Source: a virus. From it: 64,000 nucleotides of DNA. Shown here in pieces: positions 1-64,000 of this stretch; the stretch's first letter is position 1; every line of letters begins with the position of its first letter. The notes under the pieces were generated by a model that saw only the letters and a program-made list of their open reading frames with translations, did not search any database and was not told where the DNA came from. The stretch spans positions 17,196 through 81,195 of the IMG/VR virus record IMGVR_UViG_3300008263_000022; one strand, written 5' to 3'. The position numbers were made by a program, and so were the translations under genes.

Positions 1-277
1 CTTTAAAAATACTCGACCATTTTTTTAGTTTTATTTTTTTGGCTTCCATGGCAGCCAACATATCATGTTCATTGATTACCTTTTGTTCAACCAATAAACC
101 AATCATACACAATAGTTGACCTAACTCCATAGTCAGGCATTCTTTGGTTGTTGCCGAATCTTCTGTGGGATAACACGATTCAAAACCGAATCGAAATATC
201 TTAGAGGTTGCTTGGATTACTTCTGCACATTCTTCTTGTAATATAATTAATGTTTCTTTTGTTTTATTTTCCATCAT
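1..277 (-). CDS. MazG-like nucleotide pyrophosphohydrolase, 3' end cut by window
   Basis: The 92 visible codons begin with a double ATG (277 or 274), overlapping the stop of the next gene upstream by about 11 bases, and run off the left edge. The segment LQEECAEVIQATSKIFRFG near residues 13-31 is the first helix of phage MazG-like all-alpha NTP pyrophosphohydrolases. Its E..E pair binds metal, and ELGQLLCMIGL is the second helix, where the usual acidic residue after ELG is Gln. Members of this family hydrolyse nucleoside triphosphates to monophosphates, fitting a phage that manages its nucleotide pool. The fold assignment is by motif only; the altered acidic position makes activity uncertain. 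Confidence 0.6.
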   Translation of the reverse strand, partial: MMENKTKETLIILQEECAEVIQATSKIFRFGFESCYPTEDSATTKECLTMELGQLLCMIGLLVEQKVINEHDMLAAMEAKKIKLKKWSSIFK

Positions 278-527
278 CTTCCACAAATTTAATCACAGGC
301 ATATATTCTTCTACTTTTTTAATTGCTGACTCTCTGGTCGGAGCAATTACTTTACAAGTATACATGCCATCTTTCATACTGATTGTGAATGGTACAACAC
401 CATTGATAAACCATTCTTCTTGCACATAACACTTAATGTTCCATTCTCTGGCATTAAGGCATCGTTTGATCATCTCATCGGCAATTTTCTTAGGATTAAA
501 ATCATCTTCAGCAATCATATTAGACAT
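264..527 (-). CDS. Hypothetical protein, 87 aa
   Basis: I do not recognise a family. It is a soluble protein rich in Lys, Glu and Ile with no signal peptide, membrane segment or cysteine motif; the mid part (WFINGVVPFTISMKDGMYTCKV) looks like beta strands. It overlaps the gene before it by 8 bases and the gene after it by about 11, so all three are probably translated from one transcript. The overlaps and even codon use support a real gene. Confidence 0.6.
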   Translation of the reverse strand: MSNMIAEDDFNPKKIADEMIKRCLNAREWNIKCYVQEEWFINGVVPFTISMKDGMYTCKVIAPTRESAIKKVEEYMPVIKFVEDDGK

Positions 528-732
528 CGTTCCATTTCTCCACTAAAAAGCTTGGCCCCTTCTTTTCTTCAGCCAAAACATAATCTTCTGCCATATCTTC
601 TGCTTTCTGATAATCGGCAGTAACTTCTTTTTTAATTATTTTTTCATTTAGATAATAAACAATAGTGTAATTATACTCAGACCTTTCTACAATGGCTTTC
701 TTATCACCATTCATAAATTTAGATAGTTCCAT
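520..732 (-). CDS. Hypothetical protein, 70 aa
   Basis: Unrecognised small acidic protein. It starts with ATG at 732, sharing one base with the stop of the upstream fragment, and overlaps the downstream gene by 8 bases. The pattern YTIVYYLNEKIIKKEVTADY followed by an Ala/Glu-rich helix suggests a small beta-alpha domain. There is no transmembrane segment. It belongs to the same compact minus-strand cluster as its neighbours. Confidence 0.6.
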   Translation of the reverse strand: MELSKFMNGDKKAIVERSEYNYTIVYYLNEKIIKKEVTADYQKAEDMAEDYVLAEEKKGPSFLVEKWNDV

Positions 733-1034
733 TATGCAATCATTCCTATAAATCGATTTAGTACAACACGGTTAGATAACCTGTTACCAGCATATTTACT
801 GAATGCTGACACCAGACCACGAGTAGTAGCATTTTCTTTTACATGAAATTCTACACCATCATCAGTATCTAGGCCTTCTGAACGGAGTAAATAATATTCA
901 TCAAAGCCAGCATTGGTAATAATTTTATATTTCTCTTTACGGAACTCGGCTTTTAATTTCATATGGTCACTAGCTCTAGGATAGAATGTGTGTGCAACAC
1001 GGCCAAACTCACGAGCAGACAATACATAGAATCC
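732..1034 (-). pseudogene. C-terminal part of the VWA/CobT-like protein, out of frame with its N-terminal part
   Basis: About 100 codons read GFYVLSAREFGRVAHTFYPR and onward to NRVVLNRFIGMIA. The only possible initiator near the beginning is a TTG at 1022, with no ribosome binding site. The frame is -1 relative to the large gene at 959-2752, whose last 20 or so codons are the out-of-phase reading of this one. A real protein would join VLVIRD of the large gene to GFYVL here. Proteins of this type normally have additional residues between the VWA core and this C-terminal region, so the junction at about 1028-1040 looks like a deletion of 3n+1 bases. Either the gene is broken or the sequence is missing bases. 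Confidence 0.65.
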
Positions 1035-2752
1035 CGAATCACTAAGACCTTTTCTTTACCATAACCGCCACCTAAATCTAAATCAGGATTATTATAACCA
1101 GATAGTTGTTTTTCTTTGCCATCGGTGTGTGTATGTGAGAACAAAACATTTCTTACTGGATTGCCTTCACCATCGGTTAGAAATACTGTATTGACAATTT
1201 GCAACTTGTAGTTCTTTTGAAACTCAGGTATAATCTTCATAGCAGCAATCACGGATTCATAGAGTGGTGTACCACCAAGATGAAACCAATCTGGACGGCA
1301 AGACCGTGGATTAACACAATGTACTAAAGCAGAAGAAGCGTAAGTGAATTCAGAAGCCGACATTTTGCTTGATAACAAGTTCATCAATTTAAAATTATGT
1401 AAGTCTAAATCACCCACTTTGAAATCGACACTATACTTGTCAGTATGTTCGGATGTAAAAGCATATACTTCGTAAGGAATATTTACCTTCTTACAGAACA
1501 TTACTAGATTGATTAATTGCTTGACCGTGTTCTCCATGTGGTCAGACATAGATCCAGACCAATCAAGGAACATAATAAGGCCATGAGATTTACCTTCAGG
1601 CAAAACTGTCATACGTTTAAAAATGTCTTCGGTAAATTTATACGCATAAACTTTGTTCATGTTTAATTCACCAGTTTTAGAAATCGATGCACGTTTTTGC
1701 TGGTCAGCATTTTTACGCAATTCAAATTCTTTGGCCAAATAACTAACAACTTTTTTGGCGTCATTACGAATTTTCATAAAAGCAGGTGTGTCGATACCAG
1801 AAATGTTGTATTTACCCAAATCATTTTTGTATTCTGTCCATAACTGTTTGTATGAAACAACTGCACGTTTTAAATCGATATCATTAATGTTACCATAGTA
1901 ATAATGTCTATTACTCGATTCAAATAATTTACTTTCGTTTTGACGATATGATTTATCAGTCAAAGAATCAACTTCTTGACCAGAATCTCCACCATCATGG
2001 CTAGTTCTTTCATCTTTGTATTCATCTTCAATTTCATCCATTGATTCATCGGCTTGAGAATTCGATTGTGAAAATTTCTCCATGGTGTCATCATCATAAT
2101 CATCAGAATCTTCGTAACCGTCAGATTCAAACTCACCATCAGGATCTTCTTCGAATTCAGATTCTTCAAATTCAGGATTTTGCAATTTGCGTTGTTCGGA
2201 TTCTTCTTTCAAATAATCCATAACGTCATACGCAAGCTTGATGACATCATCATATGATTCGGTATTTTCTATACGTTGAACTAACGATTTTTCAAAATCA
2301 GTAAAACAAATACCTTGTGCAGCTCCGCCTTTTGTATAGAGATTAACCCGGTCAATAAAATTCATATCATTGAGATCCGTGCCGTTTGTGCCAAAGAAAT
2401 CTTTTTCAATTAGTTCACGGTAGCCACGGACAAAAGAGGAACGAATGCCGGGATATTTGTTTTTGATTTTTCTTTCAATACGGGAATCTTCCAGCACATT
2501 CATAATACCCATTGGTATCTTTTCTTCGTGTGCTTTCATCATGCCGTCTAGGGGAGTGTATAGAGCATGGCCCACTTCGTGACCTAGAAAAAGGTCATAG
2601 AGATAACCTGAGATGTTTTTATCGAGAACGGGAACGGTCAATACACGGTTCTTCACATCAAATGCGGCCGTGTTGGTATTGCGCTGTTCGATTGTCAGAT
2701 TCTCATTTGCCATTAGTTTGGCAAGTAACGATTTAGATTGAATTAGTTCCAT
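959..2752 (-). CDS. CobT-like von Willebrand factor A domain protein, frameshifted near its C-terminus
   Basis: The 597-codon frame starts at ATG 2752 behind a GGAG ribosome binding site. The N-terminal third carries a GHEVGHALYTP segment typical of a metallopeptidase-like region. A long acidic stretch (about residues 195-245, mostly Asp, Glu and Ser) follows. The second half is a VWA domain with the MIDAS motif DWSGSMSDH and a later TDGEGNPVRN loop. This is the architecture of phage CobT/VWA proteins; the substrate is unknown, and the fold resembles cobalt-chelatase subunits and metal-dependent adhesion domains. The final residues after VLVIRDS are not family-like, because the true C-terminus continues in the -1 frame at 732-1034. 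Confidence 0.75.
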   Translation of the reverse strand: MELIQSKSLLAKLMANENLTIEQRNTNTAAFDVKNRVLTVPVLDKNISGYLYDLFLGHEVGHALYTPLDGMMKAHEEKIPMGIMNVLEDSRIERKIKNKYPGIRSSFVRGYRELIEKDFFGTNGTDLNDMNFIDRVNLYTKGGAAQGICFTDFEKSLVQRIENTESYDDVIKLAYDVMDYLKEESEQRKLQNPEFEESEFEEDPDGEFESDGYEDSDDYDDDTMEKFSQSNSQADESMDEIEDEYKDERTSHDGGDSGQEVDSLTDKSYRQNESKLFESSNRHYYYGNINDIDLKRAVVSYKQLWTEYKNDLGKYNISGIDTPAFMKIRNDAKKVVSYLAKEFELRKNADQQKRASISKTGELNMNKVYAYKFTEDIFKRMTVLPEGKSHGLIMFLDWSGSMSDHMENTVKQLINLVMFCKKVNIPYEVYAFTSEHTDKYSVDFKVGDLDLHNFKLMNLLSSKMSASEFTYASSALVHCVNPRSCRPDWFHLGGTPLYESVIAAMKIIPEFQKNYKLQIVNTVFLTDGEGNPVRNVLFSHTHTDGKEKQLSGYNNPDLDLGGGYGKEKVLVIRDSMYCLLVSLAVLHTHSILELVTI

Positions 2753-2775
2753 AGATTCTCCGAGTTAATAATAGT

Positions 2776-2804
2776 ATTATCTCATAAAAATCATCTACCG
2801 TCAA
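2776..2804 (-). promoter_or_regulatory. Sigma70-type promoter for the VWA gene
   Basis: On the minus strand, -35 TTGACG (2799-2804) and -10 GATAAT (2776-2781) are separated by exactly 17 bases, 24 bases upstream of the start codon at 2752. Host RNA polymerase should recognise it, so the cluster from 2752 to the left edge is probably early. Confidence 0.7.
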
Positions 2805-2828
2805 GCGGTAACTTTCAGGCTGTTGTTT

Positions 2829-2918
2829 TTATACAACGCTCTGATCTGATAAGGCTTTTAGGTAGAGTTTTCCTTCTCTATATTCCATTTCAATCGCTTG
2901 GCCTTCTTTCCAATGCAA
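2829..2918 (-). CDS. Possible 29-aa ORF or gene remnant
   Basis: In the 180-base gap before the VWA promoter, one frame reads HWKEGQAIEMEYREGKLYLK and onward, which has protein-like composition. It would have to start with TTG at 2918 or an internal ATG, and no convincing ribosome binding site is visible. It could be a very small gene or the tail of a longer one that has lost its beginning. The rest of this gap holds only the promoter. Confidence 0.25.
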   Translation of the reverse strand: MHWKEGQAIEMEYREGKLYLKALSDQSVV

Positions 2919-2933
2919 ATATGCTCAGGATTG

Positions 2934-3122
2934 CTATTCATATCTTTTTCCTTCGTTTTTATCGAAAATTCGCTGTTCGATTGCTGTTGCAAGCTCTTCG
3001 GCAAGAGCAGGATTGAACTTTACCAGAAAATGAGCAACATCATCAGCTGGTATATGACGCAAATTGTGCATAATTTCGTCAATTCCTCTATATATTTGTG
3101 TTTCTTCCCATTGTTGTAACAT
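2934..3122 (-). CDS. Hypothetical protein, 62 aa
   Basis: Unrecognised. The start at 3122 is chosen because GAGGTAAGT lies directly upstream of the ATG; an in-frame upstream Met has no ribosome binding site and would overlap the preceding gene. The protein is mostly helical (IPADDVAHFLVKFNPALAEELATAIEQRIF), without membrane segments. It sits in a run of very small genes downstream of the promoter at 3674-3702. Confidence 0.6.
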   Translation of the reverse strand: MLQQWEETQIYRGIDEIMHNLRHIPADDVAHFLVKFNPALAEELATAIEQRIFDKNEGKRYE

Positions 3123-3129
3123 ACTTACC

Positions 3130-3297
3130 TCACATTTTATAAAAAGTTTCATTAGGAACAATATTTTTGCCTTCTCTTTTCGCTTTTCCGAGCGAATGAA
3201 GCAATTTTAACTCAATTTCAAGCTCATTGGCAGACAAATTTTGCAAGTATTCCTCATAATCGTCCCAATCTTCATCACTCCAACCTTTTGGACTCAT
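3130..3297 (-). CDS. Hypothetical protein, 55 aa
   Basis: A complete small frame starts with ATG 3297 and ends with TGA at 3130, just before the ribosome binding site of the next gene. It begins MSPKGWSDEDWDDYEEYLQN and continues into an amphipathic helix. It is acidic at the N-terminus and basic at the C-terminus, with no membrane segment. No family is recognised. Gene spacing and coding character support it. Confidence 0.55.
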   Translation of the reverse strand: MSPKGWSDEDWDDYEEYLQNLSANELEIELKLLHSLGKAKREGKNIVPNETFYKM

Positions 3298-3303
3298 TTT
3301 TGA

Positions 3304-3648
3304 CTATCTCCGCATGCTGGAAATTTCTTTTGCTTCAGTATCCGTAAAAACCGGTACAGCATTTGATTTGTGCATTGTAGCAATACCTTTCATTTTGTTG
3401 CCGGTGTACGAATTTGGAACAGGTTTTGTCAAAGCGATAAAACCAGTATCTACGGACGCAAAGTGGGGAGTTTCACGGCCTGCAGGAATCTTGTAAGATG
3501 GAAAACTGTTGAAAATCTTCGTGGATTTATTTTTACTGAAATTGGTAGATATAGAATTGATAGAAGCTAACCACTCTTGATTCTGAGTTTGCTTCGCCTT
3601 TGAAACTTTCCGTTTTTTAGATTTTGGAATATATCCGTAAATAATCAT
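3304..3648 (-). CDS. Conserved T4-like phage protein, 114 aa, function unknown
   Basis: The start at 3648 follows CTGGAGAATTGTT and lies about 25 bases downstream of a consensus promoter -10; a longer reading would run across the promoter. The C-terminal half (KIPAGRETPHFASVDTGFIA, then YTGNKMKGIATMHKSNAVPV) is of a type I associate with many aquatic T4-like phages. The N-terminus is basic (PKSKKRKVSKAKQ), suggesting nucleic-acid contact. There is no catalytic motif. Function is unknown. Confidence 0.7.
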   Translation of the reverse strand: MIIYGYIPKSKKRKVSKAKQTQNQEWLASINSISTNFSKNKSTKIFNSFPSYKIPAGRETPHFASVDTGFIALTKPVPNSYTGNKMKGIATMHKSNAVPVFTDTEAKEISSMRR

Positions 3649-3673
3649 AACAATTCTCCAGTGTAGAAGAACC

Positions 3674-3702
3674 ATTATACTATAGGAATAGGGGAATGTC
3701 AA
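3674..3702 (-). promoter_or_regulatory. Consensus sigma70 promoter (TTGACA-17-TATAAT)
   Basis: On the minus strand, TTGACA at 3697-3702 and TATAAT at 3674-3679 are both perfect, with a 17-base spacer. It serves the small-gene run starting at 3648. This is one of the strongest promoters in the window and is expected to be early. Confidence 0.85.
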
Positions 3703-3775
3703 TAGATGTGTTGTGTCGGAACAACATTAATACCAATACCTTTTATTTGAAACGGCAGCATACTTACTTATACTG

Positions 3776-3802
3776 AAAAAAACAAAAAATAGTGGTATTT
3801 TT
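3776..3802 (-). terminator. AT-rich hairpin plus U-tract after the 60-aa gene
   Basis: Reading the minus strand, a 7-bp stem AAAAATA/TATTTTT with a CCAC loop is followed by TTTGTTTTTTT. It overlaps the stop of the gene at 3801-3983 and precedes the promoter at 3674-3702, a sensible place for an intrinsic terminator, although the stem is all A/T and weak. Confidence 0.45.
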
Positions 3803-3983
3803 AAGAATTCTTACTATGTGAAATTTCAAGTTCTTCGAATTCTTCAACTTGCCAATTTTTTAATTGTTTTTTTACTTCTGGATGTTCGCCTCTACGTTTT
3901 TTATTGTGTAATACTGTTTTGGCGTAAATGTAGTCATCGTTATAATCTTTATTTTTACGAAACTTACCTACAAACTTTGTCAC
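3801..3983 (-). CDS. Small basic phage protein, 60 aa
   Basis: It begins MTKFVGKFRKNKDYNDDYIYAK, is strongly charged and soluble, and lacks cysteine motifs. Similar short FRKNKDYNDDY proteins are, to my knowledge, common in T4-like aquatic phages with no known function. It follows the nucleotidyltransferase gene by nine bases and is followed by a terminator-like hairpin, so it probably closes the transcription unit that starts near 5664. Confidence 0.6.
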   Translation of the reverse strand: MTKFVGKFRKNKDYNDDYIYAKTVLHNKKRRGEHPEVKKQLKNWQVEEFEELEISHSKNS

Positions 3984-3992
3984 TTGGTTCTC

Positions 3993-4364
3993 CTATTTCA
4001 TGGTTTCAAAATTGATGCCTTTTATCTTAGTTTCAGGCATATTGAACATATCATCCTCCGAAATATAGGTTATATTTGCATCAGGATAACAAGCTTTTAT
4101 TATTTTGAGTAATTGGCAGACCGTGCCATCCGAATCATTGAATGAAAACACCTCATCAACTATTTTTAAACCTTTTATGATATTCCTACGAGATTCATAA
4201 TTCTGAACAAAACCACCGTCACACCAAGCAAGATACCAATCAGAGTGTACGCCGACAGCTAACCAATCACCTTTTCTTCTACACTTCTGTAAGAAACTTA
4301 ATTCGTGATTGCTTAATGGATCGAATTTTCCTGATACTACGACTATTCTATCTTGCGGATGCAT
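3993..4364 (-). CDS. Cytidylyltransferase-fold protein with degenerate HxGH motif
   Basis: The protein (123 aa) starts RIVVVSGKFDPLSNHELSFL, matching the beginning of RfaE/TagD-type nucleotidyltransferases, which transfer NMP to phosphosugars. The HxGH catalytic signature reads SNHE (residues 18-21), so both histidines are lost. The rest keeps the family layout, with GVHSDWYL and an ESRRNIIKGL helix. The intact paralog at 56769-57557 has HSGH at the same place. It shares its start with the stop of the gene before it. It is probably catalytically dead or altered; a regulatory or structural role is inference only. Confidence 0.65.
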   Translation of the reverse strand: MHPQDRIVVVSGKFDPLSNHELSFLQKCRRKGDWLAVGVHSDWYLAWCDGGFVQNYESRRNIIKGLKIVDEVFSFNDSDGTVCQLLKIIKACYPDANITYISEDDMFNMPETKIKGINFETMK

Positions 4365-4786
4365 TACGGTAAAAGTTGTGGAAAAGCCTCTTTAACAAAC
4401 TTATAGTTTAAACCTTTAACACCTAAATCTTTACTTAATATACCAATAACAACTTCTGCTTCACGAGGTTCAAGAGATTCAATTAATTGTAATAGTAACT
4501 GTTTTCTTTTTTCGTCAGATAATTTTTCTGCTGTGGCATCACCTTTTTTGAACAAATACAATTTTCTAATTTCTGTGGATAACTGACACCTAGAAATTCC
4601 AGGCAAAGTGTCAGGAATTTTATATTCGTTTGGCATTTCATTTATTAGCCATTCATAATCGGGGTGAAAAGCCAACTCAAGTACCTGTATTAGTGTTCTC
4701 GATAAATTCTTCTCAATGACTGCTAATTTTTCTTTTTTTGATGAAGCCATTTCAAACTCATCAAATATCTCATATATGTTTTTCAT
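4364..4786 (-). CDS. Conserved T4-like phage protein (DUF6433-like), 140 aa
   Basis: It reads MKNIYEIFDEFEMASSKKEK, has a middle IPDTLPGISRCQLSTEIRKL, and ends REAEVVIGILSKDLGVKGLN plus a short tail. I associate this pattern with a DUF6433-type family found beside RNase H in T4-like phages; the DUF number is from memory. It is predicted all-alpha and soluble. Its start and stop touch the neighbouring genes by one base each, so translation is coupled to RNase H. Function is unknown, perhaps linked to replication. Confidence 0.65.
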   Translation of the reverse strand: MKNIYEIFDEFEMASSKKEKLAVIEKNLSRTLIQVLELAFHPDYEWLINEMPNEYKIPDTLPGISRCQLSTEIRKLYLFKKGDATAEKLSDEKRKQLLLQLIESLEPREAEVVIGILSKDLGVKGLNYKFVKEAFPQLLP

Positions 4787-5631
4787 TAGAATTCCTCTAT
4801 CACATCCATTAAATTTTTAAGTTTATGTTCCATAAAATAATTCAGTAACTTACCTTTAGCCGGTTTTGTTTCTTCATAATTATTTATAATTTTTCTTTTG
4901 ATATCACCTGGAATGTTTCTAAGGTCGATCAAGGTTTGATTCCTTGAAAACCCAACCTTGGCCGCATCATCTTGCCAATCACCATAATCTTCGGTCATAT
5001 ATTTCTCAATAACCTTTTGTGTGATAGGTTTTTGCCTCAGGTCACGAACAAAACAATCTGATGGTGAAAACACATTTGGTATACCATCACCTTTATCTCC
5101 ACGAATAATCTTTTCCTTTAACTCTAGAAGTGGATTATGTGATTTTATATATTTCTTTTGTGATGGATTGTATTGTTTGACATTATTACCATACATCTGT
5201 AATTGTAAGAAATCTCCGTCACTCGATAGAATCAAAATCTTTTGGCTTGGAGCATAGATTGGAACCAAGGTACCAATGATATCATCAGCTTCAGCACCCT
5301 CAACATCAATTACTTTATATGGAAAGTTTTCTTTGAGTTCCTGTTTTAACTTAGCAAGAATATCAAAAATAAGATGCCAATCTAAATCAGATTTTTCTCT
5401 GGTCTTTTTTCTACCAGCTTTATAAAATGGAAAAAAATCTTTACGCCAATATTTACGATTATCACAACAAAGTACAATCTCACCATACTCATTTTTAAAA
5501 TTCTTCACATGAGTGCGTATGATGTTTAATACCATATGGCGTATTAAACTTTCTTCCAATTTGCCTTTCTGATTAGCAATTTGTGCCATTAGACCAGCAA
5601 GTAACACTTGATTCAAATCAACTAAGACCAT
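4786..5631 (-). CDS. rnh: RNase H / 5'-3' exonuclease (T4 Rnh type)
   Basis: This 281-aa FEN1-family nuclease removes RNA primers from Okazaki fragments during phage replication. Metal-binding acids appear in order: D5 in MVLVDLN, the CCDNRKYWRK region, EGAEADD (111-117), SSDGDF (136-141) and GDKGDG (178-183). T4 Rnh has about 305 residues, so length fits. The start codon lies 33 bases downstream of the promoter -10 at 5664-5669. It is followed without a gap by the 140-aa gene and the nucleotidyltransferase-like gene. Confidence 0.9.
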   Translation of the reverse strand: MVLVDLNQVLLAGLMAQIANQKGKLEESLIRHMVLNIIRTHVKNFKNEYGEIVLCCDNRKYWRKDFFPFYKAGRKKTREKSDLDWHLIFDILAKLKQELKENFPYKVIDVEGAEADDIIGTLVPIYAPSQKILILSSDGDFLQLQMYGNNVKQYNPSQKKYIKSHNPLLELKEKIIRGDKGDGIPNVFSPSDCFVRDLRQKPITQKVIEKYMTEDYGDWQDDAAKVGFSRNQTLIDLRNIPGDIKRKIINNYEETKPAKGKLLNYFMEHKLKNLMDVIEEF

Positions 5632-5663
5632 AATAAACTTTCAATAGTTTCCAATAAGATTCT

Positions 5664-5692
5664 ATTGTATCATGCTTTTTGTATTTTGTCAA
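5664..5692 (-). promoter_or_regulatory. Sigma70 promoter for the rnh unit
   Basis: On the minus strand, TTGACA (5687-5692) and TACAAT (5664-5669) are 17 bases apart. A second GTTGACAA lies just upstream, at about 5699-5706. The promoter overlaps the end of the 114-aa gene. Confidence 0.75.
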
Positions 5693-6014
5693 CTATTTTG
5701 TCAACAATTTTTTGTGATGTGGTGGTCTTTTTGGCAATTATACCAAGCCAGCCTGATGGTATGAGTCCTGAAATGTATTCTAATGGATCTGGTAATATGG
5801 CATCGAAATGATCAAAGTCAATATACTTATCTTCTAATTCATCATTACGAAATAGTATAATATGATATGCATCACCCATAGCGCTACCATCAATCTTTTC
5901 TCCAGGATTGGCATAATCCTGTCCTTGGATTTGTATTGAATTTTCTTTATCACCATCTAAGAATGTTAAGAAATCAAACTTATCATTCTTTAGTGGTCTG
6001 AGAAAGTCTAGCAT
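5670..6014 (-). CDS. Hypothetical protein, 114 aa
   Basis: Unrecognised. It begins MLDFLRPLKNDKFDFLTFLD and contains a GSAMGDAYHIILF segment and SGLIPSGWLGIIAKK. It is acidic and soluble. Its start overlaps the end of the GIY-YIG gene by 32 bases, larger than usual for this genome, so a start further in is possible. The C-terminal codons double as the -35 region of the rnh promoter. Confidence 0.55.
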   Translation of the reverse strand: MLDFLRPLKNDKFDFLTFLDGDKENSIQIQGQDYANPGEKIDGSAMGDAYHIILFRNDELEDKYIDFDHFDAILPDPLEYISGLIPSGWLGIIAKKTTTSQKIVDKIVDKIQKA

Positions 6015-6420
6015 TATATTCCTTTATGTGTGATCTTCTAACTCTTACCATTATCCATGTGTTATAGTAATCTTCCGATTCCATTACACCACGAACAAAC
6101 TGTTCTTTTGCTTCGAGATAACCACATTCACCTTTAGATTTACATAAATGTAGGATTTCACGTACAAATTTTTCATGTCCTAATTGTAACACATCTTTCT
6201 GTAGGTTGTCACTACTTCCATAGTAAGTTTGCCAGTTTGAGAAAACCTTTGTTTTTTTCTTTCTCCCATTGACTTGTTTGGTTTTGGTAGAATAAAAGAA
6301 TTTCTTACCTATGTATTTTTTACCATTCGTCAGATTAGTTATCTGATACACGAACCCGTAATTATTACCAATCAAATCTTCCGTAAAATCTTTACCATCA
6401 TATTGCCAGTTTAGTCCCAT
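5983..6420 (-). CDS. GIY-YIG-type nuclease, putative
   Basis: The 145-aa protein has the GIY-like strand GFVYQITNL and the YIG-like strand KKYIGKK separated by about ten residues. These are followed by an Arg (FVREIL) and a Glu in EAKEQFV, the layout of the GIY-YIG catalytic core. It could be a small free-standing homing endonuclease or a nuclease for phage or host DNA; there is no obvious DNA-binding extension. It starts at 6420, overlapping the zinc-ribbon gene by 10 bases. The fold is assigned by motif order; the biological target is unknown. Confidence 0.6.
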   Translation of the reverse strand: MGLNWQYDGKDFTEDLIGNNYGFVYQITNLTNGKKYIGKKFFYSTKTKQVNGRKKKTKVFSNWQTYYGSSDNLQKDVLQLGHEKFVREILHLCKSKGECGYLEAKEQFVRGVMESEDYYNTWIMVRVRRSHIKEYNARLSQTTKE

Positions 6421-6599
6421 TCCTTAGTATCCAAATCATTGTCATCATCCTCTATATAGTCCTCGGATAATTCTTCGATTTGTTCACCGCAAAATGGGCA
6501 ATACTCTGGCAGTTCTTGTGAAACCATTTCTTCCATATATGATACACTATAAGTTGATTCACAATTCAGGCAGTCGCCTGATAATGATTTGTTTGTCAT
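6411..6599 (-). CDS. Small zinc-ribbon protein, 62 aa
   Basis: Two CxxC knuckles, CLNC near residues 10-13 and CPFC near 34-37, predict a zinc ribbon. The tail is almost all acidic (EDYIEDDDNDLDTKEWD). Such proteins often bind nucleic acid or RNA polymerase, but nothing here identifies a partner. It lies directly downstream of nrdB and is probably co-transcribed with it. Confidence 0.65.
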   Translation of the reverse strand: MTNKSLSGDCLNCESTYSVSYMEEMVSQELPEYCPFCGEQIEELSEDYIEDDDNDLDTKEWD

Positions 6600-6608
6600 T
6601 TGATTTCC

Positions 6609-7595
6609 TTAATGAGCCCACACATCACCCCAATTTCCTGATAAAGCTCCTTTTGCGTAATCAGTAGCACGATTCTCAAAGAAATTAGTATGTGTTGGTG
6701 CGTTAATCATTTCTTCCACCCACGGTAGAGGATTCTTTTTCACTTTAAACACACCTTTGAGTCCTAAAGAAATTAGGCGGCGGTCTGCAATATAACGAAT
6801 ATACTTCTTAACATCTTCTGAAGATAAACCTTCCATTTCATTTACACCAAATGCAAGGTCAATAAACTTATCTTCTAGTTGAACCATTCTTTCTGCAATC
6901 GTGTATATTTTTCCTTTGAGATCATCATTCCAAATCTCACGATTTTCTTCTATGTATGTTCTAAACAATTTAACCATAGACTCTGCGTGTTGAGTTTCAT
7001 CAACAATCGACCATGTGATAATCTGACCCATACCTTTCATTTTACCTTGGCGAGCAAAATTCAATAACATAATGAATGAACTGAATAGTTGCATACCCTC
7101 GGTAAAGGCTGAGAACACGGCAATATGTGTTGCGGTATTCTCTCTAGTGGTATTCTTACTGGAGATATCCATAACATAGTCATGTTTCTCTCTCATTGCT
7201 TCATACTCTAGGAACTCATTGTAAGTGGTTTCAGGTAGACCTAATGTTTCGATAAGATGTGAGTAGGCGGCAATATGTAATGATTCTCGGGCAGCGAATC
7301 CTGTGAGCATCATGCGAATCTCTGGTTGTGGAAAGTATGGCAGATAGTTCTTAACATAACCACCAGCCACATCAATATCACCTTGTGTAAAGAAACGGAA
7401 GATTTGTGTTAGGAATGTTTTTTCTTCTTTAGTTAATTTTTTCTTCCAATCTTTTACATCCTCTGACATAGGAACTTCGGTGTGCAACCAATGAGATTGC
7501 TCATGTTTCAACCAAGCTTCATATGCCCAAGGATAATTAAAAGGTTTGAAATAGTTGCGCTCTTCCGAAAGATTTGATTCTATTTTTTTTATCAT
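6609..7595 (-). CDS. nrdB: Ribonucleotide reductase class I beta subunit NrdB
   Basis: The 328-aa di-iron protein generates the tyrosyl radical used by NrdA to reduce ribonucleotides. Ligands are visible: Asp in QGDIDVAGG (about 73), the ExxHxxxY set ESLHIAAY (E104, H107, radical Y111), the Glu in FTEGMQLF and ExxH in DETQHAES. All expected iron ligands and the radical Tyr are present, so it should be active. It follows nrdA by about 20 bases, giving the operon thyX-nrdA-nrdB. Confidence 0.95.
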   Translation of the reverse strand: MIKKIESNLSEERNYFKPFNYPWAYEAWLKHEQSHWLHTEVPMSEDVKDWKKKLTKEEKTFLTQIFRFFTQGDIDVAGGYVKNYLPYFPQPEIRMMLTGFAARESLHIAAYSHLIETLGLPETTYNEFLEYEAMREKHDYVMDISSKNTTRENTATHIAVFSAFTEGMQLFSSFIMLLNFARQGKMKGMGQIITWSIVDETQHAESMVKLFRTYIEENREIWNDDLKGKIYTIAERMVQLEDKFIDLAFGVNEMEGLSSEDVKKYIRYIADRRLISLGLKGVFKVKKNPLPWVEEMINAPTHTNFFENRATDYAKGALSGNWGDVWAH

Positions 7596-7614
7596 TATTG
7601 TTTTCCTTTAAAAA

Positions 7615-9405
7615 TTAGCCTTCGCAAGCCAAACATTCGTTGCCTTGAGCAATAGCGCTCATATCTAATTCTTTAATCACTTCTCTTTCAATTTTTTTGG
7701 CAACTTTGTCTGCTTTACCAATTTTCTCAGAACGACAATAGTATAGAGTTTTCAATCCTTTTTTCCATGCAAGAAAATGACAAGCATGGAGATACTTCAA
7801 ATTAACATCTGGTCTAAAGAACAAATTAAGTGACTGTGCTTGGTCGATATACTGTTGTCTATCAGAAGCCAATTCAATCACCCAACGTTGGTCAATTTCC
7901 ATGGATGTTTTAAATACATCTTTATCATGGTCAGACATCCATTCTAAATGTTGAACAGAACCATCATTAGCAATAATAGATGACCAAACATCATTATACC
8001 AATCTTCTGGTTTATCCTGTGATAGTTTAATAATCAATTCATTCAACCAACGATTCTTGTTTAGATATGCTCCTGATAAGGTGTCTTGTCTGTAAGCATT
8101 AGCACGATATGGCTCAATACTAGGACTGGTGTTGCCCATAATAATAGAGCTTGATGCGTTTGGGGCAATAGCCATAACATGAGAGAACCGTAGACCGGTG
8201 CCAACACAATCAGGAGGAGAGCCACGTTCTGTACCCAATTCGAGATTTGCATTATTTAATCCTTCTCTAATATGTTTAAATATTTTATTGTTTGCAACTT
8301 TGGCCATTACTCCTTCAAAAGCAATGCCATTGCGCTGTAGATAAGCATGGAACCCAAGAGCACCGATGCCAATAGAACGCTCTCGCTCGGCACTAAACTT
8401 TGCACGAGCAATAGCATCAGGAGCATTAGCGATGAAGTAATTGAGGACGTTATCAAGCATTTCGGCAACGTCCTTAAGAAATAATGGTTCAGACTTCCAT
8501 TCATCGTAGTTCTCCAAGTTTAAAGAAGATAAACAACATACAGCTGTTCGCTCTTCATTTGTGGGTAGAATAATTTCAGAGCAAAGATTTGATTGATGAA
8601 TCCTTAAACCTTTGTCTTTGAGAAACTGTGGCATCTCACGATTGCTTGTATCGATATAGTGAATGTATGGTTCACCTGTCATCATACGAAGCTCTAGAAT
8701 TTTCTGCCAAAGTTCTTTTGCAGATACAACCTCTCTTACTTCGCCTGAATGTGGATCTTTTAATTCCCAATCATCTTTTGCTTCAGGATCCAACATACAC
8801 GTTTCGATGATGTGCATGAAGTCATCGGTGATATTAATACCGTGATGTAAATTTAAACAACGAACATTGGGATCGCCTGTCGGCTTTCGCATCTCTAAGA
8901 AAGAGATAATATCTGGATGAGAGATATTGAGATAAGCAGCATAGCTGCCCCTGCGAGTGCGACCTTGCCTGTATGCCAAAGAACTGGCGTCATAGATTTT
9001 GAGGTGAGGCATGACACCAGTAGATTTATCGTCTGCTGAACGAATACCAAAGCCAATACCAACACCACCCCCGAGCATAGAAAGCCAATTAGTTTCTGAT
9101 AGATTATCAACTAGTCCCTCCGCAGTATCTTCAATATAGTTAAGGAAACATGATATAGGCATCCCACGCTTAGAACGACCAAAAGAAAGAATGGGAGTAG
9201 AATAAGACAACCAATGTTTGCTAGAGTAGTTGTATAATCTCTGTGCGTGTTCCGGATTGGAACTAAACGATTTTGATACGAATGCGAATCTATGTTGTGG
9301 TGATTCTTCATCTTCTTTCATGTAACTTTCTTTAAGTCTTTTAATTCCAAGTTCGTCAAATAATTTATCTTTTTCTAAATCTATACTGATGCCTAGGTAT
9401 TCCAT
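7615..9405 (-). CDS. nrdA: Ribonucleotide reductase class I alpha subunit NrdA
   Basis: The 596-aa catalytic subunit is shorter than bacterial NrdA (about 750) because it lacks the N-terminal ATP-cone, as I expect for aquatic T4-like phages. It would therefore lack normal dATP feedback at that site. Active-site cysteines are C86 (ISCFLN), the thiyl cysteine C275 (NLCSEI) and C290/C291; the APNASSSIIMGNTSPSIEP loop binds substrate phosphate. The C-terminal pair in NECLACEG passes reducing equivalents from thioredoxin or glutaredoxin. It makes dNDPs for phage DNA with NrdB. Confidence 0.95.
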   Translation of the reverse strand: MEYLGISIDLEKDKLFDELGIKRLKESYMKEDEESPQHRFAFVSKSFSSNPEHAQRLYNYSSKHWLSYSTPILSFGRSKRGMPISCFLNYIEDTAEGLVDNLSETNWLSMLGGGVGIGFGIRSADDKSTGVMPHLKIYDASSLAYRQGRTRRGSYAAYLNISHPDIISFLEMRKPTGDPNVRCLNLHHGINITDDFMHIIETCMLDPEAKDDWELKDPHSGEVREVVSAKELWQKILELRMMTGEPYIHYIDTSNREMPQFLKDKGLRIHQSNLCSEIILPTNEERTAVCCLSSLNLENYDEWKSEPLFLKDVAEMLDNVLNYFIANAPDAIARAKFSAERERSIGIGALGFHAYLQRNGIAFEGVMAKVANNKIFKHIREGLNNANLELGTERGSPPDCVGTGLRFSHVMAIAPNASSSIIMGNTSPSIEPYRANAYRQDTLSGAYLNKNRWLNELIIKLSQDKPEDWYNDVWSSIIANDGSVQHLEWMSDHDKDVFKTSMEIDQRWVIELASDRQQYIDQAQSLNLFFRPDVNLKYLHACHFLAWKKGLKTLYYCRSEKIGKADKVAKKIEREVIKELDMSAIAQGNECLACEG

Positions 9406-9422
9406 GTATTCGCCTTACCTTA

Positions 9423-10067
9423 TTATTGTGTTATAAATTCTTTAATCATGGGAAAAATCGGTTCAATTGCATCAGCACAAGCCAAAGCGATTTCACGATG
9501 TTCTTTTTGTGTTTCCTTTCCGCTTCGTAGTTGTATATAGTGAACCCAAGACCGCATAGTTCCATTCATATACAACTTTGAAACGGTAATACCTTCAGGC
9601 AATACAGATCGGGCCTGTTCTTTTGCAATACCATGTTCAATAGCCCAACGATATGCTCTTTCTGCTGCTACTATAACATAATCTTGTTGTGTTTCCCAAT
9701 TCAACTTCAAACCAATGTTATCTGTTTCAATACTATTCTGCCGATTTTTTTCGTCTTGTAATCTGGCTTCTTTAAATTCAAAGCCTAAATCTGCTACTGC
9801 ATATCTTTGAGAAAACTCTTGGAATGAAAAGGAACGATGTCGTAGTATTTGTCTTGCTATATCTCTTGTAGTTTCAATTTCTAAACAAACATTCACCATT
9901 TCAAGTGGTGACCAGTGTTGATGCTTAATCAAATAACGGACTAACTTTTCAGCGGTGTCGTTATTATCTTGATTTGATGGGTTTGAAACTCTAGCGGCAT
10001 ATGCTACTTGCTCTAATAAGTTTTTACCATCTGTTCCTTGTGTGTATGATATTAATTTTACATTCAT
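9423..10067 (-). CDS. thyX: Flavin-dependent thymidylate synthase ThyX
   Basis: The protein is 214 aa from ATG 10067, which overlaps the primase stop as TAATG; an in-frame upstream Met lies inside the primase gene. The ThyX signature RHRxxxxxxxSxR is present as RHRSFSFQEFSQR (about 76-88), and ends with SGKETQKEHREIA. ThyX methylates dUMP to dTMP using FAD, NADPH and methylenetetrahydrofolate. It replaces the Td enzyme of classical T4 and sits just upstream of nrdA. Confidence 0.95.
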   Translation of the reverse strand: MNVKLISYTQGTDGKNLLEQVAYAARVSNPSNQDNNDTAEKLVRYLIKHQHWSPLEMVNVCLEIETTRDIARQILRHRSFSFQEFSQRYAVADLGFEFKEARLQDEKNRQNSIETDNIGLKLNWETQQDYVIVAAERAYRWAIEHGIAKEQARSVLPEGITVSKLYMNGTMRSWVHYIQLRSGKETQKEHREIALACADAIEPIFPMIKEFITQ

Positions 10068-11080
10068 TATGTTTTTTTCCAACTCACGAATTCCATCTTT
10101 GCTCTAAGATTTACAAAGGTATTTTTACTTATAATATCTTGGATTTCATCTGGCGAAAAACCAGATAACACCATATCATTAATATCCTTTTCTTCAATCA
10201 TTTCAGGCCATATAACAACATTAAAATGGTTATCTATGGCGTGTTCCATCTTAAAAACAATTTCTTTGTTACGTGGCTCATTGTCGAACACCAAAACCAC
10301 CTTGGACTTGTCCAATACATCGGTAATCGATTCCAAATTAGAGTCTGCTGTTGCCACTGCATTCTCTAAAAACATTGAATCAATAGGCCCCTCAAGTACA
10401 TATATTAATTCTTCTTCATTGATTTTGTCAAGCCCAAATACTTTTTTATTATCATCGTGTAGCTTTAAAGTTATGTATCTTAGCTTGGATTCTCCTAGCG
10501 CTCTCCCCTGTATTGCGACAAGGTTCTTTTCTTTGTCGTAGAACGGAATAACGAGGCGTTGGTCGTTTTTGTGAAGTCCCTCTTTTTCAATCCCGAGATT
10601 TTGTATGAAGGCTGCGAAATCTTCCGCAAAGTATAATTGCGAATAAAAGGTCTCTGGAATCCTTCTTTGATGAACATAGTTCTTAGCAAAATGTGCTTCT
10701 GGTAACGATTCGATTGATGGAAGTTCCAAGGCTTTCTTAAACTTTGGTGCCTCTTGTTTATACTCATCAAAATCCGGCTTGGGGTAGTTGTTGTTTCCGG
10801 TTTCTCCATTTTTATATCTTTCTAACTGATACTCTTTGAGAAGTGTATCGTCCACCTGTTTTAAAAAATTATAAAAAGTAGTTGATACACCACAATTATG
10901 ACACATATAAAAGTAATCATTTTTTTTGCGATAAACATAACCACGAGATTTTAATTTATTCTTTTGTGAGTCGCCACAAAGCGGACACCTGAAATTATAA
11001 AGGTCATCCTTCTTCTTGGCAAACCTTTGTAATTTAGGCGATACTTGTAACAGGAAGCTCCTGTCAATAAAAACACTCAT
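10067..11080 (-). CDS. 61: DNA primase, T4 gp61 type
   Basis: The 337-aa protein has an N-terminal zinc-binding domain with C32, C35, C60 and C63 (CPLC...CHNC). A TOPRIM domain follows, with YVLEGPIDSMF and ADSNLES in the second half, and VLVFDNEPRNKE as the acidic strand. It makes RNA pentamers for lagging-strand synthesis and works with gp41 helicase. The stop overlaps the ThyX start. No missing residues are evident. Confidence 0.92.
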   Translation of the reverse strand: MSVFIDRSFLLQVSPKLQRFAKKKDDLYNFRCPLCGDSQKNKLKSRGYVYRKKNDYFYMCHNCGVSTTFYNFLKQVDDTLLKEYQLERYKNGETGNNNYPKPDFDEYKQEAPKFKKALELPSIESLPEAHFAKNYVHQRRIPETFYSQLYFAEDFAAFIQNLGIEKEGLHKNDQRLVIPFYDKEKNLVAIQGRALGESKLRYITLKLHDDNKKVFGLDKINEEELIYVLEGPIDSMFLENAVATADSNLESITDVLDKSKVVLVFDNEPRNKEIVFKMEHAIDNHFNVVIWPEMIEEKDINDMVLSGFSPDEIQDIISKNTFVNLRAKMEFVSWKKT

Positions 11081-11097
11081 AATATAAAACCAATCAA

Positions 11098-11520
11098 TTA
11101 TTTAATAAACTTGCTTATTGTATCAGGATTAACGTGAGATATCAACCACGAGATAGCAATAATACCACCGGCAACCATCCACTTCCATTTCAGTAAATTA
11201 TCTAGAGCATCTTTTTCTTGTTTGTTATGATCATTCATATCTTTACGGAGAGATTTGAATTCATCCATAATTTCTTTATTTGAGGTTTCCATTTTATACA
11301 AAACGGTATCAATTCGCTGATGTATTTCTTTGATATCGGCATCTGTTTCTAGTCTGCGATTGTCCATGTCGGTATATACCTTTGCGATATGGCGGTCGTG
11401 TTGGTCCACCAGTTTTTCTATAACTTGGTCCATTTTATTACAAAGTGCAGATAAAGTCAATACTTGTGTTTTTAAAACACCAATGTCGACCTTGATATCG
11501 GTATCGTCAAACTCTGCCAT
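11098..11520 (-). CDS. Coiled-coil protein with C-terminal membrane anchor, 140 aa
   Basis: About 105 residues of charged heptad-like helix (DMDNRRLETDADIKEIHQRI and following) precede one hydrophobic segment, WMVAGGIIAISWLI, near residues 114-128. The topology would be a cytoplasmic coiled coil anchored in the inner membrane. It stands next to four small membrane or exported genes and the endolysin, so a holin-accessory or membrane-tether role is possible. No family can be named. Confidence 0.65.
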   Translation of the reverse strand: MAEFDDTDIKVDIGVLKTQVLTLSALCNKMDQVIEKLVDQHDRHIAKVYTDMDNRRLETDADIKEIHQRIDTVLYKMETSNKEIMDEFKSLRKDMNDHNKQEKDALDNLLKWKWMVAGGIIAISWLISHVNPDTISKFIK

Positions 11521-11712
11521 TTATTTTTTCTCTGGTACCTTTGTGCCATCCAATTTTTTATGCACTTTAATTTCTTTGCAAACTTCTTTTTCTTTACCAG
11601 TTTTTTGGTCTTTTTGCATTACACAGGCTTTCTTTGTTTCTGCTGCATAAGCAACTTGATAACCAACAAAAGACCAGACCACGAGATTGAGTGCAATTAA
11701 AAACTTTTTCAT
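11521..11712 (-). CDS. Small exported protein, 63 aa
   Basis: An N-terminal signal sequence (MKKFLIALNLVVWSFVGYQV) with a likely cleavage after AYA is followed by about 40 Lys-rich residues with two cysteines that could pair in the periplasm. The predicted mature product is very small and basic. It lies between the holin-like gene and the coiled-coil gene in the lysis cassette. Function is unknown. Confidence 0.6.
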   Translation of the reverse strand: MKKFLIALNLVVWSFVGYQVAYAAETKKACVMQKDQKTGKEKEVCKEIKVHKKLDGTKVPEKK

Positions 11713-11933
11713 TTTTGTTCTTCCTTTTTAGCAAATTTTTCTGAGGCGGTAAAGCCTAATCCTGCAATTACCAAATATATCATCGAATCAAATAGTGATG
11801 GAGTTACTTTATATCCATATATGTCAGCAACAAGTGCAAAGCCACATACTAGAAATGCCAAAAATGTTATAACTCTTTTGCTACTGACTGAACTATTTTG
11901 TCCATCGGATAGCATGCTGTTCAACCAATTCAT
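11709..11933 (-). CDS. Holin-like protein with two membrane segments, 74 aa
   Basis: The start at 11933 is chosen because ATG follows the upstream stop by one base; the longer frame has no ribosome binding site. Two hydrophobic helices, VITFLAFLVCGFALVADIY (about 19-38) and SMIYLVIAGLGFTA (about 48-62), are joined by a short polar loop, and a charged tail KFAKKEEQK follows. Size and topology fit a class II holin, which would release the endolysin encoded 0.7 kb away. This is by topology only, and competing candidates exist at 13306-13419 and 11935-12411. Confidence 0.5.
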   Translation of the reverse strand: MNWLNSMLSDGQNSSVSSKRVITFLAFLVCGFALVADIYGYKVTPSLFDSMIYLVIAGLGFTASEKFAKKEEQK

Positions 11934-11934
11934 T

Positions 11935-12411
11935 TTATAACTCCGGCTGAGGTGGTTGAACTGGTGCAGCTTTGCCACCAAATCCTGTTACAACTGCTGG
12001 TGCAAATGGAGATGGTGCAGGTGCCGATGCAAAAGTAGGTGTTGTTGCACCAAAACTTGGTGTAGATGGTGTTGTTGGTGCAGGCGATACTGTTGTTGTT
12101 CTATTGGCCAACTCCAATGCTCTCTTTTGTGCATCTTTATCACCACCAGCCAACATAATGCCAGACAATGTACCTGTTAAAAATGTGGCGATAGGTATAA
12201 TCAATTCAAAGAACTTTTGATCAATTGGTGAAATAGCATTGAGTGGTTGTGTAACAAAAATTAGTGAGTATAACACCACAAACACAATACCAAACAATGT
12301 AAGTGATAAACAGATACCAATAAAAAACTTCAAGCGAGCCATTAACTGCTCTTCGGTATACATGAAACTATCAGGTTGTTTTTCTTCTTTATTAAAAATA
12401 TTTAAATTCAT
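11935..12411 (-). CDS. Membrane protein with Ala/Pro/Thr-rich tail, 158 aa
   Basis: It starts at 12411 in an ATGA overlap with the preceding stop. Two membrane helices, IGICLSLTLFGIVFVVLYSL and FELIIPIATFLTGTLSGIML, occupy about residues 33-98. A low-complexity C-terminus of about 55 residues rich in Pro, Ala and Thr follows. Topology would place both termini on the same side. It is inside the lysis cassette and may be a holin or holin partner. No family is recognised. Confidence 0.6.
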   Translation of the reverse strand: MNLNIFNKEEKQPDSFMYTEEQLMARLKFFIGICLSLTLFGIVFVVLYSLIFVTQPLNAISPIDQKFFELIIPIATFLTGTLSGIMLAGGDKDAQKRALELANRTTTVSPAPTTPSTPSFGATTPTFASAPAPSPFAPAVVTGFGGKAAPVQPPQPEL

Positions 12412-12680
12412 TTGCAATTCGCTCCTGTTACTGGTACGGTCGGTGTATTTTGTGCAAGAGGTTTATTACCTCCTGGTCCCAATCGTGGGTCATTTTGACC
12501 TTTGAATATGTGTTCTGGACAAGTTCTTGTTACGTCACAATATGGTAGTTTGCATATATCTTTATCCCAATTCGATGGGTCTTGGCAAGGATAACGAAAA
12601 CGGTCGCCACTAAAATAAGCCAATGTCAATGGTAATAATAATATGAACAATATCCATTTCATTAACTTTTTATCATTCAT
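12408..12680 (-). CDS. Cys-containing membrane-anchored or exported protein, 90 aa
   Basis: An N-terminal hydrophobic helix (WILFILLLPLTLAYF) is followed by a cysteine-rich region with YPCQDPSNWDKDICKLPYCD and CPEH, then a Pro/Asn-rich tail. Similar YPCQDPxNW proteins occur, to my knowledge, next to lysis genes in aquatic T4-like phages. The cysteines would lie in the periplasm and may form disulfides. The start shares a base with the endolysin stop (TAATG type), so it is co-translated with it. Confidence 0.6.
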   Translation of the reverse strand: MNDKKLMKWILFILLLPLTLAYFSGDRFRYPCQDPSNWDKDICKLPYCDVTRTCPEHIFKGQNDPRLGPGGNKPLAQNTPTVPVTGANCK

Positions 12681-13306
12681 TAATGAACTCCTAATACATG
12701 AAGTGCGTGTTCATAATGTTTAATTCTATCTTCAAGTCCAATGGTACCACCATTGATACGCTTTGTTAATGTGAGTATGTCGCCTTTGTCCGCCCATTGG
12801 TTTAGATTGTTTGTTTCCCAAAACCAGCAAGCAGATTGAGCTGCACCTTCAAATGTTTGTAGATATTCAGATGCTTGTTCAACAGGTATTTCAATTGAGG
12901 CAGCAAACCAAGAATAGTTTTCTTTACCTGTCAATTGAATTAAACCACGACCACAATAACGAAAACCATCACCAGATGCCTCATCGCCATTACCCATGCG
13001 ATTAGCATAGATACGATTTGCAATTGCTTCTTGTTTATTTGGTTTGTTTGCATACTCATTCGCCAGTTCATCTGTTGGAAAATACTTAGCAAATAGTTTG
13101 CGTAGTGTTGCAGCTTTGTAATTTAGATTCTCTTTGAGAAATACAAAATTACCAGATTCGTGAGCGCATTGTGCTATAAAGGCTGCAATACGTTGTGGTG
13201 TATCAATGCCATAGTCAGGCAACAATTGTGCCAATGCACCGTGCCATTGGCCAATGTATGGATTCTTTGGCAGTAATTGCTTGAGTTGTTCTAGTGTTAA
13301 ATCCAT
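12680..13306 (-). CDS. Endolysin, glycoside hydrolase family 19 type
   Basis: The 208-aa protein has the GH19/lysozyme-like core: catalytic Glu in AHESGNF (H49, E50), and RYCGRGLIQLTGKENY with a second Glu. It has a C-terminal KRINGG segment characteristic of chitinase-type lysins. There is no signal peptide, so it needs a holin. It cleaves peptidoglycan glycan strands at the end of infection. ATG at 13306 overlaps the stop of the 37-aa membrane gene as TAATG. Confidence 0.88.
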   Translation of the reverse strand: MDLTLEQLKQLLPKNPYIGQWHGALAQLLPDYGIDTPQRIAAFIAQCAHESGNFVFLKENLNYKAATLRKLFAKYFPTDELANEYANKPNKQEAIANRIYANRMGNGDEASGDGFRYCGRGLIQLTGKENYSWFAASIEIPVEQASEYLQTFEGAAQSACWFWETNNLNQWADKGDILTLTKRINGGTIGLEDRIKHYEHALHVLGVH

Positions 13307-13419
13307 TATTTTTTAAACATCCCTAAAACTTTAGCTTTGATTGCTTTAGCCCAAAAAGGTTCTGGAAAATGCCAGCCTACAAATGCTCCTACTGCGATCC
13401 AAAATAGTGTATCTAACAT
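13306..13419 (-). CDS. Single-span membrane protein, 37 aa, holin candidate
   Basis: A very short gene with an AGGAG ribosome binding site before ATG 13419, whose stop overlaps the endolysin start. It encodes one membrane helix (LFWIAVGAFVGWHF) and a basic tail (AKAIKAKVLGMFKK). Tight translational coupling to the endolysin suggests a pinholin or holin partner; the size is at the lower limit for such proteins. Confidence 0.6.
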   Translation of the reverse strand: MLDTLFWIAVGAFVGWHFPEPFWAKAIKAKVLGMFKK

Positions 13420-13428
13420 ATTTTTCTC

Positions 13429-13635
13429 CTATGCCATTAAAGAAGCCGCACTAATAGCAGCGTTGATGATTACATTTAATTGCTCTTTCAATGCCAATCC
13501 TTCAGCATCGTCAGCAATACCTTCCATAATATTAATACCTTTTAACAATTCTACATATTCTTCTTTACTGATTTGGCCTTGTTCTAGAGCCTTATTATAC
13601 TCAATGATGTAGCTATTTAATAATTCTGGTGTCAT
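13429..13635 (-). CDS. Hypothetical protein, 68 aa
   Basis: Helical protein beginning MTPELLNSYIIEYNKALEQG and ending in an Ala/Ile-rich, mildly hydrophobic helix (VIINAAISAASLMA). It could associate with the membrane but lacks a full transmembrane segment. It overlaps the lipoprotein gene upstream by 4 bases. No family is recognised. Confidence 0.6.
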   Translation of the reverse strand: MTPELLNSYIIEYNKALEQGQISKEEYVELLKGINIMEGIADDAEGLALKEQLNVIINAAISAASLMA

Positions 13636-14036
13636 CTTGGTTTGCTCCCTAAAACATGTTGAATGGTATCTGCTGAATTAATTACTTGCTGTAACTTTGT
13701 TTTACAGAAAATTGGTGAAATCTTTTCTGCTTTGTTAAAATAATCTCTTGTGTCTTTTGTTAATGTCAATAACTTGGTTGACATATTATTTGCATCTTTG
13801 TTTCTTGGTATGTGCATCGTAAAGTTTTTGAACTCTAACGATTTAATATACAATTCATTTACCTGTGTAACAACTAACAGATGGTTGCCACAGTTTTCTT
13901 CCGCTATCTGTGCCTTTGTTTTAATTTCATTCACTAAAGCGTATTCGGTCGTATCATATTTGGCCATAAAATAGGCATCAAACAAGGCACAACCAGACAA
14001 ACTAAACGCAAATAGAACTATAAGTATTCTTTTCAT
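13632..14036 (-). CDS. Putative lipoprotein, 134 aa
   Basis: The N-terminus MKRILIVLFAFSLSGCALF contains a clear lipobox LSGC, so it should be lipidated at Cys16 and anchored to a membrane. The mature part is a helical, soluble domain with two further cysteines. It lies between two exported proteins in the lysis and envelope region. Roles such as superinfection exclusion or lysis control are possible but not shown. Confidence 0.65.
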   Translation of the reverse strand: MKRILIVLFAFSLSGCALFDAYFMAKYDTTEYALVNEIKTKAQIAEENCGNHLLVVTQVNELYIKSLEFKNFTMHIPRNKDANNMSTKLLTLTKDTRDYFNKAEKISPIFCKTKLQQVINSADTIQHVLGSKPR

Positions 14037-14389
14037 AATTTCTTTTTATTTTCTTTCTCACGAAATTTATTATATTCTTTTAGTGCTTCTGCTGGCATGG
14101 GTTCAAAACTAACACCTACCGCCAATATACAATACTTTTGTTCTTCTACTTTTTCCGCAACCGTAAACGATCCTGTTTTTTGATTTACAAAAATTACAAG
14201 TGGGTTAAAAATTGGAACACCTAGCACAGGAGAATTCAATGCACGAATAAACGGAACTTCATCAAACTCACCTAAAAGCTTGTATATGTTTTCTTTGTTC
14301 ACACAAGAGACCGTGCGAGATTCATTTATTACCTCTTGAGCAAATACAAGATTGGGTATCATACACAAAAGAATTAACAGCTTTTTCAT
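14033..14389 (-). CDS. Exported hypothetical protein, 118 aa
   Basis: Signal peptide MKKLLILLCMIPNLVFA with cleavage after VFA is followed by a beta-rich domain with cysteines in VSCVNK and QKYCILAVG that could pair. The C-terminus is Lys-rich. Overlaps of 4 bases or less on both sides put it in the same message as the secreted nuclease. No family is recognised. Confidence 0.6.
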   Translation of the reverse strand: MKKLLILLCMIPNLVFAQEVINESRTVSCVNKENIYKLLGEFDEVPFIRALNSPVLGVPIFNPLVIFVNQKTGSFTVAEKVEEQKYCILAVGVSFEPMPAEALKEYNKFREKENKKKL

Positions 14390-14823
14390 TAGTTACACCA
14401 TGATTGCTTTGCATCGCCAAAATACTCACGAGCAAAACCATTTTTAATTAAACCTGTGCGTAGTGATTGACCATCTAAAATGATATCACCCAAGACACGG
14501 CCACCAAATTTATCCCAGCCATACAACACAACTTGACGCTTGGTAGATTTGTTGACGGCGGCTTTTGTAAATTCACTAGCGGCTTTACCTCGTGCATCTT
14601 CGGAAGGACATTGAGCTCTATGTCCTTTTTCGGGAGTATCCACGCCGAATATTCGCACGGCAAGTTCTGGCTTAAGTGGTGCCGGTAAAAAGGGAGCCGC
14701 TATGACCACAGTATCGCCATCACTTACACGGACAATCTGAGCATTATAGGTTACACCTTGCGGAGTTTTTTGTGCCATTGCCATCATAGGCACGGCAAGT
14801 AATACTAGTAATAGTTTTTTCAT
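14389..14823 (-). CDS. Secreted thermonuclease-like (SNase) protein
   Basis: Signal peptide MKKLLLVLLAVPMMAMA precedes a staphylococcal-nuclease OB-fold domain: VSDGDTVVI, VRIFGVDTPEKG and KFGGRVLGDIILDG, with the calcium-binding Asp and catalytic Arg positions in the expected order. Length 144 aa is typical for a single SNase domain. It would cut DNA or RNA outside the cytoplasm. Its position beside lysis genes suggests it acts in the periplasm on incoming or released DNA; this is inference. Confidence 0.85.
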   Translation of the reverse strand: MKKLLLVLLAVPMMAMAQKTPQGVTYNAQIVRVSDGDTVVIAAPFLPAPLKPELAVRIFGVDTPEKGHRAQCPSEDARGKAASEFTKAAVNKSTKRQVVLYGWDKFGGRVLGDIILDGQSLRTGLIKNGFAREYFGDAKQSWCN

Positions 14824-15113
14824 TTTACACTTTCAAATATTTGTTTCTGTTGTTTATACCATAATTGCCATGCATTGTATCTATCTTGTAGTTCATAATA
14901 CAATCCATAATTCTCATTAGCATTTTGTAACAAATCGGCTAATGTTTTTTTATTCTCATTTAGAGGCTTTAGAACCGGAACGGGCTCCATTAGCACTTGA
15001 GGAGCTTCTGGAAACTTTTGGCTCAACGGCACGGTTGTAGAGCACCCAAGCATCATCAGACAACTTACACTCAGCGTTAATAGCTTCCCTTTTTGCTTCA
15101 ATATCTTTAGCAT
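14820..15113 (-). CDS. Outer-membrane spanin-like lipoprotein (Rz1 type), 97 aa
   Basis: The N-terminus has a signal with lipobox MMLGCSTT, so Cys24 would be lipidated. A Pro-rich stretch (FPEAPQVLMEPVPVLKP) and a helical C-terminus follow. Overlap with the coiled-coil gene at 14956-15213 in another frame is the classical Rz/Rz1 arrangement. The pair would fuse inner and outer membranes at lysis in a Gram-negative host. Confidence 0.65.
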   Translation of the reverse strand: MLKILKQKGKLLTLSVSCLMMLGCSTTVPLSQKFPEAPQVLMEPVPVLKPLNENKKTLADLLQNANENYGLYYELQDRYNAWQLWYKQQKQIFESVK

Positions 15114-15213
15114 TCTTATTCACCTTCTCTTTAATCAACTCTTTATTCTTGCTAACTTCAGCTGCCAACTTCTCATTGGCTTTGGCAGATTTATGAATGA
15201 CAAAAACCACATT
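14956..15213 (-). CDS. Inner-membrane spanin-like (Rz type) protein, N-terminal anchor apparently damaged
   Basis: The frame encodes a periplasmic-style coiled coil (SAKANEKLAAEVSKNKELIK and following). The o-spanin gene overlaps its 3' part in another frame, as in Rz/Rz1. An i-spanin should begin with a membrane anchor, but only about VVFVIH is left. An ATG at 15213, just after the upstream stop, opens MWFLS in the other frame and terminates soon after. The coiled-coil frame is -1 to that ATG, so loss of 3n+1 bases within the anchor would explain it. As read, only a GTG start at 15210 is available. Confidence 0.5.
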   Translation of the reverse strand, partial: NVVFVIHKSAKANEKLAAEVSKNKELIKEKVNKNAKDIEAKREAINAECKLSDDAWVLYNRAVEPKVSRSSSSANGARSGSKASK

Positions 15214-15214
15214 T

Positions 15215-15694
15215 TTAAGCCTTAGGCTGTTTTCTCCGAATCGACATTAAGATTGGAGTTTTTTTCTTTTTTAAATTGACACCAGGTTCACCATCTTTAC
15301 CCACACCGATGCCTGCGATTGCACCACCACCCACAACATTAGCAATTCCATCTTCATTGACAGATTCCTCAGGTACACAATTTGGTACCATGCGATTACC
15401 TTTTTTCTTTAATCCAACAGCTTTATATCCTGTCCAACAAGCTTCAGTTCTCACATTGATTGGTGCGCCACGGCGTTCTGGATTAGGATCTTCTCTACGT
15501 TTTCTTTGAGCTGCAGAAGCACGAGCTTCTTTACCAATTGCATGAGCTTTGGCTTGAGGTAAACACTTTGGTTTGCCTTCACCTGGTTCTCTTGCACAAT
15601 CACCTTTAATATTACCCTTGGTGTCCATTCGAACCCATTTTTGTTTAAACCATTTACGTAAATCTTCACCCAGGTGTTGTTTAAAGCTTTTCAT
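15215..15694 (-). CDS. Basic Cys-containing virion-region protein, 159 aa
   Basis: Start at 15694 (MKSFKQHLGEDLRKWF) is chosen because it overlaps the stop of the next gene by one base. The sequence WVRMDTKGNIKGDCAREPGE and KPKCLPQAKAHAIGK is Lys/Arg-rich, with RREDPNPERRG downstream; similar proteins accompany DUF6321-type genes in aquatic T4-like phages. The MKSFKQ/MKTFKQ opening is shared with its upstream neighbour and echoes the other head-region proteins nearby. Internal head or DNA-binding roles are guesses. Confidence 0.6.
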   Translation of the reverse strand: MKSFKQHLGEDLRKWFKQKWVRMDTKGNIKGDCAREPGEGKPKCLPQAKAHAIGKEARASAAQRKRREDPNPERRGAPINVRTEACWTGYKAVGLKKKGNRMVPNCVPEESVNEDGIANVVGGGAIAGIGVGKDGEPGVNLKKKKTPILMSIRRKQPKA

Positions 15695-15999
15695 TAACAG
15701 TTCCACTTTCTTAAAGCTTTGTTGATACGGCTATCCGGATCATTTGCTGTTTTAGCTGATGTTAATCGTTTTTTCATTCCACCCATTCTTGCACAAAATG
15801 ATTTTCTGCGATTAGCTGCTTTGGAACCTGGTTTTAGTTTAGATGGCTTTGTTGTGACAGCCATTGATAATTTAGAACCTGGATTTTCTCTACGATATGA
15901 AGCAATACCTTTACGATTTAGACCGCCTTCTGGATCTTTACCTGCAGAACGTTGCCATGCTGGAGATTTTTCTTCTAAGTATTGTTTAAAAGTTTTCAT
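15694..15999 (-). CDS. Basic phage protein, DUF6321-like, 101 aa
   Basis: The pattern SPAWQRSAGKDPEGGLNRKG, then PGSKAANRRKSFCARMGGMK and a final ALRKWNC, is what I know as a DUF6321 phage family; the number is from memory. It is strongly basic and likely binds nucleic acid. It is translationally coupled to both neighbours through 4-base or 1-base overlaps. Function is unknown. Confidence 0.65.
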   Translation of the reverse strand: MKTFKQYLEEKSPAWQRSAGKDPEGGLNRKGIASYRRENPGSKLSMAVTTKPSKLKPGSKAANRRKSFCARMGGMKKRLTSAKTANDPDSRINKALRKWNC

Positions 16000-16382
16000 A
16001 TTTTTAGTAGTATCTCTGCGATATTGTTATCTAAAGGAATATCTCCGGTTCGTATATTCTTTCCGTTAATGCCATAAATCATATCCGGTAAAATATTCAA
16101 ATACATCAAAAATGTTTTTAATACATCATAATCTCTTTGATCTATTTTATAAAACAATATTCTCGCTGTTGCTTCTGGTTCAAAAACATTATTCAATAAA
16201 ATAATGTGATTTAATATCAGCCTTTCTTTTACAGATTTTGTAATTTTATATCTACGAAATAATCGTTTTAAATATTTTATTCTTTTAATATCACTTTCAA
16301 ACTCCGACATCATACACATTGGAGAATTATAGTGTTTTACGGCATATATTAAAAAGTTTTCATCAGTCAAATTGTCAAACAT
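15996..16382 (-). CDS. Hypothetical T4-like phage protein, 128 aa
   Basis: A mostly helical, basic protein with RIKYLKRLFRRYKI and LILNHIILLNNVFEPEATAR, a pattern seen in other T4-like phages in my recollection. Hydrophobic residues are spread as in a soluble helical bundle, not in one membrane span. It lies between the small head-region gene at 16435 and the DUF6321-like gene. Function is unknown. The 52-base gap upstream is almost pure A/T with a weak hairpin. Confidence 0.55.
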   Translation of the reverse strand: MFDNLTDENFLIYAVKHYNSPMCMMSEFESDIKRIKYLKRLFRRYKITKSVKERLILNHIILLNNVFEPEATARILFYKIDQRDYDVLKTFLMYLNILPDMIYGINGKNIRTGDIPLDNNIAEILLKI

Positions 16383-16434
16383 ATTATTATTTTTATTTCT
16401 CTCAAATTCAAATAATGATTATTTAAAAATAATA

Positions 16435-16800
16435 TTATGGGTTAGCTGTATTAGCGATTGTTGTTGTATCACCGTCACCAGTCATGTTGGTTAAAGTAAC
16501 CAATGTTTCATATTGAACACGACCAGCACGACCACCTTGGCCAGTAGTTTTTAATACCCAACCAGCATGTGCAACACCAGCTTGTTGGTTATTTGCTGTT
16601 TCAGCATTATCAATACCAAACAATCCAATAGTTTCACGAGAGGTGTAAACGTTTGCTGTTGTGTTTGCATACAACAAAGCTACGTTGGCTGCTGTTGGGG
16701 CTGAATAATTAGCTTTTACGTTTGTTGCGTTAACAATTGTTGAATTAACAGCCCAATATGGTGCATTGTTTGCGTTATCAATTTTTCCGTGCGATGACAT
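16435..16800 (-). CDS. Putative virion protein, 121 aa, late-expressed
   Basis: Composition is unlike its neighbours: rich in Ala, Asn and Thr with almost no Lys or Glu in the first 90 residues, as in capsid or decoration proteins. The segment GVAHAGWVLKTTGQGGRAGR is characteristic of a conserved aquatic-phage structural family in my recollection. A late-type GATAAATA box sits 31 bases upstream, followed by GGAGAAAAAG before the ATG. It probably decorates head or tail. Confidence 0.6.
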   Translation of the reverse strand: MSSHGKIDNANNAPYWAVNSTIVNATNVKANYSAPTAANVALLYANTTANVYTSRETIGLFGIDNAETANNQQAGVAHAGWVLKTTGQGGRAGRVQYETLVTLTNMTGDGDTTTIANTANP

Positions 16801-16830
16801 CTTTTTCTCCTTTAAATGTCCGTTGTTAGT

Positions 16831-16838
16831 TATTTATC
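16831..16838 (-). promoter_or_regulatory. T4-late-like promoter box GATAAATA
   Basis: Reading the minus strand, GATAAATA matches TATAAATA in 7 of 8 positions and lies 31 bases before the virion gene at 16800, leaving room for a ribosome binding site. Recognition would be by gp55-RNA polymerase. Confidence 0.5.
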
Positions 16839-16840
16839 TC

Positions 16841-18253
16841 TTATGTTTTTTTGTTTTGATCCAAAGGAGGACCAGGTTTTCTCATTAATGGATCAATTTC
16901 CAGGGTATCTCTGTCCTGACCAGTTAAAGTTTTACCTCCAGTTAAAACTGCTGCGGCTTGTGGTTCTTTATCACTTATAGTCAACTTTTTATCAGCTCTT
17001 ACCATCGATGGTTTTTTACCATAGGGAGTTTCAAGTTTATCTGTTTTTTCTTTATCATACATGATACCACCACCAGATTGACCATCAACACCTTCTTTCA
17101 TGCCTTTCTTTTTATATAACGACTTAATCATACGAGCTGATTTAGACATTTCTTTTCTTTTATTGTATTTCTCATCAGCCGGTAAATCAACAATTTCCAT
17201 ACCTGTTGTTTGTGTAGCAGCATATGAATCTTGATAAGTATCTTCTTTATTAAGTAGTCTGGATATAAATGAAGCCTTTTTAGATGGGTTCTTGGCCAGA
17301 GTTTTTGGTTTAGGATTATAACTTGGAGTGCCCAAATTTACCTTAACATTCCTTTTATTTTTGATTGAATCTAAAGCAGCTTGAGATACATGACCTTGAA
17401 CTCCTGTGGAAAAAACTTCCGACACATCTTCAGTTTCTTCTGATGTTGGTTTGTAGCCAGCTAAACGGTCTAAAGCTCTATTCCAACTTTTGCTATGGGA
17501 TTTAATTTTTTTGTTGTGGTCTTTTCTGGTCATACCTGGTTTTTTCTCAGGTACAACCGGTTGTTGTTTTAACCAAGAAAATACTGTAGATTTTTTGAGT
17601 TCATCAATCTGTTCAACTTCTTCATCAATACCACTTCCATGAAATTTATGAGCAATATGCATGGCCAATTTTTCATGTTTTTCTTTTGGTACATTGGTAC
17701 TTCTTAAATATGATAAAGCTGATTGGTGGACTTTATTATCATCTCCAGCATCACTATTATAAGGAGCATGTTCAGAGTTTGTCCAATTATTGAAATGGTG
17801 TTCAACTTCTGAACTGGAAACTTCATCAATCTGTTCAGCTTCTTCTTTGTTTAGATGTTTCTCTAAACGGTCAATTGCAGCAGTCATACCAGAACCATCT
17901 TTAGATTGTTTCTTCTGAATCTCATCGTGTTTCTTTTCTCTTTCAGCTGCAGCTGCACGAAACTTCTCTAGTGCTGTCGGTTTCTTTTCTTCAGAAAATG
18001 ACCGTTTAGCCATAATCTTGGCTAATTTACTCATTGCTTTCTTACGGGGTTCAGCTCGTTTTGGATCTTTACTGGTTGTTTTCAGAACATAAGATGCCAA
18101 TGTTTCTGGAGCCAACTCATCAAGTTGTTCAGATTCTTCTTTTAAACCTAAACGGCGAGCCTCTCCTTCCATAAAAGAGTGCAGACTTTCGAATTCGCTA
18201 AATGATTTAGCAATTTTAACTTGATACCATTCCTCTACTTCTCCACCTTCCAT
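16841..18253 (-). CDS. Large Lys/Glu-rich head-region protein with EQ(I/L)DE motifs, 470 aa
   Basis: Low-hydrophobicity, highly charged protein with at least three copies of a motif of the form EE(S/A/V)EQ(L/I)DE: about residues 39-46 and 137-144, and again near 215-222. Each precedes a short helical module (for example LAPETLASYVLKTTSKDPKR). The motif contains L/I-x-E, the recognition of T4 prohead protease gp21, so these may be processing sites of an internal head protein. No enzyme domain is visible. It overlaps the 51-aa gene by 19 bases. Confidence 0.6.
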   Translation of the reverse strand: MEGGEVEEWYQVKIAKSFSEFESLHSFMEGEARRLGLKEESEQLDELAPETLASYVLKTTSKDPKRAEPRKKAMSKLAKIMAKRSFSEEKKPTALEKFRAAAAEREKKHDEIQKKQSKDGSGMTAAIDRLEKHLNKEEAEQIDEVSSSEVEHHFNNWTNSEHAPYNSDAGDDNKVHQSALSYLRSTNVPKEKHEKLAMHIAHKFHGSGIDEEVEQIDELKKSTVFSWLKQQPVVPEKKPGMTRKDHNKKIKSHSKSWNRALDRLAGYKPTSEETEDVSEVFSTGVQGHVSQAALDSIKNKRNVKVNLGTPSYNPKPKTLAKNPSKKASFISRLLNKEDTYQDSYAATQTTGMEIVDLPADEKYNKRKEMSKSARMIKSLYKKKGMKEGVDGQSGGGIMYDKEKTDKLETPYGKKPSMVRADKKLTISDKEPQAAAVLTGGKTLTGQDRDTLEIDPLMRKPGPPLDQNKKT

Positions 18254-18390
18254 TTTGCAAACTCAGCTGATTTTGCATGAGAAATTTTTGTATCTTTTGT
18301 TACAAATCTAGGATTGATTCCTCTAGAATTTAAATATACACTTAGAAGCTTTTCTTCACTGGCTTCACTAATTGTTTTATTTTCTATCAT
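18235..18390 (-). CDS. Small conserved protein, 51 aa
   Basis: Starts at ATG 18390, two bases after the preceding stop region, and ends inside the first codons of the next gene. The sequence (ISEASEEKLLSVYLNSRGIN, then FVTKDTKISHAKSAEFAKWK) looks like a short DNA- or protein-binding helical domain and recalls N-terminal pieces of other head-region proteins here. It may originally have been part of its neighbour. Function is unknown. Confidence 0.55.
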   Translation of the reverse strand: MIENKTISEASEEKLLSVYLNSRGINPRFVTKDTKISHAKSAEFAKWKVEK

Positions 18391-18392
18391 TT

Positions 18393-20138
18393 TTAACTTT
18401 CAGATGTGCCTAATTTACCTAACATTTCTGTTCTAACTTTTTTTAATGCTGCTTTGGCCAAATCTCTTGCTCTGGACATTGGTGTATGAACTGCACCAGA
18501 TTTGTCTTTAACATTACTCGGAATTCTTGTATATGGTTGTTCAAATGGAGGTGCATCATCCGTTTCTGGACGTTTTCCTTCTTTAAGCTTGAGTGATGAA
18601 GCAGTTTCATGTGATTTTCTTGCTGGTGTGTCATCTGGTTGTATTGCTATAGGTGTAGAATCTTTTGGTTGATGTTCGCCTTCTTTATCCAAAGGCCTAA
18701 CTCTTATTTTATAGGATTTAAAATCATTTGATTTACCACCAGGCATGCGACCAATTAATGTATCGGTTGTTATGGCAGAAGAATCTTCAGTTCCTTCTTT
18801 CATTGCTTGTTTTGTTGCTGTGGCATACATTACTGATTTAGCATCTTTACCATAGCGTGATTTGAACCCAGCCAAACCTTTTTTCATTGACTTAACAATT
18901 TTTTCACGTTTGGCCATTTCATCATCAGTCATTTGCTTTTCGTCCAACTCAACTTCTTCGCTAGCATAAGCCTTAACGCTGTCGTGCGGATCGCCTCTCA
19001 TCAGTTTGCGACCAATTGCTGTATCTACATTGGAACCTAATCCTAATTTTCTGATTTTATTATCACGCCTAAATTTAGAACCCAATTTAGCTGCATAAAC
19101 TTTTGCCTTAATTTTATTATCTCTTGCTTGTTCGGAAGCTTCATCCAATTCTTCAGCTTCTTCTTTCTTCATTGATTTTTTGAAACTTTTATTCAACATA
19201 GGAAGTAAAGCGCTAGTGGTTTGTTTGACGGTAGGACTTTTTCCTGGTGCATTTAAATCTGTTGGATCTTTTTTAGCGGAAGATTTAAATGCCTTCGTCA
19301 AAGATTTACCTTCTTTACTATCAGGATGTGGATATGTGTCCATTTCATTCACCTGTTCAGATTCTTCTTTAACAGATTTCCAACCACCACCCATTGCTTT
19401 GTATTTTTTAGAAGCCCAACCATTGGCATATGCAGAAGGATAAACAGCAAACTTAGATTTGGCAGCCGCTTTGGCACGAGCCCATTTTTCTGGACTTGTT
19501 GGCACATTCTTCTCATCAATCTGTTCAACTTCTTCATTGCGTGCTTTTGCTAGATTTTTTGGATCAGAAATAGAATCTTTTGAACCAGACTTTACTTCAG
19601 CTGGTGTTAATGGTGCATCACCACGAGCTTTGCGAACATAAGCAGGAATATCAGAACGCTTCATGCCTTCGATTAATTTCTTTGCAAAGTACATATCTTC
19701 TTTGACTTTCTTTTTGCTACGGAGAATAGCAAAATCATGAGCGTCAACTTTATTATTTTTATTGGCATCAATCTTATGTTGGTCACCCTTTAATTCTTCA
19801 GCAACTTTCTTTTTGGTGGCTAATGCGGACTTCATTGGCTCTTTTTTGTCACCGTCTTTATCAAAGTCTAAGTAATCTGGCTTGGCAGCTTCATCATACT
19901 TACCTTTTGTTTTCTCATGTTCTTCTTTGTCTTTCTGCATCAAGTCTTTTGTTTTAGGACCTTTGAGGTCATCAACAGAAGATTTAGTTTGATCTTGTTT
20001 AGCCTTTGCAGAATTACCATAACTACGGCCATAAACTTTCATGCCTGTAGAAGTGGGTTCTTTGATGGGACTGGCTTCACCAATAATGTTTTTAACAGCA
20101 TCTACCAAAGATTGGCTTACATTATTTTTTGTAAACAT
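18393..20138 (-). CDS. Large charged head-region protein with EF-hand-like loop and DUF5872-like module, 581 aa
   Basis: Several recognisable pieces sit in a very Lys/Glu/Asp-rich chain. DANKNNKVDAHDF, at about 125-137, fits a calcium-binding EF-hand or dockerin loop. The module KWARAKAAAKSKFAVYPSAY, continuing to the WASKKYKAMGGGW segment, is one I know as DUF5872-like. Protease-motif-like repeats EEVEQIDEK, EESEQVNEM, EEAEELDEA and EEVELDEK are spread along the protein. Such mosaic proteins are likely packaged in the head and cleaved during maturation. It starts at 20138 behind GGAGAAAAAA. Confidence 0.6.
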   Translation of the reverse strand: MFTKNNVSQSLVDAVKNIIGEASPIKEPTSTGMKVYGRSYGNSAKAKQDQTKSSVDDLKGPKTKDLMQKDKEEHEKTKGKYDEAAKPDYLDFDKDGDKKEPMKSALATKKKVAEELKGDQHKIDANKNNKVDAHDFAILRSKKKVKEDMYFAKKLIEGMKRSDIPAYVRKARGDAPLTPAEVKSGSKDSISDPKNLAKARNEEVEQIDEKNVPTSPEKWARAKAAAKSKFAVYPSAYANGWASKKYKAMGGGWKSVKEESEQVNEMDTYPHPDSKEGKSLTKAFKSSAKKDPTDLNAPGKSPTVKQTTSALLPMLNKSFKKSMKKEEAEELDEASEQARDNKIKAKVYAAKLGSKFRRDNKIRKLGLGSNVDTAIGRKLMRGDPHDSVKAYASEEVELDEKQMTDDEMAKREKIVKSMKKGLAGFKSRYGKDAKSVMYATATKQAMKEGTEDSSAITTDTLIGRMPGGKSNDFKSYKIRVRPLDKEGEHQPKDSTPIAIQPDDTPARKSHETASSLKLKEGKRPETDDAPPFEQPYTRIPSNVKDKSGAVHTPMSRARDLAKAALKKVRTEMLGKLGTSES

Positions 20139-21897
20139 TTTTTTCTCCGTTGTTTTTCTTCTTTTTAATTGTTATTGTTTGAGTTTGGTTATCCGATGGA
20201 GTAACCATAGGCTCTTTATTTGAAGCACCACCAAGTGTGCCACCAACACCCATGTCGTTGGCACCAGGATCATCTATTGCTTCTAATACTTTTCTAAATT
20301 TATTAAATTGCTTTTGTTCTCTATATGTTACATCGCCAAGACCGGACATGGGATATACTGTTCCCTGCTGGCGTGTATCGTATTCTGGACCTATTCCGGT
20401 CACATTTCTAATTCTTTGGCTTACCGACTGTATGTCGGTAAACCGTTTTTTGCTTACTTTTTCTTTGTCCTTGGAGAAATTGGTTTCTTTGGGGACTGGC
20501 GAGATTTTGAGGACTGGCTTTTGGGCTTCTGTGTAGGTGCGGAAGTTGTAGCTGCCGCCTCGTTTGTTTGCGTTCCACTTGATGTCGTCTGCGTTGGGGT
20601 CGCTGGCTCGATTGTCGGCTGGGATACTGTCGAGTCCGTTTGTTCGGAGCTCTGGTGTGGTTTTAATTTTATAAAATCGATTAGTGCTTTTAACATTTTT
20701 TTCTTCCTTAAATAATGAAATATTTCTATTTTTCCAATCACTAGCGATATCACTTATATTGCCAGTATCCAAGAATTGTTTAGTAAATTGATATACTTCC
20801 GTAATGTCCTCTTCCTTGGTATCTATATCACCGGTATTATCGAAACCGATAAAATCCACAAATGATTCTCTGAAATATTTAGTATTTTCTTGACATTTCA
20901 TCCATTTATCATACCGTACAGACTCCACCATCATTCTAGACAATGCTGAGTTTCTCTCCTTACTAACTTCATTTGTGGTATTGACAAAAATCATCATTGT
21001 GTCATACCCCAATTCTTCCAATTCTTCTTTTATATATGACAATTTTTCAAAATCATCAGCTGGTCCGTTAATAATTAATGGACCCCTTCTACGAATAGAT
21101 TCTCTACGGAAATCACTTGTTTTTTCTGATAGTTTTTGTTTATCACTCAAGTAATCTCTGGCTTGAACAAAATTCAATTCTACAATTTTGGACTCTGCAA
21201 TGGCTTCACGGATTACAATATCTTTACCAGAACCTGGACCACCAGTCACAAAAATGGCTTTAAATTGGCCATGATTATGTGCTTCATGTAGGCCCATACC
21301 TTTGCGTGTATCGTGCATGAGGTCTTTTGCATGTTTATCTGACACATGATCAGGAACACCTTTTCTAAATTCTCCAAAGTTTTTATTTTTGGCGTGCTCT
21401 CTCATTTTGGTGCCTGACATTCCGGTGGAACCTTCAGCGTCCGGATCACGGTGGCCAGCAGAATGAACAGTAATTTTTTTAAAATCGTAATGGCCGTGTT
21501 TACCTTTTACACCATTATATTTGTGTAGTGAATCTTTGAACTCTTTAACACGGTCAGAACCAACAACCACATGAAGGTGGGTTATACCTTGTTTGTGTAA
21601 TTCGGCAGCATGATGAAAGATAGATGGATGTTCTTTTGAGGACGATTTTAAATTAGTACCTGGTGCATATCTTTTTAAATGTTTAACTTTAGATTCACCA
21701 GACAATGGATTTTTTTTAGAATCTTGTGAATGAGATACCACAACAGTATGACCTGCATTGTTTTTATCTGCAACTTCTTTGACCTTATGAATAAGTTTAA
21801 GGTGTCCTGTTGTAGGAGGATTCATCCGACCAAAAGTCATCACATGATGTTTCTGTGACGATTCATCTTCTTGAACTAATTCTAAAAATGATTTCAT
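20122..21897 (-). CDS. Nucleotidyltransferase plus P-loop domain fusion in the head region, 591 aa
   Basis: Residues 22-32 (FGRMNPPTTGH) and 160-167 (MSGTKMRE) are the two signatures of NMN-adenylyltransferase-like nucleotidyltransferases (T/HxGH and ISxTxxR). Residues 219-226 (GGPGSGKD) are a Walker A motif starting a kinase-like P-loop domain with an RRRGPLIINGPADDF segment resembling zeta-toxin or NadR-type kinases. The C-terminal third is unstructured and Lys-rich. The same domain order occurs in NadR (NMN adenylyltransferase plus ribosylnicotinamide kinase), but length and context differ. The start shares the MKSFLELVQED style of nearby head proteins, suggesting it is packaged. Chemistry is inferred from motifs only. 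Confidence 0.65.
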   Translation of the reverse strand: MKSFLELVQEDESSQKHHVMTFGRMNPPTTGHLKLIHKVKEVADKNNAGHTVVVSHSQDSKKNPLSGESKVKHLKRYAPGTNLKSSSKEHPSIFHHAAELHKQGITHLHVVVGSDRVKEFKDSLHKYNGVKGKHGHYDFKKITVHSAGHRDPDAEGSTGMSGTKMREHAKNKNFGEFRKGVPDHVSDKHAKDLMHDTRKGMGLHEAHNHGQFKAIFVTGGPGSGKDIVIREAIAESKIVELNFVQARDYLSDKQKLSEKTSDFRRESIRRRGPLIINGPADDFEKLSYIKEELEELGYDTMMIFVNTTNEVSKERNSALSRMMVESVRYDKWMKCQENTKYFRESFVDFIGFDNTGDIDTKEEDITEVYQFTKQFLDTGNISDIASDWKNRNISLFKEEKNVKSTNRFYKIKTTPELRTNGLDSIPADNRASDPNADDIKWNANKRGGSYNFRTYTEAQKPVLKISPVPKETNFSKDKEKVSKKRFTDIQSVSQRIRNVTGIGPEYDTRQQGTVYPMSGLGDVTYREQKQFNKFRKVLEAIDDPGANDMGVGGTLGGASNKEPMVTPSDNQTQTITIKKKKNNGEKNVYKK

Positions 21898-21906
21898 TTT
21901 GTCTTT

Positions 21907-23307
21907 TTAATGTGAAGCGGCCGGAGTAACGGTATAATTTGATGTATCGGATTTTAAAGCATTGCTATTTGTTTTTGGTCTATAGTGAGCTAGTGCTGTA
22001 TGTGAACCATTTTTTTCAACTTTATGTAGTGTTACTGTAGCACCGTTTCTAGATACAGCATATTTTGATTTTTTATTATTAAAAACTTTATTTAATGGAT
22101 GTTCACTTCCGGGTGTAACAGTAGATTTAATTTTATGTTCTTCGTGACCCATCACATGAACTTTAGACCAAGGCATTTTGGTATTTGGTGTTAAATGTTT
22201 TTTTAACATTTGGCCAACCATTCTATGTCCTTCATCTCCAGTATGGTGTAATAAATGATGTATATGATTATGTAATTCTTCAGCAGTATCTTTATGTACT
22301 GGTTGAGCTAATTTGCTTGCCTTTTGTTCAACGGAAGAATGCTTTGTGACATTTTCTTTTTTTCTAACGGCATCAATATGTCTACCCCTCTCAGCTGCAG
22401 ATTTATCACCGTGACCCATTTCACTATGAACTTTTTTTAATCCTTCTCTTGCAATTTTTTCAGTTTCTAATTTTCTTGTTGGGTGGTCTAACATATGATC
22501 CAAATGTATTGCTGGATTTTTAGTTGTTATATTTTTAGATTTTTTGGACGATTTTAATGAAAATCCATCATAATTATGTTCATGTCCGGCACCAAATTCT
22601 TCCTTTAAATGGCCAGGAACATATGTTTTTACTGTGATGTCGGATGGATTTTCTTGAGTATCGTTATGTTTTCCTTGTGTGAATTTTCCAATATCTCCTT
22701 CTTTAGATGTGTGTCCAACTGCAGCAATTTTAACGTGAGGACCATGTTTTTGTTTTAATGTTTCTATAATTGAACCGGCTGCTGCTTTACCGTGGGCTTG
22801 TCTTAACCTAAATTCTTTTTCGTGTGTTTTATTTGTTACATATTTCTTTTTAATGTCAGCTAGAGCTTTTACATGTGAAGTTAAATCTTTTTTATGTTCT
22901 GGAGTTCCATAAGTTCCATGTTGTGTATGCATATGATGAATTAAATGTATTGCTGTGGAATGTTCTGTTGTTTTTCCTGAAGGATCATTTCCAAGACCTT
23001 CTTCTTTTTTTTCTTCTCTTAGATGTCCTTCGTGATTTTCGTGACCTGCTTTTTCTAATTCATCTTTGGTGGGAGTATCAGCATTATGTTCCCAATGAAC
23101 TAATTTTGTTATATTATTTAAATTTTTGTTATAAAAAACAGCATGAGAACCGTTAGTATTATTAAAAACATGAACATCAACTTTATGTCCATCTTTTGTT
23201 GTATATGTATGGTGTGGTTTTAAATTTGAAAAATCGTGGTCATCACCAAAATTTTCTTTAATTAGTCCGGCACGGTCAAGATATATTCTTAATTGTAAAC
23301 TTGTCAT
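21907..23307 (-). CDS. His/Lys-rich head-region protein, 466 aa
   Basis: Very rich in His, Lys and Thr with little hydrophobic content, beginning MTSLQLRIYLDRAGLIKENF. It contains THGTYGTPEHKK-like repeats and AHGKAAAGSIIETLKQKHGP, but I see no catalytic signature. It overlaps the KxDG ligase-like protein by 4 bases and shares its composition, so the two probably act together or are packaged together. The His content could bind metal or buffer charge around DNA. No confident family. Confidence 0.55.
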   Translation of the reverse strand: MTSLQLRIYLDRAGLIKENFGDDHDFSNLKPHHTYTTKDGHKVDVHVFNNTNGSHAVFYNKNLNNITKLVHWEHNADTPTKDELEKAGHENHEGHLREEKKEEGLGNDPSGKTTEHSTAIHLIHHMHTQHGTYGTPEHKKDLTSHVKALADIKKKYVTNKTHEKEFRLRQAHGKAAAGSIIETLKQKHGPHVKIAAVGHTSKEGDIGKFTQGKHNDTQENPSDITVKTYVPGHLKEEFGAGHEHNYDGFSLKSSKKSKNITTKNPAIHLDHMLDHPTRKLETEKIAREGLKKVHSEMGHGDKSAAERGRHIDAVRKKENVTKHSSVEQKASKLAQPVHKDTAEELHNHIHHLLHHTGDEGHRMVGQMLKKHLTPNTKMPWSKVHVMGHEEHKIKSTVTPGSEHPLNKVFNNKKSKYAVSRNGATVTLHKVEKNGSHTALAHYRPKTNSNALKSDTSNYTVTPAASH

Positions 23308-24494
23308 TTTCTCACCTTTAACAAATTTTGTTTAGCAAATTCTGCACGGTTAACCAATTTGGTTGGTTCATTTTCGTGGTGAACCACAAAGCCTTCAGGT
23401 TTAGATTTTTTGCCATCAATATGGTGTTCATAATGACCTTCATGTGTTTCTAAGGATTTCACCAAAGCATTTTTGGCTTGATGTAAATGGTGATGCATCG
23501 ACAATAAATTTCCATAATGAGCTTTGTGTTTTTCAACATGAGAAATTTGAGATTGACCTTCTTTTGTTTTTTCAGATTTTGATTTTTCAGATTTTACTTT
23601 TGCGGCCTGCTTTTCATGAACGTTGTGTATATGTTCTTTAAAACCTTTAACACTCGGAACTTCATCATGTTTTACTGTTTTGTTTATGTATGTTGATAGG
23701 TGGCCAGCTTCTCCACTATGTTTTGGATGAACGGCATCATACATCTTGTGACCATGTGTGTCGTGTATTTCTTTGGCTGCAGCCATATGTTTTTGAAAAT
23801 GTTTTTCATTTTCGGCTGAATGTTTTACTTTGCTTGTATCATGTTCTGCGCCATGAATATGTACATCTGGATGTTCTTTGAATTTGCCCATATCAATATG
23901 TGGAGAAGCGTGTTTCATATCATCACTATATTGATGGTGAACAACAACACCAACTTTGGACTTTTTAATCTTTTCTGCTTCTTTACCTTTGGCAGTATAT
24001 GTGATTGTATTGGGAGTAAACGAAACATCACCTTTTGCTTCTACAATGTAACTTTCGTGTAAGGTCTTTGTGTCGGCATGATGCATTAAATCACCTTGAT
24101 ATACGCCATGTTTTGGTGTAACTTTTGGTAAATGTTTTAATGCGTGTTTGAGTGTTTTTGCTAATCCTGGTGCATGACCATGATTTTTATCGATATCTTT
24201 TTCTGTGTGATTAATCTTTGGATTTTTATTGAAGGCCGATTTTGTTGCAACAAAAAACTTACCATTCTTAGGATGGTGACCAAAAACAATTGATGGAGAA
24301 CCGTCATATTTCATCGTGAGATTGGTGTTTTTATTTTTGCTGATTATATGTTGATGAGCAGCCATCAAAGCGCCATGTGCATGTTCAAAACCAGCATGGC
24401 CGTGCATTAATGGTCTATCTTCAGCATGATGAATATGTTTGAGTTCGGAACTTTGTTCCGATTCTTCAGTTAAGAATGACTTAAATGATAACAT
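23304..24494 (-). CDS. His-rich KxDG ligase/nucleotidyltransferase-like protein, 396 aa
   Basis: Start at 24494 follows AAAGGAAATTCA; upstream Met codons lack a ribosome binding site. About 54 of 396 residues are His. Residues 62-65 (KYDG) are the covalent nucleotidyltransferase motif I of DNA/RNA ligases and capping enzymes, EGFV at 367-370 fits motif IV, and TKLVNR at 378-383 fits motif V. A YQGDLM segment stands where motif III would be. It resembles a phage family I recall as DUF6267. The N-terminus (FLTEESEQSSEL) matches the processing-like motif of other head proteins. Enzyme activity is inference. Confidence 0.6.
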   Translation of the reverse strand: MLSFKSFLTEESEQSSELKHIHHAEDRPLMHGHAGFEHAHGALMAAHQHIISKNKNTNLTMKYDGSPSIVFGHHPKNGKFFVATKSAFNKNPKINHTEKDIDKNHGHAPGLAKTLKHALKHLPKVTPKHGVYQGDLMHHADTKTLHESYIVEAKGDVSFTPNTITYTAKGKEAEKIKKSKVGVVVHHQYSDDMKHASPHIDMGKFKEHPDVHIHGAEHDTSKVKHSAENEKHFQKHMAAAKEIHDTHGHKMYDAVHPKHSGEAGHLSTYINKTVKHDEVPSVKGFKEHIHNVHEKQAAKVKSEKSKSEKTKEGQSQISHVEKHKAHYGNLLSMHHHLHQAKNALVKSLETHEGHYEHHIDGKKSKPEGFVVHHENEPTKLVNRAEFAKQNLLKVRK

Positions 24495-24539
24495 TGAATT
24501 TCCTTTGGATTTGCAACACACTATGGTTGCCGATTTGCT

Positions 24540-24547
24540 TATTTATA
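24540..24547 (-). promoter_or_regulatory. T4 late promoter TATAAATA
   Basis: A perfect TATAAATA on the minus strand lies 46 bases before the ATG at 24494, in the 124-base gap after the epimerase gene. It should place the head-region unit (24494 down to about 15000) under gp55 late control. The rest of this gap contains no gene that I can see. Confidence 0.7.
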
Positions 24548-24618
24548 CAACATTTAAATCTTGATGGCTAAACTATAAGGATATTCGATTCGATATATAC
24601 GCCGCCGGATTGTTGGAT

Positions 24619-25632
24619 TTAAAACAATTTTTGTGTCCAAGTTTTAGGAGTTTTCTCGGAAATAATTTCCAGTGGTAGGTGATACTCAAAAGGTCTTGTT
24701 CCTCTTGAGTTTATATAATCAATCTGTTTTTGTAGAGATTGTTCCAATGAAATTTTTGTTTTATAACCAAAGAAATATCTGATTTTATCGGCTGAACAGT
24801 TGGCGTGTTTTACCTCTTGTGGTCGACCTGGCATGAATACTGGATTTAGTTCGAAATTCAACAGCTTGGCAACAACTTGAGCCAGTTCCAAAATGGTTAC
24901 CGGATTCTCATCAGGTCCAATATTGAATATTTCTCCAACCGCTTTAGGATTCTCAGCAAATTCCACAAGGCAGTCAACGTCATCTGATATATCAGAGAAA
25001 CATCTGGTTTGTGAACCATCAGCATAGATAATAGGTTGGCGGCCTTGCAACATCAAATTAATCATAATACTTGCCACATTTCTAAAGGGATCATCATACT
25101 TCTGACGAGGGCCAATGATATTGTGTGGAATAGCAATAACTAGTTCAATACCGTGTATCTCGGCAAGATTTTGTAGTAGTAATTCTGTACCATACTTTGC
25201 AATACCATATGGGTCTTGTGGTTTACAAGTCATATCTTCGGTGAAAGGAACTCTATCTTGTGTTCCATATCTGGCCATTGAAGAACAATGAACAAATTTA
25301 GGAACTCCGGATTGAATAGCCGCAGTTATAGCATTCACAGCAATTTGCGTTGTGTTCTGAACAATTAATGATGGAGAAAAAACCGAGAGGCCTTCATATG
25401 CTGTGCACGCTGTATGATATACAACATCACATCCGGCCATCATATTTTTTAATTTAGTAAAATCTATCAAATCTTCTTGGTAGAATTCTACTTCATCCGG
25501 AACATTATCTCGATATCCACCCAATAGATTATCAATACCCGCAACTTGATATCCTTTAGATAAAAATGCATCAGCCAAATGTGATCCTAAAAAACCGGCC
25601 ACGCCAGTAATAAAAACTTTTTTTATTGCCAT
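24619..25632 (-). CDS. NAD-dependent sugar epimerase/dehydratase (SDR), 337 aa
   Basis: Extended short-chain dehydrogenase with the NAD-binding GVAGFLGSHL at about 10-19, the catalytic Ser in HCSSMARYG and the YxxxK pair in DPYGIAKYG. UDP-glucose 4-epimerase-like enzymes have this layout; the substrate is a nucleotide sugar (UDP- or GDP-linked) that cannot be told from sequence. It is the last gene of the glycan island and overlaps the heptosyltransferase-like gene by 10 bases. Confidence 0.88.
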   Translation of the reverse strand: MAIKKVFITGVAGFLGSHLADAFLSKGYQVAGIDNLLGGYRDNVPDEVEFYQEDLIDFTKLKNMMAGCDVVYHTACTAYEGLSVFSPSLIVQNTTQIAVNAITAAIQSGVPKFVHCSSMARYGTQDRVPFTEDMTCKPQDPYGIAKYGTELLLQNLAEIHGIELVIAIPHNIIGPRQKYDDPFRNVASIMINLMLQGRQPIIYADGSQTRCFSDISDDVDCLVEFAENPKAVGEIFNIGPDENPVTILELAQVVAKLLNFELNPVFMPGRPQEVKHANCSADKIRYFFGYKTKISLEQSLQKQIDYINSRGTRPFEYHLPLEIISEKTPKTWTQKLF

Positions 25633-26336
25633 TTTGTTCCCTCAAAATCTAACCAATATGTTGTCATTTTGCCTTTTCCTTCTAGTAGATAAAATGGTAA
25701 AGTGTGAATTAATCCTCGACTGGATCCATAGTATAACAGGTCTTTAGGTCCTTTGTCAAGAGCCCAAGCGAAATGGCTTGAACCTGTATCGCCACCCACA
25801 AATATTTCAGCTGTTGTGATGTGGTAATAGTTTTGTACAAAATTAGTAGAATATCGCCAACCATCAAACGGACATCCTTCTGTAGGCTCACCTTTTTTAC
25901 AAATTATTTTTTCGTAATCTTTATATTCTTCGGTAGAATATTTGGCGATAATCTGTTCATATACATTCTTTGGCCAGTTACGCCATTGATTGTAAGGAGC
26001 ATCAAATAATGGAAATACTGCAATCTTCTTTTCCATTGGTGCATTGTTTGGTATTTTTATCAAGTCACCAGATATATCTCTGAAATCCCAAACATTGACT
26101 TTTCTCCAAGGTAATGATTGTTCACCCGGTTCTGTTGAAAAATAGTTAGTCATCTTCAACATTATCTCATAAAATGTTTGACAATGTGTGTCAGAGCTAA
26201 CATTACCTGGCTTCAAGTGGAATTGAATTAGTGGATTGTTGTTAACTTTTCGTATGTGCTCTAATACATTAGCAACGCCAATCATGTCACCATTACGAAC
26301 TGTACCAAAGGTGCCTGCTTCAATATTAATAATCAT
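25623..26336 (-). CDS. GT9/heptosyltransferase-like glycosyltransferase, 237 aa
   Basis: The C-terminal half has the GT-B nucleotide-binding pattern of ADP-heptose transferases: KIAVFPLFDAPYNQWRNWP and FVGGDTGSSHFAWAL. The protein is shorter than bacterial heptosyltransferases (about 320-350), so the N-terminal domain is reduced. It overlaps its neighbours on both sides by 4 to 10 bases and resembles the next gene upstream in style, suggesting they work in sequence. The acceptor is unknown. Confidence 0.6.
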   Translation of the reverse strand: MIINIEAGTFGTVRNGDMIGVANVLEHIRKVNNNPLIQFHLKPGNVSSDTHCQTFYEIMLKMTNYFSTEPGEQSLPWRKVNVWDFRDISGDLIKIPNNAPMEKKIAVFPLFDAPYNQWRNWPKNVYEQIIAKYSTEEYKDYEKIICKKGEPTEGCPFDGWRYSTNFVQNYYHITTAEIFVGGDTGSSHFAWALDKGPKDLLYYGSSRGLIHTLPFYLLEGKGKMTTYWLDFEGTKWQ

Positions 26337-27076
26337 AATAGTGTTTGCAATTCATTTGCATGAACAAGTTTAGCTTTTCGATTCAAATAGAAATGTTTTT
26401 CAAATATTTGATTGATGTTCTTGCCATTATCCCACGATACATCATCACCAACTCTAAATTCTGGTTTCCAATCTTCTGCTTTCCAAACACAATATAAAGG
26501 AACATTACATAGGTCAGCGAGCATACCAACACCAGTAAAGTTTGTGATAAATGGCTTCTTTAAATTTTTAATAATGTAAGCATTCTCCAACATTGGCCGA
26601 TTAAAATTAAGAAACTCACAATCTTTTAAATGTGATAGTATATGAGTTTCTCTGCGGTCATCAATATTACCCACCGCCCAGCGGTCACCAACATAATATG
26701 CATCTTTCACAGTAATATTATATTCTGGTGTTTTTACTGTGAAATCATCATCAACTTTAAATAACATTCTGTATTTGTCATTCAACCAATTTTCATAACG
26801 ACAAGTTTCTATTGGTCTATTCGGATCTTTTTTATCCTCTCTAATTGGCCATGAACTTAAATTAATGACATCACCATACATAAACAATTCGTCATCAAAA
26901 GAAACATCAGTAAATAAATCTTGATAAAGTAAAAATTCTTTAATGCCATTAAATTTACGCATTTCACTTTTAATCACAAGATCAAATTTAGCAACATCTT
27001 TACTTATACCAGCCAAAACAGGCATGGCATTTAAAAAATCACCTAGATTAGAGGTACCACTAACAAATATTTTCAT
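26333..27076 (-). CDS. Glycosyltransferase-like protein, GT-B type, 247 aa
   Basis: It starts MKIFVSGTSNLGDFLNAMPV, the N-terminal Rossmann pattern of heptosyltransferase-like (GT9) enzymes (GLGD loop written NLGD). PFITNFTGVGMLADLCNVPL stands where the second nucleotide-binding domain would be. Together with 25623-26336 it may form the two halves of one transferase function. No membrane segment. The assignment rests on pattern only. Confidence 0.55.
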   Translation of the reverse strand: MKIFVSGTSNLGDFLNAMPVLAGISKDVAKFDLVIKSEMRKFNGIKEFLLYQDLFTDVSFDDELFMYGDVINLSSWPIREDKKDPNRPIETCRYENWLNDKYRMLFKVDDDFTVKTPEYNITVKDAYYVGDRWAVGNIDDRRETHILSHLKDCEFLNFNRPMLENAYIIKNLKKPFITNFTGVGMLADLCNVPLYCVWKAEDWKPEFRVGDDVSWDNGKNINQIFEKHFYLNRKAKLVHANELQTLL

Positions 27077-27867
27077 TCAGCAAATTCCTTAAAGGCAACA
27101 AACCAGTCCGATTTAGAAACTGGATGTAATTCAAACAATTCTGGTTTTTGTAGATAAGACATTAATAGTAATGTTTGGTCGTCATCAACTAAATCATTTT
27201 TAAGTAACTCATTTATGCTATGATACACCATTTTTTCTAGTGTTGGCCACATTTCTTTTCCTGCAACAATACACGGGCCTGTTACATGAACATCATTGTT
27301 AAAAATAACATCACTAATATATGTGTTGGGTGTCCACTCTTTAATATTGAAGAAATGTATTTTATTTTTATCAAAAGGATATTTCCATTTCTTAACACCA
27401 TTGAGTGTTGATTCTTCTCGGCAATAACCAAAATCCATCCATGCAACAAGGTCGGTGGTAATTAAATTATTCTCAATTGCTTTTGAAATGAAAGAGGATT
27501 TCAATGCATTGACAATAACATAGTCAGCATTCCAATACTCTGGATTGCGATTTTCTTTAAGATTAATTTTACTTTGATATTCAGGATTTTTTTGTACCTT
27601 TGAAACTTTTTCTCTTAGTTCTTGAAAGTTATTTTCGAAATCAACTGTGAGTATATCGGTAACTCGGTCTTGCCTTAAAAATTTAATATCATTGACGAAT
27701 TCTTTTGATGTGTATACAACCATAGGATTTTCTAATTTAGCCATGTGACCAAATCTTTGTAGGTATGTTTGATTTGTTCGATGTAGATAGTGTGGTAAAC
27801 CTTTATCTGGTGTCCAGTCACCACGGCCAATATCAAAGAAGGCAGTTACAATCGTTATGTCGTTCAT
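27073..27867 (-). CDS. HtrL/YibB-like protein, 264 aa
   Basis: Start at 27867 overlaps the preceding stop as ATGA. It reads DITIVTAFFDIGRGDWTPDK near the beginning and has EYWNADYVIVNALKS and VAWMDFGYCR further on, a pattern I recognise as the HtrL_YibB family, linked in bacteria to lipopolysaccharide or capsule loci. It is probably a GT-A-like transferase. It sits centrally in the glycan island. Confidence 0.65.
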   Translation of the reverse strand: MNDITIVTAFFDIGRGDWTPDKGLPHYLHRTNQTYLQRFGHMAKLENPMVVYTSKEFVNDIKFLRQDRVTDILTVDFENNFQELREKVSKVQKNPEYQSKINLKENRNPEYWNADYVIVNALKSSFISKAIENNLITTDLVAWMDFGYCREESTLNGVKKWKYPFDKNKIHFFNIKEWTPNTYISDVIFNNDVHVTGPCIVAGKEMWPTLEKMVYHSINELLKNDLVDDDQTLLLMSYLQKPELFELHPVSKSDWFVAFKEFAE

Positions 27868-28592
27868 ATCCAATAATATTTTTTATAGTTATTAACAATT
27901 TCTATTTTTTCTGGTTGTTCATTTACAAATTTATCATAATCATAACCATCGTTTTGATGGTGATGAGTATCTGTCATATAAGGATTTACTGAATAATTCT
28001 TACCGCATAAAAAATAATATACAACCATATAACAATCCATATAACCCAAAGGATTATATTTTATTTGAAACCAATCATGATTTTTTTTAAACCACTCAAC
28101 CACTCTGTCATAATTGTTTAAGAAAGTTGAAACTTTAAATATAGAACCTCCACCACAACCATACTGATCAGTTAAAGGTTTCGTGCCAGAAAAAGATTCA
28201 ATACTATCTATAATGAAATCAGGAATCACATTTCCAATACGAATATCGTGGCCTACCATTTCCCAATCATCTTCTATTGTAATTTGTTTTTTAATCCAAA
28301 CATCATCTTCCATCATCATTATATGTGATGTGCCACATTTTTGGCAAGCTAGTTTAAATCTTTCTAACCACAATAATAATTTTTCTAAGTTATAACTAGG
28401 ATATCCCACTTTGGTTCTAAAAGGATAGTAATCACAATTATTGTCGATTGCAATATCAGATAAATCATCTGCATTATCTGATCCCAAAAAGTAATAGGCA
28501 TCAGGATAATATTTTCTCACATTCTCTACCATTTTTTCGGTAGACAATTTTTTACCAGCTGAAGCAAGATGACAGAAAGAAATATCAGGCAT
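27864..28592 (-). CDS. Putative GT-A glycosyltransferase, 242 aa
   Basis: A MEDDV motif following SHIMM near the middle is the DxD-like metal and nucleotide-sugar site of GT-A enzymes, and GCGGGSIFKVSTFL is the kind of acceptor loop expected after it. The C-terminal part is Tyr-rich. It overlaps the methyltransferase gene by 8 bases. Donor and acceptor are unknown. Confidence 0.6.
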   Translation of the reverse strand: MPDISFCHLASAGKKLSTEKMVENVRKYYPDAYYFLGSDNADDLSDIAIDNNCDYYPFRTKVGYPSYNLEKLLLWLERFKLACQKCGTSHIMMMEDDVWIKKQITIEDDWEMVGHDIRIGNVIPDFIIDSIESFSGTKPLTDQYGCGGGSIFKVSTFLNNYDRVVEWFKKNHDWFQIKYNPLGYMDCYMVVYYFLCGKNYSVNPYMTDTHHHQNDGYDYDKFVNEQPEKIEIVNNYKKYYWI

Positions 28593-29022
28593 ATCTCACC
28601 ACAAACATAATAGAATCACTCATATTGGAAATTTCACGAGCATCAATAATCTCATACACCATATTATCAGGAACCAATTTAATATATTCTTCAGTCCATT
28701 CCATTTGTGCAATATCTTCAATAACAAATACTCCGCCAGGATTTAATTTGGACAAATAAATTGACAATGATTGTAAATGACTTTCTCTTGTATGTGGTCC
28801 GTCATCAATGATAATATCAAAGTTAGATAGTGTTTCAGCAAACTCTCTCCGATAACCATCAGCATAAGTTATATTGATTCTAGGAAATTTTGCACAATTT
28901 TCTTTTGCGCCAAAATCCATAGGATCTACACCGTATATTTGAGCTTTGGTGAAATACTCATGAAATACTGCAAGTCCGCCTCCACGATGAACTCCAATTT
29001 CCAATAATTTAATTTCTTTATC
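28585..29022 (-). CDS. Class I SAM methyltransferase, N-terminus missing
   Basis: The frame opens right after the stop region of the upstream gene with IKLLEIGVHRGG, which is motif I of a Rossmann methyltransferase (EIGVHRGGGLAVF). IYGVDPMDFG (motif II), DIIIDDGPHTRESH and GGVFVIEDI follow. Only a TTG at 29004 could start it, inside motif I, with no ribosome binding site. Such proteins usually have about 30-40 residues before motif I. The start and first helices therefore seem lost, in the phage or in this assembly. Confidence 0.6.
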   Translation of the reverse strand, partial: DKEIKLLEIGVHRGGGLAVFHEYFTKAQIYGVDPMDFGAKENCAKFPRINITYADGYRREFAETLSNFDIIIDDGPHTRESHLQSLSIYLSKLNPGGVFVIEDIAQMEWTEEYIKLVPDNMVYEIIDAREISNMSDSIMFVVRYA

Positions 29023-29025
29023 TCA

Positions 29026-29553
29026 TTATTTTCTTTCAATGAGTGTCATGCCGTTATTGTTTGTTCTTCGTTCAACTAATTGCCATTCTGGATGTGTAAA
29101 TAGAAATTCATCGATTGCGGGCCAAACTCCTCTTTCTCCGCCTTGTCCTCTATCACCAAATAATGTGGTATCGTGAAAGAAAATATATTTTTTAACTTTA
29201 TGTGCATGTAATGCCAATTCCTGAACAACTTGTTCATATGAATGATAACTATCGACCAAAAGAACATCAGTAGGATCAATATTAGCTTCTAATGTACTCT
29301 GTACATGAAGTGTCACATTTCTTCCGCCAGCGATGGCCGATTTAAAATAAGCACCTGTTTCTGGATACACATTAATGTCATAACTGTGCATTTCAATATC
29401 TTGTCGTAAAAAACCTCTAGTACTTTGTGCATATCCTACACCAAACTCGGTTGCATGTTTACAACGAGAAGCTATTTGTGAAATCCAAGGCAGGTGTTCA
29501 TGTATATCTGTATTTCTCACACAAGCTTCTTGGTATTCTTTTTCAAAATTCAT
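29026..29553 (-). CDS. SAM-dependent methyltransferase, 175 aa
   Basis: The motif I region reads HATEFGVGYAQSTRGFL, then DVLLVDSYHSYEQVVQEL, and YIFFHDTTLFGDRGQGG, a layout common in small sugar or cephalosporin-hydroxylase-type methyltransferases that use metal. It shares one base with the preceding gene. It probably modifies a sugar assembled by the neighbouring transferases. Confidence 0.7.
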   Translation of the reverse strand: MNFEKEYQEACVRNTDIHEHLPWISQIASRCKHATEFGVGYAQSTRGFLRQDIEMHSYDINVYPETGAYFKSAIAGGRNVTLHVQSTLEANIDPTDVLLVDSYHSYEQVVQELALHAHKVKKYIFFHDTTLFGDRGQGGERGVWPAIDEFLFTHPEWQLVERRTNNNGMTLIERK

Positions 29554-30401
29554 TATTCGGTTCTAAAAGTAATTAAATCTTCTTGTTGGTATTTTTGTTT
29601 AATGTATTCTTTCCACACAGGCACTCGGTCATATTGATGTACGATTGCAAATGGCTCACCCAAAGATGTTTTAACAACACCATCTTCAAATTTTGGTTCT
29701 GGTTCTAATAGATGTGGTCTGAATGATTCAATTTTAGACGGATCAACGGTAGTACCAGCCTGACAAGCCCATCCATCCAGTTGTACAGCAAAACGAGTTA
29801 TATCTTTAAATGGTTGTGTTTGAATCAAAACATTATATACAGCCTGGTCACAAATAGGAATAGGCCTGTTGATTGCATTAAATAAAATATTGAAAACCAT
29901 ATCTTTTACATATTCAGAAACGCCACCAATGGTTCCAACATTGTATATTTCGTTATTTTTGAACTGCTCATAAACATATGGTCCATAAGCTTGCATAAGA
30001 TTCTCGTTACCCCATGGTTCATCTTTATATCTCATACCTTCAGAACCAGCAACCAATTTCTTACCTTTGAGGTTCAATTCTAACCATGTAATTGGATTTG
30101 TTTGAAAATAAACATCTTTGACATCTGTGGTGACCACATGATTATAATTTTGCCAAGTGTTTTTGAGAAAATCGTAGATTGAAAGAAATCGAGCCACATG
30201 AATTGGTGCTTTGATATCATGCATCTTAATGATGATGAAATTCCTTTTAACTAGTTCATCAATCGTTTCTTGTGAAGCATTACCAACAACCATGGCTTTG
30301 TCGCCAGTAAAACCACACTCATCAATTGATTCAACCCAAGGTTTTAATTGATTGTAGTTGTAATTAGTAAATGCACCTATGATTAGGCTTTTTTCCGCCA
30401 T
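29553..30401 (-). CDS. Putative glycosyltransferase, 282 aa
   Basis: Begins KSLIIGAFTNYNYNQLKPWV and has VVTTDVKDVYFQTNP in the middle, a DxxD metal/nucleotide site like those of GT-A enzymes acting on surface polysaccharide, and IYNVGTIGGVSEYV after it. No membrane segments. It overlaps the GT2 gene by 19 bases, so the two are co-translated. Substrate unknown. Confidence 0.6.
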   Translation of the reverse strand: MAEKSLIIGAFTNYNYNQLKPWVESIDECGFTGDKAMVVGNASQETIDELVKRNFIIIKMHDIKAPIHVARFLSIYDFLKNTWQNYNHVVTTDVKDVYFQTNPITWLELNLKGKKLVAGSEGMRYKDEPWGNENLMQAYGPYVYEQFKNNEIYNVGTIGGVSEYVKDMVFNILFNAINRPIPICDQAVYNVLIQTQPFKDITRFAVQLDGWACQAGTTVDPSKIESFRPHLLEPEPKFEDGVVKTSLGEPFAIVHQYDRVPVWKEYIKQKYQQEDLITFRTE

Positions 30402-31096
30402 GGGTATTCTCCATTATATTTTTCATTCATTACTTTGTTACCATTCTCAAAGAATTCTGCATTGACAGAACCTTTACCACCATCTACTCTATAACACGTT
30501 GTATATTCTTTTGTACAATCAAATTTAGGAAAATGATGTGTTATTGCTTGTAGAAACACTCTATCTTGACCCCAACCACCGTGCCAAGCACTTGCAATTT
30601 TATTTGCTACTTCCGTTTTAATGAAATAACAATTAGTATCTATATGGTGCACTCCGTGATATGTTGGCCACTTACCTAATGATTCGCAATCATCAAAACA
30701 AACAAATTTACCTTCTTTATTATATATTTGTCGTAGGGAGTAACACCAATCCAAACTTCTTGTGTTGATTGTTTTAATACATTGTTCAATATGAGACCGA
30801 TACAACCAATTATCTTGGTCGAGATATCCGACATATTCTGTATTGATTAGGTGTGTGAAGGCAGCATAGACACGGTGACCATAAAATCCATTGGCACCGA
30901 CATTGATTGGTAAAGAACAAATGTGAACTCGTATATCATCAACAGTTGAACCTAATGATTCTATTGTTTTGTCCATGTGTTGGTCGCCATCAATAATAAC
31001 ATAACATTCTGTAGGATGACTTTGATTTAGGACAGATTCAACGGCAGTTTTTACCTCTGGTGATCCAGTGGTTGGTATAATCACGGTAGCGGACAT
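30383..31096 (-). CDS. GT2 family glycosyltransferase, 237 aa
   Basis: SATVIIPTTGSPEVKTAVES opens a classic GT2 nucleotide-binding fold. VIIDGDQH and the DxD-like YLDQDNWLYRSH follow, and the HGGWGQDRVFLQAI segment lies where the catalytic base sits. It transfers a nucleotide-activated sugar in the cytoplasm. It is the first gene of the glycan island in transcription order. Confidence 0.75.
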   Translation of the reverse strand: MSATVIIPTTGSPEVKTAVESVLNQSHPTECYVIIDGDQHMDKTIESLGSTVDDIRVHICSLPINVGANGFYGHRVYAAFTHLINTEYVGYLDQDNWLYRSHIEQCIKTINTRSLDWCYSLRQIYNKEGKFVCFDDCESLGKWPTYHGVHHIDTNCYFIKTEVANKIASAWHGGWGQDRVFLQAITHHFPKFDCTKEYTTCYRVDGGKGSVNAEFFENGNKVMNEKYNGEYPWRKKA

Positions 31097-31099
31097 AAT

Positions 31100-31378
31100 T
31101 TAATCTCTTGTTAGTTTAAGTATCTTCTCTATTTGTTTTTCTATAATAGGTTTACGATTTGGCCAATATATGTATTCTTTTTCTCCGGTCGAATGTAACT
31201 TGGTGAGAAAAGGAACAATCAATTTTTCTACTTCTTTTAGTCGAGCTTTATAATCTTCTGCGGTCTCGGCCGTTTTATTGATAACAGAATTGTATTCTTC
31301 TTCCGATACGGCAGAAAAACCAAAATCATCTTCCATATCAAATTCTTGTGAGAGTTTATCAAAATCAATTAATGGCAT
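31100..31378 (-). CDS. Small conserved phage protein, 92 aa
   Basis: A helical acidic protein whose C-terminus (EKEYIYWPNRKPIIEKQIEK) recalls small proteins conserved in aquatic T4-like phages, function unknown. It lies 4 bases after the 419-aa gene and 4 bases before the glycosyltransferase and could be a structural accessory. No domain is recognised. Confidence 0.6.
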   Translation of the reverse strand: MPLIDFDKLSQEFDMEDDFGFSAVSEEEYNSVINKTAETAEDYKARLKEVEKLIVPFLTKLHSTGEKEYIYWPNRKPIIEKQIEKILKLTRD

Positions 31379-31381
31379 ATT

Positions 31382-32641
31382 TTACTTTGCAATTATAAAT
31401 GGTCCAGCATCTTCGGAACGAGATGATGTGTATTGGTATATAACACGCACAAATTTATCTGCGTTATCACCCCTATTAAACCAAGAGATTAACATAGGAA
31501 TTAATTTGTTTGTTACCTCAGCACTAAGTTCCGTTCTCGTTTCTTCGTACATCAACCTTATTGGATCTTTTTCTTTTTGTCCAGCAATTTGTTTCGGTTT
31601 TTTTCCACCAGAATATTTCTTAGTAAAATCTTTTAACTCTTTCTTAAATTTATCATTCGATGTTTTAAATTGTGATAACCATTTAGAGGCAAAGCTATTA
31701 TCAACGAGAGAAAGAGCATCAGCAAAAACATATTGTGATGATAAAGATCCGTGTCTAGCTTCAGAATTTTTATCCATATTGTTTGCTTTCCATCCACCAC
31801 TCTCATCGGTAACATGCAACATTTGAATATATTTTGTTTTATCTTGTGACATATACAGTTTCAAATCTCTGGCGTTTTTTCCACCAGGTTTTCTTGGTTG
31901 CCAATCACTTAATCCATATGACTTCACTCTTTCTATTTCTTTTAATTCGTTTGGTCGGCTAAAATTAACCTTATAAATTTTTACTTCTTGAGTTTGTTTT
32001 TTTAAAGATAGTGGTAGTAAATTTCCAGTTGAAATCATTGAGGCTATAAATGTATTCAATGTTGAGAATGTTAAACCTTGCTTTTTCATTACCAAATTTT
32101 GTATATCTTTTTTTGCTTTGGGTGAAGCAAAGTATATGTCGGCAGGAGACCATTTATTAATATCACCAAATAATAATTTTCTAGCCTGGCCACTCTCAAC
32201 TAACATTTGATTAATTTTCTTTTGATCATCATTGGCTTCTTTGAATAATTCTTGAATATTATCCATAACCTCTTTGTCACCACGCACATAAAAAACAGAT
32301 GACCATGAAGGTCTTTTTATTGTATTAAATTTATTTGATATGTCCTCTAAATCTTTTATGAGTTTCTTTGCAATCTTTAAAGAAGAAATATACCAACTAT
32401 CATCTTTCATTAAAAAATCTTCAATTTCTTTTAAATTAGTTGTTCCAGAATCAACGTGTGTTTTAAACGCAACGCCAATTTTTGCTGTTGGATAATTTTC
32501 ATCCCAAAATCTTTTAAATACTTTATATGTTGGATAAAGCTTTTCATCAAATATCTTTTCAACTTTGGCGGCTCCCACGAAATCGGCCATGGCACAAAAC
32601 AATGCTTGTGCGGATTCTGCTTTTGAGGTATCGTCAGCCAT
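31382..32641 (-). CDS. Hypothetical protein, 419 aa, probably late
   Basis: Soluble helical protein beginning with about 15 polar residues. ARHGSLSSQYVFADALSLVD and WISWFNRGDN-like segments occur later, but no catalytic motif is evident. A perfect TATAAATA box 89 bases upstream (32730-32737) suggests late expression and therefore a virion or assembly role. It could be a tail or head component of a family I cannot name. Confidence 0.55.
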   Translation of the reverse strand: MADDTSKAESAQALFCAMADFVGAAKVEKIFDEKLYPTYKVFKRFWDENYPTAKIGVAFKTHVDSGTTNLKEIEDFLMKDDSWYISSLKIAKKLIKDLEDISNKFNTIKRPSWSSVFYVRGDKEVMDNIQELFKEANDDQKKINQMLVESGQARKLLFGDINKWSPADIYFASPKAKKDIQNLVMKKQGLTFSTLNTFIASMISTGNLLPLSLKKQTQEVKIYKVNFSRPNELKEIERVKSYGLSDWQPRKPGGKNARDLKLYMSQDKTKYIQMLHVTDESGGWKANNMDKNSEARHGSLSSQYVFADALSLVDNSFASKWLSQFKTSNDKFKKELKDFTKKYSGGKKPKQIAGQKEKDPIRLMYEETRTELSAEVTNKLIPMLISWFNRGDNADKFVRVIYQYTSSRSEDAGPFIIAK

Positions 32642-32643
32642 TT

Positions 32644-33753
32644 TTACCTAATAATTTGAATATCTTTACCTGAAGTCCATACCTCAAGTTCGGTTCTTAA
32701 TCTACCCTCAGATTTAAGGGTTTCGTATCTATTTATAGCTTTACTCCGCCACCATTCGATAACATTATTCAATTCATGTTTATGATAGTTTTCACCAGGT
32801 AAAAGTTTATCGGTTTTTAGGTTAACATAATCAACCATATTTTTAAAACCATAATCACCAACATAATATCTTTTCTTTTCTGTCAACGATTTAGCCTTCT
32901 CAATCGTTAAAGAGAATGCCTCTGCTTCAGGTGATCCCTTTAAAGCAGCTTTAGTGAGAGCAATAATCTTTGTGAATGTTCTCAACTTTCTACTGGTGGT
33001 ACTTTCATCACCACCCAAAATATCTCCGACTTTACTTTCAACATATTGTTTTAAATCATTATATGATTGACCGTGCATCATTGGTACTATATCGGATTCG
33101 GTAAGACCTTTGTATCGAATATATGGTTTCATACCATCATATTGTGATACCTGTTTTGTCGAACCATATAAACTGGTTGTTTCGAACAAACAAAGATTCA
33201 TACCATATTTTTTATTACAGATTTCTCTTACTGTATGACTGGTACAAATGCCAGCCATTAGTTTACCACCTAGGTAATTAAAACCAAATGGCTGAGATGG
33301 TACAATTACGAATCCCATCATAGCAGAGGCATTGAATCGCTTGGATGTTTCTGTGGTTTGCGAGAACACTTGTCCAAGCATCTCATTGCGTGGTCGCATA
33401 TAGATTACAGGTGAACCTAACCGAATGAAACCTAGAATCTTTCCTGAGTTCTTTTCTCTGACTGCCAATTGTACATTTCTGCCAACTGGTGCTTTATTGA
33501 TATGTGATGATGTAATGGAAAGTAATGTTTCCCATGTTTGACCTGGTATTTCTACCACTTCAATATCCATATCATTGGGGTGCATTGAAAAATCTGAAAA
33601 CAAATCATCTTCAGGTGGAAATATTGATGTTGGTATTTGATCGAGAGATTTTATTTTTTCCTCTCGCATGTATTGTTCTATGTCATTATAATTATTAAAA
33701 TAATCATGAAAGACCTTAGCACAATACAAACCATTTTCTCTGGAGATTATCAT
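32644..33753 (-). CDS. DUF4338/DruA-like or GNAT-like protein, paralog 1, 369 aa
   Basis: The region QPFGFNYLGGKLMAGICTSH, then ICNKKYGMNLCLFETTSLYG and SQYDGMKPY, is strongly matched by the 421-aa protein at 51770-53035, so the two are paralogs. The pattern of a nucleotide-like loop plus ETTSLYG resembles DUF4338 (the domain of DruA) and GNAT-like modifying enzymes such as Mom. I cannot decide between them. It overlaps the gp41 stop by 4 bases and is co-expressed with the replisome. Confidence 0.5.
   Translation of the reverse strand: MIISRENGLYCAKVFHDYFNNYNDIEQYMREEKIKSLDQIPTSIFPPEDDLFSDFSMHPNDMDIEVVEIPGQTWETLLSITSSHINKAPVGRNVQLAVREKNSGKILGFIRLGSPVIYMRPRNEMLGQVFSQTTETSKRFNASAMMGFVIVPSQPFGFNYLGGKLMAGICTSHTVREICNKKYGMNLCLFETTSLYGSTKQVSQYDGMKPYIRYKGLTESDIVPMMHGQSYNDLKQYVESKVGDILGGDESTTSRKLRTFTKIIALTKAALKGSPEAEAFSLTIEKAKSLTEKKRYYVGDYGFKNMVDYVNLKTDKLLPGENYHKHELNNVIEWWRSKAINRYETLKSEGRLRTELEVWTSGKDIQIIR
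32730..32737 (-). promoter_or_regulatory. T4 late promoter TATAAATA inside the DruA-like gene
   Basis: A perfect minus-strand TATAAATA, 89 bases upstream of the start at 32641. It is AT-rich coding DNA, so chance is possible, but the position suits a late unit starting with the 419-aa gene. Confidence 0.4.
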
Positions 33754-35084
33754 ACTTTAAAACCACTAAATGATTTCTTTTGTTTTTCTTCTCTTGTACC
33801 AAATGTGTTCAAAGGCTTATCGTGGCCAGCATCTGCGATACCCATTTGTGCGGCCTGTTCAACATCATATAGTTTCATTTTGGATCTATCAACACCAAGA
33901 GTAAATCGTTTGTGGAATGTTGGATCATTATATCTATTCTTTAATTGTTTGACCATGATTTGGCCAAGTTCTTCTAGTTCTTCAGAAGAAATCAAAGCAA
34001 ACATTAAATCTGCGGTGGCGGGAAGTCCGAACGATTCACTCGTATCCTCAAGACCCGGATCACTGGAAGTAAATCCTGAGCGGGTAGTTTGTGTAGCAGA
34101 TACAATAGGAACATTATACTCAACAGCAAGGCCACGTAATTCTTCTGCAATTGCTTTAACGTAGGTGTAGGAATTAATATTCGCACCAGCCTTAATGCGA
34201 GCAGAACAACAAATATTGAGATAGTCAACGAATATAATGTCAGGTACAAAAGACCTCTTGAGATTGAGTTCATTTAATAGTGTCCTAAAATGAATAGTTG
34301 ATGCCGAAGCAGTTGGATATTCTTTGATAATTAATTTGCCTGTGGTCTTTTCACGGACACGATTAACTTTTTTATCATACATATCTTTTGGTAACTCAAT
34401 CAAATCATCAATGGTAACATTCAATAGATTGGCATCAATTCGTTCTGCAATCTTTTCTTCACTCATTTCCAAAGTGATGTAAAGAACATTTTTACCCTGA
34501 ACCATGCACGAAGCAGCCACATGACACATAAAAAGAGATTTACCAACACCAGTCCCCGCCAAAGCAATGTTAAGCGTCTTAGCTGGTAAACCACCTTTTG
34601 TGATCTTGTTAAAGTAGTCGAGGTCGAATGGGATTCGTTCCTCTTTTCTATGATAGAATTCATATCGAGCATCTGAGTCCTGTAAGTAGTCATGGCCAAC
34701 GGAGTTATCAAAGCTTACTGCTAAAGCGTCCGATAATATCTTGGGAATCTGACCTTTGTCGTGATTTTTATCTTTGCCATCGAGAATTGAAATAGACCCC
34801 AATACTGCGTTGTATATGGCCTTCTCTTGGCAGAACTTTTCGGTCTTGTCAACAAGCCATTGAACTTCGGTTTCTGCCGATTTATTCTTTTCAATTTCTG
34901 ATAGATACTCCTCACATCTCTGAACTTCATCAGATGAAAGATTCCTCTTTTCTTTGATGGCAATACTAAGTGCTTCAATCGTTGCCGTGTTATTGTAAGT
35001 TTCCGTGAATGATGTAATTTCATTAAATAATGTTCTTTCTACACTATCACTAAAATATTCTAGCTTTAAAAATAGCTTCATCAA
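33750..35084 (-). CDS. 41: Replicative DNA helicase, T4 gp41 type
   Basis: A RecA-fold hexameric helicase of about 444 residues with Walker A AGTGVGKS (176-183) and Walker B DIIFVDYLN. IVSATQTTRSG is motif 3 with the sensor Gln. It unwinds DNA 5'-3' and binds gp61. The frame opens directly at TTG 35084 after a TAA, and the ATG at 35081 is a poor start inside the 103-aa gene. The N-terminus (LKLEYFSDSVERTLF) begins where T4 gp41 is already about 25 residues in, so the first helices may be missing. Confidence 0.9.
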   Translation of the reverse strand: MMKLFLKLEYFSDSVERTLFNEITSFTETYNNTATIEALSIAIKEKRNLSSDEVQRCEEYLSEIEKNKSAETEVQWLVDKTEKFCQEKAIYNAVLGSISILDGKDKNHDKGQIPKILSDALAVSFDNSVGHDYLQDSDARYEFYHRKEERIPFDLDYFNKITKGGLPAKTLNIALAGTGVGKSLFMCHVAASCMVQGKNVLYITLEMSEEKIAERIDANLLNVTIDDLIELPKDMYDKKVNRVREKTTGKLIIKEYPTASASTIHFRTLLNELNLKRSFVPDIIFVDYLNICCSARIKAGANINSYTYVKAIAEELRGLAVEYNVPIVSATQTTRSGFTSSDPGLEDTSESFGLPATADLMFALISSEELEELGQIMVKQLKNRYNDPTFHKRFTLGVDRSKMKLYDVEQAAQMGIADAGHDKPLNTFGTREEKQKKSFSGFKV

Positions 35085-35361
35085 TTATTTCCTGTTCAAT
35101 ATTACTGCCCATAATTTCCACAAGTAAGTCGCCAATATAATTTTTAAACTTCTCGTCTTTTTCCAATTTTCGTGGTTTATCTACTGTAGATTCTAACACA
35201 TCATAAGCAAAAAGTAAATACACTTGATCATTTTCTTCTTTAAACTTTACCTTACCATATTTAAATACGGTGTCTTTATAGAATCCTTCCAAAAATTTAA
35301 TGTGTACCGCAGTGCCATCATTTTTTGGATAAATGAAACAATAATCAATACCCTCAGTCAT
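35050..35361 (-). CDS. Conserved phage protein, 103 aa
   Basis: It reads GIDYCFIYPKNDGTAVHIKF and LLFAYDVLESTVDKPRKLEK, followed by YIGDLLVEIMGS, a pattern conserved beside gp41 and UvsX in aquatic T4-like phages in my memory. It is predicted alpha/beta and soluble. It overlaps gp41 by 35 bases, more than the usual overlap here, which ties it to the suspected missing piece at the gp41 N-terminus; its own last residues (AIFKARIF) may not be original. Confidence 0.6.
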   Translation of the reverse strand: MTEGIDYCFIYPKNDGTAVHIKFLEGFYKDTVFKYGKVKFKEENDQVYLLFAYDVLESTVDKPRKLEKDEKFKNYIGDLLVEIMGSNIEQEIIDEAIFKARIF

Positions 35362-35593
35362 CTTTCACCTCAAATCTCTTTTCTTGTATGGTTTTTTCTT
35401 TCCATATTTTTCTAGGATTACCACACATTGTACATTCAGGATTGCCACAGTCCATTGCATGGTGTTTGGCAAATTTGTGTGGTTCATCTACCGGCACGCC
35501 ATGCGATTTAGCAATCTTAGTTTGTTTTTTAATTTGATTTTGAGTTTTTTGAATACGCTTAGAATGTTTTAATTTAGCATCTTCATTACTCAT
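35354..35593 (-). CDS. Small Cys-containing basic protein, 79 aa
   Basis: Start at 35593 (MSNEDAKLKHSKRIQ). A run of basic residues is followed by HAMDCGNPECTMCGNPRK, where cysteines form a possible zinc knuckle with neighbouring histidines. This motif recurs in aquatic T4-like phages. It overlaps the UvsX stop by 8 bases. It likely binds nucleic acid; its exact role is unknown. Confidence 0.65.
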   Translation of the reverse strand: MSNEDAKLKHSKRIQKTQNQIKKQTKIAKSHGVPVDEPHKFAKHHAMDCGNPECTMCGNPRKIWKEKTIQEKRFEVKDD

Positions 35594-36665
35594 TTTCGGT
35601 TCCATTCATGGTAACAACTTCATCAAATAAATTATCAATACCGCCTTGCATAATTTCACCAGCTGCAATTTGATATTTTTCTTTTACATAAGTTTGAAAC
35701 TTTTTACTTTTTAAAACTGGCATCCAAAAATCGGATGTGTCGGTTTCTTTGATACGGTATTTTTTATCCTGAATAACACCATCATCATCTACTTTCGAGT
35801 ACCATCCATTAGAAGGCTTAATAACAAATCCACCATCGAGTGCAATATCAAGTAGCCCACTCCAACGGCTAACGCCACCGTCAAAAGATACAGAAACGGG
35901 AATTTTTGATTTTTCTTTGACATATCGTGACTTCTCTACATTGATAATGAAATTATAACCAACAACTTCTGTGCCTTCTTTTTCTTGTTGACGACCAATA
36001 ATAAAAATGTTATCAGCTGAATAATATGAACCTGTTCCACCACCAACAATATCTTTAGGAAACATACCAATTTCTTTATATGTGTGATTCACCACAATCA
36101 TTGGGACATCTTTCATTGTGAGATGTGGTGTTACCATGCGAAATAAACTTTTAACTTGTTTGGCACGGGACATATCAGCAACCGATTTGCCTTCTAGAGC
36201 ATCTTCAACTTCTTTCTTTGAAGCTAAATTACCAATCGAATCAATAACAATAATTAACCTATCACTCCTTTCGAGATTGGTTAACTGTTGCATGATATCA
36301 AACTTTAATTGTTCAATATCAGTAAGAGGTGTATGTAAAACTCTGTTGGTATCAATACCAAAGCTGTCAAAATAAGACTGAGGAGTACCAAACTCAGAAT
36401 CGTAAAATAATAACGCTGCATCTTCATATTTGTCCAAATAACTTTTTGCCATTAATAAACTAAAGGCAGTTTTAAAATGTTTAGATGGGCCAGCCCACAT
36501 TGTAAGACCTGGTGTTAGGCCTCCATCTAAACGACCAGAAAGTGCCACATTAATAATTGGCACCGATGTGGGTATCATATCTTTCTGTGTAAAGAATTTT
36601 GATTTAGAAAGAATTGCTGATTCTTTAATACTACTGTTTTTTTTAATCTTGTCAAGTATGCTCAT
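35586..36665 (-). CDS. uvsX: UvsX recombinase (RecA family)
   Basis: The 359-aa RecA-type recombinase has Walker A GPSKHFKT (59-66), Walker B LIIVIDSIGN (D142) and the GGTGSYYSADNIFIIGR region corresponding to loop L2 and surroundings. It forms filaments on single-stranded DNA for recombination-dependent replication, with UvsY and UvsW, both present here. The C-terminus is acidic (DEVVTMNGTENE). Length is close to T4 UvsX (390). Confidence 0.93.
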   Translation of the reverse strand: MSILDKIKKNSSIKESAILSKSKFFTQKDMIPTSVPIINVALSGRLDGGLTPGLTMWAGPSKHFKTAFSLLMAKSYLDKYEDAALLFYDSEFGTPQSYFDSFGIDTNRVLHTPLTDIEQLKFDIMQQLTNLERSDRLIIVIDSIGNLASKKEVEDALEGKSVADMSRAKQVKSLFRMVTPHLTMKDVPMIVVNHTYKEIGMFPKDIVGGGTGSYYSADNIFIIGRQQEKEGTEVVGYNFIINVEKSRYVKEKSKIPVSVSFDGGVSRWSGLLDIALDGGFVIKPSNGWYSKVDDDGVIQDKKYRIKETDTSDFWMPVLKSKKFQTYVKEKYQIAAGEIMQGGIDNLFDEVVTMNGTENE

Positions 36666-36676
36666 AATTTTCCTTT

Positions 36677-37675
36677 TTAAAAATCACCACCATCTAATTT
36701 TGTTGTCGTGTTCGCTTTTTCTCTGAAAGCAAATTCATCTTCATAATCATACTTAGGTTCTAATTTCTTTGGTTGTTCTGCTGTCGGTGTAACATTGTGG
36801 TGTTCTTCATAAACTCCGGGTACAACATGAACTGTTAACGGAGGAATTGTTTCACCGGTCACTTCATCTATTATAATTGGTTGTTCTTCTATTTTAGTGA
36901 TGTTTTCTTTTGGTATTTCAATTTTATCATTTGCAACTTCTACATTTTGTGTTGGTATATTTGGTACTATTTTAATAATTTCATTTTCTTTATTGACAAC
37001 CACTTTACTTCTTTGTTGTAATGACATATTTGCTGCTATCAATAATAACACAGCTAAAGGGTCAAATACAACCATTATCAGCAATATTACCAAACGAACT
37101 GCTTTATCAATACCATTGGCATCTTCGGTGCCATATACCATGTCACCAATATACTTAATGGGACCAACTTCGGCAATTAATTTATTTTCTTCTTTAAGAA
37201 GTGGTAATTTTCTTTTGTTGATATCTGCCAGTTCTTTTTGTGTTTGTTGAATTTGCCTATCAACATTGGCTGAAGCTGTTTCTGGATTACCAGCACGCTT
37301 CAGTAAATAATCTAAACGCTCTTTAGCAATTTTCTCTTGTTGATTGAGTGTCCGAATTTCAACAGAATTCACACCGGCTTCCATTGTGGAATCTATGTGA
37401 GCTTTAGACAAAAATCCAAAAATACCCATGCTTGTGATTATCATTAATATGACAACAGAGGATGTCAAATAAGATTTTAATAAAAGTGGGCAGGTTTTCC
37501 AATTACGATATAACCATGATGCAGTAACTAATTTACTCATTTCAAGAACCGAGCCCATGAAAACGATTGGCCAAAATGCGCCTGTGAAGATTGCAGCTAA
37601 ACCAATAATAGAATAGTAAGCTGCAATACCTGATAGTAGTAGTGCCGATAATAATGTCAGTATGATTAGTATCAT
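36677..37675 (-). CDS. Four-span membrane protein with coiled coil, 332 aa
   Basis: The start at 37675 (ATGATACTAATC) overlaps the polymerase stop. Four hydrophobic segments occur: LIILTLLSALLLSGIAAYYS, LAAIFTGAFWPIVFMGSVLE, VVILMIITSMGIFGFL, and ILLIMVVFDPLAVLLLIAA near residue 200. A coiled coil (LDYLLKRAGNPET through QKELADINKRK) lies between spans 3 and 4, and the tail is a long Pro/Glu-rich region. The pattern GLAAIFTGAFWPIVFMGSVL is conserved in aquatic T4-like phages, function unknown. It may organise the replisome at the membrane; this is speculation. Confidence 0.7.
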   Translation of the reverse strand: MILIILTLLSALLLSGIAAYYSIIGLAAIFTGAFWPIVFMGSVLEMSKLVTASWLYRNWKTCPLLLKSYLTSSVVILMIITSMGIFGFLSKAHIDSTMEAGVNSVEIRTLNQQEKIAKERLDYLLKRAGNPETASANVDRQIQQTQKELADINKRKLPLLKEENKLIAEVGPIKYIGDMVYGTEDANGIDKAVRLVILLIMVVFDPLAVLLLIAANMSLQQRSKVVVNKENEIIKIVPNIPTQNVEVANDKIEIPKENITKIEEQPIIIDEVTGETIPPLTVHVVPGVYEEHHNVTPTAEQPKKLEPKYDYEDEFAFREKANTTTKLDGGDF

Positions 37676-39813
37676 GAGAAGAAATCCTCTATCGAACTTG
37701 TTTTTTCTGTTTTCCAACCCATACAATCCAAAATTACTCTGATCGGATCTAAAAATGCTTTGTCGTATTGCATATCATAATCAATATACTCTTGTAATTC
37801 AAACTCTTTTGGTAGGCGAGATGGATATGAAATGACAGTATCTTTAAATGGGTTTGGCATTTTTAGGTAAGTAAACTTAACTTTTTCGCCTTCTTGTATG
37901 AGTGGATATTTTTTGGTTAGATTCTTTTGTTTTAGATTATGATTATAAAGAATAGCACCTTTAACATGAATTGGTGTTCCTTTTTTATATAAAGTTAAAT
38001 CATCAGAATAAGTATTTAGACCATTAAGTCCACGAGGAAAAGATATTTCTTCTACGGGTAAAGTTTTAAATTCTTTTCTAAAATCCTCAATGAATTTGTG
38101 GATGTCATTCTCTGTGCCACTCACCATTAGTTGAATTGCTTGTTTCATTTTCTCACGAATGGCAGATGGCGTAGATGACTTAATCATTTCAAGACCCATA
38201 ACTTTCATCTGTGGTTCTTTATATTGAACACCCTCATTATTGTATATGTTAAGGATGTATCGTTTTTTGGCTGTCCAGATACCTTTGTTGGATAGGCCTT
38301 CTCGTTTCATTTCCATTTTTTGCTGATACGCATGAACATATTCAGCCAGTTCTTGATATGACTTATCAATATATGGTTGAATCTTTTCCTCACAGATTTT
38401 ATCCATGAGTGTTATAACTTTTTGTTTATCCGTGGTATCTTTAACAAATTTATTAACGAGTTCACCCATGCGGAGGTAAATCGAATCGGTATCAGAAGCA
38501 ATAACATAATCGACATCTTTTGTGTCAAGTATCTTATTCATCCACTCATTAATTTTATTTTCAATCCAACGAATACTCAACTGACCAGCAGTAGTAACAC
38601 CAAGGGCCATACGTAAATCATAAAAACGGAAATACTGAGAACCCAAAGCACCGTAAGCGGAGTTTAGAGAGACCTTTTTGGCCAACTGAATGTTATTGTA
38701 TTTGGCAATTCGTTTTTCAATTTCATAGAGTTTGCTTGGGTCTTTTTCATTTTCATATTCCTGTTTTGCAGCCAACATCATCTTTTTAAATTTACTCCTA
38801 TCTGTATACATTTCTTCCATCATCTTAGGTAAGAACCCCTGAATATCAGTACGGAAGAATTGGCCATTAGGTGTTAATGTTGCATTTTCTAATTTTGTTG
38901 TATCGATTCGTTTTTTCAAAAGCCTATCAACAGAAACGCCTTGTTCTAATACACCACGCATTTCATTTGTATAGTTTTCTGGTTCAATCAATGTTTCTGG
39001 TGAAATATTATATTGCATCATCAAATGTGGATACAAAGAGTTCAAATCAAACGAAGCAACCCAATCATGTAGACCAACTTGTGGCACTTTAACATAGGCG
39101 CCTTCAAACGCTGCATCTTTATCTTTAATCACTCGTGGTGGAACAATGATATCTTTATCACGCAGATAAGAGTATGTCAGAGCGTCCCACATACGAGTTT
39201 GTGCAAACACATCTTCAAAGTTTGATTTGGTGTCGTATGCAAGAGTTACTGCCAACTCAAGCAGTTTTAATTTATCTTCAAGTTTGATAATGAGTTCAAC
39301 GTCTTTAATGTTATACTCAATAAATTTTTGATAGTTCAATCGATACAGAGTGTGAAGATTATCATATTCCTCATAGGCAATCTTACCTTCACCAAGTTCT
39401 ACTTGTGCAATATTATCCAAACGATAAGACTCTTGTGACTTGCCGCCAGGTGCGTACCATTTGTATAGTTCGATATAATCAAGTGAAGAAACACCAACAA
39501 GAGTATAATCAATCAATTGCCGATTGTTTACATATGCTTTGCGTTCTGTGATGTAATTCCATGGTGATAGTTTCTTGGCTTCATCATCACCTAGAATTTT
39601 ACGAAAACGATTAATGAGATATGGTATATCAAAGAATTTTGTATTCCAGCCAGTAATGATGTCTGGATATTTGTCTTTCCAAAACTCAAGAAATTTTTTA
39701 CAGAGATTATATTCATCTTTGCATCGAATATAAATTTCACCTTCTTCAACTTGGTATTCACCACAACCAAATACAATTGGTTTGCCATTGAGAAATTTTA
39801 AACAGATTGCTCC
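37672..39813 (-). CDS. 43: DNA polymerase gp43, C-terminal 710 residues, frame broken upstream
   Basis: The B-family polymerase body is complete here: Exo II GWNTKFFDIPY, Exo III YNIKDVELI, motif A DLNSLYPHL, motif B KKVSLNSAYGALG and motif C SDTDS. The codons from 39813 to 39516 (GAICLKFLNGKPIVFGCGEY and onward) have no Met start and continue a protein whose first 98 residues lie in another frame at 39798-40109. The exonuclease motif I (DIE) expected between them is absent. A total of roughly 850 residues would be expected if about 40 were restored. As given, no single start yields an intact enzyme. Confidence 0.85.
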   Translation of the reverse strand, partial: GAICLKFLNGKPIVFGCGEYQVEEGEIYIRCKDEYNLCKKFLEFWKDKYPDIITGWNTKFFDIPYLINRFRKILGDDEAKKLSPWNYITERKAYVNNRQLIDYTLVGVSSLDYIELYKWYAPGGKSQESYRLDNIAQVELGEGKIAYEEYDNLHTLYRLNYQKFIEYNIKDVELIIKLEDKLKLLELAVTLAYDTKSNFEDVFAQTRMWDALTYSYLRDKDIIVPPRVIKDKDAAFEGAYVKVPQVGLHDWVASFDLNSLYPHLMMQYNISPETLIEPENYTNEMRGVLEQGVSVDRLLKKRIDTTKLENATLTPNGQFFRTDIQGFLPKMMEEMYTDRSKFKKMMLAAKQEYENEKDPSKLYEIEKRIAKYNNIQLAKKVSLNSAYGALGSQYFRFYDLRMALGVTTAGQLSIRWIENKINEWMNKILDTKDVDYVIASDTDSIYLRMGELVNKFVKDTTDKQKVITLMDKICEEKIQPYIDKSYQELAEYVHAYQQKMEMKREGLSNKGIWTAKKRYILNIYNNEGVQYKEPQMKVMGLEMIKSSTPSAIREKMKQAIQLMVSGTENDIHKFIEDFRKEFKTLPVEEISFPRGLNGLNTYSDDLTLYKKGTPIHVKGAILYNHNLKQKNLTKKYPLIQEGEKVKFTYLKMPNPFKDTVISYPSRLPKEFELQEYIDYDMQYDKAFLDPIRVILDCMGWKTEKTSSIEDFFS

Positions 39814-40109
39814 ATACCTTGATGTTGGTCAGCAATGAAAGCATATTCAAATCGAGTTTGACCATAAATTTTTGGTGCACCAGAAACACCTTCAAATTGT
39901 TTGATGTATTCTCTGGCGGCTTTGATTGATACTAGTTTTTTTTCTTCAAGATAATCACCTTCCAAATTTGTGAAGTTGGTGATTCGTTTAGATGGGAAAA
40001 ACAAAGACGGAGCATATTCAACTCTTGTCTTTATTTTTTTACCGTTTTGAATGCCACGATAGAGTATAGTACCACCGATACTCTGAACATTAGTATAGAA
40101 TGAACTCAT
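39798..40109 (-). CDS. 43: DNA polymerase gp43, N-terminal fragment, 103 aa
   Basis: MSSFYTNVQSIGGTILYRGI and VEYAPSLFFPSK are the start of T4-type gp43. The frame runs to FEYAFIADQHQGM, then reads EQSV and stops at 39798. The next part of the polymerase continues in the -1 frame from about 39813, with the region carrying exonuclease motif I lost at the junction. Start at 40109 shares one base with the 103-aa Sm-like gene. Confidence 0.8.
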   Translation of the reverse strand: MSSFYTNVQSIGGTILYRGIQNGKKIKTRVEYAPSLFFPSKRITNFTNLEGDYLEEKKLVSIKAAREYIKQFEGVSGAPKIYGQTRFEYAFIADQHQGMEQSV

Positions 40110-40420
40110 TAACCTGTAATTAGTGTTTTGGTTGAAGGTACCACAAGGCCAGAACCAAAAATTGAATTATAATTATTGATAAAGTCTTGTGCCGGAACAT
40201 AGGAGTATACTATATTCTTCTTGTTCAAGGCAACCGTGGCACCAGTCTTTTGTTCGGCATGAATGGGAAATGGTGCAAATCCAACATTAGGTTGGCCATC
40301 TTTACCACGAACAATGGCGATACCAACTGGATTTTCAATAACAAATTCTGTTTCTGATTCTGATTCAATTTCACCAAGAATTTCTTCTCCGGTAACAAGT
40401 TTTAGTGCTAATATTTTCAT
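40109..40420 (-). CDS. Sm/Hfq-like small protein, 103 aa
   Basis: The first 45 residues (MKILALKLVTGEEILGEIES and EFVIENPVGIAIV) have the strand pattern of LSm domains, (K/R)LxxGEEIxGxI followed by a PVGI strand. The 126-aa protein at 58491-58871 opens in the same way, so they may be paralogs. Sm-like proteins bind RNA; here it is coupled by one base to gp43. A ribosome binding site CGGAGATAC precedes the ATG, and a consensus promoter lies 43 bases upstream. Confidence 0.5.
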   Translation of the reverse strand: MKILALKLVTGEEILGEIESESETEFVIENPVGIAIVRGKDGQPNVGFAPFPIHAEQKTGATVALNKKNIVYSYVPAQDFINNYNSIFGSGLVVPSTKTLITG

Positions 40421-40462
40421 TTAGTATCTCCGAAGCATAAATAAGTATGTAGTTGAATTGAA

Positions 40463-40491
40463 ATTATATCTGATTTATCACTCCATGTCAA
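40463..40491 (-). promoter_or_regulatory. Consensus sigma70 promoter for the gp43 unit
   Basis: Minus-strand TTGACA (40486-40491) and TATAAT (40463-40468) are perfect and 17 bases apart, leading to the Sm-like gene and gp43. It lies in the 124-base divergent region before the plus-strand gene at 40545. Confidence 0.85.
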
Positions 40492-40544
40492 CCTGACATT
40501 CGGTATTCTTTATTATCTCCACCAATACAACCAAAAGAAATCAA

Positions 40545-40988
40545 ATGTCTGACCCTATTGTTGCCGGCGCTCAGAGTGCCGTTAATACACTCAAAGCTGC
40601 TCAAGGAGCTAGTAAACAATTAAGCTCTGTAATTATCGATCAACAAGCGGATATGGAAAAAGCTGTTCAACAACAGCATGTTCAAAGATTGAAGGCCAAA
40701 GCTGAACAAGAATATTTGGCCACATTGGCTGAGTTTAGAGCCTACGAAAAATATCAAAAAGAAAAAGCTCACCAATTAAAAATTGATCAGTTGAAACTGG
40801 AAGCCATTAAAAAATATGGTAAAAATGCTTGGGCTGAAATTGAAGCAACCAAAGCAAAAATGGAAAAAGATAGAGCTGATGAATTAAAATACATGGACAA
40901 AGACAGACAAAAACAAGCTCAAGTTTTTTGGTGGTGCCTAACAGCGGCTGCTTTAGTAACATATTTTTTTAGACTATATAAGTTATAA
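40545..40988 (+). CDS. Coiled-coil protein with C-terminal membrane anchor, 147 aa, plus strand
   Basis: Plus-strand gene starting MSDPIVAGAQSAVNTLKAAQ. About 100 residues form a charged coiled coil (QQQHVQRLKAKAEQEYLA onward), ending in one hydrophobic span near FWWCLTAAALVTYFF. I see no lipobox or catalytic motif. It is divergent from gp43 and followed by three tiny plus-strand frames. Related aquatic phages encode similar coiled-coil virion proteins, but the role here is open. The ribosome binding site is weak. Confidence 0.65.
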   Translation: MSDPIVAGAQSAVNTLKAAQGASKQLSSVIIDQQADMEKAVQQQHVQRLKAKAEQEYLATLAEFRAYEKYQKEKAHQLKIDQLKLEAIKKYGKNAWAEIEATKAKMEKDRADELKYMDKDRQKQAQVFWWCLTAAALVTYFFRLYKL

Positions 40989-41072
40989 ATGAATATGCAA
41001 CCAATAGTTTTTGTACTTGTTCTCATATTCTGTTTATGTTTAATGGTAATTGAATCGGGAGTGGTTAAATAG
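40989..41072 (+). CDS. Tiny membrane protein, 27 aa
   Basis: ATG follows the preceding TAA directly. Product MNMQPIVFVLVLIFCLCLMV plus a short tail is one hydrophobic helix. The start has no clear ribosome binding site and would depend on translational coupling. Composition and adjacency to another tiny membrane ORF support it moderately. Confidence 0.45.
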   Translation: MNMQPIVFVLVLIFCLCLMVIESGVVK

Positions 41073-41100
41073 TTAAATAACAAATTGAGATGGAGGTATT

Positions 41101-41190
41101 ATGAATAAATTACCGCAACTAATATTTGCGATTGTATTGATTGGTAGTTTGACTCTTATGGCACTAGAAGCTATATCTAAAATGTCCTAA
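41101..41190 (+). CDS. Tiny membrane protein, 29 aa
   Basis: Strong ribosome binding site GGAGGTATT precedes ATG 41101. Product MNKLPQLIFAIVLIGSLTLM plus nine residues is one hydrophobic helix with polar ends. The initiation signal makes this a credible gene. A pinholin, antiholin or toxin-like role is possible; there is no family match. Confidence 0.6.
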   Translation: MNKLPQLIFAIVLIGSLTLMALEAISKMS

Positions 41191-41197
41191 ATAAGTA

Positions 41198-41296
41198 ATG
41201 TCAATAATAATTCATCCAATAGATTTTTGGGTATATCTTATGCTCAATTATTGGTTTCTTCCACACACACTTCTAAAACACACAACTAAGCGTTAA
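41198..41296 (+). CDS. Possible small protein, 32 aa
   Basis: Plus-strand frame [20 protein letters not shown] plus a short basic tail, hydrophobic and aromatic. No Shine-Dalgarno is seen, but CCTAAATA lies four bases before the ATG, like the late-type boxes at other genes. It overlaps the 3' end of the opposite A-type carrier gene by 11 bases. Low confidence. Confidence 0.35.
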
Positions 41297-41492
41297 ATGA
41301 AGAACCACATCCACAAGTAGATTTGGCATTTGGGTTACTAATTACAAATTGTGAGTTGAATTTTTCTTCTTTATAGTCTAGTGTTGCACCTTGAAGATAT
41401 TGAGATGATATCATATCAACAATTACTTTGACACCTTCATTTTCAAATACAAAATCATCTTCTGCAATTTCTACGAACTTTATTAATTGCAC
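41286..41492 (-). CDS. A-type Fe-S carrier (IscA/ErpA family), N-terminus lost
   Basis: The 68 codons give [20 protein letters not shown], continuing to a final [14 protein letters not shown], the C-terminal two-thirds of IscA/ErpA with the CxC cluster ligands. The N-terminal part with the first ligand (family GGCSG) is not present: the frame begins at GTG 41492 inside the IscU stop region. Carriers usually have about 105 residues, so about 40 are missing. The gene is either broken or missing bases in this sequence. Confidence 0.7.
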
Positions 41493-41887
41493 TTGCAGTT
41501 ATCGTTAACATTTTTTCCTTTGTAATTGTTTATTGCTGCCTTAATAGCGTCTTCCGCAAGGATTGAACAATGAATCTTAACTGGCGGAAGGGCTAGCTCT
41601 TCGGCAATTTTGGAGTTTTTGATTGCTCCTGCTTGGTCGAGAGTTTTTCCTTTGACCCATTCCGTGACGAGCGAACTACTTGCAATAGCCGATCCGCAGC
41701 CATACGTTTTAAATTTTGCATCTGTAATAATACCTGTATCATGGTCAACCTTTATTTGTAATTTCATTACATCACCACAAGCTGGTGCACCAACCATACC
41801 AGTACCAACATTAATGTCGGCCGAGTCCAATTTACCCACATTGCGTGGGTTTTCATAGTGGTCTATAACTTTATCTGAGTATGCCAT
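41483..41887 (-). CDS. iscU: Fe-S cluster scaffold IscU
   Basis: The 134-aa protein has all cluster ligands of IscU: C37 (with D39 in ACGDVM), C64 (YGCGSA) and C107 (IHCSIL), plus the LPPVK peptide (100-104) that HscA recognises. It closely follows proteobacterial IscU along the whole length and should assemble [2Fe-2S] clusters for transfer to apoproteins. A Cys-rich tail (NDNCKCN) is an addition. No cysteine desulfurase is nearby, so the host IscS would supply sulfur. The start at 41887 follows the 52-aa gene by three bases. Confidence 0.93.
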
Positions 41888-41890
41888 TTA

Positions 41891-42049
41891 TTATTTATGT
41901 TGTTTTTCTATACGTTTAAATTCTTCATCTTCAGCAATTGCATCATCAATATCTTTTGGTTCAGGAGGTTGTGCACCAGTGCATGAACCTCCATTATTAA
42001 ACCATAACTCTAAAGCTTGTTGACGATACTTCTCTAAATCGGATGTCAT
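41891..42049 (-). CDS. Small protein, 52 aa
   Basis: Starts ATG 42049 with a 4-base overlap of the upstream stop. It reads MTSDLEKYRQQALELWFNNG, with SCTGAQPPEPKDIDDAIAED later, a soluble acidic protein with one Cys. No family is recognised. It lies between the tRNA and iscU and is probably on the same message. Confidence 0.55.
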   Translation of the reverse strand: MTSDLEKYRQQALELWFNNGGSCTGAQPPEPKDIDDAIAEDEEFKRIEKQHK

Positions 42050-42189
42050 CTACCTCTACCTGCCTTTCGCATTACAGTCATCTTAGGAACAAATGTTTGT
42101 TTTGGTTTTGGTGTTGATGGAGTTTTTGGTTTAGGAATAGTGTGAATCTCAATTGGTGGAACTCCACCTTTGGTTTTTGGTTGTGTCAT
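42046..42189 (-). CDS. Small basic Pro/Lys-rich protein, 47 aa
   Basis: GGAGATATT precedes ATG 42189. Repeated P-K-P-T elements (IPKPKTPSTPKPKQ) and a basic end (MRKAGRGR) make it likely unstructured and nucleic-acid binding. The gene starts 14 bases after the 3' end of the Met-type tRNA. Confidence 0.55.
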   Translation of the reverse strand: MTQPKTKGGVPPIEIHTIPKPKTPSTPKPKQTFVPKMTVMRKAGRGR

Positions 42190-42202
42190 AATATCTCCTT
42201 AT

Positions 42203-42277
42203 TGGTTGCGGGGGAAGGAATCGAACCTACGGCCCCTGGATTATGAGTCCAATGCTCTACCTCTGAGCTACCCCGCT
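42203..42277 (-). tRNA. tRNA with CAT anticodon (Met or initiator-like)
   Basis: Minus-strand cloverleaf: D stem GCTC/GAGC, anticodon loop CTCATAA, T loop TTCGATT and an encoded CCA at 42203-42205. The first acceptor pair is A1-A72, a mismatch as in initiator tRNA (C1-A72 in E. coli), and the 3' end CCCCGCAACCA equals the initiator's. The anticodon stem lacks the three G-C pairs of true initiators, and one T-stem pair is T-T. Met is the safest call; Ile2 is not excluded. Confidence 0.85.
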
Positions 42278-42367
42278 ATAATTATATATATCAAAAACTA
42301 AAATTACTTTTTTGAATCTTGAGAATGGCAAAAAAATTTTCGGAGGCTCCGAACATCCAACCATTTT

Positions 42368-43081
42368 TCAAAATATTATGGTAAAATCTTCTCTTTCTGG
42401 ACAATTTGGCATGTCTAAAGAATTTGGAAAATTAATATGTTTTTTTAATTTTATATTATCTGATGAAGTAAAAGACAATTCAACAACTGAAGGTATATAT
42501 TGATTTTCATCAATTTGTATATAAGAATAATTGTTTATATGTACATGAACTAATTTTTGATCCAATTTACTAATAAAATTAGCCATTTCATTCAAGTTAA
42601 AATTATCTTGTATATCATGAAATTCAATCACAATACCAGAAAACAATTTTGTGTGTGTGAGTATATTGTCTAAAATCTTATATTCAGAACCTTCAATATC
42701 ACACTTTAAAAAAATATTTTTACCTTTATTTTCTAAAACAGATTCAAAAGTGATTTCATCGGATGTATTATTTTTACCTATGTTTTTCGTTATGTGTTGT
42801 TTTGTACCAGTAAAAAATTCTTTATGAGATTCATATAATCCTTTATCTTTTAACATAACATCATTTACGGAATTATCATAACCAAATAAAGGACAATCTT
42901 TAATTTTAAGAAATTGATCCTCAAAAGACCAGTCATCATTGATGCCAAAGGATAATAAACATTCACTTTTCAATATATCATTTTTATTTAAAAGATAACC
43001 ACCATCGTTATTTTTACCAACTCTAACAAGGTCGGAACAGTAATAAGGCTGTAGTAATCTAGGAAGTGTTATTGTTTTCAT
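42368..43081 (-). CDS. FkbM-family methyltransferase, 237 aa
   Basis: Start at 43081 (MKTITLPRLLQPYYCSD), close to the preceding gene's end. The SAM-binding and FkbM signatures are GKNNDGGYLL, LLSFGINDDWSFE and FLKCDIEGSEYKIL, followed by GIVIEFHDI. FkbM enzymes O-methylate sugars or small molecules. It is paired with the adjacent GT32-type transferase, extending the glycan-modification theme outside the main island. Confidence 0.8.
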   Translation of the reverse strand: MKTITLPRLLQPYYCSDLVRVGKNNDGGYLLNKNDILKSECLLSFGINDDWSFEDQFLKIKDCPLFGYDNSVNDVMLKDKGLYESHKEFFTGTKQHITKNIGKNNTSDEITFESVLENKGKNIFLKCDIEGSEYKILDNILTHTKLFSGIVIEFHDIQDNFNLNEMANFISKLDQKLVHVHINNYSYIQIDENQYIPSVVELSFTSSDNIKLKKHINFPNSLDMPNCPEREDFTIIF

Positions 43082-43082
43082 A

Positions 43083-43796
43083 TTACCATTCACCAGACCA
43101 ATGTTTTATATTGGCCTCAGCATAAAATTGTTTTTTTAATTTTTCCCAATCCATGTCACCATCACCTTTATAAATTATTGTATCGTGTGGTGGATGTTCT
43201 TTGTATGTTTTAATAAACGGAATTTGTTCCATATATTTACGCATCTCAGCAAACTTTTCGACACCAGGATCCGTGTTAATCATTTCACCAAATAATACTG
43301 TTGTTACGGCGTGCATGTATGTTTGTGGACCTAAAAAGAAAACATTCTTATGTCCTTCATACCGCCTCTGTAATATCAATTCAATTGTTTTTGCTTGAAT
43401 TGGATTTTTAGGTTCAGTCAACATAAAGTCTTGTGAGAAATCCCATTCTAAACAAGTTGGTAACACACACTTTATACCATCTGTTATAATTTCTGAGAAT
43501 GGTATATTACAAAAACGGTCAATGTCCATGTAAAGACCACCTTCATTATATAATTTAAAGAGCCTCCATAGATCAGTTTTTTCAACTATATGTATATCTT
43601 TAATTAAATTATAATCTCTTTTATTTAAAACATTTTTTAGATATTCATCTACATCATTATCATCATGTACTGTAACAGTCCAGTCAGGATTCAAATCAAT
43701 TAGTTTGCGCAAACCATTGACAATGAGTGGTGATTTACTGTCGACCACATCTTTAGTCTTCCAAGCAACGTGTGCAATTTTAGGTATGGAACTCAT
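43083..43796 (-). CDS. GT32-type glycosyltransferase with DxD, 237 aa
   Basis: MSSIPKIAHVAWKTKDVVDS begins the family pattern, and GGLYMDIDRFCNIPF is the DxD sugar-transfer motif of capsular/OCH1-like GT32 enzymes. The start at 43796 is 13 bases from the plus-strand J-domain gene, with a late-type box in the gap on the plus strand. No membrane anchor is seen. It likely acts with the FkbM methyltransferase. Confidence 0.8.
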   Translation of the reverse strand: MSSIPKIAHVAWKTKDVVDSKSPLIVNGLRKLIDLNPDWTVTVHDDNDVDEYLKNVLNKRDYNLIKDIHIVEKTDLWRLFKLYNEGGLYMDIDRFCNIPFSEIITDGIKCVLPTCLEWDFSQDFMLTEPKNPIQAKTIELILQRRYEGHKNVFFLGPQTYMHAVTTVLFGEMINTDPGVEKFAEMRKYMEQIPFIKTYKEHPPHDTIIYKGDGDMDWEKLKKQFYAEANIKHWSGEW

Positions 43797-43804
43797 TATA
43801 AATA
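43797..43804 (+). promoter_or_regulatory. Plus-strand T4 late box TATAAATA for dnaJ-like gene
   Basis: A perfect TATAAATA ends five bases before ATG 43810. Using the T4 rule that the box ends at -6, transcription would start at the A of the start codon, giving a leaderless message. It is squeezed into the 13-base divergent gap. Confidence 0.5.
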
Positions 43805-43809
43805 CATGT

Positions 43810-44421
43810 ATGAATAAAAATCTATATGATATCTTAGGCGTTTCTAAAAATGCAACATTTGAAGAAATTAAAGCCAAATACAAATCTCTTGCTCAACAAC
43901 ATCATCCAGATAAAGGTGGCGATCCTGAAATATTCAAGGAAATAAAAAACGCCTATGAAGTTTTAAGTGATCCTGTTAACAGGAAAAAATACGACACCAC
44001 AGGCCACTACGAATCTGGTACAAGTCTCCGTGATCAAGCTCTAGAACAACTTAGTCGGTTATTTTTCAATTTACTTTCGAACATTAATCCTGATCTTGAT
44101 GATTTAATACTAATTATGAAAAATGAAAGCAGACGAGAAAAAGAAAACATTAATGGTAATATCAATGCTTGTAATGCACAAATGTTTAAATTAAAAAAAA
44201 TAATCAATAAAATTAAAAAGAAAAAAGATGATGGTGAAAATTTGTTAAAAATGTTTGCTGAAAACAAATTAAAAATGCATCAAAATGAGTTACAAAATTT
44301 TGTTAGGCAAATACAAATAGTTGATAGTGTAATTGAAATACTGGAAGAATACCAATATGGTGATGTGTCAATTTTACTCGAATCATTTGTAAATCCTGAA
44401 TCTGTTCCTCATAACAATTAA
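43810..44421 (+). CDS. J-domain co-chaperone, 203 aa, plus strand
   Basis: MNKNLYDILGVSKNATFEEI and the HPD triad in QQHHPDKGG, then FKEIKNAYEVLSDPVNRKKY, form a full J domain that stimulates host Hsp70. The remainder is helical coiled coil (IIKNESRREKEN-like, KKIINKIKKKKDDGENLL) without zinc fingers or G/F-rich region, so it is a class C J protein. Because IscU is 2 kb away, an HscB-like role with the host HscA is possible but unproven. It ends one base before a tRNA. Confidence 0.88.
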   Translation: MNKNLYDILGVSKNATFEEIKAKYKSLAQQHHPDKGGDPEIFKEIKNAYEVLSDPVNRKKYDTTGHYESGTSLRDQALEQLSRLFFNLLSNINPDLDDLILIMKNESRREKENINGNINACNAQMFKLKKIINKIKKKKDDGENLLKMFAENKLKMHQNELQNFVRQIQIVDSVIEILEEYQYGDVSILLESFVNPESVPHNN

Positions 44422-44497
44422 TGGTGCCCCAACCATGACTCGAACACGGGACCTACTGATTACAAATCAGTTGCTCTACCAACTGAGCTATTAGGGC
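44422..44497 (-). tRNA. tRNA-Thr (anticodon TGT)
   Basis: Minus strand. Acceptor GCCCTAA/TTGGGGC (one T-G pair), D arm GCTCAGTTGGTAGAGC, anticodon arm ACTGA-TTTGTAA-TCAGT, T loop TTCGAGT and encoded CCA (44422-44424). Reads ACA codons. A complete canonical structure, convergent with the J-domain gene. Confidence 0.93.
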
Positions 44498-44506
44498 TCT
44501 TTTTTG

Positions 44507-44530
44507 CAACTGCCATGACAACTGCCATGA
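44507..44530. repeat. Two perfect tandem copies of a 12-bp sequence
   Basis: CAACTGCCATGA occurs twice in succession between the Thr and Gly tRNA genes. It is too short for a known element and may be a slippage product or a relic of tRNA gene turnover. Confidence 0.6.
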
Positions 44531-44548
44531 TATAGTCCTTAAAGAATT

Positions 44549-44618
44549 TGGAGCGGTGGTCTAGATTCGCACTAGATGAGTAAGTTGGACACCTACTCTG
44601 GTTCTATACCCCGACCGC
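44549..44618 (-). tRNA. tRNA-Gly-like (anticodon TCC), reduced D arm
   Basis: Minus strand: acceptor GCGGTCG/CCACCGC (one C-C mismatch), discriminator T followed by encoded CCA (as in tRNA-Gly), and a T arm TCTAG-TGCGAAT-CTAGA with five pairs. A long anticodon stem carries loop TGTCCAA, giving TCC. The D arm is very short and position 33 is G instead of T. It is 67 nt without CCA. It may be a degenerate or non-standard phage tRNA. Confidence 0.6.
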
Positions 44619-44627
44619 ATATGTAAT

Positions 44628-44656
44628 ACTATAACATTATATAGTGTGATTGTCAA
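44628..44656 (-). promoter_or_regulatory. Sigma70 promoter for the tRNA-Gly/Thr unit
   Basis: Minus-strand TTGACA (44651-44656) and TATAGT (44628-44633) are 17 bases apart. It lies at the end of the metallopeptidase gene and 10 bases before the tRNA-Gly-like gene. Confidence 0.7.
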
Positions 44657-45173
44657 CACTTATTTGTGGTATATTTAACCATGCTATTGGTTCTGGCTTG
44701 AGTGGTGCATCCGGATTACGAATATCACTAAACACTTCCCACAATTTTTCTTTGATAGCAAATTTGGTAAACAATCCTGTTGATAATCCAAAAGCTTCAA
44801 TTTCCCATGGCTCATCATAGTAATTTAAGTTTTCTGTAATTTTTTGGCCTCTCCAACGAGTGCCATATTCATTCATTTCATTATAGGCATATTGTTTAAC
44901 ATGAATCATTTCATGTGCTAATGTTTCTAGTATATCATGTGAACCTATAACCGGATTCAATTCTATTTGAAATTCTCTAGGTTTATTGCTTTCGTTGTAG
45001 TTCAATACATCAGCATAACCCAAAACATCAAGTTTAGAGTTAAATTTAATCCGAACACATATATTTTCTAACATCTTAGGTGTCATCAATTGTTCAGCAT
45101 AAAAAATAGCTGCACGTTTAACAAATGGTCGAAAACGTTTTTTATCGGGACATCCGATTATACTGAGTTGCAT
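44637..45173 (-). CDS. SprT-like zinc metallopeptidase, 178 aa
   Basis: Start at 45173 (MQLSIIGCPDKKRFRP), after GGAGAAACCTCAG. The zinc site is HEMIHVKQY (HExxH), followed by EYGTRWRGQK and PWEIEAF, as in SprT/minigluzincin families. Such peptidases cleave proteins on DNA or have structural roles; the phage target is unknown. Distance to the next tRNA promoter is short, so the gene probably ends the upstream unit. Confidence 0.8.
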   Translation of the reverse strand: MQLSIIGCPDKKRFRPFVKRAAIFYAEQLMTPKMLENICVRIKFNSKLDVLGYADVLNYNESNKPREFQIELNPVIGSHDILETLAHEMIHVKQYAYNEMNEYGTRWRGQKITENLNYYDEPWEIEAFGLSTGLFTKFAIKEKLWEVFSDIRNPDAPLKPEPIAWLNIPQISVDNHTI

Positions 45174-45227
45174 CTGAGGTTTCTCCTGTGAAAACCAACT
45201 AACACTTCTCAAATATTTAGGTACTAT

Positions 45228-45674
45228 CTACTTTTCACCAGGTGAAATTTGTTCTACTGGTATACCACATTTATTTAAGAAGTCTATGCCGATGGTATCT
45301 CGATACGAATTACGGTAATATACCTTTTTAATACCAGCGGTATAGACTTGTTTTGCACAATGAATACATGGAGCATGTGTCAGGAACATGGTGGAACCAT
45401 CTCCAGATTCACTACTTTTGGCCAGTTTGGCGATGGCATTAGCTTCTGCATGGATGACTTCATCCTTGGTTTTGGTGATAGTTCCACCATCTTCTAGGTA
45501 TTCTACCACCTCTTCACATTCATTGGTCCAGCCTGCAGGCATGCCATTGTAACCAATTGATATAATCCTATCATCTTTGACGATAATAGCACCAACCTGT
45601 AATCGTTTTGCGGACGATAACTTGGCAAATCTTTCTGCCACATCCATATAAGCGTTAATAAATTTTTGTTTCAT
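45228..45674 (-). CDS. dCMP deaminase family protein, 148 aa
   Basis: Start at 45674 (MKQKFINAYMDVAERF), because upstream codons lie in the tRNA gene. Zinc motifs are HAEANAI (H75 to E77 with start at this Met) and PCIHCAKQ (C103, C106). dCMP deaminase makes dUMP, the substrate of ThyX encoded elsewhere in this window. No allosteric region can be judged. Confidence 0.88.
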   Translation of the reverse strand: MKQKFINAYMDVAERFAKLSSAKRLQVGAIIVKDDRIISIGYNGMPAGWTNECEEVVEYLEDGGTITKTKDEVIHAEANAIAKLAKSSESGDGSTMFLTHAPCIHCAKQVYTAGIKKVYYRNSYRDTIGIDFLNKCGIPVEQISPGEK

Positions 45675-45679
45675 AGTTT

Positions 45680-45756
45680 TGGTGGGCCTTGTAGGACTCG
45701 AACCTACGACCAAAGGATTATGAGTCCTCTGCTCTAACCAACTGAGCTAAAGGCCC
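45680..45756 (-). tRNA. tRNA with CAT anticodon, probably Ile2 (lysidine)
   Basis: Minus strand. Acceptor GGGCCTT/AAGGCCC (seven pairs), D arm GCTCAGTTGGTTAGAGC, anticodon arm AGGA-CTCATAA-TCCT, T loop TTCGAGT with encoded CCA (45680-45682). Acceptor, anticodon stem and variable loop look like bacterial tRNA-Ile2 rather than elongator Met; after lysidine modification it would read ATA. Met remains possible. Confidence 0.85.
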
Positions 45757-45762
45757 CTTTGG

Positions 45763-45936
45763 TTACCAACTCCCGTCATCAATCCATACACGAATTGTTA
45801 TTGGTAAAAATTCAATAATATAAGAAGTTGTTACTTCCCAAGCATCATTCTCACTACCTTTACTAAAATCAATTCTCCAATGAAATGGATTTAATTTTAG
45901 TGTAATATTACATCCAGAATATTTTAACCAATTCAT
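45763..45936 (-). CDS. Small hypothetical protein, 57 aa
   Basis: ATG 45936 overlaps the preceding stop (ATGA). It begins MNWLKYSGCNITLKLNPFHW and ends SYIIEFLPITIRVWIDDGSW. The pattern is all-beta with many aromatics, unlike a random frame. No family is recognised. It ends 7 bases before the Ile2-type tRNA. Confidence 0.6.
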   Translation of the reverse strand: MNWLKYSGCNITLKLNPFHWRIDFSKGSENDAWEVTTSYIIEFLPITIRVWIDDGSW

Positions 45937-46163
45937 TTTAAAATTTCTGCAATAGGTTCATTAATGTTAAATTGACTACGGATATATTTGTCTTTTAACA
46001 TTTCTGGAATAATTGTATGTGGTTCTTCTAACATAAACGGACAAGGACCTCCCCATTTATTATGGGCCAAAAACGATTTAAATATTTCCAAATCTTTTTT
46101 ATCTTTTGGATCAAAAGTTCTTTTTTGATTTTTCGTCAATTGGTAATTTGTAAGAATTGTCAT
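45933..46163 (-). CDS. Conserved phage protein, 76 aa
   Basis: It reads NYQLTKNQKRTFDPKDKKDL, FKSFLAHNKWGGPCPFMLEE and IPEMLKDKYIRSQF. Similar KWGGPCPFxLEEP proteins occur in aquatic T4-like phages to my memory. It is soluble with one conserved Cys. It overlaps both neighbours by 4 bases. Function unknown. Confidence 0.6.
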   Translation of the reverse strand: MTILTNYQLTKNQKRTFDPKDKKDLEIFKSFLAHNKWGGPCPFMLEEPHTIIPEMLKDKYIRSQFNINEPIAEILK

Positions 46164-46354
46164 TTTACATATTCCATACTATCTTTTTTCATATAATGAA
46201 CTATCTGATTCTTTTTTGAATCAGGTACTTCTCTAACAACAGCAATAAATTTTTCGCCATCGATTTCTTCGATTGGCCAATTGGAATATGTATAGAAGAT
46301 ATCCGTACCATTTCTAGCACGAACTTTTTTGAGAATTGATTTCACTTTTTTCAT
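46160..46354 (-). CDS. Small basic protein, 64 aa, possibly leaderless
   Basis: MKKVKSILKKVRARNGTDIF from ATG 46354 begins with a basic helix, then WPIEEIDGEKFIAVVREVPD, a beta-rich part. The consensus -10 at 46365-46370 would start transcription at about 46358, leaving only a few bases of leader, so a leaderless start is likely unless a later codon is used. Longer frames include the promoter and are rejected. Confidence 0.6.
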   Translation of the reverse strand: MKKVKSILKKVRARNGTDIFYTYSNWPIEEIDGEKFIAVVREVPDSKKNQIVHYMKKDSMEYVK

Positions 46355-46364
46355 AATATGTACC

Positions 46365-46393
46365 ATTATAACATAGAATAGGGGGTCTGTCAA
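46365..46393 (-). promoter_or_regulatory. Consensus sigma70 promoter (TTGACA-17-TATAAT)
   Basis: Minus-strand TTGACA at 46388-46393 and TATAAT at 46365-46370 with a 17-base spacer containing CCCCCTATTC, similar to the spacer of the promoter at 3674-3702. It drives the small-gene cluster ending at the Ile2-type tRNA. Confidence 0.85.
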
Positions 46394-46408
46394 GAGCCCC
46401 CTACATGT

Positions 46409-46474
46409 TTACCGACTTTTTGGATAATTCAACTGATCCCATTCCTCATCGGTTACGGGCCACCAGTTCATCAT
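46409..46474 (-). CDS. Possible very small protein, 21 aa
   Basis: The frame MMNWWPVTDEEWDQLNYPKS starts in the hsp20 stop (ATGATGA overlap) and stops at 46409. Its Trp-rich motif is unlike chance. It may be coupled to hsp20 translation. Low confidence because of size. Confidence 0.4.
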   Translation of the reverse strand: MMNWWPVTDEEWDQLNYPKSR

Positions 46475-46944
46475 ATACTCTTTTCTTTGATGGTAATTCT
46501 TTTAATGGTGTCTTGAGCCTGCACAAGGTTTTCTAACCACACACGCAACATACCATTTACCATTTCGGCTTGACCGATTTCAATCTTGTCAGCCAATGTA
46601 AATGAACGTGAAAAATTACGATTAGCGATTCCTTTAAAGAGGAAATTTTCTTCTTCTTTAAGTTCATCTTCTTTTGCAGAGCCTTTGATGACCAATTTAT
46701 TACCTTCAAGAGTTACTTCAATATCAGACTTGGCGAAACCAGCAACTGCCAATTCAATGACATACTTGTTTTTGCTTACTTGTTTGATATTGTATGGGGG
46801 ATACGATGATACATTCTTGGTTACATTTTTGGTTACTTCTTCAATGTCTTTGAAGAATTTATCGTAGCCAACGGTGAATGGATCCAACGTTTTGTGAAAG
46901 TCAAATAGACTTGGTATACCACTTGGTAATAGACTTGTAGTCAT
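46471..46944 (-). CDS. Hsp20 small heat-shock protein, 157 aa
   Basis: N-terminal region with GYDKFFKDIEEVTKNV, then the alpha-crystallin domain from YPPYNIKQVSKNKYVIELAVAGF-type beta strands through GIANRNFSRSFTLADKI. Small heat-shock proteins hold unfolded proteins; they are typical of aquatic T4-like phages. The promoter region contains both a sigma70 and a late-like element. A J-domain gene is encoded 2 kb away, so a small phage chaperone set exists. Confidence 0.93.
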   Translation of the reverse strand: MTTSLLPSGIPSLFDFHKTLDPFTVGYDKFFKDIEEVTKNVTKNVSSYPPYNIKQVSKNKYVIELAVAGFAKSDIEVTLEGNKLVIKGSAKEDELKEEENFLFKGIANRNFSRSFTLADKIEIGQAEMVNGMLRVWLENLVQAQDTIKRITIKEKSI

Positions 46945-47008
46945 GTTTATGTGCTCCTTAGTTAAGCGAGTTAATCAAAATTATAGGCCCCTGAGGCACC
47001 TACATCCA

Positions 47009-47039
47009 TATTTATAACACATTTTAATTCAAATGTCAA
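47009..47039 (-). promoter_or_regulatory. Composite promoter of hsp20: sigma70 plus late-like box
   Basis: Minus-strand TTGACA (47034-47039) and TATAAA (47011-47016) are 17 bases apart. The same -10 region reads TATAAATA (47009-47016), the T4 late element. The gene may therefore be expressed both early and late. Confidence 0.65.
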
Positions 47040-47050
47040 TACTTTTGATA

Positions 47051-47464
47051 TTAAAAATTATCTTTTTTAACTTTATTACCAATATTATATTTTGGTATTA
47101 ATTGCCATTCACTCTTTTCTTTGTGTGAAAGGATCTTGATTTGTGATAGAAATATTGGTTCTGGTGTTTGTGTGGATTTTTTATCTACCAAAGTTGTTAG
47201 ACCCCAATCTTCCAATAAATTAGCAATTGCGTTTCTACGGGAAAGGTCATTCTCACTAATATCGGTTGGTTTGCCATCTAAAGCAAACAATTCTTTAAAA
47301 TGCACAATGTAATATCTACCTTGCTTGTGTAAAATGTGGCAAGATTGATATAGTATTTTTTCTTTTTTGGAAGCGACTCCAATACGGGTGAGTGTTTCTC
47401 TGACTTTTAGGAAATCATCTTGTTGATTCAAAGTCACTTCAACTAAATCAGTAATGTTAATCAT
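47051..47464 (-). CDS. regA: Translational repressor RegA
   Basis: DDFLKVRETLTRIGVASKKE and SCHILHKQGRYYIVHFKELF identify RegA (T4, 122 aa; here 137 aa). It binds initiation regions of early phage mRNAs, including those for replisome genes, and shuts them off. It overlaps gp62 by 4 bases, as in T4's regA-62 neighbourhood. The C-terminal extension is basic. Confidence 0.93.
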   Translation of the reverse strand: MINITDLVEVTLNQQDDFLKVRETLTRIGVASKKEKILYQSCHILHKQGRYYIVHFKELFALDGKPTDISENDLSRRNAIANLLEDWGLTTLVDKKSTQTPEPIFLSQIKILSHKEKSEWQLIPKYNIGNKVKKDNF

Positions 47465-47844
47465 ATTCCGCCTTTGTCTGTTTTTCTTTTTATTTCAGCG
47501 ATCTGTTCATCAGTAAGAAGTCGTAAAGCCTCTTTGGCTTTCTCATTGGAATAACCAAAATATATCTTTATACATTCTATATTCTTGTCGACCTCTGATT
47601 TCTGCCACGGTTGGAATTTCCGTTTCATTGGTCTGATGGTATTTAGAAGATATTGATATTGAAGGTCTTTTTCTAAACTTGGGTGTTTGTTGAGTTCGTT
47701 GACATATAAAACACAGTCCATGTGATAGGACAAGGCTCGGTTGATGATATATGAGTTATAATCTTTATAATCCAACTCATCACGAAATACGTTTTTTTTC
47801 TTCTCCAGTATAGATGGTATAATTTCTTTAAATAAATCTGGCAT
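47461..47844 (-). CDS. 62: Clamp loader small subunit gp62
   Basis: Short protein (127 aa) beginning PDLFKEIIPSILEKKKNVFR with ELNKHPSLEKDLQYQYLLNT and MKRKFQPWQK. T4 gp62 has 187 residues; aquatic T4-like phages have shorter ones as I recall. It forms the clamp loader with gp44 to place gp45 on DNA. The position next to regA and gp44 supports the assignment strongly, sequence motifs modestly. Confidence 0.82.
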   Translation of the reverse strand: MPDLFKEIIPSILEKKKNVFRDELDYKDYNSYIINRALSYHMDCVLYVNELNKHPSLEKDLQYQYLLNTIRPMKRKFQPWQKSEVDKNIECIKIYFGYSNEKAKEALRLLTDEQIAEIKRKTDKGGI

Positions 47845-47845
47845 C

Positions 47846-48298
47846 TTAATACTCCGATACCGTATACTTCATCATTTCTGTCAATGTGTCATCATCAACT
47901 TTTTGAATAGGAGTAACTGATTCTTGTTCGATGTCAATCAAAACCATATCACGACCATCTTTGGTGTAATAGTTTCTTGTTTTGAATGTTTTTGGATCAA
48001 CTTTAAATAACCAACCAGCATACTTATAATTATGGCGAGCTGCTGGTACCGTGACAAAATATAATTCATCTACGCCACGACATTTGCGTAATTGATTTGG
48101 TTTGATTGTGATTGCTTTTTCTTTGATAAAAGGCACTTGTGTTTTTACTTCAATTGTTTTACCATCACCCATCAAATCTTTTTTACTATCGAAATGATTG
48201 AGTGCTTGCTCAACAACAACACCTTTTTTGGACAAATAGTTACTAACATATTTCTCACCCATACGGCCGAGAATATCCATCATCTGTGAACGGTCCAT
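47846..48298 (-). CDS. PD-(D/E)XK nuclease-like protein, 150 aa
   Basis: LGRMGEKYVSNYLSKKGVVV, then DSKKDLMGDGKTIEVKTQ, contains a D...ExK catalytic pattern (D in KDLM, E-x-K in IEVKTQ) of endonuclease-like folds. It lies inside the clamp-loader operon between gp62 and gp44. It could be a recombination or repair nuclease; substrate unknown. The core motif supports the fold, not the function. Confidence 0.6.
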   Translation of the reverse strand: MDRSQMMDILGRMGEKYVSNYLSKKGVVVEQALNHFDSKKDLMGDGKTIEVKTQVPFIKEKAITIKPNQLRKCRGVDELYFVTVPAARHNYKYAGWLFKVDPKTFKTRNYYTKDGRDMVLIDIEQESVTPIQKVDDDTLTEMMKYTVSEY

Positions 48299-48306
48299 AA
48301 TTTCTC

Positions 48307-49239
48307 CTATTTAAAGGAACAATCAACCATGATTTCTGTTAAACAGGCTATCATATTGATTTCGTGGTCAGCCACAAAGGCGGATTGATATTGATACTTG
48401 GCGAGAATCAAAACTAGTTGTGGTACTGAATCTGGAGTTAATTCTTCGTATAAAGAATCATACAGTTTTCGATACACTTTGATCGGATCATTATCTAAAT
48501 TGTTAGTGACCCATTTACGAGCAGATGAGAAATCTTTTTCTTTGAGAGCTTTGATTAAAACTTCGAGTTGAATATCAGCAACATTAGAGAGGATACCAGA
48601 ATCAATGGTACCAGATACCGAGTATCGTTGCAATTCATTAAGAATTCTACGATGGTCTGGAAAATGTTTTGTAATGACTGCCGCAACGACATCTTTTGAA
48701 TATTTGATTCCTTCTTGTAAAAGGATGTTTTCAACCCGCTTAAAAAATTGTGACGCCAGTTTTGGTTTAGAACCGTTGATTTTAAAATCGATAACGGAGC
48801 AACGAGAATGAATCGGATCGATAATACGATTTTTGAAATTACAGGTGAAGATGAATGAGCAGTTTGATGCAAATTCTTCAATGGCTCCCCGTAAAGCAGG
48901 TTGAGTTGAATTAGGGTTGAGATAATCAGCCTCATCAATGATGACAACTTTTCTGCCGCCCATGAGCGACATTGAAGAAGCATAATTTTTGATTTTGTTA
49001 CGCAGGACATCAATGCCAGACTCATCAGAGCCATTGATGATAATGTAATCGCAACCAATCTCATTACACAATGCTTTAGCAACTGTTGTTTTTCCGACAC
49101 CTGCCGTACCAGATAAAAGAAGATTTGGTATTTCTTTTCTCTTAACGTACTCCTGAAAAGTTTCCTTGATTGCATCCGGAAGAATACATTCTTCAATTGT
49201 TTTTGGTCGATACTTCTCGACCCATAATAAATGTTCCAT
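48307..49239 (-). CDS. 44: Clamp loader ATPase gp44
   Basis: The 310-aa AAA+ ATPase has Walker A GTAGVGKTT (44-52), DEAD box VVIIDEADYL (D102-D105), and the SRC arginine finger (R146 in HSRCSVID). It uses ATP to open gp45 and load it at primer ends. Matches T4 gp44 (319 aa). Upstream starts in another frame are shadows. Confidence 0.95.
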   Translation of the reverse strand: MEHLLWVEKYRPKTIEECILPDAIKETFQEYVKRKEIPNLLLSGTAGVGKTTVAKALCNEIGCDYIIINGSDESGIDVLRNKIKNYASSMSLMGGRKVVIIDEADYLNPNSTQPALRGAIEEFASNCSFIFTCNFKNRIIDPIHSRCSVIDFKINGSKPKLASQFFKRVENILLQEGIKYSKDVVAAVITKHFPDHRRILNELQRYSVSGTIDSGILSNVADIQLEVLIKALKEKDFSSARKWVTNNLDNDPIKVYRKLYDSLYEELTPDSVPQLVLILAKYQYQSAFVADHEINMIACLTEIMVDCSFK

Positions 49240-49275
49240 TCAAAACTCCCATAATATAATATACAACAACTACAA

Positions 49276-49464
49276 TTATTGCAATTCACCTTGAAGCATA
49301 CCAACAACTTCAATAAAGCTCATATCAACCACCACATTACCTGTGGTGGTATTAATAACAGTAAATTCACCTTCTTCAGTTTTTGAAATAAACACCACAA
49401 CAACAAAATTAGGATTTACGGCAATAGTTTGTTTTGTTTGTGCATCTCTAAAATTTAATAACAT
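49276..49464 (-). CDS. Small conserved protein, 62 aa
   Basis: The start at 49464 (MLLNFRDAQTKQTIAVNPNF) is preferred because it directly follows the clamp gene. Then FVVVVFISKTEEGEFTVINT, a beta-rich pattern, and MSFIEVVGMLQGELQ. It lies between gp45 and gp44 and could be replisome-associated. No family is recognised. Confidence 0.6.
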   Translation of the reverse strand: MLLNFRDAQTKQTIAVNPNFVVVVFISKTEEGEFTVINTTTGNVVVDMSFIEVVGMLQGELQ

Positions 49465-49465
49465 C

Positions 49466-50149
49466 TTACTCTCCAAATTTAGAATATTTGGCTTCAGTTG
49501 CAACAAAATACTGAATAGCTTGATTCTTATTTTTAAATAAAGAAAGACCTTTGGATGAAATTTCTACATCGTAGGAACCAGGAATCATTTTTAAATTTTC
49601 AGTTAAGAAAACCATTTTAAATTTTTGGCCATTGCCAGCCGCAACTTGAATTGTATTGGTATCGGCCGATGAATCTTTGACATCACAACTTGTCAAATTA
49701 ATATCGCCACCATCAGATTCCACGACTAGGTTAGGCGACTGTAACACATTCGTGATTTTAATAATAGAATCAAAATCATCTTTGGTAAGAGCGAAAGTGA
49801 TATCAACTGATGGTAGTGTCAATTCTTTATCGGGTGGAATCAAGATGCTTTCTTTTTCCGTTTTGCGGTACTTGGTTTTATTACGGCCAAAGTTAAAGAT
49901 AATATTGATATCATCAAAATCAATATCTGTATCTTTGCCAATTGAATGAATCGTCAAAAACTTATTTAAATCATACACACAAAAATCTTGTGGAAAAGAA
50001 TCTTTCAATGTGGCTTCTGCCAAAACATTTTTTCCGGTAGAAATTGTTTTGATTTTATTGCCAGCTTTGAATTGAATGCCGGAATTTAATTTTGCAAAGT
50101 TTTGTAATACTGTTAGTGTTTCACTTGATAACTTCATTGTTTTCTCCAT
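49466..50149 (-). CDS. 45: Sliding clamp gp45
   Basis: The 227-aa protein (T4 gp45, 228 aa) begins MKLSSETLTVLQNFAKLNSG (or two codons upstream) and has the duplicated clamp fold with VEISSKGLSLFKNKNQAIQYFV near its end. It encircles DNA for gp43 processivity and, in late infection, connects RNA polymerase through gp33/gp55. Promoter at 50174-50202 is about 25-50 bases upstream. No gp33 is identified in the window. Confidence 0.92.
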   Translation of the reverse strand: MEKTMKLSSETLTVLQNFAKLNSGIQFKAGNKIKTISTGKNVLAEATLKDSFPQDFCVYDLNKFLTIHSIGKDTDIDFDDINIIFNFGRNKTKYRKTEKESILIPPDKELTLPSVDITFALTKDDFDSIIKITNVLQSPNLVVESDGGDINLTSCDVKDSSADTNTIQVAAGNGQKFKMVFLTENLKMIPGSYDVEISSKGLSLFKNKNQAIQYFVATEAKYSKFGE

Positions 50150-50157
50150 TATAAAAA

Positions 50158-50517
50158 TTACTGCTTCGAATATATTGTATCATGTTCATACAGAAACATC
50201 AAGCAGCACATTGCGTGTGCCAAGTGATGTTTACCAGATTCGGGATCATTAATTTCTCCTTCTTTCCAAGCCCACAAATGCCGTTGCATTGCATCAAAAT
50301 ACCTACGCTTAGAATCTGGTACATACTTCCAATTATCTGGTTCATATTTCTCTGCACCAAACGTAAGTATTTCAACCGTTGCTTTTAGTGCTGCTGGCGG
50401 TAATAATCCATATTGTAATTTACCGCCATCAAATTTTCGGCCACCAGTGGTTGCATTTTGTGAAGCTCTTACTTCATCAACAATCTTATAACCAAAAGGA
50501 CCACTCATATCACTCAT
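50158..50517 (-). CDS. dATP/dGTP diphosphohydrolase-like (DUF5664) protein, 119 aa
   Basis: GGRKFDGGKLQYGLLPPAAL, FGAEKYEPDNWKYVPDSKRR and HLWAWKEGEINDPESGKHHL are the conserved blocks of a phage family annotated as a dATP/dGTP diphosphohydrolase N-terminal domain, DUF5664 in my memory. Metal-binding E/D/H residues lie in the third block. It would adjust the dNTP pool. The stop side carries the clamp promoter. Confidence 0.75.
   Translation of the reverse strand: MSDMSGPFGYKIVDEVRASQNATTGGRKFDGGKLQYGLLPPAALKATVEILTFGAEKYEPDNWKYVPDSKRRYFDAMQRHLWAWKEGEINDPESGKHHLAHAMCCLMFLYEHDTIYSKQ
50174..50202 (-). promoter_or_regulatory. Sigma70-type promoter for gp45
   Basis: Minus-strand TTGATG (50197-50202) and TACAAT (50174-50179), 17 bases apart, lie inside the end of the upstream gene. 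The -35 is one step from consensus. It allows separate expression of the clamp gene. Confidence 0.6.
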
Positions 50518-51335
50518 TACATTTCTCCAACAAAATTAGCCACAGCTGGCATATCTCCTTGAAAATGATATGTGCCAATATGCGAGGTTTTCATCCAAGG
50601 ACATAAATGAATTGTACCACCAATCTTACGCCACATTTGGCAGAACATATAATCTTCTGACAAGTAACGATCAGAACCACCGCCAACAATGCTGTCTTTT
50701 GTATCAATAACTGTATCAAAGAAAGCGTGAATGTATCGTGTACCATCAAAGTGTGCTTGGCCAACATGGTCTGGTTTGTAACGAATCATTGGATATGCTT
50801 CTTCCATTTTTTTAAACACATCACGTTTAATCATCATAAAACCTGTGCCAATTTCTAACACTTCTAATGGTTCTGTAACGCTAAATTGTGCTGTGCCTTT
50901 TACTGGATTAAAAACATAATCACCAGTGAGTTTTTCTAATGTTTGTGCATCAATATCTGGATTCTTTACTACAGCAGTTTTGACTGATTTCCATTTGATT
51001 GCTTTTTTAGGATAAGGACCACCAGAAACATCTTTGTCCATGGCCAATAAGGCAATTACATCTTGTGGATTAAAGTGAATATCTGAATCAATAAACAGCA
51101 TATGAGTACATTCAGAACGATGAATATATTCATCCACCAAATAATTTCTTGCACGAGTAATTAACGATTCATTGAAAAGAAATGAAAATTTCACTTGCAC
51201 TCCATATTGCATACAAAGACCTTGCAAATCTAAACAAGCTTTCATGTATAGACCATGATTCATACCACCATACATTGGCGTGGCCACGAACAGGCTTTTC
51301 TTTTGTAATTCTTCTTTTTTAATTGAAATTTCCAT
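50517..51335 (-). CDS. Glycosyltransferase-like protein, 272 aa
   Basis: KKSLFVATPMYGGMNHGLYM starts a GT-A-like fold, and MLFIDSDIHFNPQDVIALLA is a DxD sugar-nucleotide site. SEDYMFCQMWRKIGGTIHL stands where the catalytic region ends. Proteins of this kind occur in aquatic T4-like phages, perhaps modifying DNA bases or a virion component. It sits alone among replication genes, away from the main glycan island. It shares one base with its neighbour. Confidence 0.65.
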   Translation of the reverse strand: MEISIKKEELQKKSLFVATPMYGGMNHGLYMKACLDLQGLCMQYGVQVKFSFLFNESLITRARNYLVDEYIHRSECTHMLFIDSDIHFNPQDVIALLAMDKDVSGGPYPKKAIKWKSVKTAVVKNPDIDAQTLEKLTGDYVFNPVKGTAQFSVTEPLEVLEIGTGFMMIKRDVFKKMEEAYPMIRYKPDHVGQAHFDGTRYIHAFFDTVIDTKDSIVGGGSDRYLSEDYMFCQMWRKIGGTIHLCPWMKTSHIGTYHFQGDMPAVANFVGEM

Positions 51336-51395
51336 TTGTTCTCCGAAAATAAAAAAAGAGGAGTTCGTTAATGATACTCCTCTATAACCGATAGC

Positions 51396-51665
51396 TTAGT
51401 TAAAACTATAACCAGCAGATAATGCTGCACGAACCATAGCTTTGGTTGGTTTACCAATGCGATAGGCACGAACCTTTGTGCCATCACCACGGCGAACTGT
51501 GTTGGTGTAAATGCAGTGACCTTCTTGACGTAACTCATCAACACGAGCAGACACGTTTTGAATACCAAAACGAGCACGAGCTTGTGCTACAGTTAGGGTG
51601 TTGTAACCTTCAGATTTACTCAAGAAATTGAGGATCTTTTGTTTGGCTGATAATTGCTTCTTCAT
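51396..51665 (-). CDS. Winged-helix DNA-binding protein, 89 aa
   Basis: Start at 51665 (MKKQLSAKQKILNFLS). Residues about 9-60 (ILNFLSKSEGYNTLTVAQAR and NVSARVDELRQEGHCIYTNT) have the helix-turn-helix and wing layout of small winged-helix regulators, and the tail ends in SAGYSFN. It may repress its own promoter (51719-51748) or other phage or host genes. Target unknown. Confidence 0.7.
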   Translation of the reverse strand: MKKQLSAKQKILNFLSKSEGYNTLTVAQARARFGIQNVSARVDELRQEGHCIYTNTVRRGDGTKVRAYRIGKPTKAMVRAALSAGYSFN

Positions 51666-51718
51666 ATAAAACTCCATAGTAAGTTAATAAAATAACCTTG
51701 CTTATTGCAAGTTCTCAC

Positions 51719-51748
51719 ATCATAACATTATATATGTGTGTGTGTCAA
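51719..51748 (-). promoter_or_regulatory. Sigma70 promoter of the winged-helix gene
   Basis: Minus-strand TTGACA (51743-51748) and TATGAT (51719-51724) with an 18-base spacer that contains alternating CA repeats and a further TATAAT. It lies 54 bases before the start at 51665. Confidence 0.65.
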
Positions 51749-51769
51749 GTATAATGATGGTATACTTGT

Positions 51770-53035
51770 TTATCTGCCAACTTGTGGCAAATACTTGGCC
51801 TTGGTTTTTTCCCAAGATAAATCAATTAAATCGTCATAGAAAAGTGTTTCATATGAAACCTTGTTTTTCTTTTGTAGTTGCCGAATACGACCTTTGGCAT
51901 ATTTGGTTTTCCAAATATTACTCAAAGCTTCTTCACTGGTATCAAATGATTTCACCAGTTCATCTTCTGTAATCTCCTTACGGAGAAATTCATTAGTATT
52001 ATTATAGAGAGGACTAAAATAGATGCCTCTCTGATGTTCAGTACGAATCAATTCTTTTGGTATCTGTAACTTAGAATAAGCAAAGTTTAATGAACGATTC
52101 TTGTGGTCACGTTTAAGTGGCAATCCTTGAGTGTTCTTGGCTTCCCACCATTCAAAATATTTACGAGTATGATTTTCTTTAATCCAATCAAATACAATTC
52201 TTTTGGTTGCTCTTGATGGTTCAAAGGCAACTGAACCTGATGAAAACCCCATTGGATTCCAATGTTCAAGTCCATCATACTGTGATAATCCGCCGGCTTT
52301 TGTTTTACCATACAATGATGTTGTGGTAACTCCAGCAAGAACATCACCATACTGTCGCTTCCAATCTTTCTGAACTGTATCAGATAAACACATCAATGCC
52401 AGTAATTTGCCACCCATGTAATTAAAACCAAGTGGTTGTAACGGAACGATGGTGGATCCAATTGCCGTATGATTAATCATATGTTGCTGTGTCTTAACAT
52501 CTCTCGACCATCCGATTGCATTATCTCTCGGAGTCAAGTCCAGAAAGTCTGAGGAGATACAGATAACACCAAGATATTTGCCTGATACTTTATCGGTAAG
52601 AATGTAAAATAGATTACGACCAATGTTAGAATTGTTCTTCATTGTGGAAGAAAAGGTACGAATGGCATTCCATCTCTCTGCTTCAGGTCCATTTGAAAGA
52701 ACCATAATTGGTTGTAACTTTTCATAATCATCCGGATCTTTTGGTGTCCAGAAATTGGCTTTAACTTCGTTAATCATATCTCTTTGGCTAGGATCAACCA
52801 TTTGCATTTCTTGACCCCACAAAGTGGAAACTTCGTGTTGTGGATATCGTTCTTTTACTTCACACCATTTTTGATATAAAGTATACTCACGTACATCCAT
52901 TTGAGAGGCATATGTTAAGTCCTCAATTAGGACTTTCTTCATTACATCTTCATCAATGTGTTCAAATTTTTCAGCAGGATTTTTTTCTTGCCAAGTTTGC
53001 CATTGCTCTTCTACATATTCAATAGGAGTTGCCAT
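51770..53035 (-). CDS. DUF4338/DruA-like or GNAT-like protein, paralog 2, 421 aa
   Basis: LQPLGFNYMGGKLLALMCLS and YGDVLAGVTTTSLYGKTKAG, then SQYDGLEHW, match the same positions of the 369-aa protein at 32644-33753. The N-terminal 90 residues differ and are acidic and helical. Both may be DNA- or nucleotide-modifying enzymes of a DruA (DUF4338) or GNAT/Mom-like type; I cannot choose. It shares one base with the peptide deformylase gene. Confidence 0.5.
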   Translation of the reverse strand: MATPIEYVEEQWQTWQEKNPAEKFEHIDEDVMKKVLIEDLTYASQMDVREYTLYQKWCEVKERYPQHEVSTLWGQEMQMVDPSQRDMINEVKANFWTPKDPDDYEKLQPIMVLSNGPEAERWNAIRTFSSTMKNNSNIGRNLFYILTDKVSGKYLGVICISSDFLDLTPRDNAIGWSRDVKTQQHMINHTAIGSTIVPLQPLGFNYMGGKLLALMCLSDTVQKDWKRQYGDVLAGVTTTSLYGKTKAGGLSQYDGLEHWNPMGFSSGSVAFEPSRATKRIVFDWIKENHTRKYFEWWEAKNTQGLPLKRDHKNRSLNFAYSKLQIPKELIRTEHQRGIYFSPLYNNTNEFLRKEITEDELVKSFDTSEEALSNIWKTKYAKGRIRQLQKKNKVSYETLFYDDLIDLSWEKTKAKYLPQVGR

Positions 53036-53607
53036 TATTTCATTTTCATCTTTTTCATTAATTTACTTCTTTTTTGTAAACCAGATTGCAATGCCATTGG
53101 TTTAGTTTTACTAGTATACACTATTCCATTCATGTGGTCAAGCTCATGTTGAAAACAACGAGCAGATATGCCAGAAAAAGTGGCACCTTTCCATTCTCCA
53201 TTAAAATCTTGGTAACGAACTCCTATTTCTGCCGGACGAGTAATTCTTAAACCTAATAATGGAAAAGAAAGGCAACCTTCAATCATGTGGTTTTCTTCTT
53301 TTGATATATTAATAATTTCAGGATTAAAGAATGCCACATAATCATCATTGGTACCCATTACAAAAACTCTATATTTAAATCCGCATTGGTTGGCAGACAA
53401 CCCATAACCACGATAATATTTACAACTTTCTACCAAAGTAGAAGCAAACAAACTAGGATTAACCGGCGGATTATTAAAATCAAATTCTGGCATAACTTCA
53501 GTTAAAATTAAATCGGTTTCTGGCACCAATTTAAAAATGTTAATTTGTTTTTTTGGTTCAGAAATTTTTACCGCATCTTCGGTATTAAACGTAATTATAT
53601 CACTCAT
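53035..53607 (-). CDS. def: Peptide deformylase, 190 aa
   Basis: The three deformylase motifs are present: GYGLSANQ (67-74), EGCLSFP (110-116) and HELDH (154-158), with Cys112, His154 and His158 as metal ligands. It removes the formyl group from nascent proteins; phage copies may support rapid virion protein production. The N-terminus is longer than that of bacterial enzymes by about 30 residues. It overlaps gp46 by 4 bases. Confidence 0.93.
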   Translation of the reverse strand: MSDIITFNTEDAVKISEPKKQINIFKLVPETDLILTEVMPEFDFNNPPVNPSLFASTLVESCKYYRGYGLSANQCGFKYRVFVMGTNDDYVAFFNPEIINISKEENHMIEGCLSFPLLGLRITRPAEIGVRYQDFNGEWKGATFSGISARCFQHELDHMNGIVYTSKTKPMALQSGLQKRSKLMKKMKMK

Positions 53608-55319
53608 TTTGCCACCTGACTAAAATTATTTTTCTTTTCAAATTTAATAATTGACCTGAATTTATCAAACAACTGGTCGCCCTTATGGGATATGACAAAT
53701 ATATTTGTGTCGTTACCCATTTCATGAATCAACTTCAAAAACTCCTCTGTGCCAACACCATCTAATGATGAATCAAACACTTCATCAAGTATCAACAGAT
53801 TAGTATTGGTAGAATTCTTTAACTTGGCTATCTGTCGCCATGTAAACAATAGTGCCAAGTCAATACGCATCTTCTCACCTTCTGAGAAATTAGCATAACT
53901 AAACTCATCACGGTGTCTTGATTTAATTGTTTCTTCAAACGATTCATTGATATTGAAGTTCACAAAGAAATCCATGGCCGTCAAATACTTATTAATCAAT
54001 TTATTCATAATAGGTAAGTATTGACGAATAATCTTAGTCTTAATGCCAGTATCTTTTAGTAGGTTGCCGGCAAATTCATAATATTGTTTCTCTGATGCCA
54101 ATTGCTCTTGTTTGGTAACCAATGTAGCCAGTTCTGTTTTAAGTTCTTTTAACTTGGCATTTTCTTCTTCTAGATTATCTTTACGATTAGATAACTCGTT
54201 AATTTCACTTTGTAACTTACCAATAAAATTATTAACGGCTGTGATAGTTGAATTATGTTTTACAACTTCGTTATTGTGTGCTTGTATGTGTTGTAGTATC
54301 TTTTGTATGGCATCAATTCTATCACTTGTTTCTACAATTTGTTTTGCAATGTCCGTTAATGCATCATTAACTTCAACCTTAGTTCCGTTTAATGTGGTAA
54401 TTTGTTGTTCTCTAAACTCTTGGTTGATGCCTTGTTTGCAAGTAGGACAATCACTATTATCGTGATAGAATCCTACCTCTTTTTCAATCTTCTTCAAACG
54501 AGATTCTAATTTAGATTCTAGATGAACCAGTTTGCCACTCTTTTTTTGCATGGCCATTTGATCCGAAATCTTACTGTTTAATACATCAATATGTTTTTGG
54601 ATCAATTCAATGTCTTTGGTTAATTTTTTAACCTGTTCTTCTGAGTCGGCAATATCTTTTTGTTTTTTTTCAATCTCAGCATTATTATGTTTACGGTGTT
54701 CTTCAATACTTTGTTTTTGAAAGTTAATCTTTTCAGATGTTAAATCCATTTCATATTTGTTTTTGGTAGAAGTATCTTTAATGACAGCCATCTTCTCTTT
54801 GACTACACCATTCATAGATGAAAAGATTTGAATGTCCAGTAAGTCCTCAATGATTGCTCGTCTATCTGCTGGAGATAATTGCATAAATGGAACAAATGAA
54901 GCCGAACCAAGAATCACCACTTGAGTAAACGATTTATAATTTAATTTGAGAATAAATTTTTCTAAGTGTTCTTGATAATCTTTGGCTTTAGCATCTTGGT
55001 CAACCAGTATGCCATTACAATATACCTCAAATGTATTTGGTTTAATACCACGAATTACTTTGTATTGTTTTTTACCAATAGAAAATTCAATCTCAACTAT
55101 ACAATCTTGTTGATTGATGGAGTTAAGTAATTGTGGTTTATTGATTTTACGAAATGGTTTACCAAAGAGACCAAAACACAAGGCGTCTAGTATTGTAGAT
55201 TTGCCTGCACCATTATTACCAATGATAAGTGTATTTGGTGATTTGGTTAGATTGATTTCAGTAAAGTTTAATCCTGTTGAAAGAAAATTCTTCCAACGGA
55301 CTTTTTCAAATTTAATCAT
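53604..55319 (-). CDS. 46: Recombination exonuclease subunit gp46 (Rad50-like)
   Basis: The 571-aa SMC-type ATPase has Walker A GNNGAGKST (34-42), long coiled coils and a zinc hook CPTCKQG near residue 290. The C-terminal signature SEGEKMRIDLALLFTWR and Walker B LILDEVFD follow. With gp47 it resects DNA ends and degrades host DNA for phage replication. T4 gp46 has 560 residues. It overlaps gp47 by 4 bases. Confidence 0.95.
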   Translation of the reverse strand: MIKFEKVRWKNFLSTGLNFTEINLTKSPNTLIIGNNGAGKSTILDALCFGLFGKPFRKINKPQLLNSINQQDCIVEIEFSIGKKQYKVIRGIKPNTFEVYCNGILVDQDAKAKDYQEHLEKFILKLNYKSFTQVVILGSASFVPFMQLSPADRRAIIEDLLDIQIFSSMNGVVKEKMAVIKDTSTKNKYEMDLTSEKINFQKQSIEEHRKHNNAEIEKKQKDIADSEEQVKKLTKDIELIQKHIDVLNSKISDQMAMQKKSGKLVHLESKLESRLKKIEKEVGFYHDNSDCPTCKQGINQEFREQQITTLNGTKVEVNDALTDIAKQIVETSDRIDAIQKILQHIQAHNNEVVKHNSTITAVNNFIGKLQSEINELSNRKDNLEEENAKLKELKTELATLVTKQEQLASEKQYYEFAGNLLKDTGIKTKIIRQYLPIMNKLINKYLTAMDFFVNFNINESFEETIKSRHRDEFSYANFSEGEKMRIDLALLFTWRQIAKLKNSTNTNLLILDEVFDSSLDGVGTEEFLKLIHEMGNDTNIFVISHKGDQLFDKFRSIIKFEKKNNFSQVAK

Positions 55320-56392
55320 GCCTGTTCTTGGTTCAATGCCTCAACATATAATTCACGCATTACTGTTTTCAGCTTTTCATTATCAATATGTTCTTCTTGA
55401 ATACCATCTACAAACTTATTAATAATTGTGATGGTATCTTCTGCTTGATTTATCATATCATCTTCTACACCTTCTGTCAAGTCTGTAAAGTCCTCGGCAA
55501 TAGTAATATCAACAGGATTTACATTATACAGGTTATTCATCATTTTGTCAAACAGATAGGGGTTTGTTTTATTGATTACCACCACTTTAACATAGGTATT
55601 GGTGTATTTGCTTAAATCTTTATTGGTAATCTCGGTAATTGATTCCACTTTATCATCATAAGTGATTTTGTGGAACATGACATTTGGATTCTTTACAAAA
55701 TCAAGACTCCGATTGCTAAGGTCAAAAAGATGAAAGCCTCTAGGATCATTATAATCTTGCCAAGTAAGTTCATACGGGTTTCCAAGATAGTGAATACCGT
55801 CAGCTGAACTCCTATGATGATAGTGACCACTAAAAGTAAAATCGAACTTTCTAAATAACTCACGACTTAATCCTTCCTGGCTTGGCATGCCACGATACAT
55901 GGCAAAACCGGCAATTTCAAAATGGCCCATACAGATTTGCGCATCTGTATTAGACATCTCAGAAATGGCATCATTATGGTTTTGAGGACAAATCCAAGGA
56001 ATCATACAGATTGGATATTTTTCATTATTCAACCAAATTGTTTTTGGACTTGATATTACATTGATGTTACTATACTCTTGTAATAACAAATCAACCGAAT
56101 TTACATCGTTGGTATTTTTAAAATAGGTATCATGGTTGCCAGCCAACATATGTACTTGAATACCTTTGGCATATAATTTATCAAAAAACATCTCTCTTGT
56201 GCGTTTAAGTGTAAAGAAGTTTACATACTTTCTACGGTCAAATGTATCACCCAAAATAAGAACAGTATCAATGCCATGTTTTTCGAGAGTTGGGAAAAAA
56301 GTATCACGATAAAATTTCTCATAATAATCTAAAAAATGAATTGAATCATTACGAGCACCAAAATGTTGATCGGTTATAATTGCTGTTTTCAT
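55316..56392 (-). CDS. 47: Recombination nuclease subunit gp47 (Mre11-like)
   Basis: Metallophosphoesterase motifs are present in order: DQHFG (8-12), GDTFDRR (47-53), GNHDTYF (about 84), and later GHFEI and SGHYHHRS. It provides the Mn-dependent nuclease of the gp46/gp47 complex. Length 358 is close to T4 gp47 (339). The C-terminal part lacks extra domains. Confidence 0.93.
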   Translation of the reverse strand: MKTAIITDQHFGARNDSIHFLDYYEKFYRDTFFPTLEKHGIDTVLILGDTFDRRKYVNFFTLKRTREMFFDKLYAKGIQVHMLAGNHDTYFKNTNDVNSVDLLLQEYSNINVISSPKTIWLNNEKYPICMIPWICPQNHNDAISEMSNTDAQICMGHFEIAGFAMYRGMPSQEGLSRELFRKFDFTFSGHYHHRSSADGIHYLGNPYELTWQDYNDPRGFHLFDLSNRSLDFVKNPNVMFHKITYDDKVESITEITNKDLSKYTNTYVKVVVINKTNPYLFDKMMNNLYNVNPVDITIAEDFTDLTEGVEDDMINQAEDTITIINKFVDGIQEEHIDNEKLKTVMRELYVEALNQEQA

Positions 56393-56809
56393 TTATATAA
56401 TACTTTCTATACCAAATTTTTCTTTTGCCACTTTATTAGTTTCTGGATGACCAGCACTTCGGCAATCAAATTGTCTACACGATCTTGGTCGATGGTCATA
56501 GATTGAACACTGGCCATCAATAAACATTGAACATCCTCCAGTAGGAGATTTTTTAAACATTGCCGCAAGTGGTCCAACATTAGGATTTTCCAAAATCATG
56601 TTTTTATCTGGTTGTATAAGACTTAGAGGATAACGGCCTGACGATACTTCTTCAGGAGTTAAAAATGGTGTTAATATTTCACAACATCTTGTACAGCTTC
56701 CACAAGGAACATCAGATATGGGAGCGCCGCTATCAATTGATGTTAAATTAATATTAATAATTTTATACTTATTTTCTTTCAATATCTTCTTCCTCACATT
56801 TTTCACCAT
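56393..56809 (-). CDS. YkgJ-type zinc/iron-chelating cysteine protein, 138 aa
   Basis: The Cys pattern CGSCTRCCE, then C in GGCSMF and QCSIYDHRPRSCRQFDCR, is the YkgJ/UPF0153 signature thought to bind zinc or iron. It sits beside the Fe-S-related IscU theme only by function, 15 kb away. Its start at 56809 overlaps the nucleotidyltransferase gene by 41 bases, so a downstream TTG or ATT start is possible. Substrate unknown. Confidence 0.75.
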   Translation of the reverse strand: MVKNVRKKILKENKYKIININLTSIDSGAPISDVPCGSCTRCCEILTPFLTPEEVSSGRYPLSLIQPDKNMILENPNVGPLAAMFKKSPTGGCSMFIDGQCSIYDHRPRSCRQFDCRSAGHPETNKVAKEKFGIESII

Positions 56810-57557
56810 ACTGAATCTCTACAATTTTTAAAGGTTCATTTGAATTGTTTTGTAATTGGTGCCACACACCAATTGGTACATGTACAGTATTATGTTTATA
56901 GTATGTATTTTTTGATTTTGAACTAGGTCTTTGTTCGATGACGGTTGCTTCACCTTCAACAATATGCCAATGTTCATTTCTATATTGATGCTTTTGCATT
57001 GTTAAAGATTGACCAGGATCCACAATTAATTCCTTAACTTTTGTATTTGGTGTTTCATATAATACACGATAGAATCCCCAAGGTCTTTTTGTTTTAGGAG
57101 ATTTCCATTCGTTCAATAAATTTGAAGAAGAATTTAGCTTGATTTGACCACCAACACCAAAAACAAATTCAACACCATCAACAGACATTTCTGGTATGTT
57201 GTCTTTAGTTCTATCACCGCCATTTGCAAATATGAATATAGTATTGTTATCACGCCATGTTTTCTTTACTGTATTCAATAGTCTAATTGCACTATCATCT
57301 GTGTCGTCAAAATTAACAACATAGTCAACAGATTTAAGTGCTTTTATTATTTTAGACCGGTCGTGCCAATTCATAAAGGCTTTGCCTTTTTTACGAATCA
57401 ACCACTCATCACTATTAATACCAACAACAAGAATGTCGCCAAGGCTTTTGGCTTCATTCAAATAAGCAATATGGCCAGAATGTAGTGGATCAAATCCACC
57501 AGATACAACAATAATCTTTTTAGTTTCGGTTTGGTTTTCTGTGGTCAATGTTGTCAT
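56769..57557 (-). CDS. Nucleotidyltransferase-cupin fusion, 262 aa
   Basis: Residues about 14-135 are an RfaE/TagD-type cytidylyltransferase with intact HSGH (26-29) in GGFDPLHSGHIAYL. Residues about 160-250 form a cupin related to mannose-6-phosphate isomerase type II (KRPWGFYRVL, QKHQYRNEHWHIVEGEATVI, HVPIGVWHQL) with the metal ligands H, E and H. A fusion of the two suggests synthesis of an activated sugar. The paralog at 3993-4364 has lost HxGH. Confidence 0.8.
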   Translation of the reverse strand: MTTLTTENQTETKKIIVVSGGFDPLHSGHIAYLNEAKSLGDILVVGINSDEWLIRKKGKAFMNWHDRSKIIKALKSVDYVVNFDDTDDSAIRLLNTVKKTWRDNNTIFIFANGGDRTKDNIPEMSVDGVEFVFGVGGQIKLNSSSNLLNEWKSPKTKRPWGFYRVLYETPNTKVKELIVDPGQSLTMQKHQYRNEHWHIVEGEATVIEQRPSSKSKNTYYKHNTVHVPIGVWHQLQNNSNEPLKIVEIQYGEKCEEEDIERK

Positions 57558-57678
57558 AATATTTAATTTCCAATATAGAATCTATGGGTTGTTTAATACC
57601 AAATACAGCCACTTCTTCAAATTTATCAAATTCTTTTGTCATAATATAATCTTCTAATAAGTAGGTTACCTTATACAT
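57520..57678 (-). CDS. Small protein, 52 aa, paralog A
   Basis: Good ribosome binding site TTAGGAGAATATA before ATG 57678. It reads MYKVTYLLEDYIMTKEFDKF and ILEIKYYDN. The next upstream gene has the same MYKVTY...EIKFYD frame, so the two are tandem paralogs. It overlaps the next gene by 38 bases. Function unknown. Confidence 0.6.
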   Translation of the reverse strand: MYKVTYLLEDYIMTKEFDKFEEVAVFGIKQPIDSILEIKYYDNIDHRKPNRN

Positions 57679-57693
57679 TATATTCTCCTAAAA

Positions 57694-57867
57694 TTATATG
57701 TTTACCGTTGGTGTATTAGGATCATTCTCATCGTAGAATTTAATTTCAAATAAACAATCTTTGTTTATTTTTTTGGCAAAGTCCAGTGACTCTCTATGAG
57801 TTTTAAACCATTTAAACAGTAAAACATCTTTTTTATCCAAAGCTGGATAATATGTAACTTTGTACAT
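57694..57867 (-). CDS. Small protein, 57 aa, paralog B
   Basis: ATG 57867 lies 5 bases after the gp55 stop. It reads MYKVTYYPALDKKDVLLFKW and EIKFYDENDP. It resembles paralog A at 57520-57678 in start, spacing and end. It could be a tiny RNA- or RNAP-associated protein near the late sigma gene; that idea rests on location only. Confidence 0.6.
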   Translation of the reverse strand: MYKVTYYPALDKKDVLLFKWFKTHRESLDFAKKINKDCLFEIKFYDENDPNTPTVNI

Positions 57868-57871
57868 TATA

Positions 57872-58420
57872 CTACTCTCCTAAAAATTTTTCAATACCTT
57901 TTGATTTCTTTACCACTTGTTTTTTGGCTTTCTTTGTTTTTTCATAAGTTTCTATAAATTCGGCTATGTTATCATATAGTTCGAACTGTTTGGTTGTACC
58001 ATCTTCAAACTCCATCATTTCCATTTCATCTAAAATACCCATTTGTTCTGTAGCTTTATACTTTACATACGTTTGTTTCTTTTCTTTACCTATTCTTCGT
58101 AAAAAGGCAAAATAGATAATTTGTGTAAAGTAGGCAAAGGGGTTCTTTGATTTAGCTGGATCAAAGTTGTCAAAATACTGTAAACAATTTTCTATACCAT
58201 CTGACATCATTTCATCACGGTAAGTATAGTTAATAAAATTAGGTTTATGGGATAGTCCTTCTGCTATTTTCATAAAGCACTCACCAATATAGTTTGGTAT
58301 GGCAGGTTTAGGTTTCTTTTCCTTCTTGGCCTGTTTACAGGCCTCTTTGTAATCTACTAGTGCTTTTAAAAAATCTGCATTGTTTATATAATGTTTTTGT
58401 TTAGTTGTCATATTTGCCAC
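57872..58420 (-). CDS. 55: Late transcription sigma factor gp55
   Basis: 182 aa (T4: 185). The sequence NYTYRDEMMSDGIENCLQYF and PFAYFTQIIYFAFLRRIGKE correspond to the DNA- and core-binding parts of gp55, a minimal sigma that recognises TATAAATA boxes with the gp45 clamp. Such boxes appear at 24540, 43797 and elsewhere here. The C-terminus is basic and ends KGIEKFLGE, which in T4 is the clamp-binding tail region. Confidence 0.92.
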   Translation of the reverse strand: MANMTTKQKHYINNADFLKALVDYKEACKQAKKEKKPKPAIPNYIGECFMKIAEGLSHKPNFINYTYRDEMMSDGIENCLQYFDNFDPAKSKNPFAYFTQIIYFAFLRRIGKEKKQTYVKYKATEQMGILDEMEMMEFEDGTTKQFELYDNIAEFIETYEKTKKAKKQVVKKSKGIEKFLGE

Positions 58421-58429
58421 ATAATGTTA

Positions 58430-58458
58430 TTGACATCCGCTTGACAGATGTGTATAGT
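58430..58458 (+). promoter_or_regulatory. Possible plus-strand sigma70-type element
   Basis: TTGACA (58430-58435) and TATAGT (58453-58458) are 17 bases apart, in the gap before gp55, pointing into the 3' end of the next gene. A second TTGACA lies at 58441. It would produce antisense RNA or be unused; nothing downstream on the plus strand looks like a gene. Confidence 0.35.
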
Positions 58459-58490
58459 CGAGTATGTCCTTGGTTAAAAGTATTAAAGGT

Positions 58491-58871
58491 CTAATGTAAT
58501 AGATTACCGTCATGGTTTAAATCTTGAAAATGTTCTAAAGCTTCATCTATTTCTTCATCACTCATCTCTTGAACCATTTTTTTAGCTTTTAGTAAATCTT
58601 GTATTTTCTTTATTGTGTTCACATAATACTCACAAAAATCATCAGCAGGATCAATTACACAAAGTATATCTTGTTTTTCCAACACAGTTTCGTTTTTTTT
58701 AATTAATTGAATAGGCAACCAATGTTTCATCACAAGGCCAAGTTCTCGACCTTGAAATTCTAAATCAACACACATTGGTTCACTAATGTCATATGCATTC
58801 ATGCCGTTGGCAGTTAATTGCCCAACAATATCTTCACCATTCTTTAACCTGACTATTTTTATATTGTTCAT
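58491..58871 (-). CDS. Sm-like small protein, 126 aa
   Basis: MNNIKIVRLKNGEDIVGQLT resembles the opening of the 103-aa protein at 40109-40420, a (K/R)LxxGE(E/D)IxG LSm-type strand pair. The middle HWLPIQLIKKNETVLEKQDI and a C-terminal acidic helix (SDEEIDEALEHFQDL) differ. It overlaps the UvsW gene by 4 bases. It may bind RNA; the call is tentative. Confidence 0.5.
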   Translation of the reverse strand: MNNIKIVRLKNGEDIVGQLTANGMNAYDISEPMCVDLEFQGRELGLVMKHWLPIQLIKKNETVLEKQDILCVIDPADDFCEYYVNTIKKIQDLLKAKKMVQEMSDEEIDEALEHFQDLNHDGNLLH

Positions 58872-60355
58872 TTTTTTAGTCCTATTTTGTATATTTTGAA
58901 TGGGAACCTCTCCTCATTATATATCTTAGTTCTTTCCAAAAAATGTTTCAATGTATAATTCATATGTTTTTTATATCTAAGGTCATCTGCTATGTCGTAT
59001 AATGTGGCTATTTCTTTGCCATCACTCTGTCGTAAGCCTCGTCCAATGCTTTGCAAAGTGCGTATACTCGATTTTGTTGGCATCGCAAATATAATGTTAT
59101 GCAAATTCCTAATATTAATACCAGTGCTAAAAGTCCCAAAAGAAGCCACAATAATAGCATCGTTTTCTATCTCCATAATTTTTCGTATTTCTTCACGGTC
59201 AGTAGTTTCAGTACCACCATAAATGAAGAACACTTTTCTATTACTAATGTTTTTGGTGTTCTTTATCATATCATACAGGATACGACCATGTTTGTCAACC
59301 ATTTGAAAAAGTATAAGAGTATTTTTGCCTAAGCTAACTGCAAGATTCTTAATAAATTTATTTCTTGATTCATGTGAAATGAGATATTCAATTTCTTCTT
59401 GGTATGTTTTATCTTTTGCCTTTAAGCATTCATCATCGGTATGTTTTAAAACTAAACATTTAATTTCAAAATTTGAGAGTTGTTGTTTATCAATTAATTC
59501 TTTTGTACTAATAACTTTTTTGACCGTACCAAATAAACCCTCTAATACCAGTTTGTGTGTTTTGGTACCATCTAAAGTTCCTGTAAGTCCAATACGATAT
59601 TTGGCATTAACACAAGATGTCAATATAGTTGTTAATGATTGTGCTTTAAACAGATGTGCCTCATCACCAATGATATAATCAAACTGATGAAAGTATTCTT
59701 TTGGAAGTTTATACAAAGATTGCCATGTAGAAATGGTAAGTGGTTTGTCGGTGTCTTTTTCTTTACCTTGGTAAATACGATGCACCTCGGTCATTTCACC
59801 ATTGTTATAATCACCAAAGTCGGAGTATAATTGTTCAACCAAAGATGTGGTAGGAACAATAATAAGACCTTTGAGATTTTGATATTGGTGTAATTGACGG
59901 AAGATTAGATAGATGATAAGAGATTTGCCAGATGCCGTTGGAGAAACCAACAACGCTCGGCGTTTTTGCATGGCATGAATATAAGCATCTAATTGGTGTT
60001 CTCGTATTTCAATTGGTTCACCCCGAGCGTGGATATTCAAATCTCCTATGAATTTCTTCGCATGATATACCGAGTATTCATCTTCGATATCAGGCCTTGG
60101 ATCACCATAATCAAATGTGTAACTTCTTTCATTACAAAATGATTCAATATATGGCAATAAACCAAGATAGATTTGATTCGTTTGTAAATTAAACATACGA
60201 ATTTTTCCATCCCAAATTCTATTACGATAAGCTGGAACAAATTGATAACCTGGAACAAAAAAAGTAAAGTATTCAGATAACTCTTTTGTAATGTGTTTCT
60301 CACAAGTTACCTTGGCATATACCTCATCTTTTTTTATTATGGTTATATCACTCAT
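58868..60355 (-). CDS. uvsW: Recombination/branch-migration helicase UvsW
   Basis: The 495-aa SF2 helicase (T4: 503) has Walker A SPTASGKS (138-145), DEAH in IGDEAHLFK, and GLTGTLDGTKT (motif III region). Motif VI QSIGRGLRQSDGK is present. It unwinds branched DNA and R-loops, switching replication from origin to recombination mode. It forms a unit with UvsY and the 213-aa gene between them. Confidence 0.95.
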   Translation of the reverse strand: MSDITIIKKDEVYAKVTCEKHITKELSEYFTFFVPGYQFVPAYRNRIWDGKIRMFNLQTNQIYLGLLPYIESFCNERSYTFDYGDPRPDIEDEYSVYHAKKFIGDLNIHARGEPIEIREHQLDAYIHAMQKRRALLVSPTASGKSLIIYLIFRQLHQYQNLKGLIIVPTTSLVEQLYSDFGDYNNGEMTEVHRIYQGKEKDTDKPLTISTWQSLYKLPKEYFHQFDYIIGDEAHLFKAQSLTTILTSCVNAKYRIGLTGTLDGTKTHKLVLEGLFGTVKKVISTKELIDKQQLSNFEIKCLVLKHTDDECLKAKDKTYQEEIEYLISHESRNKFIKNLAVSLGKNTLILFQMVDKHGRILYDMIKNTKNISNRKVFFIYGGTETTDREEIRKIMEIENDAIIVASFGTFSTGINIRNLHNIIFAMPTKSSIRTLQSIGRGLRQSDGKEIATLYDIADDLRYKKHMNYTLKHFLERTKIYNEERFPFKIYKIGLKK

Positions 60356-60990
60356 TCTTTTTCATCAAACTTATAGAACCATGAATCAGGTGTACCAACA
60401 CTCCACTTGGATATATTTTCTACTGAATACACTTCTGTTGGTATTTTAAAATCAGGTGTTTTAACTACAGGTGGTACCATTGACACATCATACCACAGGC
60501 AACGATTGTTTGGTTGACAGGCGAACTGGCCATTGTCTAGTTGAATAAAGTTATATGACTTATGTTCTTGCACACCTTCTGAAAAACTGGTGTCAATACG
60601 ATTAAAATCTGGTGCCGCAAAATCAATTGTAAAAAGGTATTTACCAAAATAAAATGCTCGGTCTTTACCAAAGTATTTTACTTTGAGGCCTCGTAGATTT
60701 GATTTTTCAATTACTGCCATATCATATGATAGACAATCCCATATTTGTAGATTGTCTAACGGCAGATATTCCTCTACAGGTTTCCAAACATATGCAGAGA
60801 TTGGTAGTTTATCAAACAATGCACCATAATCGGTTAACATACATTCAATACGAAATGCCTGACCTTTGATGGCCTTGGCAGTAATCCATACACAAGGTTC
60901 TAATTCACCATGACCTTTTTCATGGTTATAAAGAAACTCTTTACGGACAAAACATTTAATGGGAGGTATGTTTGCAACTAAAAAGGACAT
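60352..60990 (-). CDS. Conserved phage protein between uvsY and uvsW, 212 aa
   Basis: The start at 60990 (MSFLVANIPPIKCFVRKEFL) fits a one-base overlap with the uvsY stop. It contains PCVWITAKAIKGQAFRIECM and DCLSYDMAVIEKSNLRGLKV, and ends SWFYKFDEKE. It is soluble and probably beta-rich. Its fixed place between recombination genes suggests a replication role. I do not recognise a domain. Confidence 0.65.
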   Translation of the reverse strand: MSFLVANIPPIKCFVRKEFLYNHEKGHGELEPCVWITAKAIKGQAFRIECMLTDYGALFDKLPISAYVWKPVEEYLPLDNLQIWDCLSYDMAVIEKSNLRGLKVKYFGKDRAFYFGKYLFTIDFAAPDFNRIDTSFSEGVQEHKSYNFIQLDNGQFACQPNNRCLWYDVSMVPPVVKTPDFKIPTEVYSVENISKWSVGTPDSWFYKFDEKE

Positions 60991-61424
60991 TATTGACCAC
61001 CTATGAATTTTTCCCAAGAGATGAAATCTCTTAGTTGCCAAGTTCTTTGTTTCAATTCATTCATAATAGATTCGATGACCGATACACATTCTTCGTGGTA
61101 TACTTTCTTCTCTAACATTTTAATTAAATCCATGTCACCCTCTAAGTAAGCATTGATATCAGATTTTAAAACAAACGCAAAGGGTGACCATCCATGCGCA
61201 TCCAATTCTTCTTGGTCCATACGACCAGAGTAGTAATCAATCTTTATTTTACGCATACGGAGATAGTCAAAATGTGCCTTCTTAGAGGCAATCTTGTGTT
61301 TGGTAAGTATGGAGAGATATTGATTGTGTAGTTTTGGAATCTTTAACAGTTCTTTACCAGGTTCCGTTTGGTCAATTTCTGTATCTTTTTCCCACAACTT
61401 TAATATTTGTTCTAGATTTTCCAT
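60990..61424 (-). CDS. uvsY: Recombination mediator UvsY
   Basis: 144 aa (T4: 137). The block IASKKAHFDYLRMRKIKIDY followed by YSGRMDQEELDAHG matches the DYYSGR core of UvsY, which helps UvsX displace single-strand-binding protein. A basic N-terminal half and an aromatic C-terminus (WQLRDFISWEKF) follow the family. It is served by a promoter 32 bases upstream of ATG 61424. Confidence 0.88.
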   Translation of the reverse strand: MENLEQILKLWEKDTEIDQTEPGKELLKIPKLHNQYLSILTKHKIASKKAHFDYLRMRKIKIDYYSGRMDQEELDAHGWSPFAFVLKSDINAYLEGDMDLIKMLEKKVYHEECVSVIESIMNELKQRTWQLRDFISWEKFIGGQ

Positions 61425-61455
61425 AATATATTCAATGATATAACAACAATTCTAC

Positions 61456-61485
61456 ATCATAACACAAACTATGTTATCGTGTCAA
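61456..61485 (-). promoter_or_regulatory. Sigma70-type promoter for the uvsY-uvsW unit
   Basis: Minus-strand TTGACA (61480-61485) and TATGAT (61456-61461), 18-base spacer, located at the end of the tail-tube-like gene. Confidence 0.65.
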
Positions 61486-62018
61486 GCCGTAATTGGTACA
61501 AATTTAAAACTTTCATACACAAAAGTAACATCAGCGGTTACTATATCATCCGCAGATAATTTTGTATCAAATATAACGTCTGATAGAGAAACAGGAAACA
61601 TATTGATAAACTCTACACGTAAAATAGGGTTGTTTAAAGAGGAGAGTATGGTTAATGTAGCATCAGAATATTCTTTCTTCTGTTGCCTTTTATAATTGTT
61701 TTGTATCTCAGTTTTTAAATTTCTATCATCTGTACCTTCAGGAGAAGCAAAAGAAAGAAACCAATTATACATTTGTTGCCATGTTTTTAATTCTTCATCA
61801 ACAATAAATTCAATATTAAAATTGTTGTAGGCAATCTTATTACCAGGTGCATATACATCTAACGATGGAAAATTGATTGGGGCCTGTCCTACACTCACCC
61901 CTGGTAAATTTACTGACTGGCAGAAGTATTGTGTCGAACCTATCCGATCAAAAGTTATGAGATACTTTGATGGTTGTAATAGATTGGTGTTTTGGGGGGT
62001 TCTAGTTAGTACGTTCAT
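61482..62018 (-). CDS. gp19-type tail tube-like virion protein, 178 aa
   Basis: NLLQPSKYLITFDRIGSTQY, with CQSVNLPGVSVGQAPINFPS, is the strand pattern of tail-tube-fold proteins in T4-like phages. ILRVEFINMFPVSLSDVIFD, then ADVTFVYESFKFV, forms the last barrel strands. It may be the tail tube or a paralogous baseplate or completion protein. No Shine-Dalgarno is seen; a late-like CCTAAATA box ends exactly six bases upstream of the ATG. Confidence 0.7.
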   Translation of the reverse strand: MNVLTRTPQNTNLLQPSKYLITFDRIGSTQYFCQSVNLPGVSVGQAPINFPSLDVYAPGNKIAYNNFNIEFIVDEELKTWQQMYNWFLSFASPEGTDDRNLKTEIQNNYKRQQKKEYSDATLTILSSLNNPILRVEFINMFPVSLSDVIFDTKLSADDIVTADVTFVYESFKFVPITA

Positions 62019-62023
62019 ACGTT

Positions 62024-62031
62024 TATTTAGG
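62024..62031 (-). promoter_or_regulatory. Late-like box CCTAAATA at the tail gene start
   Basis: The minus-strand CCTAAATA ends five bases before ATG 62018, so with the T4 late spacing transcription would start on the A of the start codon. Six of eight positions agree with TATAAATA. Confidence 0.4.
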
Positions 62032-62035
62032 TCAT

Positions 62036-62066
62036 AAAAAAAGAGACCTCCGTGTAGGAGGTCTCT
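62036..62066 (-). terminator. Strong intrinsic terminator after gp23
   Basis: Minus-strand AGAGACCTCC-TACAC-GGAGGTCTCT forms a 10-bp stem with a five-base loop, followed by TTTTTT. A second, smaller hairpin (GTCAC/GTGAC, at about 62072-62091) stands just before it. It ends the capsid message and separates it from the tail gene. Confidence 0.9.
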
Positions 62067-62115
62067 CTAAAGGTCACTCTTATTGGTGACTTTTTAAAGT
62101 GCCTTGCGGCGACTA

Positions 62116-63465
62116 TTACATCAAATTAGCTACCTTGAATATACGATAGTATACGTTTGTTCTTGGTGTAATCTGGTTTGTGCCAGCACCATTTGCCAAA
62201 GCGCCTTTAGCAAATGGGTTAGCTACCATGCCGTAACGAGTTTTGAAACCAATCTTAGGTTGGAATGTAAACTGGTCAACTGCACGAACCATTTGGAGAG
62301 GAACGTATGGGCAATAGAACAAACCTGCGTCATAAGGTGATGTACCTTTGTAACCAATTGTAACCAATTCTTGGTTGCTTGTGTAACCGCCAAAATATGG
62401 GTCAATGTATACTTTGATACGACCATGAAGCAGACCAGCAAATGTATTGCCTGTGTCATCTACTTGCAAATCAGCAGACAAAGCAGGAGTATATTGCAAT
62501 ACACCAGCCATTGCCATAGCGGAAGCAACGTCAGAAGAAACGATCAACACATTACCTTTGCCTCTACGAGTCTGCTTAGCAATAACGTTTGCATCACGCT
62601 CGATTTGGAAAATCAAGCCTTTGAAACGCTCAACAGACCAACGACCGTTGGAGTCTGTATCTAAGTCAAATGTACCAGCAGTTGTTGTACCGTATTGTGC
62701 ACCTGTTACAGCGGACAAATAAATGGTACGAATAACTTCACGGTTGATCTCAGCAAGAATTTCTGTGGACAGAATGTTTGACAATTCTGTTTCAGCATCA
62801 AGACCATGGATTGCTTTCAAGTCTTGTGCGAGTTCTAAAGAGTACTCGGCTTTCAAAGCACGGCTTTGAGCAGTTACAGTAACTTTCTCAATGCTAAATG
62901 CCATTTGGCCAAATACGCTGTCAGAGTCAGCGCCAAGATTTTCAGCTGTCGATGTAGACATGCCAATACCAGTTGTGAAGGCATTAGCTGTAAAGCTTGC
63001 TACAGGGTTTGTTGCGATATCATTATCAGGTGTTGTTGTGCCACGGAAACCGTAGGGATTAGCACCAGATGAAGCACCAGTGAATACTGTGTTGGCTTCG
63101 TTGAAGAATGCCTCAGTACCAGTTTGGTTTGTATAACGAGCACGCATTGCAAAAATCAAACCTGTAGGACCTGTCATTGGTTGAACACCAGCAACGTCAT
63201 AAGCGATAAGATTTGGCAAAGAACGGCGAACCAAGCTAATCAAAATAGGATCAAAATTGCTGATACCAGAACCGGTAACGTTGGTAGGACCACCTGTACC
63301 GTATGCTGTTTCATTCAATACTTGAGCATCTTGTGACATAGCTTGTTGTTGGTTTTCCAAAACAAGAGCTGTAACAGCACGCTTGTATGGGTCTTTAATG
63401 GCTTCAAGTTCTGGATGTTCCAAAACAGGATTCCATTTCTTTTGTAGTTCTTCAGTCATATACAT
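62116..63465 (-). CDS. 23: Major capsid protein gp23
   Basis: 449 aa precursor of the T4-type HK97-fold capsid protein. LNE at 50-52, followed by TAYGTGG, is a L/I-x-E prohead-protease site, so mature protein would start at about residue 53. The ends of the shell domain (NPYGFRGTTTPDND, GRIKVYIDPYFGG and FCPYVPLQMVRAVDQF) are typical. The start at 63465 follows AAGGAAAA. Composition (Ala/Gly/Thr-rich) differs from the neighbours, as expected for a capsid gene. Confidence 0.97.
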   Translation of the reverse strand: MYMTEELQKKWNPVLEHPELEAIKDPYKRAVTALVLENQQQAMSQDAQVLNETAYGTGGPTNVTGSGISNFDPILISLVRRSLPNLIAYDVAGVQPMTGPTGLIFAMRARYTNQTGTEAFFNEANTVFTGASSGANPYGFRGTTTPDNDIATNPVASFTANAFTTGIGMSTSTAENLGADSDSVFGQMAFSIEKVTVTAQSRALKAEYSLELAQDLKAIHGLDAETELSNILSTEILAEINREVIRTIYLSAVTGAQYGTTTAGTFDLDTDSNGRWSVERFKGLIFQIERDANVIAKQTRRGKGNVLIVSSDVASAMAMAGVLQYTPALSADLQVDDTGNTFAGLLHGRIKVYIDPYFGGYTSNQELVTIGYKGTSPYDAGLFYCPYVPLQMVRAVDQFTFQPKIGFKTRYGMVANPFAKGALANGAGTNQITPRTNVYYRIFKVANLM

Positions 63466-63496
63466 TTTTTGTTTTCCTTTTTTTGTATATTAGTTG

Positions 63497-64000
63497 TTAT
63501 TTGTTTACAGTTTGTGAAATTGCTTTCGAGTAAACTTCCATTAAAGGATCGGAAGATTTTGCAACCTTCTTTTCTTCTTCAATTTGGACTTCATCATCCA
63601 AAGCAGAACTATCAGCAGAAACTACTGGATTTTTGAAATAAGATTCTTTCAATGTTTCCATTTTTTCTGTAAATTCATCCTCAGTAGTAAACTCAATACT
63701 CTCTGCGAGTGATTTCATTTTCTCTACTTGGGTCTGCGTTAGGCCTTCACACGCTGCGTAAATAGCCTCAAACTTTTTGTGCTCATTGAGTTCTTTTTTC
63801 AACTCAATAGCAGATTTGATTTGCTCATTGTAAGCTTCTTCAAGTTCTTCAACCTTAGCAGTAAGCTCTTCAACAACATCCACTTTTTCTTCTGGAATGT
63901 CAATGTAATGATCTTCAAACAAATCTTTTAAACCGGAAATAAAATCTTCAACGATTTCGGCACGGAGACCTTTTTCGATGGCAATTTCATTATCTTTAAC
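63497..64000 (-). CDS. 22: Prohead core scaffold gp22, 5' end cut by window
   Basis: Open through the right edge: upstream of the first in-window Met the frame continues with LRAEIVEDFISGLKDLFEDH. Acidic coiled-coil segments (ELTAKVEELEEAYNEQIKSA) and LTQTQVEKMKSLAESIEFTT are typical of gp22, the scaffold of the T4 head that is cleaved by gp21 during maturation. T4 gp22 has 269 residues; 167 codons are seen here. It immediately precedes gp23 as in T4. Confidence 0.9.
   Translation of the reverse strand, partial: VKDNEIAIEKGLRAEIVEDFISGLKDLFEDHYIDIPEEKVDVVEELTAKVEELEEAYNEQIKSAIELKKELNEHKKFEAIYAACEGLTQTQVEKMKSLAESIEFTTEDEFTEKMETLKESYFKNPVVSADSSALDDEVQIEEEKKVAKSSDPLMEVYSKAISQTVNK

Follow-up and report, generated by a model that had tools for sequence, protein, structure and literature searches.

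Candidate tag-addressed enzyme cargo in a probable internal-protein cassette of a T4-like phage

Introduction

The closest described counterparts of the locus analysed here are the internal proteins IPI, IPII and IPIII of phage T4, together with Alt. The first ten residues of IPIII are enough for packaging, with residues 4 and 7 of this tag serving targeting and residues 8 and 10 serving processing by gp21, which cleaves after L/I-x-E (PMC9026906). The T4 ipII and ipIII products both begin MKTYQEFIAE.

A second related group comprises the cyanophage virion nucleotidyltransferases (T4-GC190). Mass spectrometry has revealed cytidylyl/NMN-adenylyltransferase-like proteins of this family in S-SM1, S-CREM2, S-SCSM1 and S-SZBM1 virions, and their entry with the DNA has already been proposed (PMC3037559, PMC10665884, PMC9602691, PMC9146016). 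The passages of these papers that we consulted do not mention a tag, and in our literature search 'capsid targeting' and cyanophages were joined only in one T4 review, although the coverage of that search may have gaps. The third relevant family, DUF6267 (phrog_455, T4-GC71), occurs in 456 phage records and is annotated as unknown; we found no paper that names it.

Here we compare with these systems a locus in a 64,000-base window (the whole stretch of DNA that was analysed), which corresponds to positions 17196-81195 of an 89,563-base IMG/VR virus record. We assign a probability of about 0.72 to the reading that the locus is a cassette for internal cargo proteins in an aquatic T4-like phage, and that its products are addressed to the head by a tag and ejected with the DNA. 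As in the case of the T4 internal proteins and Alt, there is a ten-residue tag with four key positions, a gp21-family protease and a probably late cassette. The predicted cargo differs, consisting here of a nucleotidyltransferase-kinase and a ligase-like protein in place of IPs or the ADP-ribosyltransferase Alt.

Gene layout and N-terminal tags

Gene order and homologues place the record among T4-like myoviruses of the Kyanoviridae type (cyano-, pelagi- and methylophages), and nearly all genes of the window lie on the minus strand. The reading frames of the five genes singled out in the original prediction all exist. In order of transcription we call them P5 (23304-24494), P4 (21907-23307), P3 (20122-21897), P2 (18393-20138) and P1 (16841-18253), all on the minus strand. 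We place the start of P5 at the ATG at 24494 and not at an upstream GTG, because homologues begin there. Elsewhere on the minus strand, a region at 63497-63922 that we take from its position and T4 gene order to be a gp22-like prohead core region adjoins the major capsid gene at 62116-63465, presumably gp23-like by the same order. A gp21-type prohead protease (PF03420, 3.9e-39) is encoded in the same genome just outside the window, at positions 82048-82503 of the record.

Four genes, all on the minus strand, open with a sequence resembling the T4 capsid-targeting tag. These are P5 (MLSFKSFLTE, 24465-24494, with a cut predicted after E10 under the T4 rule of PMC9026906), P3 (MKSFLELVQE, 21868-21897, identified by pattern match), a DUF6321 protein at 15694-15999 (MKTFKQYLEE; PF19846, 2.8e-19) and a small basic protein at 15215-15694 (MKSFKQHLGE), for which the ATG at 15694 is codon 5 of the listed open reading frame. 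The T4 rule (aromatic or hydrophobic residues at 4 and 7, L or I at 8, E at 10) fits fully in P5 and the DUF6321 protein. The small basic protein deviates with H at position 7 and P3 with V at position 8, so processing of P3 could be weaker. Openings of this kind had been ascribed to four or five consecutive genes; they are found in P3, P5 and two genes outside the reported span, and none is present in P1, P2 or P4.

Across the whole 89.6-kb genome, with its 151 genes and 530 candidate starts, the pattern matches only these four tags; internal positions give an expectation of 0.30. Taken alone this count is partly circular, because the pattern had been devised with T4-like tags and the window already in view, and the comparisons in the next section are more independent. 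All four tagged genes sit in one cluster.

Tag conservation and virion proteomes in relatives

DUF6267 homologues were gathered through internal conserved peptides, independently of the tag. Among 43 such sequences below 75% identity, N-terminal entropy is 1.1-1.5 bits at positions 4 (F), 7 (F/Y), 8 (L) and 10 (E), and 2.5-3.3 bits at positions 2, 3, 5, 6, 9 and 11-18. The low-entropy positions are the four singled out by T4 mutagenesis. Most members outside the cyanophage branch are tagged, whereas cyanophage DUF6267 proteins lack the tag.

IMG/VR was also scanned with a nucleotide pattern that encodes nothing but the tag; about 0.3 matches to it are expected per 10^10 positions at 35% GC, and at least 82 starts in at least 80 loci were recovered. 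The matches listed group into about 50 protein clusters that are unrelated to one another. Tag-bearing families among them include DUF6267 (5.8e-102), CTP_transf_like, DUF6321, a HAD protein, NUDIX, methyltransferase, lysozyme and ADP-ribosyltransferase; many other tagged open reading frames among these matches are of low complexity and lack enzyme domains. The families of P3, P5 and the DUF6321 protein can thus be recovered by the tag alone.

The P3 relatives detected in virions have matching N termini: MKKFSAFLNEA in S-SM1, MKNFSSFLTEA in S-CREM2, MKSFLQFLKEA in S-SCSM1 and, in a form one residue shorter and so shifted by one, MRFRQFIIEA in S-SZBM1. In the published S-CREM2 virion proteome, four of the five proteins with tagged annotated starts were detected, against 48 of 214 untagged ones (p=0.012; about 0.04 without the cytidylyltransferase gp154, which had already been seen beforehand). 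The four are an S-adenosylmethionine hydrolase, a kinase, gp13 and the cytidylyltransferase. We found no literature report of DUF6267 in cyanophage virions, and S-SZBM1_141 is absent from the passages of Table 1 that we consulted.

P3 and P5 might instead be ordinary metabolic or repair enzymes of infection, their relatives appearing in virions through contamination and the N-terminal likeness being a relic of lineage. The authors of two of the proteomes name carry-over as possible, and the untagged cyanophage DUF6267 proteins point the same way. Against this, the tag recurs on the many unrelated clusters listed above, and only its functional positions are conserved within an otherwise drifting segment. 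We consider this explanation improbable and retain the cargo reading.

The nucleotidyltransferase-kinase P3

P3 (20122-21897) combines a cytidylyl/adenylyltransferase domain (residues ~17-205), a P-loop kinase domain (~208-405) and a low-complexity tail. The first domain matches PF01467 (1.8e-7, 31.8 bits over a cut-off of 21) and contains the (T/H)xGH motif in GRMNPPTTGH; phrog_3041 (1.8e-62) and phrog_395 are further profile matches of P3. Over its first 205 residues P3 shares 36.5% identity with the S-SCSM1 NMNAT detected in virions (6.5e-32). The P-loop half (208-405) is homologous to HTVC008M gp129 (98.9% probability), which itself matches Zeta_toxin, AAA_33 and L-seryl-tRNA kinase. The nucleotidyltransferase and P-loop fusion noticed in the original prediction is therefore borne out. 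P3 shares with the T4-GC190 proteins a homologous domain, the genomic neighbourhood and the tag, and differs from them in its fused kinase domain.

This architecture raises the question of NAD salvage. A NadR-type enzyme, joining NMN adenylyltransferase to nicotinamide riboside kinase, would restore NAD in the course of infection and have nothing to do with nucleic-acid ends. P3 has the same domain order as NadR and weak matches to nadR_NMN_Atrans (0.0036) and phrog_3462, and phages are known to reconstitute NAD (PMC9503650). However, the NadR equivalog model scores only 16.6 bits where the curated cut-off is 341, on which we rejected P3 as a NadR member, and the kinase half resembles AAA_33, Zeta toxin and L-seryl-tRNA kinase rather than that of NadR. 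We regard a NadR-type role for P3 as less likely than not.

P5 and the DUF6267 family

P5 (23304-24494) is a full-length DUF6267 member of 396 residues (PF19782, 2.2e-94). Across 31 of 31 divergent DUF6267 proteins K62, D64, G65, K85, D135, E367, G368, V370 and K379 are invariant, which upholds the KxDG signature that had been read as ligase-like. The conserved motifs are K[WY]DG[AS]P (I), TKS (Ia), QGD (III), EG[FY]V (IV) and K[LF]V[DN]R (V), and their order is that of ATP- and NAD+-dependent ligases and capping enzymes. The spacing from EG to K is 12, close to that in T4 Rnl1. From these sequence features we regard DUF6267, for which no function had been annotated, as probably a family of covalent nucleotidyltransferases. 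A bacterial origin of the family was considered and set aside: its GTDB matches are mostly on marine MAG contigs, which by and large look phage-derived.

AlphaFold predicts most of P5 with confidence (pLDDT 89.4, pTM 0.87), the exceptions being residues 1-17 and a short loop. Disorder of residues 1-17 is what a tag destined for removal would be expected to show. The motif segments lie on or beside strands, and a helical insertion of ~120-170 residues separates the IIIa region from motif IV. Structure prediction had been suggested as a check on this gene; in a Foldseek search of the PDB with the model no solved ligase came above threshold (best TM ~0.2), the sub-threshold ligase entries being 4xrp, 3jsl and 1xdn (TM ~0.2).

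When a link between DUF6267 and ligases was sought by profile comparison with PDB, Pfam and PHROG, only DUF6267/phrog_455 itself or chance matches came back. Comparison of DUF6267 with T4 Rnl1 and Rnl2 by hhalign is not significant, and is without power because Rnl1 against Rnl2 is not significant either. The best local alignment to Rnl1 coincides exactly with motifs IV-V (EGFVVHH-ENEPTKL / EGYVAVMKDGSHFKL). P5 resembles Rnl1 in KxDG, EGxV and the lysine 12 residues after EG, and differs from it in lacking a significant sequence or fold match and in the helical insertion.

Physical coupling of DUF6267 and nucleotidyltransferase genes

Genes for DUF6267 and the nucleotidyltransferase adjoin across the phage group, and in 10 of the loci collected they are fused. 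phrog_455 appears to span both, as does an S-PM2 protein. Where the genes are separate (63 loci), tags are carried by both products at 43 loci, by DUF6267 alone at 15 and by neither at 5. In many relatives DUF6267 is also adjoined by a HAD phosphatase resembling polynucleotide kinase (5e-6), which is sometimes tagged. The kinase next door to P5 and this phosphatase in its relatives extend the likeness to T4 Rnl1 with polynucleotide kinase-phosphatase; we know of no indication that T4 Rnl1 is packaged as internal cargo.

Taken together, the ligase-like protein, its kinase and phosphatase neighbours and a candidate nuclease (P4; see below) suggest healing, sealing or other processing of nucleic-acid ends at entry. 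Tentatively, these proteins could form a virion-delivered end-processing kit, made up of the candidate nuclease, the P-loop kinase, the HAD phosphatase of relatives and the KxDG ligase, all addressed to the head by a single transferable tag of ten residues and working on ends ahead of any phage gene expression. We treat this as a speculative extension that is rather unlikely as a whole. In a further variant, the fused nucleotidyltransferase would recycle NMN to NAD+ for a ligase-like partner that uses NAD+, and the fusions would thereby be accounted for.

P1, P2, P4 and the small neighbours

P1 (16841-18253) is a charged, low-complexity protein with three EQ(I/L)DE repeats, and P2 (18393-20138) is a Lys-rich, low-complexity protein with three to four sites of the EEVEQIDE type; about 0.01 such sites are expected by shuffling. 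On this motif count both are candidate processed internal or core proteins. There are no EQ(I/L)DE sites in P3-P5, and the other genes of the window hold one in 19,031 residues. Bare [LI]xE counts show at most marginal enrichment (P3, p=0.04; P2, p=0.065) and are not informative. A module of P2 recurs in SSCSM1_92 (8e-7), a protein detected in virions, and the small basic protein at 15215-15694 resembles the virion-detected S-CREM2 gp160 (6.7e-9); modules of these two genes are common to virion-detected proteins of S-SCSM1, S-CREM2 and S-SZBM1.

P4 (21907-23307), His-rich and untagged, occupies a slot between P5 and P3 that varies among relatives. No phage homologues were found by tblastn. By hhalign it is a distant member of our family F12 (97.3%, 2e-11), which has no Pfam match and conserves E42, D137 and S155xK157. 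These residues suggest that F12 and P4 are candidate PD-(D/E)xK-like nucleases.

Extreme composition, described for the five genes together, takes different forms in them: His makes up 13.6% of P5 and 11.2% of P4, and Lys 14-17% of P1 and P2. With the tag in P3, P5 and two neighbours and the repeats in P1 and P2, the original prediction had merged two feature sets. For P3 and P5, in a genome with its own gp21-type protease, its proposal that the proteins are packaged and trimmed by the prohead protease is the best interpretation, but it does not extend to the five genes as one set.

The abundance of low-complexity proteins without enzyme domains among the tag matches listed bears on another explanation, in which the tag is real and brings proteins into the prohead as scaffold or core filler, with the enzymes acting late in the infected cell instead of being ejected. 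T4 core proteins are likewise cut and mostly lost (PMC9026906), which fits such a role. The nucleotidyltransferase is nevertheless retained in four published virion proteomes, the active-site motifs of DUF6267 are strictly conserved, and one of the tagged families is an ADP-ribosyltransferase, the enzyme class to which the injected T4 protein Alt belongs. We therefore judge a filler role unlikely for these enzymes and prefer ejected cargo.

Discussion

As ejected cargo, the cassette would be expressed late, judging by gene order. By analogy with T4 and from the conservation seen here, the tag would dock P3, P5 and the two small neighbours on the prohead scaffold core through residues 4 and 7, and the gp21 homologue would cut after E10 (L/V-x-E). 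P1 and P2 may be charged core or internal proteins that the same protease chops at EQ(I/L)DE. The cargo would stay in the head with the DNA, as others have shown for relatives of P3 only, and would probably enter the cell with it. There it may act on nucleotides or nucleic-acid ends: the motifs suggest that P5 could form a lysyl-AMP-type intermediate, as DNA and RNA ligases do, and that P3 could perform nucleotidyl transfer. The ends of tRNA or DNA are the foremost candidate targets, followed by NAD metabolism.

The T4 internal-protein mechanism class is already known, and packaging of P3-type enzymes is published. The earlier claim that no such system had been described was too strong, because P3-family proteins have been found in four virion proteomes and DNA-coupled entry has been proposed for them. 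What appears to be new is the recognition of one transferable tag as the probable addressing signal across this phage group, the predicted role of DUF6267 as tagged ligase-like cargo, and the natural fusions and physical coupling of DUF6267 to P3-type nucleotidyltransferases.

If the cargo reading is correct, the tag would explain why nucleotidyltransferases recur in cyanophage virions, and DUF6267, a Pfam family of unknown function, would gain a testable chemistry. Among the T4-like phages of the sea and of fresh water, which are very abundant, injected proteins could then be sought by sequence, and the tag matches would provide a list of candidate injected effectors, many of them from unrelated, unannotated families.

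Tagged proteins in virions

The ten-residue N-terminal tag, which resembles the T4 capsid targeting sequence, is present on three virion-detected proteins of cyanophage S-CREM2, namely the S-adenosylmethionine hydrolase, gp13 and the kinase. The virion-detected Cas9-like nuclease of this phage has the sequence LRFASFMAEAA close to its N terminus, suggesting from sequence that its annotated start is misplaced. These S-CREM2 genes lie at 3837–5081, 10310–10546, 10579–12846 and 7704–10313.

The DUF7207 protein (15996–16382), conserved at the same place in S-SZBM1, S-SCSM1 and S-CREM2, is a useful negative control: it lacks the tag and is not marked as virion-detected in the published S-SCSM1 or S-CREM2 proteomes.

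Related and neighbouring genes

The window encodes a second strong CTP_transf_like protein (56769–57557), fused to a cupin-like part, which we take to be rfaE-like. A 123-amino-acid protein (3993–4364) looks similar to it, and both lack the tag. A second nucleotidyltransferase-like paralogue beginning MKDYRQLIKE, found in loci L012, L014, L021, L029, L034–L036 and L070, also fits the tag.

The stretch 24619–31096, immediately upstream of the proposed cargo cassette, carries consecutive genes of the sugar epimerase, glycosyltransferase-like and methyltransferase-like types. For the gene at 28585, some relatives have an upstream start, MKSLVDIMVE, similar to the tag.

Proteins sharing ‘PADIY...SLKK’ (window 31382–32641; locus L136, 27459–28793; locus L002, 9321–10811) are possibly a PD-(D/E)xK-like family. 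The window protein matches S-SCSM1_90 at 92% (hhalign), and one such protein was detected in S-SCSM1 virions. In relatives they are encoded upstream of DUF6267 or of the nucleotidyltransferase.

Tag-only scan of viral contigs

Searching viral contigs (L204–L283) with the tag alone yielded proteins in at least about 50 unrelated clusters. Among the matches listed, many are unannotated; others include an ADP-ribosyltransferase (PF03496), NUDIX, methyltransferase and nuclease-like proteins. These clusters constitute a candidate list of injected effectors.
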